This document shows positions 1-27,776 of a DNA stretch of 27,776 bases, in pieces; the first letter of the stretch is position 1, and the number at the start of each line of letters is the position of its first letter. The DNA lies in IMG/VR virus record IMGVR_UViG_3300034375_007596, positions 1-27,776 of that record; one strand, given 5' to 3'. The translations under genes were made by a program, and so were the position numbers. Below the pieces are notes generated by a model. That model was not told where the DNA came from and searched no databases. It saw nothing but the letters and a program-made list of their open reading frames with translations. Origin of the DNA: a virus.

Positions 1-3000
1 AACATTGCTCGATTCACGAAGACCGTTGCGATGCTTGCGGAAGTATCGGATCTGTCAGGCCCGCAGGCAGCGACTCAACTCGGTCGTATTGTTCAGATCG
101 CATCGGATATTGGAGTTCAGGATGTAGGCAAGTTTGCGGATTCATTGCGTGCAGCAGCGACTTCAGCAGCAGCTTCAGAGTCCGAGATCCTTAGAACGAC
201 GTTGGAGATTACCAAGGCGGGTCTTGCCTTCGACTTACCGGCGAAGTTCGCGTTGTCCCTCGCTACCGCCATGAGAGAAGCGGGAGTACAGGCAGAACTG
301 TCCAGGTCCGCTATCGTGACGGTGCTCAATGAGGTCGGATTGGCCTTGGGCGGCAACGTAGAAAAACTCAATGCGTGGACCAGCGGGTTGGGTCTGACGA
401 TCACCGAACTCGATGAGTTGGTCAAGACGGACATCGAGGGATTCTTCGATCTGTTTCTGACGAAGGTGAGAGAGGCGAATGAGCAGGGGCGACTGGCTCC
501 GTTCCTGCTGGGATTTGATGAATCGTTTGTCTCGAAGCGCGTGCTTCCGACATTGGCCGCTACTGCCTCCAACTTGGATAAGGTGCGGTCCTCATCGGCG
601 TTGGTAAATGAGCAGTTCGCGGGTGGAAGCAGACTAACCAAGGATTTTGCAGGCCGGGTTGAAGAACTTGATGCGAAAAACAAGCTACTGACAGAGGCGA
701 TGACTGAACTTCGTCGTCGTGGCTTTGAGGGGGCATCAGAGGCTCAAGGAGATTTCGTTTCAGCACTCACATTGGCGGTGAAAAGGCTGTCCGAGTCAGA
801 ATCGGCAATGAACAGGTTGAGCACTGCGTATCGCGGCTTCATTGGCTTGAAGGAGTTTGCGGTCGGAAGTGCAGTCGGATTCGCTCTCGCCCTTGATGAT
901 CTTGCGTCCAGTGCAGAGGCCGTTTTTCGAGTCATCATCTCAAGGTCCAAGGAGGCAGAAGATTCTATAAGGGACACGTTCCTTCTAGGCGGTCCTTTGG
1001 GATTCCTTGAGAGGCTTATTGAGGGCAAGGGTTTCAGTGAGGCGTTGTTTGATACCGAAGGTGTCAAGGCGTTCGCCCAAGAATCGGCAGGATTGACCGA
1101 TGTTTTGACCAACCTGTTTCGAGTAAGCCCAGACGAAGTTGTCTCGTCAGCGTTCATAACTGACTTAACAGAGGCGTATAAAAAAGCCGGCTTCGCTTCT
1201 GCGAAAGAGTTCGCGGAAGCATATGAACGCGCATACGCGGAAAGCGGCTTCGCCTTGTCCGCCAAAGAAGTCTTGAGTTCGCTTGGCATTGATGCCGAGT
1301 CGCTTGGAACAGTGGCGCAGCAGGAGGCGTTCAGGGTAGGTGCGGTTATTGCCGAAGGGATTACCGAAGGGGCATTGACCGGGGCTGGAGGAGAGGGCGC
1401 TCTTGATGCAGCCGTACAGGCAATTCTGAAGAAAATCAGACAAGCAGCACCAAAAGAACTCAGTCTGTTTCCCGGTGCAGAAAGCGTCATTGAAAGCATC
1501 AAATTGCTTGAGACGGGAGGCCCAGAGGCGCAGGCTCAGGTCGCCATTGTTCAAGCGGAAGCCCGAGAAGCATTTGGCGGATTACTGACAAAGCAGATCA
1601 AAGCATTTCAAGATGGCATAGCCAGTGAGGGGCTTTTGTCTGAGGAAGCCGCCAAAGACAAGTTCAGGCAGATTGAGCAGTTTGCCAAAGTAATTGGTGG
1701 AGAGTTTGAGGATCAGATTCCGGTCCTGCGAGAACTTCTGACGACGTATCTGGAGTTCCTGCAAAGTCCCGAGTTCATCATGCGAAACGTAGACCAGATG
1801 CTTGGTCGGGTTCGTGAGTTCGGTGGCACAGCGGGCCAGATTCAATCGCTTCTTACTAGATTCGCTGAAGAAGTCCCGTTAGGCGAGAGAACTGTCGAGA
1901 TAGAAGCACGCTTCAGACGAGGCGTAGAAGAAAGATTCGGTCCCAAAGTCACACGGCAGGTCGAGGATTACTTTGCAGCGATTGAGCGTGGGGGACTGAC
2001 CCTTGAGAAATTAAATCGTCTTGAGGAAGAAGCCATTTTCTCATTGTCGTTTGCCGGCGGTGCTGATGCAGCAGAGCGGCAGCGCAGGGTAAGAGAGGCG
2101 GCAGTCAGAGAGCGAGCCAGGATAGCGGCTGGCCCTGCGCCTGCGATTACGGCAACGGTAGATGACGATAAAGACCCGCTGCGTCCACTGACGCGACTCT
2201 TGCAGAGGGCGACACCAGTTTCCGAAGGGATTCTTGGGGAGGTCGAGCGGTTCATGATGGACGTGGATCGTATAATCCGCGAGAACGCCGACATCACGCA
2301 AGCCGATGCAGATCGTCTGATAAATCTTGAGGATTTGTTCGGGCAGCAAGCGCGGGAAGATGTTCGTCAGTTTGCTCTATCTCTTGAGGATGGCAGCGCG
2401 AGTTTCCTTACGGTCGTTCGGGATGCGGAACTGCTTCGTGCTGCGTTAATCAAGATCAACCCGGAGTTCAAAGACCAAGGGGATTTGCTGCTCAGAAATG
2501 CTCGTCTGTACGAGGAGATGGGCAAGAAGTTTGCGGACCCGGTGGTTGCGGAGAGCATGAATATTGCCACGCAATCGTTACGCAACTTCGCCTCGACGCT
2601 CGCGGACAGTCTGGTCGAAGGGGAGTTCAACTTCGAGAGTTTCGCGGACTCCATACTGAAATCGGTACTGGAGATGATTCTTCGCCTACAAGTGCTCTTG
2701 CCATTGTTCGAGGCACTTAGGGGTCAGGGCGGGGTGCTGGGTCAGGCTGGTAATCTTTTGGCGCAATCGTTGGGCGGATTGGCACCGGGGAGCCTTACTC
2801 CAGCACCTTCGGGTATAGCCACGGGCGGAAGTCCTCTGATGATTGGCAGTCCGAGTGGAAATCCGGTCCTTGAGGGACGCGGGCCGCGTATGTCTTCCGG
2901 CCCGGTGAACGTGACGGTCAATAACGCGCCGGCTGGGACGCAGGCTCAGTCACGCCAGCAGCAGCGGCAGGGTCCAGACGGGATGGAGATGGACATCATC

Positions 3001-3102
3001 ATCGACCTGGTGGACGCGAAGCTCGCGGAGAGGGCGGGTAACGGACGGAGTGCGCTCGGCTCGATGTTGAGTGCTCAGGCGCAGCAGAGAGGGCTTACCT
3101 GA
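1..3102 (+). CDS. Phage tail tape measure protein, 5'-partial
   Basis: The reading frame is open from base 1, ten codons before its first ATG at 31, so the true start is probably left of the window. The N-terminal part (residues about 1-200 from that ATG) resembles the TP901-type tape measure core: a 'sLSGxQAAT' segment, 'SESEI', then a helical repeat running to the 'LPTLAATASNLDKV' stretch. The middle is a long helical, Ala/Glu-rich region. Near the C-terminus an amphipathic segment ('FNFESFADSILKSVLEMIL') resembles the end of lambda-type tape measures, followed by a Gly/Pro-rich linker, a 'VNVTVNNAPAG' strand and a short helical tail. The protein sets tail length and passes through the tail tube. 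At the usual 0.15 nm per residue, at least 1030 residues would give a tail of at least about 155 nm. It contains no cysteine at all. Its stop overlaps the next start (TGATG at 3100-3104). Confidence 0.92.
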   Translation, partial: NIARFTKTVAMLAEVSDLSGPQAATQLGRIVQIASDIGVQDVGKFADSLRAAATSAAASESEILRTTLEITKAGLAFDLPAKFALSLATAMREAGVQAELSRSAIVTVLNEVGLALGGNVEKLNAWTSGLGLTITELDELVKTDIEGFFDLFLTKVREANEQGRLAPFLLGFDESFVSKRVLPTLAATASNLDKVRSSSALVNEQFAGGSRLTKDFAGRVEELDAKNKLLTEAMTELRRRGFEGASEAQGDFVSALTLAVKRLSESESAMNRLSTAYRGFIGLKEFAVGSAVGFALALDDLASSAEAVFRVIISRSKEAEDSIRDTFLLGGPLGFLERLIEGKGFSEALFDTEGVKAFAQESAGLTDVLTNLFRVSPDEVVSSAFITDLTEAYKKAGFASAKEFAEAYERAYAESGFALSAKEVLSSLGIDAESLGTVAQQEAFRVGAVIAEGITEGALTGAGGEGALDAAVQAILKKIRQAAPKELSLFPGAESVIESIKLLETGGPEAQAQVAIVQAEAREAFGGLLTKQIKAFQDGIASEGLLSEEAAKDKFRQIEQFAKVIGGEFEDQIPVLRELLTTYLEFLQSPEFIMRNVDQMLGRVREFGGTAGQIQSLLTRFAEEVPLGERTVEIEARFRRGVEERFGPKVTRQVEDYFAAIERGGLTLEKLNRLEEEAIFSLSFAGGADAAERQRRVREAAVRERARIAAGPAPAITATVDDDKDPLRPLTRLLQRATPVSEGILGEVERFMMDVDRIIRENADITQADADRLINLEDLFGQQAREDVRQFALSLEDGSASFLTVVRDAELLRAALIKINPEFKDQGDLLLRNARLYEEMGKKFADPVVAESMNIATQSLRNFASTLADSLVEGEFNFESFADSILKSVLEMILRLQVLLPLFEALRGQGGVLGQAGNLLAQSLGGLAPGSLTPAPSGIATGGSPLMIGSPSGNPVLEGRGPRMSSGPVNVTVNNAPAGTQAQSRQQQRQGPDGMEMDIIIDLVDAKLAERAGNGRSALGSMLSAQAQQRGLT

Positions 3103-3482
3103 TGGCATTGCCGAATTGGAACACGGGTCAGACGACGGCACCCCCGGACCCGGCAGACAGGGGGTACAGAAGGCAGCGTGCGTCTATGGTACGCCGTACC
3201 GAGATGGACTCGGGACCGCCGCGTCAACGACGTTTCGCTACCGGAGCACCGATTAACTGGAGCCTCCAGTGGGAGATGACGGACGCACAGTGCGACTCTG
3301 CGGAGACGTTCTTTGACGTGACCTTGGAAGGCGGGGCGAAGGTGTTTCTGATGAACCTGTGGATTAACGGGGCGTTCGTGCAGAAGCGTGTGAGGTTCGT
3401 CGAGGCGATGGAGTTTCAATATCGCGCAGTCAACTTCTGGGACGTGAGTGCCCGCGTAGAAGTTCTGGACCCGATATCCTGA
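3102..3482 (+). CDS. Minor tail protein, lambda gpM-like
   Basis: This 126-residue protein sits directly after the tape measure, where lambda carries gene M. The first 30 residues are Pro/Arg-rich and polar. From about residue 30 the pattern fits the gpM-type fold: an Arg-rich turn, 'INWSLQWEMTDAQCDSAETFF', a Gly-Gly-Ala loop followed by 'KVFLMNLWINGAFVQKRVRF', and a final strand ending in a Glu-Val pair. In lambda, gpM takes part in tail-tip assembly around the tape measure. The identification rests on position, length (lambda gpM is about 109 aa) and the strand pattern, so it is moderate. A good ribosome site, GAGAGGG at 3087-3093, lies 8 bases before the ATG. The start overlaps the tape measure stop and the stop overlaps the next start, so the three genes are probably translationally coupled. 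Confidence 0.65.
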   Translation: MALPNWNTGQTTAPPDPADRGYRRQRASMVRRTEMDSGPPRQRRFATGAPINWSLQWEMTDAQCDSAETFFDVTLEGGAKVFLMNLWINGAFVQKRVRFVEAMEFQYRAVNFWDVSARVEVLDPIS

Positions 3483-4042
3483 TGGCAGACTTCAGCACGG
3501 CAGCCAAAGAGGCGTTTGCTCAGGTGAAGGACGACGTGGTGGTTTACCACACGTTGGAGCTTCGCCATTCAACCTTTTTCACTCCAGAGAAGGAGAGCGC
3601 GCCGATTCGGGTGGTGCGGGACTACAACTCCTTGAAAGCGACCCTTGAAGCGGATGCCCCGGTAGACGCCAACAGCCAGGTCAGATTCGACCCCGTAGGA
3701 TTCGACATCCGTCCCCCGCGCCGGCGACCGGAGGAGAATCCGAGCATTGACATCCAGATCGACAACATCCTGCCGTACATTGGGGAGTATCTGGACAATG
3801 CAGTTGCGACCGACGAAGAGGTTCCTGTCCGCTACAGGATGTACAGTGGGACAACGGCGGATTTCCCAGCGGCGGTGCCGGAATACGTAGTCGAGATGCA
3901 ACTGACGACAGTCGTGGCGGAAGGGCAGATTCTCCGCGCTACCTGTCAGATGGCCGATCTGGTGAATAGGCCGTTCCCCAATCGGTACTACACCGCTGAT
4001 ACGGCTCCGTACCTGTTCAATGCACCAGCAACCGACGAATAA
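3482..4042 (+). CDS. DUF1833 minor tail protein (gpL-like position)
   Basis: This 186-residue protein has the DUF1833 layout. It opens with a helical 'FSTAAKEAFAQVKDDVVVYHTLEL', continues with a 'RVVRDYNS' strand and a 'RFDPVGFDI' block, then 'SIDIQIDNI' followed by a 'YIGEYLDNAVATDEEVPVRYRMY' helix-strand. It ends with the diagnostic '...MADLVNRPFPNRYYTADTAPYLF' tail. DUF1833 proteins lie between the tape measure and the NlpC/P60 gene and take the place of lambda gpL in the tail tip. Unlike lambda gpL, whose C-terminal domain binds an Fe-S cluster through four cysteines, this protein has a single Cys, so that cluster domain is absent. No Shine-Dalgarno is visible upstream. The TGATG overlap at 3480-3484 suggests initiation by coupling. 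The next gene begins 23 bases before this stop. Confidence 0.8.
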   Translation: MADFSTAAKEAFAQVKDDVVVYHTLELRHSTFFTPEKESAPIRVVRDYNSLKATLEADAPVDANSQVRFDPVGFDIRPPRRRPEENPSIDIQIDNILPYIGEYLDNAVATDEEVPVRYRMYSGTTADFPAAVPEYVVEMQLTTVVAEGQILRATCQMADLVNRPFPNRYYTADTAPYLFNAPATDE

Positions 4043-4451
4043 TCGGCTGACTGAGCAGGATTTCGACGATCTTCACAGCCTGATCGGACTCCCTTGGGCA
4101 CCGGGCGGCAGAGGGCCGCGTGAGTACGACTGTTACGGGCTGCTCCTGCACGTCCAGAAACGCTATTTCGGGCGTTCTCTGGAGGATGTGAGGGTAGACG
4201 TGGATAGCGCGTTAGAGTGCGTCAGAGCGGTTCGTAGGCTCGTTCTGGACCCTTCTGAGGCCACTCCCCTGAGCAAGCCGGAGAATGGGGCAGTCTGCGT
4301 GATGTACACGCGAGGATTGCCGCTCCACGTCGGAACTTACTTCGATGTGCAAGGGGGGCGTATACTACATTCTCAAGAGGGTGCAGGGGTCATTTTCACT
4401 GCATCGAGGCAAGCCGGATGGATGAGACAAGAGTTCTTTCGCCCCCTGTAA
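4020..4451 (+). CDS. NlpC/P60 tail assembly peptidase (gpK-like)
   Basis: This is a 143-residue cysteine peptidase of the NlpC/P60 superfamily. The 'GPREYDCYGLLLHV' block carries the nucleophile Cys38, and 'LPLHVGTYFD' carries the catalytic His103. His117 in 'RILHSQEGAGV' is a good candidate for the third polar residue. The preceding 'LIGLPWAPGG' matches the family entry to the catalytic helix. Lambda gpK has a JAMM metalloprotease domain before its NlpC domain, and that JAMM domain is missing here. Such proteins sit in the tail tip and may cleave peptidoglycan during DNA entry or process tail proteins. The ATG at 4020 lies inside the DUF1833 gene with no clear ribosome site. It is kept because the family motif begins near residue 11 and no later start would preserve it. 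The 3' end overlaps the J-like gene by 34 bases. Confidence 0.85.
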   Translation: MHQQPTNNRLTEQDFDDLHSLIGLPWAPGGRGPREYDCYGLLLHVQKRYFGRSLEDVRVDVDSALECVRAVRRLVLDPSEATPLSKPENGAVCVMYTRGLPLHVGTYFDVQGGRILHSQEGAGVIFTASRQAGWMRQEFFRPL

Positions 4452-7400
4452 AGACCAGATTGGTGGTCGGGGGGAATCTGCACCCCGATTTGGACGGTGG
4501 GGCGTACTACGTGGTTCCTGGCACGACGATTCGTGGCTTCATGGAACAACAGGGGATTGATGAGTTCCAAGCGCCGACGATGTGCGCGATGGGGGCAGAG
4601 CACGATAACTGGATCTTGCGAGAGGAATGGGACTCACGGGTCATTGAGGAAAACACGATCCTGATTGACGCTCGGATTGTCGCTCCCTACGGAGGTGGGG
4701 GCGGGGGCGGATCTCAAGCCGGGATGATTGTGGGGATGCTGTTCCTGGCTATTGTGGCTCCGTATTTAGGTGCGATTGCTGGAGCAGCCGTTTCTGGAGG
4801 AAGCGTGGGGGCAGCGGCAACGTCGTTTGGAGCCACCGCTGCGACTCTCGGCGTTGCTTCTACTGCTACGACCACTTTTGCCGTGACTAAGGCACTTGTG
4901 ACCGGGTTGGTCTTGGTCGGCGGTTCATACGGTCTTCAGAAGATATTCGAGAATAAAATCAGGAGGCCGGAAGAGCCGAGTCCGACGTACTCACTTCAGA
5001 CCCAAGGGAATGTGGCACGTCGAAGATCGCCACTGCCCTCTTTGACAGGATATCTGAGGATTGTTCCTGATCTGCTTGAAGAACCGTTCATCGCGTTTGA
5101 GGGACAAGACCGGATTAATACCGCATCGGGTGGACAACGAGGGCGAACGGGTCGCTCAGTACAATACGTCTTCCAAACTTGCTATCTGTCTCAAGGGTAT
5201 GTGGACAAAGACTCGATAGCTCCGTTCATTGGAGGTCGAACGCTCAAGGGACTGACAGAGGCAGATATTGAGATCAGGCACCCTGGAGAGGGTTTAACTC
5301 TTATTCCAGCCGCGTTTGATACCGTTTCGACTGGCAATCTCCCGCTTCAAGGACCAAACGAGTATCAGTTGATTTCAACTGTCGATGAACTCCTTACGGA
5401 TATTGAAGACAATGATGTAGGTCAGATTTTCCCAAGGGCGCAGAAATCAGAACTCGTAGTTCACAGCGCAGTCAATGACACGGTTATTGCTGGAGAAGAT
5501 GGTCCGGCTGGGGAAAACTCCACGACTATCTATTTCTCAGGAATCCAAGCTCACACAACAGTATCTCCGACTACCCCTGTCGGTTATGGACCACCCCCGG
5601 ATTATACGGTTACGTGGCCCGCTACCAATGGAACGGATGCTGCTACCCTGAGAGATAAGTTTGCCAATGGGGGGTTTACCGGGCTGACGTTCTTTTTGGG
5701 GGATATGTATGACTACAGCGCAAGCACGTCGAATCTGATAAAGACCAACGGCCCGATTCCGGGGTCAGGCGCTCAAGATCCGCACTGGAACAACAGGGAC
5801 GATCAAGGGCGACAAGATGGAGAGAGGACGGATTATAAAACCCAGTGGGGGATACTATCCAGAAGCCCTGGTGAGACAGTCCATTCAACCGGTGCATCAG
5901 GGCGTCTGGCGAAGTATTTCAGGGAGCCGGGTAACCTTGAGCTAAGATCAGATATTGCTATCTACGAGTGGCTAGATTCCAACCACAACGATCTCATAGG
6001 AGCAAACAAACTCTCTAAGCATAATCACTGGACATCTCCTTATGTCGAAAATCTAGGTATGCGTCTGTCGCATCCTCAAAGGTTACGGCACATCGTAAAC
6101 TCTGGGGTGGATGCGACCAGTGGTCGTCCGTGGATTAAAGTCACCCCGCGATTTGACCAAGGGGTGCAACTACGTTGGGAAGAGTCGAACAGTCCTGCTG
6201 GGGACGATCAAGCAGGACCGGGATTCTCTCTCGGCCACATCAAAAAAGATTGGACAGCACCACTGCGAATGGATCGGTCTACCGGCAAGGCTCAGACCGT
6301 CAACATTGATATCGTCGGCGGGACTCTCGTTGGTCGCAGTGATGGCGGCAGTGTTTATCGGTGGGGCGTCGGCGTCAGCGTTCAAGTCAGGCAGATTGAC
6401 CCGAGCACAGGGAATCCGCTTTCTCATTGGTATGAGGCGGAAACGATATTCCATGAATGGAAGCATCAGAACAATCCCCAACCCGCAAATCTCACAGTTG
6501 CGCTGGGGAGGCAGCGATCTGGCACCATCCTCGGTAGTGCGCGTGGAGTGGTCGCGTCTCATTGGTCTACGCATCCCATTTGGGGTCCAGCATCAGAGGT
6601 AAACCCACTAGGAATTACAATCAACGCGGATGTATTGAACGTGCCGAAATCGCCAGTCATGGGCAGTGCGGGCAAGCTAGAAAGCGTTGTAAAGAACAAT
6701 GAGTATTGGGCGAATCAACCGACGGGAGCCGTTTGGACGGGGCCACAGTACCTTGAAGTTCGTGTTCGGAGAACATCCCCTACTGGCAAAGACCCATATG
6801 AACAAGATGGAGTTTACGACGAAGATACGAACGTAGCGGATGATCGTATTCAGTGGGCGGGTCTTCGTTTCGGATTGACTGAGGTTGATGGTCCAGCACG
6901 GTCGTACAATCACGGCACGGTCGCTGAGGTAAAAATCAGGGCATCTGCCAACTTGAACTCTCAGAACTCGCGGGAGTTGTCCTTCGTATGTCACAGGCTT
7001 CTACCTACATATGGGCAAGCCGTTTACGTAGACGTTGGTGGTACACGAACTCCCGTTGCGCTGGCGGTTGATCCCTTGAAGACTTTGGTTGGGTCTAAGC
7101 GGGTGGTCCTGGCGTTCACCGATCACAATATGGCAGTCGGTCAGAAGTTTACTCTAGCCGGTCTGTCGAACTTGAAGGATGCGACTGGCGCGGTTGGTAC
7201 GATAAGTCCAAACGGAACCCACACGATCACAGAATTGCCATCAAAGGACTCTATTGCGTTCGAGATAGCGACAGCAGCGGTCTACACCGAGGATGATGAT
7301 ATCCAAGCCGCAAACCCTACGTTAGATGTGGGGCCGGATGCGGGGGGATCAAGCGGCACAATCATTTCTGTCAGTCATGACGGCGTATCTGGCTATGCGC

Positions 7401-10400
7401 ACAATCCCGGTTACAAGATAAAACCCGACCCGAATAATGCTTCCGCTGTCCATCGGACGATTCCGGCAGATCCGGTGACAGGGGATACCGTTGCGGTTGG
7501 CGATACGATTACGCCGGCGTTGATTGGTCAATTCTCGTTAGATTACTACGACGTAGACCCACAATACTTCACGAAGACTGAGAGCGGGGTGTGGCACGCG
7601 CTCGATATGCTGCGTGACCCGTTCTACGGAGCGGGTATCCCCGACTCACAGATCGACCTGGATACGTGGGCACACTACGCATCCATTCACGGCGGAAAGG
7701 CGCTTACCCCATCAGGAGGCGGACCAGCGGTTGCCAAGTTGCCAGACACTCACGCTTTCTACTTTGACCAGCGTGGGACGTGGTTGGATTCAGTGGCACA
7801 GACCCTTCGCGTTCACCGCCTGAAGCTCCTGAATAGCTTTGGCAAATGGACCGTTGTCAGGGATGAGCCTCAGACGCTCCCGGTGGCAGCGTTTTCGAGT
7901 CGAAACATTGCGAGGGAATCGCTTCAAGTCTCTTACAGCCTGAACAGGACAGACCTGCCCAAATGGGTCCAAGTCGAGTTCTTCAACAAGAACACATGGA
8001 ACATGGACACGGTGGATGGGTACTTGGAAGACCAAAACCCTAACGAGACAAACATCGACACAGTTCGATTGCCTGGGATTCAAACTTACGACCATGCATG
8101 GCGGGAAGCACGTTATCTGACCGCTGATGCTCGATACAGACGTACACAGGTGAAGTTCTCGACGGAGTATGAAGGGCTGATTCCACTCCCAACGCAGGTC
8201 GTCACAGTAAACCACCCGATACCGGGTTGGGGGCAGGCCGGCGACGTAATCGCCTATGACGATAATGGAGGATCAGGGCCATACACGATTACTACAGACC
8301 AGATCCTTGACTGGCGTGGAACGCCGATTGACCACAATGGCGCGTTTGATACAGCCACGGATATTGCGGCTTGGATCGCCGTAGGTCCAAGCACGACCAT
8401 TGTTGCTGAAACAAGCGATGCTCATCTAGGCGAGGGATGCGTCAAACTGACGAAATCGAGCACCAATACGACATTCGGAATCGAGCACGTGAGTATCCCG
8501 ATAACTGCTGGACCATTGACGGCAGCAGAGGGAGCCGGGTTGTATTTCGTTGCCTACGCCAAGGCGGGAAACGCCCAGACAGTGGGGAAAAAGGTCCGTT
8601 ACAAACTTGACCCTGACGGAACGGGCAATAATGCCGTGACGGGTGGATACGCGACTCTGAGCGAGGATTACTGGACCCCACTGGAGATCACCTACGACAT
8701 CGCTGGCGGGGATGTGACGCAGATTGATTCCCTTGTTGTGGAGATGGACCCCACAGACGTGGCGAATGGGGATGTCTTCCTGTTGGATAGCTCGCTCGGT
8801 TGGACTCTGGGTGGGGAGCACACCTTCTCGTTCAAAGGCGATGAGGGACAGCCCGCCCCTGATCCTGGCTTCGCGTCTACCATTAGAATACCGGGCGACG
8901 ATACCAAAATAAGAAGCAACACGGACCTTGAATCGGCCACAGGACTGAACGGAGTGATAAATACGGACGCCGATGGACGTGACCGCACTCAGTTCATGTT
9001 CGGCAGGACGCTATCGTTCAACAAGAAGTGCGTTGTTTCGGGAATTGATCCACGGAACGCAGAACTTATTGATGTCGATACCATCGTAGATGATGCGCGG
9101 GTTCACACTGTAGACGGCACAGGAAGCCTTCCGCCTACAACCACGGAGGTTCTTGAATCAACGCCAGATGTACCAGTCTTGGACTTTGTAACGGCTTCCC
9201 TGCGAGGCCCAGTAAACGGCAGGGTTATCGACGTATCGTGGGCACCAGTCAACGGGGCGTTCGCGTATGACGTAGATTACTGCACAAGCGATTACCTTCT
9301 GTATAAAACCAGCGCGACAGGGGGAGGGACATTCGATGACGGGGATCAGTTAGTTTGTATCCCTGAAGTCCGAACGATTGGGTCAGTATGGGGCGAGACG
9401 GTTTCTTTTCTTGCTCGAAACTTTGCATTGGGGGGCACTAACCCTAATGAGTGGTGTAGTCTGGTTTTCCCCTCCTCGGCAGTCGTTCCGATAAACACTG
9501 GGGATTGGTTGTATATCTCTGATTTGCCGGATGCTGGCGGACTTACGGCAAATCAATTCACGGGGTATTTTCAGGTCACGGTTACAACGAGTTCTGGTTT
9601 CATATTCGTTTCGTGGCGAGCCGCAACAAGTTTTACGACTACTCACACTAATATCCCAGCATGGGGAGCGTCGTACGCAGTTGATACCGGATTCCGTGGA
9701 ACAGTTTTCACCGATCAGACAAAATCTCCACCCTCACAAATCGACAAGGAGTTTCGGTTTTATCACAACGAGGATGCGGCCTCGTTGGATACCAATCGGC
9801 GCATCGGCCCTGTGCCGAAAAGCCAGGATGCGTTCCTCAACATTGAAGATGGGACAGTCGAATCATTTCCATTCAGTTCTATCTTCGCCGGATCAGGTGA
9901 CTACTCGTTCCTCATAGTAGTAGAAGACCCTATTTCAACGCTTCAGTGGATTTCCATTGGCGATGAGGTGACAGGAACCACGTTGTCAGCCCCAATCGTG
10001 TTTGATCTGCCATCCGATGTTGATGATATCGTGCGGGTTCGAGCAAGGGCGTTGGGTAGAACCTTTGGTCCGTACAAGGAGATTATTGTCAGATCGTCCG
10101 AATCATTGCTCGAAGGAGACAAACCGACAGTGACATCTCCTCCGGTTGGAGGAACCTATAATACATACGACTCAACGCTAGAGTTCGAGCCGCTTCGGGG
10201 CGACAAGCTCTACGGACATCGACTAGGGGTTGAGGTGAACAAGACGAACTCGTCGGTTTACAACTTCTCTCCGATTGGATTGTCGCAGGCGATCTGCCGA
10301 GAAGTCGCAATTACCTCATCTAACTACAACACGTTTATCCAATTCACGGATTTACCAGTTGGTGCAATCATCACTTCGGTGGATGTTTACACCAACGTGA

Positions 10401-10708
10401 AGAACGCCAATGTAGTAGCGACAAGTGATTACCGTCTACTGGTTGGCTTCGTTGGGGACGAGGACGCATACGCCGTCGTTGTGGACCCCTTGTTTACTCA
10501 AGGCGCGATGGCGACCATCAACATGAACTCAATAGCAGGACTCAACGGATCTATCCCGTTGCAGGGCAAGGGGGATTCTATGGGTGTGTTCGACAGCACA
10601 GCAAGGACGTGTGGCGTTCAGTTGGTCGGAACGGGTGCAGCCCCATCTGGAGCAGGTCAAATCATGACCATCACGATCCATTATCACAACGCGGGGCAGA
10701 CGATATGA
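4418..10708 (+). CDS. Tail-tip receptor-binding protein, gpI-gpJ fusion
   Basis: This 2096-residue central tail-tip protein is about twice the length of lambda gpJ (1132 aa). Residues 1-90 look like the small gpI N-terminal domain. A poly-Gly linker (92-98) and two hydrophobic segments (about 103-125 and 152-171) follow, then the family entry 'EEPSPTYSLQTQGNVARRR' near 185. The body carries J-type hub and tip-attachment domains. Two inserted beta modules (about 885-965 and 1690-1760; patterns such as 'HNMAVGQKFTLAGL' and 'INTGDWLYISDL') resemble the small beta inserts often labelled FCCH-like in phage tail proteins. A carbohydrate-binding-like sandwich covers about 1307-1467 (pattern 'W..V....G.GCVKL..AYAKAGN...W.PLEITYD...LLDSSLGW'). 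An FN3-like segment starts near 1583 ('RVIDVSWAPVNGAFAYDVDY'). The last 170 residues form a beta-rich C-terminal domain. The protein forms the tail tip and probably binds the primary receptor. ATG 4418 is the first start in frame. The stop overlaps the next start as ATGA. Confidence 0.9.
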   Translation: MDETRVLSPPVKTRLVVGGNLHPDLDGGAYYVVPGTTIRGFMEQQGIDEFQAPTMCAMGAEHDNWILREEWDSRVIEENTILIDARIVAPYGGGGGGGSQAGMIVGMLFLAIVAPYLGAIAGAAVSGGSVGAAATSFGATAATLGVASTATTTFAVTKALVTGLVLVGGSYGLQKIFENKIRRPEEPSPTYSLQTQGNVARRRSPLPSLTGYLRIVPDLLEEPFIAFEGQDRINTASGGQRGRTGRSVQYVFQTCYLSQGYVDKDSIAPFIGGRTLKGLTEADIEIRHPGEGLTLIPAAFDTVSTGNLPLQGPNEYQLISTVDELLTDIEDNDVGQIFPRAQKSELVVHSAVNDTVIAGEDGPAGENSTTIYFSGIQAHTTVSPTTPVGYGPPPDYTVTWPATNGTDAATLRDKFANGGFTGLTFFLGDMYDYSASTSNLIKTNGPIPGSGAQDPHWNNRDDQGRQDGERTDYKTQWGILSRSPGETVHSTGASGRLAKYFREPGNLELRSDIAIYEWLDSNHNDLIGANKLSKHNHWTSPYVENLGMRLSHPQRLRHIVNSGVDATSGRPWIKVTPRFDQGVQLRWEESNSPAGDDQAGPGFSLGHIKKDWTAPLRMDRSTGKAQTVNIDIVGGTLVGRSDGGSVYRWGVGVSVQVRQIDPSTGNPLSHWYEAETIFHEWKHQNNPQPANLTVALGRQRSGTILGSARGVVASHWSTHPIWGPASEVNPLGITINADVLNVPKSPVMGSAGKLESVVKNNEYWANQPTGAVWTGPQYLEVRVRRTSPTGKDPYEQDGVYDEDTNVADDRIQWAGLRFGLTEVDGPARSYNHGTVAEVKIRASANLNSQNSRELSFVCHRLLPTYGQAVYVDVGGTRTPVALAVDPLKTLVGSKRVVLAFTDHNMAVGQKFTLAGLSNLKDATGAVGTISPNGTHTITELPSKDSIAFEIATAAVYTEDDDIQAANPTLDVGPDAGGSSGTIISVSHDGVSGYAHNPGYKIKPDPNNASAVHRTIPADPVTGDTVAVGDTITPALIGQFSLDYYDVDPQYFTKTESGVWHALDMLRDPFYGAGIPDSQIDLDTWAHYASIHGGKALTPSGGGPAVAKLPDTHAFYFDQRGTWLDSVAQTLRVHRLKLLNSFGKWTVVRDEPQTLPVAAFSSRNIARESLQVSYSLNRTDLPKWVQVEFFNKNTWNMDTVDGYLEDQNPNETNIDTVRLPGIQTYDHAWREARYLTADARYRRTQVKFSTEYEGLIPLPTQVVTVNHPIPGWGQAGDVIAYDDNGGSGPYTITTDQILDWRGTPIDHNGAFDTATDIAAWIAVGPSTTIVAETSDAHLGEGCVKLTKSSTNTTFGIEHVSIPITAGPLTAAEGAGLYFVAYAKAGNAQTVGKKVRYKLDPDGTGNNAVTGGYATLSEDYWTPLEITYDIAGGDVTQIDSLVVEMDPTDVANGDVFLLDSSLGWTLGGEHTFSFKGDEGQPAPDPGFASTIRIPGDDTKIRSNTDLESATGLNGVINTDADGRDRTQFMFGRTLSFNKKCVVSGIDPRNAELIDVDTIVDDARVHTVDGTGSLPPTTTEVLESTPDVPVLDFVTASLRGPVNGRVIDVSWAPVNGAFAYDVDYCTSDYLLYKTSATGGGTFDDGDQLVCIPEVRTIGSVWGETVSFLARNFALGGTNPNEWCSLVFPSSAVVPINTGDWLYISDLPDAGGLTANQFTGYFQVTVTTSSGFIFVSWRAATSFTTTHTNIPAWGASYAVDTGFRGTVFTDQTKSPPSQIDKEFRFYHNEDAASLDTNRRIGPVPKSQDAFLNIEDGTVESFPFSSIFAGSGDYSFLIVVEDPISTLQWISIGDEVTGTTLSAPIVFDLPSDVDDIVRVRARALGRTFGPYKEIIVRSSESLLEGDKPTVTSPPVGGTYNTYDSTLEFEPLRGDKLYGHRLGVEVNKTNSSVYNFSPIGLSQAICREVAITSSNYNTFIQFTDLPVGAIITSVDVYTNVKNANVVATSDYRLLVGFVGDEDAYAVVVDPLFTQGAMATINMNSIAGLNGSIPLQGKGDSMGVFDSTARTCGVQLVGTGAAPSGAGQIMTITIHYHNAGQTI
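10705..10708 (+). promoter_or_regulatory. ATGA start-stop overlap, J-like gene to tailspike
   Basis: The TGA of the J-like gene (10706-10708) overlaps the ATG of the tailspike (10705-10707). No strong ribosome site is present, so initiation probably depends on ribosomes finishing the J-like gene. The overlap fixes the tailspike start and puts the signal peptide at the exact N-terminus. Confidence 0.75.
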
Positions 10709-10761
10709 AGAAGTTAGTTACGGCGATTGCGCTACTGTTGTGGGCGTCCCAGGCATGGGCA
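10705..10761 (+). other. Sec signal peptide of the tailspike
   Basis: Nineteen codons encode MKKLVTAIALLLWASQAWA, followed by Gln-Gln. Two lysines, an uninterrupted hydrophobic core and small residues at -3 and -1 (A-W-A) match a type I signal peptide. There is no lipobox Cys at +1. Confidence 0.85.
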
Positions 10762-13293
10762 CAGCAGAGCACTCAGGCGGGCGGCACAGGGTGTTCTACG
10801 CCGGCCACTGCTGCACGGCTCGGGGTAATGTCCCCGACGATTGGTACGGTCTGTACGATTACAGACGGGGCATCGGCTACGGACTGCACGACGGGTGGCG
10901 GGACGGACAAGGTGACGTGTTTCTACTGCGGAGCGGCGTGGCAGTCGTCTTCGTGCGGTGGAGCGAGTGGCGGGAATGTGCTGGACATTCGGGATTACGG
11001 GGCCGTGTGCGATGGCTCCACTGACGCCGCATCAAGCATTAACTCTGCCATTACGGCATCGGAGGAAGGCGATATTATCTTTTTCCCCGGATGCACCAAT
11101 GCGTGGCGTATAGGGTCTACTATTTCGCTGCCATCTACGCACTCGATAACGATCATGGGTGGTGGCTCGGCCATTGATGCCACAGTCGGAGTATCCGATG
11201 TCTTTGCTATTGAAGATGTTGGTCAGGCGGTGAACAGTCCGCAGCACGTCATTGAAGGGCTGCGGATATACAATGCGGGAACACAGGGGCAGGGCAACGC
11301 CATCCGCATCGAAGATTCAAACAGCCAGACTCTCCGTAATCTTTACATCCAGGATTTCGACACAGGCATCAAACTGCAATTAGGCGGAGGCTTCACGGAG
11401 GCGACGAAGATAGAGGATGTCCGTATCCATAACTGCGATAACGGCATTTCGTTTGAAAAAATCAGCGGCACATCATCAAGTTTTGCATCAACTCATCTTG
11501 AGCACGTCGAGATTGTTGCTGCGGCGGCGGCTGCGACACAACCAATTCTATTGGGAGTGTCGGCAGGGACCAGCATATATCGCTCGCGGTTCGATAACGT
11601 GATTTTGTTCCCCTCGCAGACCGATTCGATTGGGTTTTACTGTGAAGGAACGCTTCGATCTCTAACTGGTTCCCTGCACGTCGAAAGCACTAACGTCAGT
11701 GCTACCGGAAATACAGGTATCGAACTGGCAACGGGGTGCTCCTTGATGACTGTCAATCTCGACGTTGATATACGCGGAACTATCGCCAACGACTTTGTTA
11801 ATGGCAGCGGGAGTGGAGTTTCTGGCTTGAGAGTACAGAATATCGCAAACTATCCCGGTGCCGAGATCCGCGACGCTTCGCAGAAGCAATTTTTCTCGGG
11901 TTCGATTTGCGACGATGATTTATCGACGTGCCGGTATCGCAAGACGATGAGCACCGCCGGGGTTCTTCGTCACGAGTTCAATGAGGCGGAGCCGATGGAG
12001 TTTATCGACCTCACCACTGAGGATATTGCGCCGGTTCGGATGAAAGACATTGGGAATGAATGCACTGCGGCCTCTGATGACTTGACGCCCTCCGTTGCCG
12101 ATTGCACGCAAATCAATCTGGCGACCTACGGCGCAGGGTCAGTCGTAACAGACTTCGATGATGGAATCAGCGGTCAGACGCTCTTGGTTCGTCTTCAGAG
12201 CACAGACGTTACGGTGGCTTCAAGCGCGAGTATCCGTTTGAACAATGGTGAGGACTTCACCTGTTCCAATGCCCATTGCGTTCTGTATCTGTGGCTGGAT
12301 GGGAATTCCTGGAGAGAAATATCTAGGACGGACAATACCAGTGGCACATACGTGAGTAAGACTGGCGATACGATGAGCGGGGTTCTCAATATCGACACCA
12401 CGGTAGCCAACGCCCTACAGGCTTATAGTAATACAGGTGGGAACGCGACATACGCTCGTCTTGGCTGCGATGGAGATGGAGTAGATGGGACGTTCTGCAA
12501 TATGGAGCTTACGGCAGACAACAGCGTTGGCACCGAGGTGGGTGTGGCTCAGATCAGGCATACGGCGATGGACACCGACAACGGTTCACTGGACGGCAGG
12601 GTAGACGTCCTCGTCAAAAGTGGGGGTAGTTATAACGGACTACAGCAATGGAGCAGTAACGCGGGTGGAACCAAGACCGTTATCATCAATCCCTCAAACT
12701 TGGACGTAGACTTCCGAGTATATGGCGCTCCCAGTAACACTATTTTTGCCTGCGACGGGAGCACCGAAGTGTGTGAGTTCCTGAACCCGCCCACGGGTCT
12801 GTCTGCAACTACCATGACGAAGTTCCAGACAGGGGCACCCAGTTTTAATGGAACATCAACGCAAGAGACGGCAGGATCGGCGTATTGTGTGAAGTGGTTT
12901 GTCCCCGGTCGCATTGCCGATGCAGACACGATGGATTTTGTTCTCGAAATTGGGACTGATGTATCCGAAGTTGTAGAGTTGGGGACATACAGTGCGGACG
13001 GACAGACTCAGTATTTTGAATGCACAGTGCCAACGAGCAGTGGAACTGGCAGTCTGAACTGCTCGAATGATAACGCTACGCCTGCGGCCATTCCGCCAGG
13101 AGACGTTTGGATGTGTGTGACCACAAGCACTGGGAATGTGGCATTTGTCAGTATGCACGCAAGTACGTATCAGGGGCGATACTGCACACACACCGAAACT
13201 GTTACGTCGGGCGAACTCCCTGACACTTTGACGAGTCCGTCGTGTACATGGACCAACCTGCTGCCAGCCTATTTGGGCCTGAGTGACGAGTAA
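10705..13293 (+). CDS. Beta-helix tailspike or fibre with Sec signal peptide
   Basis: This 862-residue protein starts at the ATG of the ATGA overlap with the J-like gene. An in-frame ATG at 10609 would add 32 polar residues (MWRSVGRNG...) lying antiparallel to no motif and would bury the signal peptide, so it is rejected. Residues 1-19 form a textbook Sec signal (MKK, hydrophobic LVTAIALLLW, AWA before the cut). Residues 26-80 form a four-Cys module also present in the giant fibre. From about 91, 'NVLDIRDYGAVCDGSTDA' is the entry motif of pectate-lyase-3 right-handed beta-helix proteins, and the helix runs to about 400. Near 549 'YVSKTGDTMSG' is a typical phage fibre junction repeat, followed by a beta-rich C-terminal region. 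I counted 27 cysteines (3.1%). The likely role is adsorption or depolymerisation of a surface polysaccharide. No catalytic residues can be assigned by eye. Confidence 0.86.
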   Translation: MKKLVTAIALLLWASQAWAQQSTQAGGTGCSTPATAARLGVMSPTIGTVCTITDGASATDCTTGGGTDKVTCFYCGAAWQSSSCGGASGGNVLDIRDYGAVCDGSTDAASSINSAITASEEGDIIFFPGCTNAWRIGSTISLPSTHSITIMGGGSAIDATVGVSDVFAIEDVGQAVNSPQHVIEGLRIYNAGTQGQGNAIRIEDSNSQTLRNLYIQDFDTGIKLQLGGGFTEATKIEDVRIHNCDNGISFEKISGTSSSFASTHLEHVEIVAAAAAATQPILLGVSAGTSIYRSRFDNVILFPSQTDSIGFYCEGTLRSLTGSLHVESTNVSATGNTGIELATGCSLMTVNLDVDIRGTIANDFVNGSGSGVSGLRVQNIANYPGAEIRDASQKQFFSGSICDDDLSTCRYRKTMSTAGVLRHEFNEAEPMEFIDLTTEDIAPVRMKDIGNECTAASDDLTPSVADCTQINLATYGAGSVVTDFDDGISGQTLLVRLQSTDVTVASSASIRLNNGEDFTCSNAHCVLYLWLDGNSWREISRTDNTSGTYVSKTGDTMSGVLNIDTTVANALQAYSNTGGNATYARLGCDGDGVDGTFCNMELTADNSVGTEVGVAQIRHTAMDTDNGSLDGRVDVLVKSGGSYNGLQQWSSNAGGTKTVIINPSNLDVDFRVYGAPSNTIFACDGSTEVCEFLNPPTGLSATTMTKFQTGAPSFNGTSTQETAGSAYCVKWFVPGRIADADTMDFVLEIGTDVSEVVELGTYSADGQTQYFECTVPTSSGTGSLNCSNDNATPAAIPPGDVWMCVTTSTGNVAFVSMHASTYQGRYCTHTETVTSGELPDTLTSPSCTWTNLLPAYLGLSDE
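10780..10944 (+). repeat. Four-Cys N-terminal module, tailspike copy
   Basis: Tailspike residues 26-80 align with fibre residues 27-90 (13733-13924): 'GGTGCSTP' with 'GGTNCSGP', 'TVCTITD' with 'TECVITD', then a 'DC' pair, a 'VTC'/'AKC' pair and a final Trp-Gln. Four cysteines coincide (C30/C31, C50/C55, C61/C66, C72/C79). It is probably a shared docking or folding module placed right after signal cleavage. Confidence 0.75.
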
Positions 13294-13297
13294 GGAG
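13292..13297 (+). promoter_or_regulatory. Ribosome binding site AAGGAG
   Basis: AAGGAG overlaps the tailspike stop and lies 7 bases before the ATG of the 14-codon ORF at 13305. From the coiled-coil start at 13337 it is 39 bases away, too far to serve that gene directly. Confidence 0.6.
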
Positions 13298-13304
13298 ATT
13301 GACG

Positions 13305-13349
13305 ATGAGAGCGTTTTATTTGGCTGAGGTACTGATATGCCGACGATGA
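13305..13349 (+). CDS. Possible 14-codon leader peptide ORF
   Basis: Directly after the tailspike stop lies AAGGAG (13292-13297), the strongest ribosome site near here, 7 bases before an ATG at 13305. The frame encodes only MRAFYLAEVLICRR and stops with TGA at 13347-13349. That stop overlaps, as ATGA, the second in-frame Met (13346) of the coiled-coil gene. This geometry is typical of a short leader ORF that delivers ribosomes to the next gene by coupling. It may equally be a chance ORF with the AAGGAG serving the ATG at 13337 from too far away. The peptide matches nothing I recognise. Confidence 0.35.
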   Translation: MRAFYLAEVLICRR

Positions 13350-13582
13350 GATCACGAGTTACCAATCTTGAAGCCGACGTGGAGGAACTGCATCGCCGTC
13401 TCCGCGCCGCCGAATTGAAGTCCTTGGTCCTTGACCAGCAGGTGGAGACTCTTGAGAGGTTGCTGACGGAGTTCCGGCGTGCCCTGTACCCGGCGTTCCG
13501 GCGTGGGTTCCCCGAGGGGCAGGAGTTGGAGAGGCTGTTCCTGCTCGTGGAGGGCTTGGACCTCGGTTACGACGAGGACTAG
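13337..13582 (+). CDS. Small coiled-coil protein between two fibre genes
   Basis: This is an 81-residue protein of unknown function. Residues 8-46 form an almost perfect heptad coiled coil with V8, L11, V15, L18, L22, A25, S29, L32, V36, L39, L43 and F46 at the a/d positions. A second amphipathic stretch and an acidic tail (GLDLGYDED) follow. It has no cysteine and no signal peptide, unlike its neighbours on both sides, so if the fibres are exported this protein stays in the cytoplasm. TGAGGT at 13325-13330 is a fair ribosome site for the ATG at 13337. Met4 at 13346 is an alternative start, coupled by ATGA to the leader ORF. Candidate roles are a fibre trimerisation or assembly factor, or a small structural linker; the sequence does not decide between them. 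Confidence 0.72.
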   Translation: MPTMRSRVTNLEADVEELHRRLRAAELKSLVLDQQVETLERLLTEFRRALYPAFRRGFPEGQELERLFLLVEGLDLGYDED

Positions 13583-13654
13583 CCCCAGAACGCCCCTCAG
13601 AAGCCCGTAAGCGGCTGCTAGCGCGTCCATGCAGTTAAGCGGTAACATGACTCC

Positions 13655-13714
13655 ATGTTGCTCAGAATATTGGCTGTCGCGGCGTTTTTGGCGGGTTCTA
13701 CGCCCGCTGTAGCT
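13655..13714 (+). other. Sec signal peptide of the giant fibre
   Basis: Twenty codons encode a positively charged n-region with Arg4, a hydrophobic core (ILAVAAFLAG) and the A-V-A cut site before Gln-Leu-Thr. No lipobox is present, so release rather than lipid anchoring is expected. Confidence 0.85.
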
Positions 13715-16700
13715 CAACTGACAAGTGAGCAGGGCGGGACCAACTGTTCCGGGCCTGTTACCAAGTCCCAACTCTCGACATTTGCGGCACGGTCGAACCG
13801 TGCAGGCGATACCGAGTGCGTGATTACGGATGCCCTGAACTCTCAGGACTGCGATCCGACGGCGAGCACTGGGAGCGCCATTGCCAAATGCGTTATCACC
13901 AGTGGGACGAATAACACTTGGCAGGCGATTGGGTCGGAGGTGACTGCCGGCGTGTCGAGCGTGACCGGCGGGACTGATATCACCTGTACGCCGACCAGTG
14001 GGGATGTGACCTGTAACGCGGACGGTACTCTCGCCCGCGACACCGAGGTTCCCAGCCTGGAGCAAGACCCGGTTTTCGGGGAGATGGACACGGAGACTGA
14101 GTTAGAGACTCAGTTGACCAATGTTGCCGACGTTTTCACCGATAATGACGGGGCATTGACGGACGACGATCTGACCGACGATTCGGTCGGGGAGTTGCAG
14201 GACGTGACCCTGAGCGGGACGCCTCAGAACCGCGATGTACTGGTCTACGACGGGGTTTCCGCCTTTGTGGACCGTCTGTTGGTCGAGGCGGACATTTCGG
14301 ACCTTTCCCATACGACAGACACCGGGCCAGCGGTCGATTGCCCTACAGCGACTCATGTCCAACTCGGGGATGGCTCGTGCGTGGACCCGGCAACGCAGGC
14401 GGAACTTGATACCCACGAGGGGCAGAACGCGAATGTCGCGCACGGCGAGGTAGACCCGGCGGCGTGTACCAACGCGGCGTGTACGGTCAGCCTTGCCAAT
14501 GACACGGTTACAGGGGGCACGCAGAACCGCTGTGCCCGATTCGACGGCTCCGGCAACCTCGTCTCTGCCGGTGGGGATTGCAGTTCCGGCGACACCGACA
14601 CCACTTGCCTCGATACCGGGGTAAACTGCCTGTTCGCGGGCGCCTCCGCTGAGGGCGGGGCAGCCACATCTGCTGCCGCTCTGGAGAACGATGCCCTCGA
14701 CTCGATGGCTGAGATCGCTACGACCCTGAAGGTTCGGGCGGATGACACGGACACCAAACTCCTGACCACCAGCATCTCCCCGCCTGCTTCTAACACCTGC
14801 CTGGAAATAGACTCAAATGGCTCTGTAGTGCTTGCTAGCGCCGCCTGCGGCACTGGGAGCGGCGGTACCCCAGGGACGGACACTGTGGGCACAGATGAAC
14901 TGGATGACGGCGCAAACAGCCCTACGGCGGGGTACGCAGTTATCGTCGATAGTGGGACGACTGGGTTTGAATATGTCGATCCCGCCACTCAGGCAGAACT
15001 CGATACGCATACGGGCAACACGGACATCCACGTAGACCATACGGCGGTATCGGTCACGGCTGGAGATGGTCTGACCGGGGGCGGGGATATTTCGGCTACG
15101 CGAAACTTCGCTGTCGGGGCGGGGACTGGAATTGCGGTCAACGCGAACGACGTGCAGTTCGATTACGCGGATGCGGGCGCATCACCGGCTCTCGGGGCAG
15201 ACGAGTGTGTGTTCTCGAACGAGGGCACGAGTGACGGCGGATGGGTCTGCGAGGGTCCGGTAGCCGACTCAACGGAGACACGTTTCCGCGTAACCGAATC
15301 CACCACGACGGACAAAATCATCACATTCCCCGACGCCACCGGAGAAGTGACTCTGCTCGGGCAGTTCATTGATGACGGTGAACTTACCGAGACATATTGC
15401 CAGCAGGACAAGACGAATTGCGCTACGTGGACGCTGGGAACAGATACCACGGCGGAACAAGACCCTGCTGCCTGTACGAACGCAAACTGCACCGTAGATA
15501 TTACGGGGGACACGGTTACAGGCGGTACTGCAAGTCGATGCGCTCGTTTTGACGGTTCTGGCACTCTTGTGGCCGCTGGTGGGGATTGTTCGTCGGGAGA
15601 CACAACTATCGCCAATACGACGTGCGATACCGATACGTGTACGCTCGACGACGATACGATAGTCCTCCTCGATGCCAATGGTGCAGCCCCCACCACGGAT
15701 GGCGAGATCAAATACGACCGAACTACTGAGCGTATTGAGGTCGGTGACGGCGCAAGCGGAACTGTAGAGTTTTATTCGGGTGCCCACACGGTTGATACCG
15801 ACACCACCTGTCTTGATGCAGGAGTGACCTGTAACTTCGCGGGATCGTCCTCGGAGGGCGGTGCAGCGACCTCTGCCGCAGGGTTGGAGGCGGATGCGCT
15901 TGATGCGATGACTGAGATCGCTACAAGCCTTAAAGTCCGCGCAGATGATACCGATACGAAGCTCCTTACCACCAGCGTTGCGGCACCTGGGTCAGCGACC
16001 TGTTTGGAGATGGACACGAATGGGTCTGTAGTCCTATCCAGTGGTGCGTGTGGCGTGGCAGGATCGGTCGGAACCGATGTTGTTGGTACGGATGAATTGG
16101 ATGATGGTGCGAATACTCCTACGGCGGGCTACGCGGTTATTGTAGACAGTGGAACCACTGCCTTTGAGTACGTAGATCCCGCGACTCAAGCGGAATTGAA
16201 CACCCACACCGGACAAAACGCCAATGTAGCGCATGGAGAAATCGACCCGGACGCTTGTACGAACGCTAACTGCACAGTCGATCTCTCTGGGGATACAGTC
16301 ACGGGCGGAACCGCGAGCAAGTGTGCTCGATTCGATGGTTCTGGAAACCTTGTTGCTGCATCCGGCGACTGTTCTGCTGGGGACACTGATACGACTCTTT
16401 CAGGCAGCGCAGCGGGAGGGGATCTCTCGGGCACCTATCCGAATCCGTCCGTAAACAACGATTCTCATAACCACGGCGATTCCACCGTGGCCAACAACCT
16501 GACAATCGCCGGCGGGACTATCGGAACCAGTGCAATCACCCTGAACGCGGGTACCGCTCCTACCACAGATGGCTTGATCGAGTGGGATACGACGGATGAC
16601 CGCATCAAGGTTGGTAATGATGGCAATGCAACCCTTGAGTTTTATCCCGGTGCTCACACCGTAGATACGACCCTGGCGGGAACCTCCGCAGGAGGGGATC

Positions 16701-19700
16701 TCACTGGAACGTATCCCAATCCCACCATTGCAGGAGATGCAGTTGCGCTCGGCACCGACACCACGGGCAATTACGTGGCTACCGTAGCCCCTGGAGCGGG
16801 AAGTAAGGTAACGGTCACGGGGTCTGGATCAGAAGGCGCAGCAGTCACGCTTGGGTTGTCCACGTTGACCATTGGTACAGACACTACCGCAGAACTGGAC
16901 CCGGATGCGTGTTCCAATACCAACTGCACGGTGGACATAACTGGAGATACAGTCACGGGCGGTACGGCGAGCCGGTGTGCCCGGTTTGATGGTAGTGGCA
17001 ACTTGGTCGCGGCGGGTGGGGACTGCTCATCCGGCGACACGACAATCGCCAACACCACTTGCGATACCGATACCTGTACCCTCGATGACGATACTATCGT
17101 CCTATTGGACGCGGATGGTGCTGCTCCTACCGATAATGGCGAGATAAAGTACGACCGAACCACCGAGAGGATCGAAGTAGGAAACGGAAGCGGGACTGTA
17201 GAGTTCTACTCTGGCAGTCATACTGTAGATACGACTTGTCTTGATGGCTCAGTAAATTGTCTTTTTGCTGCATCTTCTACTGAAGGGGGTGCAGCGACCA
17301 CAGTGACGGTCGCAACCTCAACTGACACAACATCCTCGATTGCATTTTTTGAGAGTGCAACGGGGAGTCTCGGCGCGAAGACCGACGCGGATCTTACCTA
17401 CGATGCCACGAATAATGTACTTACAGCCGGATCGTTTGCGGGAGATTTAACCGGAACCGCAGACTTCGCTGACAGTCTTTCTAATAACGGCGCGAATTGT
17501 AATGCCGGGGAAATCCCCCTTGGGGTGGATAAGGTCGGGGCTGTCGAAGGGTGCTATGAGCCTGCCTTCACGGACGTTACGGGCAGCGTGACGGATGCCC
17601 AAGTGCCGAATGACATCACTATTGACTTGGCAACAAATGCAACCAATGTCACAGTCACAGCTTCATCAGATACGACAGCTTCGATTGCTTTCTTTGATAG
17701 TGCGACTGGCAACCAGGGAGCAAGAACAGACGCGGAGCTTACCTACAATGCAACGACTAACGTACTGACTGCTACAGAGTTTGCGGGATCGTTTACTGGT
17801 ACAGCGGATTACGCGGATAACCTTTCCTTAGATCCTGCGGATTGTGGGGCGAATAAGTTTGCGAACACGATTGGGCAGAACGGAGATTTGTCGTGTGTTG
17901 CTTTAGTCGATGCTGACGTTCCGAACGACATCACTATTGATCTTGCGACAAAAGCCAGCACGGTTACAGTTGCGGATATTGGAAGCGATACAACTTCCTT
18001 TGTTGCCCTGACAACGGACGCAACTGGGGATCTGTCGGTAGATACCGATGCAGGACTGACTTACGACGCTTCCACCGATAATCTCTCTGCAACCACGTTC
18101 ACCGGGAATCTCTCAGGGAACGTAACTGGTAACGTCACAGGCGATGTAAACGGTAATGCTTCAACTGCTACCGCTCTAGCAAGTGATCCGGCTAATTGTG
18201 TCACTGCGACTCATTTTGCTGTAGGGGTTACAGCGGCGGGGGTTGCAGAGTGTGAAGCAATTGTTGATGACGATATTCCAAACGACATCACTATTGACGA
18301 AGCCACTCTCGCTTCAACAGTTACGGTAGCGGACATTGGCGGGGATACGACTTCTTTCGTCGCGTTAACCACCGATGCGACGGGTTCACTGTCCGTGGAT
18401 ACCGACGCGGGCATCACCTACAACGCCACGTCTAACGTACTCACCGCCACCGGGTTTGCAGGTAATCTCACTGGAACAGCCGACTTCGCGGATAGACTGT
18501 CTCTTGACCCAACTGACTGTGCAGCAGGGGAGTTTGCCAACGCAATCGACAAGGAAGGGGATCTGACCTGCGCTACGGTCGGGCTTGATACCCTGTCGGA
18601 CGTGAACATCACCGGGCCACTCCAGAACCGGGATGCGTTGATGTACGATTCTACCGCGACTGAGTGGGTAGACCGCCCCCTCGTAGAAGCCGATATCAGC
18701 GATCTGAGCCACTTCACGAACTCGGACGAGACTGACCCCGTATTCAGCGCAGAAACGTCCCTGAGCGCGCTGGAAACGCGCATAGGGACCACTCTGGTGC
18801 CCACATCCCAGAAGGGAGTAGCCAATGGCGTGGCTTCCTTGGATGGGTCCGCAAAGGTGCCGGTTTCACAGCTACCTGACTCAGTGGTTGGGTCGGTAAA
18901 GTTTGCCGGCACCTGGAACGCCAACACGAACAGTCCAAATCTGACCACAACAGGGTGCCAGTCCTCTCCGGGAGATGAAGGCAACTACTACGTCGTCTCG
19001 ACAGCGGGTTCTACGAATCTCGACGGTGAGACGCAGTGGGAGGTGGGTGACTGGGCGATCTGCGAAGATGACGGTGGATTGGCTTGGGCACGAGTTGGAG
19101 CAGGCTCCCGAGTAACCAGCGTACACGGTCGGGTTGGAGCCGTGACCGCGAATACCTCGGACTACGATGCGGCACAGATTGACAACACTGCTGCCGGTAA
19201 CATCGAGGCGACTGATGTTCAGGCGGCTCTGAACGAGTTGGATTCGGAGAAACTTGGAGCGACCGCTGCGGCAGGTGGTGATTTGGACGGAAACTATCCA
19301 AATCCGACTATCAAAGCCGACGCGGTGGCACTCGGTACCGACACGACGGGTGACTACGTTGCGACTATTGCCGATGCCGGAAACGGGAAAGTCACGGTAG
19401 CGAACTCGGGTGGGGAAACAGCAGCAGTTACGCTCGACATTGCTGATGTCTTTGTACTGAACACTGGGGACACGATTGATGGCACCACGTCCACCAATCT
19501 GACCATTACGGGCGGTAATGCTCAGTCTGGAAATATCTTGACTGTTGAGAACGATGGGAACACATCAATCCTCGCTGTCACGACAAGCGCGGGTAATGCT
19601 TCGGTTCAACTTCCGAATGATGCGATAGGAGACGCAGAGGTCGCAAATGCGTTGACCATTGCCGCTGGAACGATTGGAACATCCGACATTACTCTCAAAG

Positions 19701-22700
19701 CCGGAACGGCCCCGACGGCAGATGGGCGGATTGAATGGGATACCACGGCAGAGACAATCAAGGTCGGGCATAACAACACAGCCACGTTAGAGTTTCATTC
19801 GGGGGCGCACTTTACGAACGGAGACGAGACTGACCCAGTTTTCTCGGCTATGAACACGGAGACTAAGTTAGAGACTCAGATCAACGTAGATGACGTGTTC
19901 ACCAACAATGATGGCGCACTCGATGACGATGATTTGACGGATGACACCATCGGTACCCTCTCGGACGTAACCGTTACGGGTCCGCTGGCCTCTGGGGATG
20001 TTCTTATCCATAACGGGTCGGCTTTTGTTGATCGCCCACTGACAGCAGCGGACATTGCCAGTGGAACCCTTGCTCACGAAAGAGGTGGGCTTGAGGCAGA
20101 TGTTTCGGCGTATAACGGCCTTGTTCGTATCTCGGGCGGTACAACGACCAACATCACCGATCTGTCGGGTCTGAACACGGCTCTTGGGTCGAGCATCGCT
20201 GATGGTGCCCACAATGCCGACCAGAACTTGTTTGAGACATTTGCTACGCCTTCGGGCACCAACCCGGTAGCGGACAGCACGACGGATACGTTGACCTTCG
20301 CGGCGGGCACCGGGATTACCATCAGCGGTGATAGTGGGACCGATACCATCACCCTGACCCCCACTTTGGGCGACAGTATCTCTGCATCAGAGATGGCTGA
20401 TGCCGACCACGGAGATGTTGCGTGGGACAATGGTGCAGCGGAAGTCCAGAGCATGACCACTTCTGCCATCGGTGCGGATACCAGCGTGTCGATTGCGATG
20501 TTTGGCGAGCCGAGCGGAACAGTTCAGACCATCCACACCGATCCAGGGTTGGTCTACGACGCGACCAATAACGTACTCACCGCCACGGATCACGTTACGG
20601 TTGGCGATACCGAGTATCAGATGGCGGTCAACGGCAACGCTACAACCTCCCGTCTTGCCATCGCTACCGATGACGGCGAAACCAATGTGGCTGAGATCGA
20701 AGCTCACCGACACGAGGACAGCGTTGCTGCGCGTGGAGCCGTTATGTATGGAGGCAGGAGCCGAGGCTCGATTGCCACCCCCGCTGCCGTAGTGTCGGGA
20801 GACAGGCTTCTGACAATCTACGCGCTTGGACATGACGGCACGGATGAGGCTATCAGCGCAGAAATCGACTTCACGGTCGGGGACACTCCGGGCAACAACG
20901 ATATGCCCGGCACAATCGAACTGAAAACGAGCGCAGACGGCTCTCAATCGCCCACTACGCGCCTTACGATTGATGAGGCTGGGGTATCTACCTTCTCGGG
21001 TAATGTGGTCATATCGGCCACTGGAAACGATTCTCTGCAACTGGCTACGGGAGCCATCTCGGACGCCGAAGTGGCAGATAACCTCACGATTGCCGGCGGG
21101 ACGATTGGTACTTCTGCAATCACCCTGGTTCAGAGCGCGACTCCGGCCCCTACTGCTGAGGGAGTTATTGAGTGGGACACCGATGACGACCACATCTACG
21201 TAGGTAAAACCGTAGGGGCAGCGGTGTTCGTGCCCACCGAGGATGTTTCTGGTGACATAACGATGACGACCGCTGGCGTGACTACTATTCAAGCCAACGC
21301 GGTTGCACTCGGAACAGACACGACAGGCAACTACGTGGCGAATGTTACTGGAGCAACCGGACGCATCACCGTCAGTGGTACGGCTGGCGAGGGATGGGCA
21401 CCCGAGATTAATATTACTGCGGACAGCCTCGTGGAAGCGGATCTTGCTGCTACCAATGCCCCAAGCGGGAGTGGGGATGTTCTTACGTATGACGGAACAG
21501 CCGGGTTCACTTGGGCCACGCAGAGCAGTCTCAGCGTAGGTAGTGCTACCTCAGCCACGAACGCGACCAACGTAGCAGTGGACAATGCGTCTACTGACTC
21601 TACGACGTTCGTGGCTTTCGTAGAGACAGACTCATCATCAAATCAACAGATTCACATCGACACGGCACTGGCCTACGACCCGACGACTGATAACCTCTCG
21701 GCCACCACGTTCACAGGTGCCTTGAGCGGGAACGCTACGACTGCCTCGACTGCTAGTGCAGGTGATAGCCCAACGGACTTCTTTAGTGAGGGGGCGATTG
21801 TTGCACAGGACGACAAGGCGGTGACGGACCTGGAGGGCACAGGCCTGAGCATTTCAGCGGGTACGCTCAATTCTACTCTCGCTATCGAAGAAGGAGACGC
21901 TTCCGCAGGTGCAGCGAGCATCTTGGATTTCGCTAGTACGTTTGCGTCAGTATCCTGCACTGCCGGTGAGTGTGATGTCACTACTGGGACGGGAGTGATG
22001 ACGACTTCAACGGATGTCTTGGAATCCCAGATCCCGACAATCGTTGCGACTGATAATGACAATCTCTGCGTAGGTGCAGCTAGTGATTGGTGCATCCAGC
22101 ACGACACTACGAGAGGTGCTGATACAGGAGAGGTTCAGGACGATACCTACTTTGTAGGCAAGTTGTTCGCAGAGAATGATTGGCAGTTACAGGATCTTGC
22201 CAACGCAGACATCAACCAAGGCTATCGAAATAATAATAACCTAACGGAAGATGGAAAAATCTCCACTAGCATCAGTCCTAGTGCAAGCCTTACCGACTCA
22301 AGCCTGATGGAGCACATTGAAGTCGATTACTCGCTGGCAACCCTACCTATGCACGTTGCAAGGCGCGTAGCAGTCGCGCAAACATCTAGTGGCACTGCAA
22401 ACAGGAACTTGGTTATTTACTCGGCTGGAACCGGGACTAACTCAAACGCTACTGGTGTCTTGGTTGTTGATTATCTTTGCACAGCGACTCTCCAAGGCAC
22501 GACAGTTGGTGAATATTTTGTCGAAAAAGGCGCGTTTGCTTTTCAGAGAAATGCTAATGGCGCCTTCTCCGGGACGCCCACGCAGTTATACGTAGATTCT
22601 CACACATCAACCGCGAGTGGGTACTCGTTTAATGTCTCTGGTTATACTGCATTTAGCGCGGCTGCTCTCCAAGCCAACGATACTACGTCGGGAGCAGCAG

Positions 22701-22750
22701 GAACCGTTTCGTGGGTTTGTACCCTAGAGGAAATATTTAATGCGGGCTAA
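13655..22750 (+). CDS. Giant modular tail fibre with signal peptide
   Basis: This 3031-residue protein (9.1 kb) is the largest gene in the window. Residues 1-20 (MLLRILAVAAFLAGSTPAVA) are a classic Sec signal with an A-V-A cut site. Residues 27-90 share a four-Cys module with the tailspike. The rest is made of beta-rich repeat modules familiar from phage fibres: 'VTAGDGLTGGGDIS' near 465, 'GGDLxGxYPNP' three times, 'TDAxLTYxATxNVLTA..FxGxxTG' about six times, 'PVSQLPDSVVGSVKFAGTWN' near 1730, and 'VHGRVGAVTANTSDYDAAQI' near 1825. Cysteines (about 58) cluster in residues 30-1810 and again after 2765, with a Cys-free stretch of about 950 residues between. The last 230 residues (from about 'DNDNLCVGAASDWC') are non-repetitive and probably form the tip. 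The start has only a weak ribosome site and was chosen because the signal peptide begins there. The stop overlaps the next gene by 11 bases. Confidence 0.9.
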   Translation: MLLRILAVAAFLAGSTPAVAQLTSEQGGTNCSGPVTKSQLSTFAARSNRAGDTECVITDALNSQDCDPTASTGSAIAKCVITSGTNNTWQAIGSEVTAGVSSVTGGTDITCTPTSGDVTCNADGTLARDTEVPSLEQDPVFGEMDTETELETQLTNVADVFTDNDGALTDDDLTDDSVGELQDVTLSGTPQNRDVLVYDGVSAFVDRLLVEADISDLSHTTDTGPAVDCPTATHVQLGDGSCVDPATQAELDTHEGQNANVAHGEVDPAACTNAACTVSLANDTVTGGTQNRCARFDGSGNLVSAGGDCSSGDTDTTCLDTGVNCLFAGASAEGGAATSAAALENDALDSMAEIATTLKVRADDTDTKLLTTSISPPASNTCLEIDSNGSVVLASAACGTGSGGTPGTDTVGTDELDDGANSPTAGYAVIVDSGTTGFEYVDPATQAELDTHTGNTDIHVDHTAVSVTAGDGLTGGGDISATRNFAVGAGTGIAVNANDVQFDYADAGASPALGADECVFSNEGTSDGGWVCEGPVADSTETRFRVTESTTTDKIITFPDATGEVTLLGQFIDDGELTETYCQQDKTNCATWTLGTDTTAEQDPAACTNANCTVDITGDTVTGGTASRCARFDGSGTLVAAGGDCSSGDTTIANTTCDTDTCTLDDDTIVLLDANGAAPTTDGEIKYDRTTERIEVGDGASGTVEFYSGAHTVDTDTTCLDAGVTCNFAGSSSEGGAATSAAGLEADALDAMTEIATSLKVRADDTDTKLLTTSVAAPGSATCLEMDTNGSVVLSSGACGVAGSVGTDVVGTDELDDGANTPTAGYAVIVDSGTTAFEYVDPATQAELNTHTGQNANVAHGEIDPDACTNANCTVDLSGDTVTGGTASKCARFDGSGNLVAASGDCSAGDTDTTLSGSAAGGDLSGTYPNPSVNNDSHNHGDSTVANNLTIAGGTIGTSAITLNAGTAPTTDGLIEWDTTDDRIKVGNDGNATLEFYPGAHTVDTTLAGTSAGGDLTGTYPNPTIAGDAVALGTDTTGNYVATVAPGAGSKVTVTGSGSEGAAVTLGLSTLTIGTDTTAELDPDACSNTNCTVDITGDTVTGGTASRCARFDGSGNLVAAGGDCSSGDTTIANTTCDTDTCTLDDDTIVLLDADGAAPTDNGEIKYDRTTERIEVGNGSGTVEFYSGSHTVDTTCLDGSVNCLFAASSTEGGAATTVTVATSTDTTSSIAFFESATGSLGAKTDADLTYDATNNVLTAGSFAGDLTGTADFADSLSNNGANCNAGEIPLGVDKVGAVEGCYEPAFTDVTGSVTDAQVPNDITIDLATNATNVTVTASSDTTASIAFFDSATGNQGARTDAELTYNATTNVLTATEFAGSFTGTADYADNLSLDPADCGANKFANTIGQNGDLSCVALVDADVPNDITIDLATKASTVTVADIGSDTTSFVALTTDATGDLSVDTDAGLTYDASTDNLSATTFTGNLSGNVTGNVTGDVNGNASTATALASDPANCVTATHFAVGVTAAGVAECEAIVDDDIPNDITIDEATLASTVTVADIGGDTTSFVALTTDATGSLSVDTDAGITYNATSNVLTATGFAGNLTGTADFADRLSLDPTDCAAGEFANAIDKEGDLTCATVGLDTLSDVNITGPLQNRDALMYDSTATEWVDRPLVEADISDLSHFTNSDETDPVFSAETSLSALETRIGTTLVPTSQKGVANGVASLDGSAKVPVSQLPDSVVGSVKFAGTWNANTNSPNLTTTGCQSSPGDEGNYYVVSTAGSTNLDGETQWEVGDWAICEDDGGLAWARVGAGSRVTSVHGRVGAVTANTSDYDAAQIDNTAAGNIEATDVQAALNELDSEKLGATAAAGGDLDGNYPNPTIKADAVALGTDTTGDYVATIADAGNGKVTVANSGGETAAVTLDIADVFVLNTGDTIDGTTSTNLTITGGNAQSGNILTVENDGNTSILAVTTSAGNASVQLPNDAIGDAEVANALTIAAGTIGTSDITLKAGTAPTADGRIEWDTTAETIKVGHNNTATLEFHSGAHFTNGDETDPVFSAMNTETKLETQINVDDVFTNNDGALDDDDLTDDTIGTLSDVTVTGPLASGDVLIHNGSAFVDRPLTAADIASGTLAHERGGLEADVSAYNGLVRISGGTTTNITDLSGLNTALGSSIADGAHNADQNLFETFATPSGTNPVADSTTDTLTFAAGTGITISGDSGTDTITLTPTLGDSISASEMADADHGDVAWDNGAAEVQSMTTSAIGADTSVSIAMFGEPSGTVQTIHTDPGLVYDATNNVLTATDHVTVGDTEYQMAVNGNATTSRLAIATDDGETNVAEIEAHRHEDSVAARGAVMYGGRSRGSIATPAAVVSGDRLLTIYALGHDGTDEAISAEIDFTVGDTPGNNDMPGTIELKTSADGSQSPTTRLTIDEAGVSTFSGNVVISATGNDSLQLATGAISDAEVADNLTIAGGTIGTSAITLVQSATPAPTAEGVIEWDTDDDHIYVGKTVGAAVFVPTEDVSGDITMTTAGVTTIQANAVALGTDTTGNYVANVTGATGRITVSGTAGEGWAPEINITADSLVEADLAATNAPSGSGDVLTYDGTAGFTWATQSSLSVGSATSATNATNVAVDNASTDSTTFVAFVETDSSSNQQIHIDTALAYDPTTDNLSATTFTGALSGNATTASTASAGDSPTDFFSEGAIVAQDDKAVTDLEGTGLSISAGTLNSTLAIEEGDASAGAASILDFASTFASVSCTAGECDVTTGTGVMTTSTDVLESQIPTIVATDNDNLCVGAASDWCIQHDTTRGADTGEVQDDTYFVGKLFAENDWQLQDLANADINQGYRNNNNLTEDGKISTSISPSASLTDSSLMEHIEVDYSLATLPMHVARRVAVAQTSSGTANRNLVIYSAGTGTNSNATGVLVVDYLCTATLQGTTVGEYFVEKGAFAFQRNANGAFSGTPTQLYVDSHTSTASGYSFNVSGYTAFSAAALQANDTTSGAAGTVSWVCTLEEIFNAG
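13733..13924 (+). repeat. Four-Cys N-terminal module, giant fibre copy
   Basis: This is the second copy of the module described for 10780-10944. The tailspike has a shorter loop between the last two cysteines. DNA identity is low although the protein pattern is clear. Confidence 0.75.
14453..17038 (+). repeat. Fibre repeat family of 47 residues with paired Cys
   Basis: Four copies of exactly 47 codons lie at 14453-14593, 15461-15601, 16244-16384 and 16898-17038. Consensus: DPxACxNxxCTV, then DTVTGGT, CARFDGSG, LVxAxGDCSxGD. Each copy has four conserved cysteines, consistent with internal disulfides. Confidence 0.85.
14597..17299 (+). repeat. Fibre repeat family 'TTCLD...EGGAAT'
   Basis: Two long copies, 14597-15016 and 15800-16213, share 'EIATxLKVRADDTDTKLLTTS', 'TCLExDxNGSVVL', 'GTDELDDGAN' and 'EYVDPATQAEL'. 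A truncated copy at 17228-17299 stops after 'EGGAAT', where another repeat family takes over. This truncation marks a module junction. Confidence 0.82.
15686..21230 (+). repeat. Fibre repeat family 'APTxDGxIxxDxTxxxIxVG'
   Basis: Five copies: 15686-15787, 16556-16657, 17123-17221, 19709-19810 and 21146-21230, each about 34 residues. The first four end in '(E)FxxGAH/SH', and the last diverges after 'HIYVG'. Copies three and one share the longer upstream segment 'CDTDTCTLDDDTIVLLDA'. Confidence 0.82.
16415..19306 (+). repeat. Fibre motif 'GGDLxGxYPNP', three copies
   Basis: Copies at 16415-16447, 16691-16723 and 19274-19306. The second and third are followed by 'DAVALGTDTTGxYVAT'. That follow-on also recurs alone at about 21296-21340. 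This motif is widespread in phage fibres and bacterial surface proteins. Confidence 0.8.
17321..21770 (+). repeat. Fibre repeat family 'TDAxLTYxATxNVLTA..FxG'
   Basis: Four close copies begin at 17321, 17666, 17984 and 18341, each about 50 residues and separated by 'VPNDITIDLAT'-type spacers. Two more divergent copies lie near 20477-20600 and 21593-21750. This is the familiar beta-strand repeat of many phage fibres; the four tandem copies have a spacing of about 320-360 bases. Confidence 0.82.
22726..22731 (+). promoter_or_regulatory. Ribosome binding site AGAGGA for the SGNH gene
   Basis: AGAGGA lies within the last codons of the giant fibre gene, 8 bases before ATG 22740. It supports that start, which is also where the signal peptide begins. 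Confidence 0.7.
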
Positions 22751-22802
22751 TTTGAACGCGCTTGCGTTACTACTGTTGCTAGTAGCCGGTGATAGTTACG
22801 CG
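22740..22802 (+). other. Sec signal peptide of the SGNH protein
   Basis: Twenty-one codons encode Met-Arg, a strong Leu-rich core (ALALLLLLVAG) and S-Y-A before Glu-Thr-Phe. This is the third signal peptide in the receptor-binding block. It is not homologous in sequence to the other two beyond the general pattern. Confidence 0.82.
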
Positions 22803-25508
22803 GAGACTTTCATTTGGGGGAATGAGATATGCGGCGGGCTATCTACGTCGGAGTGGCTTACTGGGCAGGTGTTTTCTGGAAGTAGTAGCCCTAGGCCGAC
22901 TGTTAGTACCACGACGTTCGGTGATGACACGAATACCTGTTCGATTTATTACGACGTTCCAACGCCATCCGCTTCCCGCTACCTGAAGCGCAGCGACGGG
23001 ATCAGTTCCGAAAGTACAATATGTGCTTACGCCAAATTGAACGTGGCTACGCTACCCACCTCTGCCAGTCAACGACGACAAGTTCTCCGATTTGATGATG
23101 GAAGCGGAAATCCTACGGCCATCTTAGTCGTTGAGCGACTTACGTCATCAACATATCGCGTACGGGCATACTACGAGGACGATGGCGCGGAGTGTCAGAC
23201 ATCAACCAATGACGGGACCGAATGTTCGGATGCGGCAACTGACTGCGATGAAGAAAACGCAGGCGAAGCGTCCTGCGTTGACGGCAATTCGGCTTATGCA
23301 TCATTTGGTCCACTGAATACAAATCAATGGTACGCGGTCGGTTTAGAGCAAGACAATACCGCTGGCGATGCAGGGGATGTATCTGTTTCGATGTATGTGG
23401 GAGAGCCGGGAACCGTTTATTTGCGCGGTCAGCAAACACGGCCACAAGGATCGTGTTCCGGCGGAACAAACGCGGGGTATGCGTGCGGATCAGATGCCGA
23501 TTGTCCGAGCAGCACTTGTAACACTACGGACGTGAGAACAGTCAATGATGTTTACCTCGGAACATACTCAGACGGCCAGACGGACGCTTGGCAGTATTAT
23601 CTGGACGATATAGTCATCACAGACAGTTCATGCAGTGTAGCGAACGCTAATTACAGGATCGCTTCGTTAGTGCCGGATTCGGACATCACAGTTAATTGGT
23701 CGAATACAACAAGCTGTAATGCGACAGGGCACTATGATTGCGTCAATGACGCTGCCTCTGGGGCATTGGATGATGAAACATCGTATATCTTTACGAACAC
23801 GAATAACGACGATGAGACGCTAGGCTTTACCAATCTTAGCACTACAGACACCTGCACAAGCGGGACTTGTTCTTTGTCGAATATTTCATGCGACACGGAT
23901 TCAGACTGCATGAGCAGTACCCCTGCAATCCCATTGGTGACTCATATCGGGTCGTGGAGAGATAATACGAACGCTTCATCTGGGTCCGTTAAGGACGTGA
24001 CGTGTCAACTCAAAGTTGGAAGCAACTTGTCCTCCGGCGTAACTTACGCGGTTGATGAGCACGGCGATACCGAGTTCCAATTAGGGTGCTTTGAGGCGGT
24101 TGCTACCGCCCCTGATGCTACGTCGTGGGACTTCACCGATATTAACGCATTGGAGTGGAAAGGCGTTCACACGCGCTCAGGGTCGGTCGGACAGGTCCGA
24201 GGAACCGCAGTATCAGCGGAAGCGTTGATACTGCTTCCTGAGCCACTAGTACCGAATGTCTTGCCTGATAGAAACGGCGACGGATTCAAGACCGTCGGAT
24301 TCATCGGAAACAGTCGTTTGAACAATGTCATGTCCGGTGGGTTCGTAGATCCATTGATTGAACCAGAGTATTTATATGATTGCGCTCAGGGCGGTCGCAC
24401 CATAGGCGACCTGGAGCACAATTTAACAAACATCATTAACGGATCGGCAAGTGGGCATTTGTCCTGTTCTTCCCGGCGAGGAGACTTAAACAAGAAACTC
24501 GATGTTGCCTTGGTCATGATGGGGATAAATACGATAAAGCCCCTCATTATTGCTAGTCCGGTTGGAGGGGTTGTTTGTTCTCAAAACGCAGATTGCCCCC
24601 CTGACTCCGCGTGTAATTACGAAGGGCCATGCAGTTCAGGGACTTGTGCTAACGCCTCGGCCACTCTTGCCTGCACGGTGAACTCGGACTGCGGATACTG
24701 CACATCAGGAAACTATAGTTACTGCTACGACGATGGTGGCTCCGACGAAGGTAATTCCTGCTATTGTCCGAAAAGTTCTGGTTGGCGTCATGACCCGGCT
24801 GTGTTCGAAGGGTATTGCATAAACCCCGGCGACTTTGGCACTTCTTGTACTAGTCACTTCGATTGCGGATGCTCTACCGATGCTGATTGCTTTGGCGGAA
24901 CTACGTGTAGTAACGGCACTTGTAGCTTCAGTTTCTTCGCTGAGGGGGCTACTTGTCTGGCGGGGCACACGCTACCTACATCTCAATGTTTCACCGGATG
25001 TCTAAATGCCCCCGGATGCAGTTCCGGTGTGTGCATGGCTGCTGCCTCACAGGCCACCGTGGAAGACGCCTTTGCGGGCATTGCATCGTCAGTAGACTCC
25101 TCATCGGTCGAAATCGTCTTGGTCGCAACCCCTACGGCTCATGTCAGGGGAGATAAGCTCAATTCATCCCCACGGGCCGGCTGTTGGACATGGCATAATC
25201 ATCAATTAAGCCAAATCCGCTCATACCTGAAGTCATTATCCTCCGTAGATGCTGACTATCACTGGGTCGATGCTTGGTCGCATTGGAAACAATGTTGTCC
25301 CAACGGTGACACCAACAACTGTTTATTTGATGGCATCCACCCGAATGATGCCGGTGCAGAGTGCGTCGCGGAGATCATGCTAGAGTGTCTGGAGAACAAA
25401 TACGGCACTGCGAATGGTGTCTGTACTGCAAGTGTTTGTTCCCAAGGCTCGATTGGGGATGTTTGTAGCACTAACTCTGACTGCGATACTTATAGATGTG
25501 CGTTTTGA
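22740..25508 (+). CDS. Secreted lectin-like/SGNH hydrolase, Cys-rich
   Basis: This 922-residue protein starts inside the end of the giant fibre gene, 8 bases after AGAGGA (22726-22731). A Sec signal (MRAN, hydrophobic ALALLLLLVAG, DSYA before the cut) comes first. Residues about 30-310 look like a concanavalin/LamG-type sandwich ('QWYAVGLEQ', 'YLDDIVITDS'), followed by a second beta domain to about 500. From about 515 an SGNH hydrolase is visible: block I 'GFIGNSRL' with candidate nucleophile Ser525, block II Gly551/552 in 'CAQGGRTI', block III 'MMGINT' with Asn597, and block V 'DGIHPNDAG' with Asp864 and His867. Between blocks III and V lies a Cys-rich insert of some 160 residues. About 56 Cys (6%) occur, many in 'xSDxDCxxxxC' units, repeated once more at the C-terminus. 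Known phage SGNH proteins deacetylate host polysaccharide (G7C gp63.1), so esterase action on a surface glycan is likely. Confidence 0.82.
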   Translation: MRANLNALALLLLLVAGDSYAETFIWGNEICGGLSTSEWLTGQVFSGSSSPRPTVSTTTFGDDTNTCSIYYDVPTPSASRYLKRSDGISSESTICAYAKLNVATLPTSASQRRQVLRFDDGSGNPTAILVVERLTSSTYRVRAYYEDDGAECQTSTNDGTECSDAATDCDEENAGEASCVDGNSAYASFGPLNTNQWYAVGLEQDNTAGDAGDVSVSMYVGEPGTVYLRGQQTRPQGSCSGGTNAGYACGSDADCPSSTCNTTDVRTVNDVYLGTYSDGQTDAWQYYLDDIVITDSSCSVANANYRIASLVPDSDITVNWSNTTSCNATGHYDCVNDAASGALDDETSYIFTNTNNDDETLGFTNLSTTDTCTSGTCSLSNISCDTDSDCMSSTPAIPLVTHIGSWRDNTNASSGSVKDVTCQLKVGSNLSSGVTYAVDEHGDTEFQLGCFEAVATAPDATSWDFTDINALEWKGVHTRSGSVGQVRGTAVSAEALILLPEPLVPNVLPDRNGDGFKTVGFIGNSRLNNVMSGGFVDPLIEPEYLYDCAQGGRTIGDLEHNLTNIINGSASGHLSCSSRRGDLNKKLDVALVMMGINTIKPLIIASPVGGVVCSQNADCPPDSACNYEGPCSSGTCANASATLACTVNSDCGYCTSGNYSYCYDDGGSDEGNSCYCPKSSGWRHDPAVFEGYCINPGDFGTSCTSHFDCGCSTDADCFGGTTCSNGTCSFSFFAEGATCLAGHTLPTSQCFTGCLNAPGCSSGVCMAAASQATVEDAFAGIASSVDSSSVEIVLVATPTAHVRGDKLNSSPRAGCWTWHNHQLSQIRSYLKSLSSVDADYHWVDAWSHWKQCCPNGDTNNCLFDGIHPNDAGAECVAEIMLECLENKYGTANGVCTASVCSQGSIGDVCSTNSDCDTYRCAF
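24567..25038 (+). other. Cys-rich insert within the SGNH hydrolase
   Basis: About 157 codons between SGNH blocks III and V encode roughly 23 cysteines in units such as 'CSQNADCPPDSACN', 'CTVNSDCGYC' and 'CSTDADCFGGTTCSNGTC'. Similar 'DxDC' units occur earlier in the protein (near 23478-23520) and at its C-terminus. They resemble small disulfide-knot repeats of extracellular bacterial proteins. Confidence 0.75.
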
Positions 25509-25519
25509 ACGTCATGAAC

Positions 25520-25525
25520 GGAGGG
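25520..25525 (+). promoter_or_regulatory. Ribosome binding site GGAGGG, Lys-rich gene
   Basis: GGAGGG lies 8 bases before ATG 25534 and is the best evidence that the 47-codon frame is a real gene. Confidence 0.7.
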
Positions 25526-25533
25526 ATTGAACG

Positions 25534-25677
25534 ATGCCGATGGTAGGTGGAAAGAAGTACCCATACACGAAGAAGGGCAAGGCTGCGGCGAAGAAGGCTG
25601 CGGCGGGAGGCTACGGTGCGATGGAGTCGGGCGCAGCGAAGAAGAAGGCCGCCAAGAAGAAGGCAAAGAAGAAGTAA
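25534..25677 (+). CDS. 47-residue Lys/Ala-rich small protein
   Basis: This is a short gene with a very good ribosome site, GGAGGG at 25520-25525, 8 bases before the ATG. The peptide starts MPMVGGKKYPYTKKGKAAAK, has a short Gly/Tyr/Met middle, and ends in a K/A run (AAKKKAKKK). Lys makes up 16 of 47 residues and there is only one acidic residue. Similar small 'GGKKFPYTxKGKAAAK' proteins occur beside structural genes in many uncultured phages; I recall them without a known function. The charge suggests binding to DNA, RNA or an acidic protein surface, which is inference. The stop overlaps the next start as TAATG (25675-25679), so the pair is coupled. A longer reading frame from a TTG at 25527 overlaps this gene in another frame and is rejected in its first 50 codons. 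Confidence 0.75.
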   Translation: MPMVGGKKYPYTKKGKAAAKKAAAGGYGAMESGAAKKKAAKKKAKKK

Positions 25678-25979
25678 TGGCGATTACGTACAGGGGCGAG
25701 AAGTTCGCCGGCTACAACAAACCGAAACGGACCCCGAGTCATCCGAAGAAGTCGCACGCGGTTCTGGCGAAGGACGGGGATGAGGTACGTCTGATTCGCT
25801 TTGGGCAGCAGGGCGTGAAGACCAATCAGACCGTGGGCCAGCGCAAGGCTTACGAGGCCAGGCACGCCAAGAGCATTGCCAAGAAGGACAAGCTCTCGGC
25901 TTCGTATTGGTCTACGAAGGTGAAGTGGTCGCCGTCGAAGACGAAATCGTCGTCAACGAAGTGGAAGAAAGGCAGTTAA
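25677..25979 (+). CDS. Basic phage protein, DUF6321-like
   Basis: This 100-residue protein begins at the ATG in the TAATG overlap with the Lys-rich gene. Its core 'NKPKRTPSHPKKSHAVLAK..DEVRLIRFGQQGVK' followed by 'YEARHAKSIAKKDKLSASYWSTKVKW' matches a small conserved phage family that I recall as DUF6321, here with a shorter linker. The last 16 residues are a Ser/Lys tail (SPSKTKSSSTKWKKGS). The protein is strongly basic. Family members lie near head-tail or terminase genes in many phages and have no established function to my knowledge. The frame extends upstream to a TTG at 25527, but those codons (Glu/Gly/Arg-rich, Cys-containing) are the shadow of the Lys-rich gene. ATG 25677 gives the family's usual start. 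Confidence 0.75.
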   Translation: MAITYRGEKFAGYNKPKRTPSHPKKSHAVLAKDGDEVRLIRFGQQGVKTNQTVGQRKAYEARHAKSIAKKDKLSASYWSTKVKWSPSKTKSSSTKWKKGS

Positions 25980-26003
25980 CCCCGCTTCCGGCGTCTTAAT
26001 TCA

Positions 26004-26651
26004 GTGAAATCAAAGCAGCGCGTCGCGGACTACGGTGAGGTGTTCACGCCTCAGTGGATAGTCGAAGCGATGCTCGATCTCGTCAATGAAGAATCTGAGC
26101 GTATCGACTCCCGATTTTTGGAGCCGGCGTGTGGAAATGGAAACTTCCTTGTCGTGGTCTTGCGGCGCAAGCTCGCTACTGTCGAACTTAAATACGGTAA
26201 CTTCGATTTTAAGAAGCGACACTACGCGCTCCTCGCCGTGATGTGTATCTACGGGATCGAGTTGTTGGCGGACAACATCGCAGAGTGCCGCGCAAACCTG
26301 TTGGAGATTCTGGCCGACTACCTAGACTTGGATGCCTCGCAGGATTTGTACCAAGCGGCCTCTTATGTGTTGTCGCAGAATATCGTTCAGGGCGACACGC
26401 TGACGATGCGTAAACGCAACGGCGAACCGATTACCTTTGCCGAGTGGGACTATCTCGGCAAAGGTAAGTTCCAGCGCCTAGACTTCAACCTCAATACTCT
26501 GGCTCAATCGTCCATGTTGAGCGCCGAGGACTACTTGTTTGCCCACGTTGCGAAGCATGAACGCATCAGGCCAGTGGCAACATACCCACCGATGACATTT
26601 ATAGAACTGGCCGCTGCCGCTTCACTCTCGCGCACGGAGCACGAGAGGTGA
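26004..26651 (+). CDS. Adenine-N6 DNA methyltransferase, SAM-binding half
   Basis: This is a 215-residue protein carrying the SAM-binding half of an Eco57I-type gamma-class adenine methyltransferase. 'YGEVFTPQWIVEAMLDLV' (residues 10-27) is the usual entry. Motif I 'FLEPACGNGNFLV' occupies 38-50. 'IYGIELLADN' with Glu86 is motif II, and 'NIVQGDTL' with Asp131 is motif III. The protein ends with 'YPPMTFIELAAA', which is how I remember stand-alone relatives ending, called 'restriction endonuclease subunit M' in proteobacteria. The catalytic NPPY motif is absent and is encoded by the next gene. The GTG at 26004 is the only usable start: an in-frame stop (the previous gene's TAA) lies 24 bases upstream and the family's N-terminus begins at this point. 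No ribosome site is visible. Product action: methylation of adenine in DNA, probably to evade host restriction. Confidence 0.88.
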   Translation: MKSKQRVADYGEVFTPQWIVEAMLDLVNEESERIDSRFLEPACGNGNFLVVVLRRKLATVELKYGNFDFKKRHYALLAVMCIYGIELLADNIAECRANLLEILADYLDLDASQDLYQAASYVLSQNIVQGDTLTMRKRNGEPITFAEWDYLGKGKFQRLDFNLNTLAQSSMLSAEDYLFAHVAKHERIRPVATYPPMTFIELAAAASLSRTEHER

Positions 26652-26652
26652 T

Positions 26653-27672
26653 ATGCAATTCGACGTAGTTATCGGTAATCCGCCATACCAGCTCGATACT
26701 GGTGGATCAGGACGGCAAGCAAAGCCGATCTACCACCTGTTCGTAGAGCAAGCCAAGAAACTCTCGCCTCGGTACTTGTCTATGGTCATTCCTGCACGGT
26801 GGTTTGCTGGTGGTATGGGCCTCCGTGACTTTCGGGACTCCATGCTTTCGGATTCGCAGATGTCCCAACTGATTGATTTCCCAACCGCGTCCGATGTCTT
26901 CCCCGGCGTCAACATAGCAGGCGGAGTTTGCTACTTCCTCTGGGCGCAAGGCCACAAAGGCACCTGTGATGTGACGCGAGTCTCGCGGGACGAGACTCGA
27001 TCCATCGCCCGAGCACTCAATGAGTTTGACATCTTCGTCCGTGACCCCGATGGCGTTCGAGTAATTCGAAAAGTCGTTGCATCTGGTGATTTTGAGAAAG
27101 GGTCTTTACGGGACCGCGTATCCTCAATCCGCCCCTTCGGTATGCCGACGAATTACAAACCCAAGAATGAGGGGGTGCCATGCTGGTTTATTCAGCGAAT
27201 CGGCCGGGCATTTGCGGCCGAAAGCGACGTCTCGGATCCCAATGGCTTCCGAGACAAATGGAAGTTGCTGATTCCGAAAGCTCCGATCGCGGGACAAACG
27301 GACTTTACCAAGCCGCTTCGAATGTATCACAGAAAGAACGCGTTTGTCGCCCGGCCCGGTGAGGTGTGCACTGAGTCTTGGATCGTGGCAGGGGCATTCA
27401 AGACCCGCCGAGAGACGGAGTTTTTTCAGTCATATTTATTTACCAAGGTTGTTCGATTCCTGATATTGCAAACAGTCGTTTCGCAGGATGTGAATCGTAT
27501 GAACTATGCCTTTGTACCTGATCTCATCGAGTACACGGGAGTGTATGCGGATGCTGACCTGTGTAGGCGATGGGGCATTTCAGATGCAGAGTGGAGCTAC
27601 ATAGATTCACGGGTGGTCGAAACGGGTGGCATCAATGAGTACGGTCTTTGTGCCTCTGAGCGGAAGGTTTGA
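26653..27672 (+). CDS. Adenine-N6 DNA methyltransferase, NPPY half
   Basis: This 339-residue partner of the preceding gene starts one base after its stop (TGATATG) with GAGAGGT just upstream, so translation is probably coupled. 'FDVVIGNPPYQL' (residues 3-14) is motif IV with NPPY at 9-12. 'PIYHLFVEQAKKLSPRYLSMVIPARWFAGG', 'LIDFPTASDVFPGVNIAGGVCYFLW' and later blocks are the conserved Eco57I-type catalytic and target-recognition regions. The last third (about 150-339) would contain the target-recognition domain. No PD-(D/E)XK nuclease signature is visible, and no restriction gene is in the window, so this looks like a stand-alone methyltransferase. The reading frame differs from that of the first half. 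The clean start, the coupling and my memory of adjacent paired genes of this type favour a natural two-subunit enzyme over a recent frameshift. Confidence 0.88.
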   Translation: MQFDVVIGNPPYQLDTGGSGRQAKPIYHLFVEQAKKLSPRYLSMVIPARWFAGGMGLRDFRDSMLSDSQMSQLIDFPTASDVFPGVNIAGGVCYFLWAQGHKGTCDVTRVSRDETRSIARALNEFDIFVRDPDGVRVIRKVVASGDFEKGSLRDRVSSIRPFGMPTNYKPKNEGVPCWFIQRIGRAFAAESDVSDPNGFRDKWKLLIPKAPIAGQTDFTKPLRMYHRKNAFVARPGEVCTESWIVAGAFKTRRETEFFQSYLFTKVVRFLILQTVVSQDVNRMNYAFVPDLIEYTGVYADADLCRRWGISDAEWSYIDSRVVETGGINEYGLCASERKV

Positions 27673-27719
27673 AGCGTCTTGGGTAGGCAAATTGCGCTCA
27701 GTGAAGGTAAACTGTTCGT

Positions 27720-27776
27720 ATGTCAGATCTATCCAAGCACCGCCCCCGCGTGTTCGTCCATGTACCGGACGGTACA
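27720..27776 (+). CDS. Possible start of a further gene, 3'-partial
   Basis: An ATG at 27720 opens a frame that runs to the window edge (MSDLSKHRPRVFVHVPDGT...). AAGG at 27704-27707 is rather far upstream for a ribosome site. Two other frames (from TTG 27679 and GTG 27701) are also open to the edge, and 57 bases are too few to choose. No family is recognisable. Confidence 0.3.
   Translation, partial: MSDLSKHRPRVFVHVPDGT

Follow-up and report, generated by a model that had tools for sequence, protein, structure and literature searches.

By the usual teaching, tailed phages assemble in the cytoplasm, and the question raised by this locus is why three large proteins encoded after the tail tip gene of an uncultured tailed phage begin with what look like Sec signal peptides, and where such proteins would fold and meet the particle. 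The window, meaning the whole stretch of DNA analysed here, is the complete IMG/VR record IMGVR_UViG_3300034375_007596, a linear fragment of 27,776 bases.

Gene order and feature assignment

The window contains, in order, the end of a tape-measure gene, small tail genes (DUF1833, NlpC/P60), the tail tip gene J and a spike gene, followed by a coiled-coil-like ORF, a giant fibre gene, a gene for an SGNH-like protein, and adenine methyltransferase pieces (Table 1). J was matched by tblastn to J/tail-fibre proteins of BcepGomr, Achromobacter and Pseudomonas phages, at about 26–31% identity among the best matches listed. Residues 103–121 of J form a strongly hydrophobic segment (MIVGMLFLAIVAPYLGAIA) after a Gly-rich stretch. 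Assignment as tailspike and tail fibre was based on the gene adjoining J, the PF12708 match in the spike, and the TGTYPNP-type repeats of the fibre, the latter giving no Pfam match. The third protein was read as SGNH-like from motifs picked out by eye (GNSR, MMGIN, DGIHP); it matched PHROG_2448 (unknown function, 7e-6), and no Pfam match or PDB sequence match was obtained for it. A muralytic domain was sought in all three proteins, with no Pfam match. AlphaFold models computed without alignment had pLDDT values too low for use (33.5 for the SGNH region, 38.6 for the mature spike). At 26004–27672, two adjacent ORFs resemble an adenine methyltransferase in two parts: motif I (FLEPACGNGNF) is in the first, and the second begins at the catalytic NPPY motif (PF07669, 1.7e-23). 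They look like a split enzyme or a frameshift.

Table 1. Coordinates of the tail tip gene, the three predicted exported proteins and their parts in the window
Feature	Coordinates	Strand	Remarks
J-type central tail tip protein, 2096 aa	4418..10708	+	PF13550 Phage-tail_3, 4e-13; no signal peptide; 10 Cys
Tailspike-like protein, 862 aa	10705..13293	+	Pectate-lyase-like part, PF12708, 1.2e-8; 27 Cys (3.1%)
Spike, predicted Sec signal peptide MKKLVTAIALLLWASQAWA, cleavage before QQ	10705..10761	+	Score 20.9; identical in L002 and L004
Spike, post-signal Cys domain	10762..10956	+	Common to fibre, alignment z=7.0
Coiled-coil-like ORF between spike and fibre, 81 aa	13337..13582	+	From translation; signal score -22.8; no Cys
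Giant repetitive fibre, 3031 aa	13655..22750	+	TGTYPNP-type shaft repeats; 58 Cys, 29 close pairs
Giant fibre, predicted Sec signal peptide MLLRILAVAAFLAGSTPAVA, cleavage before QL	13655..13714	+	Score 13.2
Giant fibre, post-signal Cys domain	13715..13930	+	Paralogous to the post-signal domain of the spike
SGNH-like protein, Cys-rich, 922 aa	22740..25508	+	56 Cys (6.1%); SGNH by motif only
SGNH-like protein, predicted Sec signal peptide MRANLNALALLLLLVAGDSYA, cleavage before ET	22740..22802	+	Score 17.2; AGAGGA site upstream

Signal peptides of the three proteins

N-termini were scored with a simple home-made model trained on 41 E. coli signal peptides, in which real signals reached a leave-one-out median of 23, with the 5th percentile at 10.5. 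A null set of 7020 internal windows from the window's own proteins gave a 99.9th percentile of 9.6 and a maximum of 11.7, and the best spurious ORF across the six frames scored 4.4. The three N-termini were found where the initial annotation had placed them (10705, 13655 and 22740), with scores of 20.9, 13.2 and 17.2, all above the null maximum, and the remaining assigned genes scored -11 or lower (the tape-measure gene, with its start cut off, was left unscored there). Chance, against which the initial annotation had argued, is excluded. Each of the three proteins has recognisable n-, h- and c-regions, an AXA-type cleavage site and a fixed start, so far as these can be read from sequence, and it is well supported that the signal peptides are genuine-looking and score like real ones. 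The assignment of starts held for the spike, where ATGA overlaps the stop of J, and for the SGNH-like protein, which has an AGAGGA site and overlaps the fibre stop, but not entirely for the fibre, where no clear Shine-Dalgarno sequence is present. The three cases had also been described as consecutive; all three stand, but the signal-less 81-aa ORF separates spike from fibre.

A hydrophobic N-terminus left uncleaved, anchoring the fibre in the virion or the host envelope, had been offered as one meaning of these segments. All three are indeed hydrophobic, and uncleaved signals of the SAR type are known in phage endolysins (PMC6116005), but the SPase I sites are clear and mostly followed by Gln at +1, the mature parts are Cys-rich, and no 19-residue transmembrane-like segment is present in the spike, fibre or SGNH-like protein, which speaks for cleavage of the signal and against anchoring in a membrane. 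Anchoring is disfavoured on these grounds, and is the least probable of the readings weighed here.

Cysteine content and pairing

Close Cys pairs are needed by exported proteins, but rarely by tail proteins that fold in the reducing cytoplasm. All three signal-bearing proteins exceed their cytoplasmic neighbours in Cys content, with 27 residues (3.1%) in the spike, 58 (1.9%) in the fibre and 56 (6.1%) in the SGNH-like protein, against 0 of 1033 in the tape-measure protein, 10 of 2096 in J and 0–2.1% in the other tail proteins of the window. Every Cys of the fibre (58/58) falls into one of 29 close pairs, spaced mostly 5, 7 or 16–18 residues apart, and none of 20000 random placements was as tight (P<5e-5); since the fibre repeats are duplicated, some of the pairs depend on one another, yet the roughly 12 distinct pair types are all paired. 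The same statistic was significant in the fibre only (spike p=0.15; SGNH-like protein p=0.97). This apparent disulfide signature, absent from the initial annotation, is the strongest independent support for export, and together with the signal peptides makes export of the three proteins a well-supported prediction from two independent sequence features.

Post-signal domain and exchange of the spike middle

The sequence after the cleavage site is common to the spike and the fibre (GGTxCS...TxCxITD...DC), and the two post-signal domains align with z=7.0 (p<0.001 of 1000 shuffles). Close relatives of the window were found in contigs L002 and L004, and the signal-coding DNA is identical among them, making a test of synonymous against non-synonymous change uninformative there. 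In L004, the spike keeps the signal, the post-signal domain and the C-terminal part, and has shaft-like sequence in place of the pectate-lyase-like middle. A kept N-terminus with an exchanged middle is the behaviour of the particle-binding N-termini of tailspikes, and the L004 pattern, with ends kept and middle exchanged, is as expected for such an N-terminus. The last part of J has diverged between the window (4418–10708) and L004 (7308–13631), while the adjoining spike signal is identical; the junction between the end of J and the start of the spike is read as a recombination boundary at the gene start.

The main rival explanation bears on this domain. It holds that the proteins are exported and never enter virions; in the surroundings of an infected cell or lysogen they would serve as free depolymerases, decoys or coats, for example by clearing capsule or blocking superinfection. 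The signals look real, the pectate-lyase-like and SGNH-like parts could act as free enzymes, and an exported phage protein encoded next to J is known in lambda Lom (PMC12309495), which is signal-bearing and lies between J and the tail fibre genes, although Lom is an outer-membrane beta-barrel expressed in lysogens and not a fibre. A free enzyme is hard to square, however, with a domain that follows the signal in both spike and fibre and survives the exchange of the middle, and with the coupling of the spike start to J. We regard this reading as unlikely.

Recurrence in viral contigs

A scan of viral contigs for the Cys repeat recovered L013, a 96.7-kb contig unrelated to the window, with a terminase (TerL, PHROG 3e-10) and a Mu-type portal (PF06074, 6e-34). 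It encodes two fibre-like proteins with a signal, a related Cys domain (p=0.003 for the spike post-signal domain against the L013 protein) and shaft repeats; one more of its proteins also carries a signal. For the wider survey, two shaft motifs were searched in viral contigs, giving 208 fibre-shaft ORFs with complete starts, and a score cut-off of 6 was applied. Seventeen of the 208 scored at least 6, and about 12 (~6%) were judged genuine on reading, leaving ~94% without a signal; this agrees with the earlier statement that signals on tail fibres are unusual. The window's fibre and spike proteins depart from the usual state of fibres, which carry no signal peptide, a habit and not a strict definition. 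A Cys content of at least 1.5% was found in 4 of 17 signal-scoring shaft ORFs vs 6 of 179 others (Fisher p=0.006). Signal-bearing genes adjoin head and connector genes in L084 and L128, and L084 has three of them close together; IMG/VR contigs may contain bacterial sequence, so that single contig cases are weak. PF03237 terminase searches of the signal-bearing contigs gave no match and were uninformative, and PHROGs were used instead.

Further searches returned nothing related: tblastn against 50,697 phage records gave no match for the spike N-terminus, fibre pieces, the SGNH-like protein, the L013 fibre or the L076 fibre; the motif DALDAxDCT was absent from the viral contigs scanned; a scan of viral contigs for the SGNH-like protein found no relative; and a profile of the Cys repeat unit (window and L013) had no convincing match among 237 sampled fibre-shaft ORFs.

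Bacteria, too, have fibre-like shaft proteins with signals, apparently located on the cell surface, which counts against the export and late joining of phage fibres and raises the reading that the window's proteins are host-cell surface adhesins captured from bacterial genes, sharing with phages only the shaft repeat. GTNTGDQ shaft repeats were seen in exported bacterial proteins (L018–L058) of Bacteroidota, Elusimicrobiota, Nomurabacteria, Colwellbacteria and others, and about half of the 29 bacterial loci of this type that were checked (Bacteroidota, Elusimicrobiota, candidate phyla, others) have a signal-like N-terminus followed by phage-like shaft repeats. Unlike the window's proteins, these are cellular genes whose products are Cys-poor (0–0.9%) and have other N-terminal domains; the phage genes sit within tail or packaging gene clusters, and no further transmembrane segment occurs in the window's three proteins. 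An adhesin origin is judged improbable.

Isolated phages of Tunturiibacter

The same combination was found in isolated phages of Acidobacteriota (PMC11924767), in which Tunturi 1, 2 and 4, infecting Tunturiibacter, carry signals on 4, 4 and 2 large tail-region proteins, respectively. As in the window, large genes lie in a run in the tail region and combine Sec signals with high Cys and a fibre- or spike-like placement, although no sequence similarity to the three proteins of the window was detectable. The signal-bearing proteins of Tunturi 1 are gp12, gp13, gp14 ('tail spike') and gp17 ('virion structural protein'), the last two annotated by homology only, and the same four are signal-bearing in Tunturi 2; in Tunturi 4 they are gp113 and gp114, the gp111 fibre having no signal. 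The terminase, portal, head and gp11 tail proteins of Tunturi 1 score -11 or lower, and its 71 scored CDS include as further signals two lipoprotein-like ones and some small ORFs. The lipoprotein-like signals (SGC, TGC) lie at 21530–21913 and 35745–36947 of Tunturi 1 (L307), and one of the two proteins is annotated as tail protein gp78. The main text of the genome paper contains neither 'signal peptide' nor 'mass spectrometry' (PMC11924767), and a search for virion proteomics on these phages found none, which counts against the presence of the proteins in particles. The +1 residue of the signal-bearing phage fibres is mostly Gln (Tunturi L304, L307, L308 and L309; contigs L084, L092, L103 and L128), which differs from the E. 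coli training set and may point to host lineages favouring +1 Gln.

In L092, the protein with the signal has matches in gp12 of Tunturi 1 and 2 and, through the same domain, in tail proteins of coliphage ep3 and Serratia phages. In L092 and Tunturi gp12, this tail-fibre N-terminal domain comes with a signal and an added Cys; the homologous domain of the ep3 and Serratia phage MyoSmar fibres, which are conventional cytoplasmic fibres, has no signal and no Cys, Ala replacing that residue. The tail-fibre N-terminal domain of these homologues, and the annotations of Tunturi gp14 and gp17 (again, by homology only), are further points against secreted free enzymes.

In Tunturi 3 and 5, of which the first 50 kb each were covered, the tail genes checked have no signal. 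Tunturi 3 grows on the same strain as Tunturi 1 and 2, and its checked tail genes lack both the signal and high Cys, so that the trait looks phage-borne and not host-borne; imposition of the trait by the host was rejected for the same reason. This bears on the reading in which the fibres remain cytoplasmic, the segments merely resemble signals, and the host cytoplasm is unusual in tolerating or oxidising Cys. Some organisms do have cytoplasmic disulfides, and the signal scores come from a home-made predictor only. Signal and Cys content are nevertheless coupled within phages of one host genus: for the window and the Tunturi phages taken together, median Cys content is 2.18% in proteins with a signal vs 0.48% in 39 others (P=3e-6), and the coupling holds in the Tunturi phages alone (P=6e-5). 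A host-wide oxidising cytoplasm does not explain tail genes without either trait in Tunturi 3, and retention in the cytoplasm is considered very improbable.

Proposed export and late joining

The reading that we prefer, and hold to be about evenly balanced between right and wrong, is that all three proteins act as phage fibres for receptor binding or depolymerisation, and are exported, folded in the periplasm and joined to tails at lysis. Late in infection, the three fibres would be translated from the tail operon and pass the host Sec translocon, where signal peptidase I would cut, exposing the shared N-terminal docking domain; they would fold in the oxidising periplasm, the paired Cys forming disulfides, while heads and tails are built in the cytoplasm. 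Lysis would then mix both pools, and the fibres would dock on tail tips via the shared domain. Among the meanings first proposed for the signals, the one with the best fit is the completion of virions with fibres added outside the cell, since the signal precedes a domain that is common to spike and fibre and kept across the exchange, and in L092 and the Tunturi phages precedes an ep3-type tail-fibre N-terminal domain; disulfide formation, docking, its timing and the presence of the proteins in virions are the parts that we infer. A precedent for late joining is the attachment of T4 long tail fibres to fiberless particles (PMC3004832). Several points count against this route: docking after lysis would have to overcome dilution, a fibre chain of 3000 residues is a demanding substrate for Sec export, and the Cys number of the spike is odd (27).

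Phage proteins that use Sec are already known, namely secretory and SAR endolysins and Lom-like morons. The secretory (fOg44 Lys44) and SAR endolysins are likewise late phage proteins using host Sec (PMC6116005), but are lysis enzymes and not fibres, and the window's proteins lack a muralytic domain. Signal peptides on tail fibres were not found reported in the open-access literature searched, which is weak evidence of novelty with most subscription journals outside it. The 'signal peptides' of PVC were rejected as a precedent, being effector-loading tags and a different thing.

More broadly, and a little more tentatively, a minority of tailed phages from several environments and hosts, including cultivable phages of Acidobacteriota, may build their particles in two compartments, with heads and tails made in the cytoplasm and Sec-exported, disulfide-stapled fibres made in the periplasm and joined at lysis. 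If this is true, the particle is completed at or after lysis, the timing of lysis and the breakdown of the envelope become assembly steps, and fibres of co-infecting phages could swap in the lysate. Exported disulfide-stapled fibres would serve as stable binding reagents. The presence of the trait in the isolated phages Tunturi 1, 2 and 4, and its absence from the checked tail genes of Tunturi 3, make the two-compartment reading directly testable.
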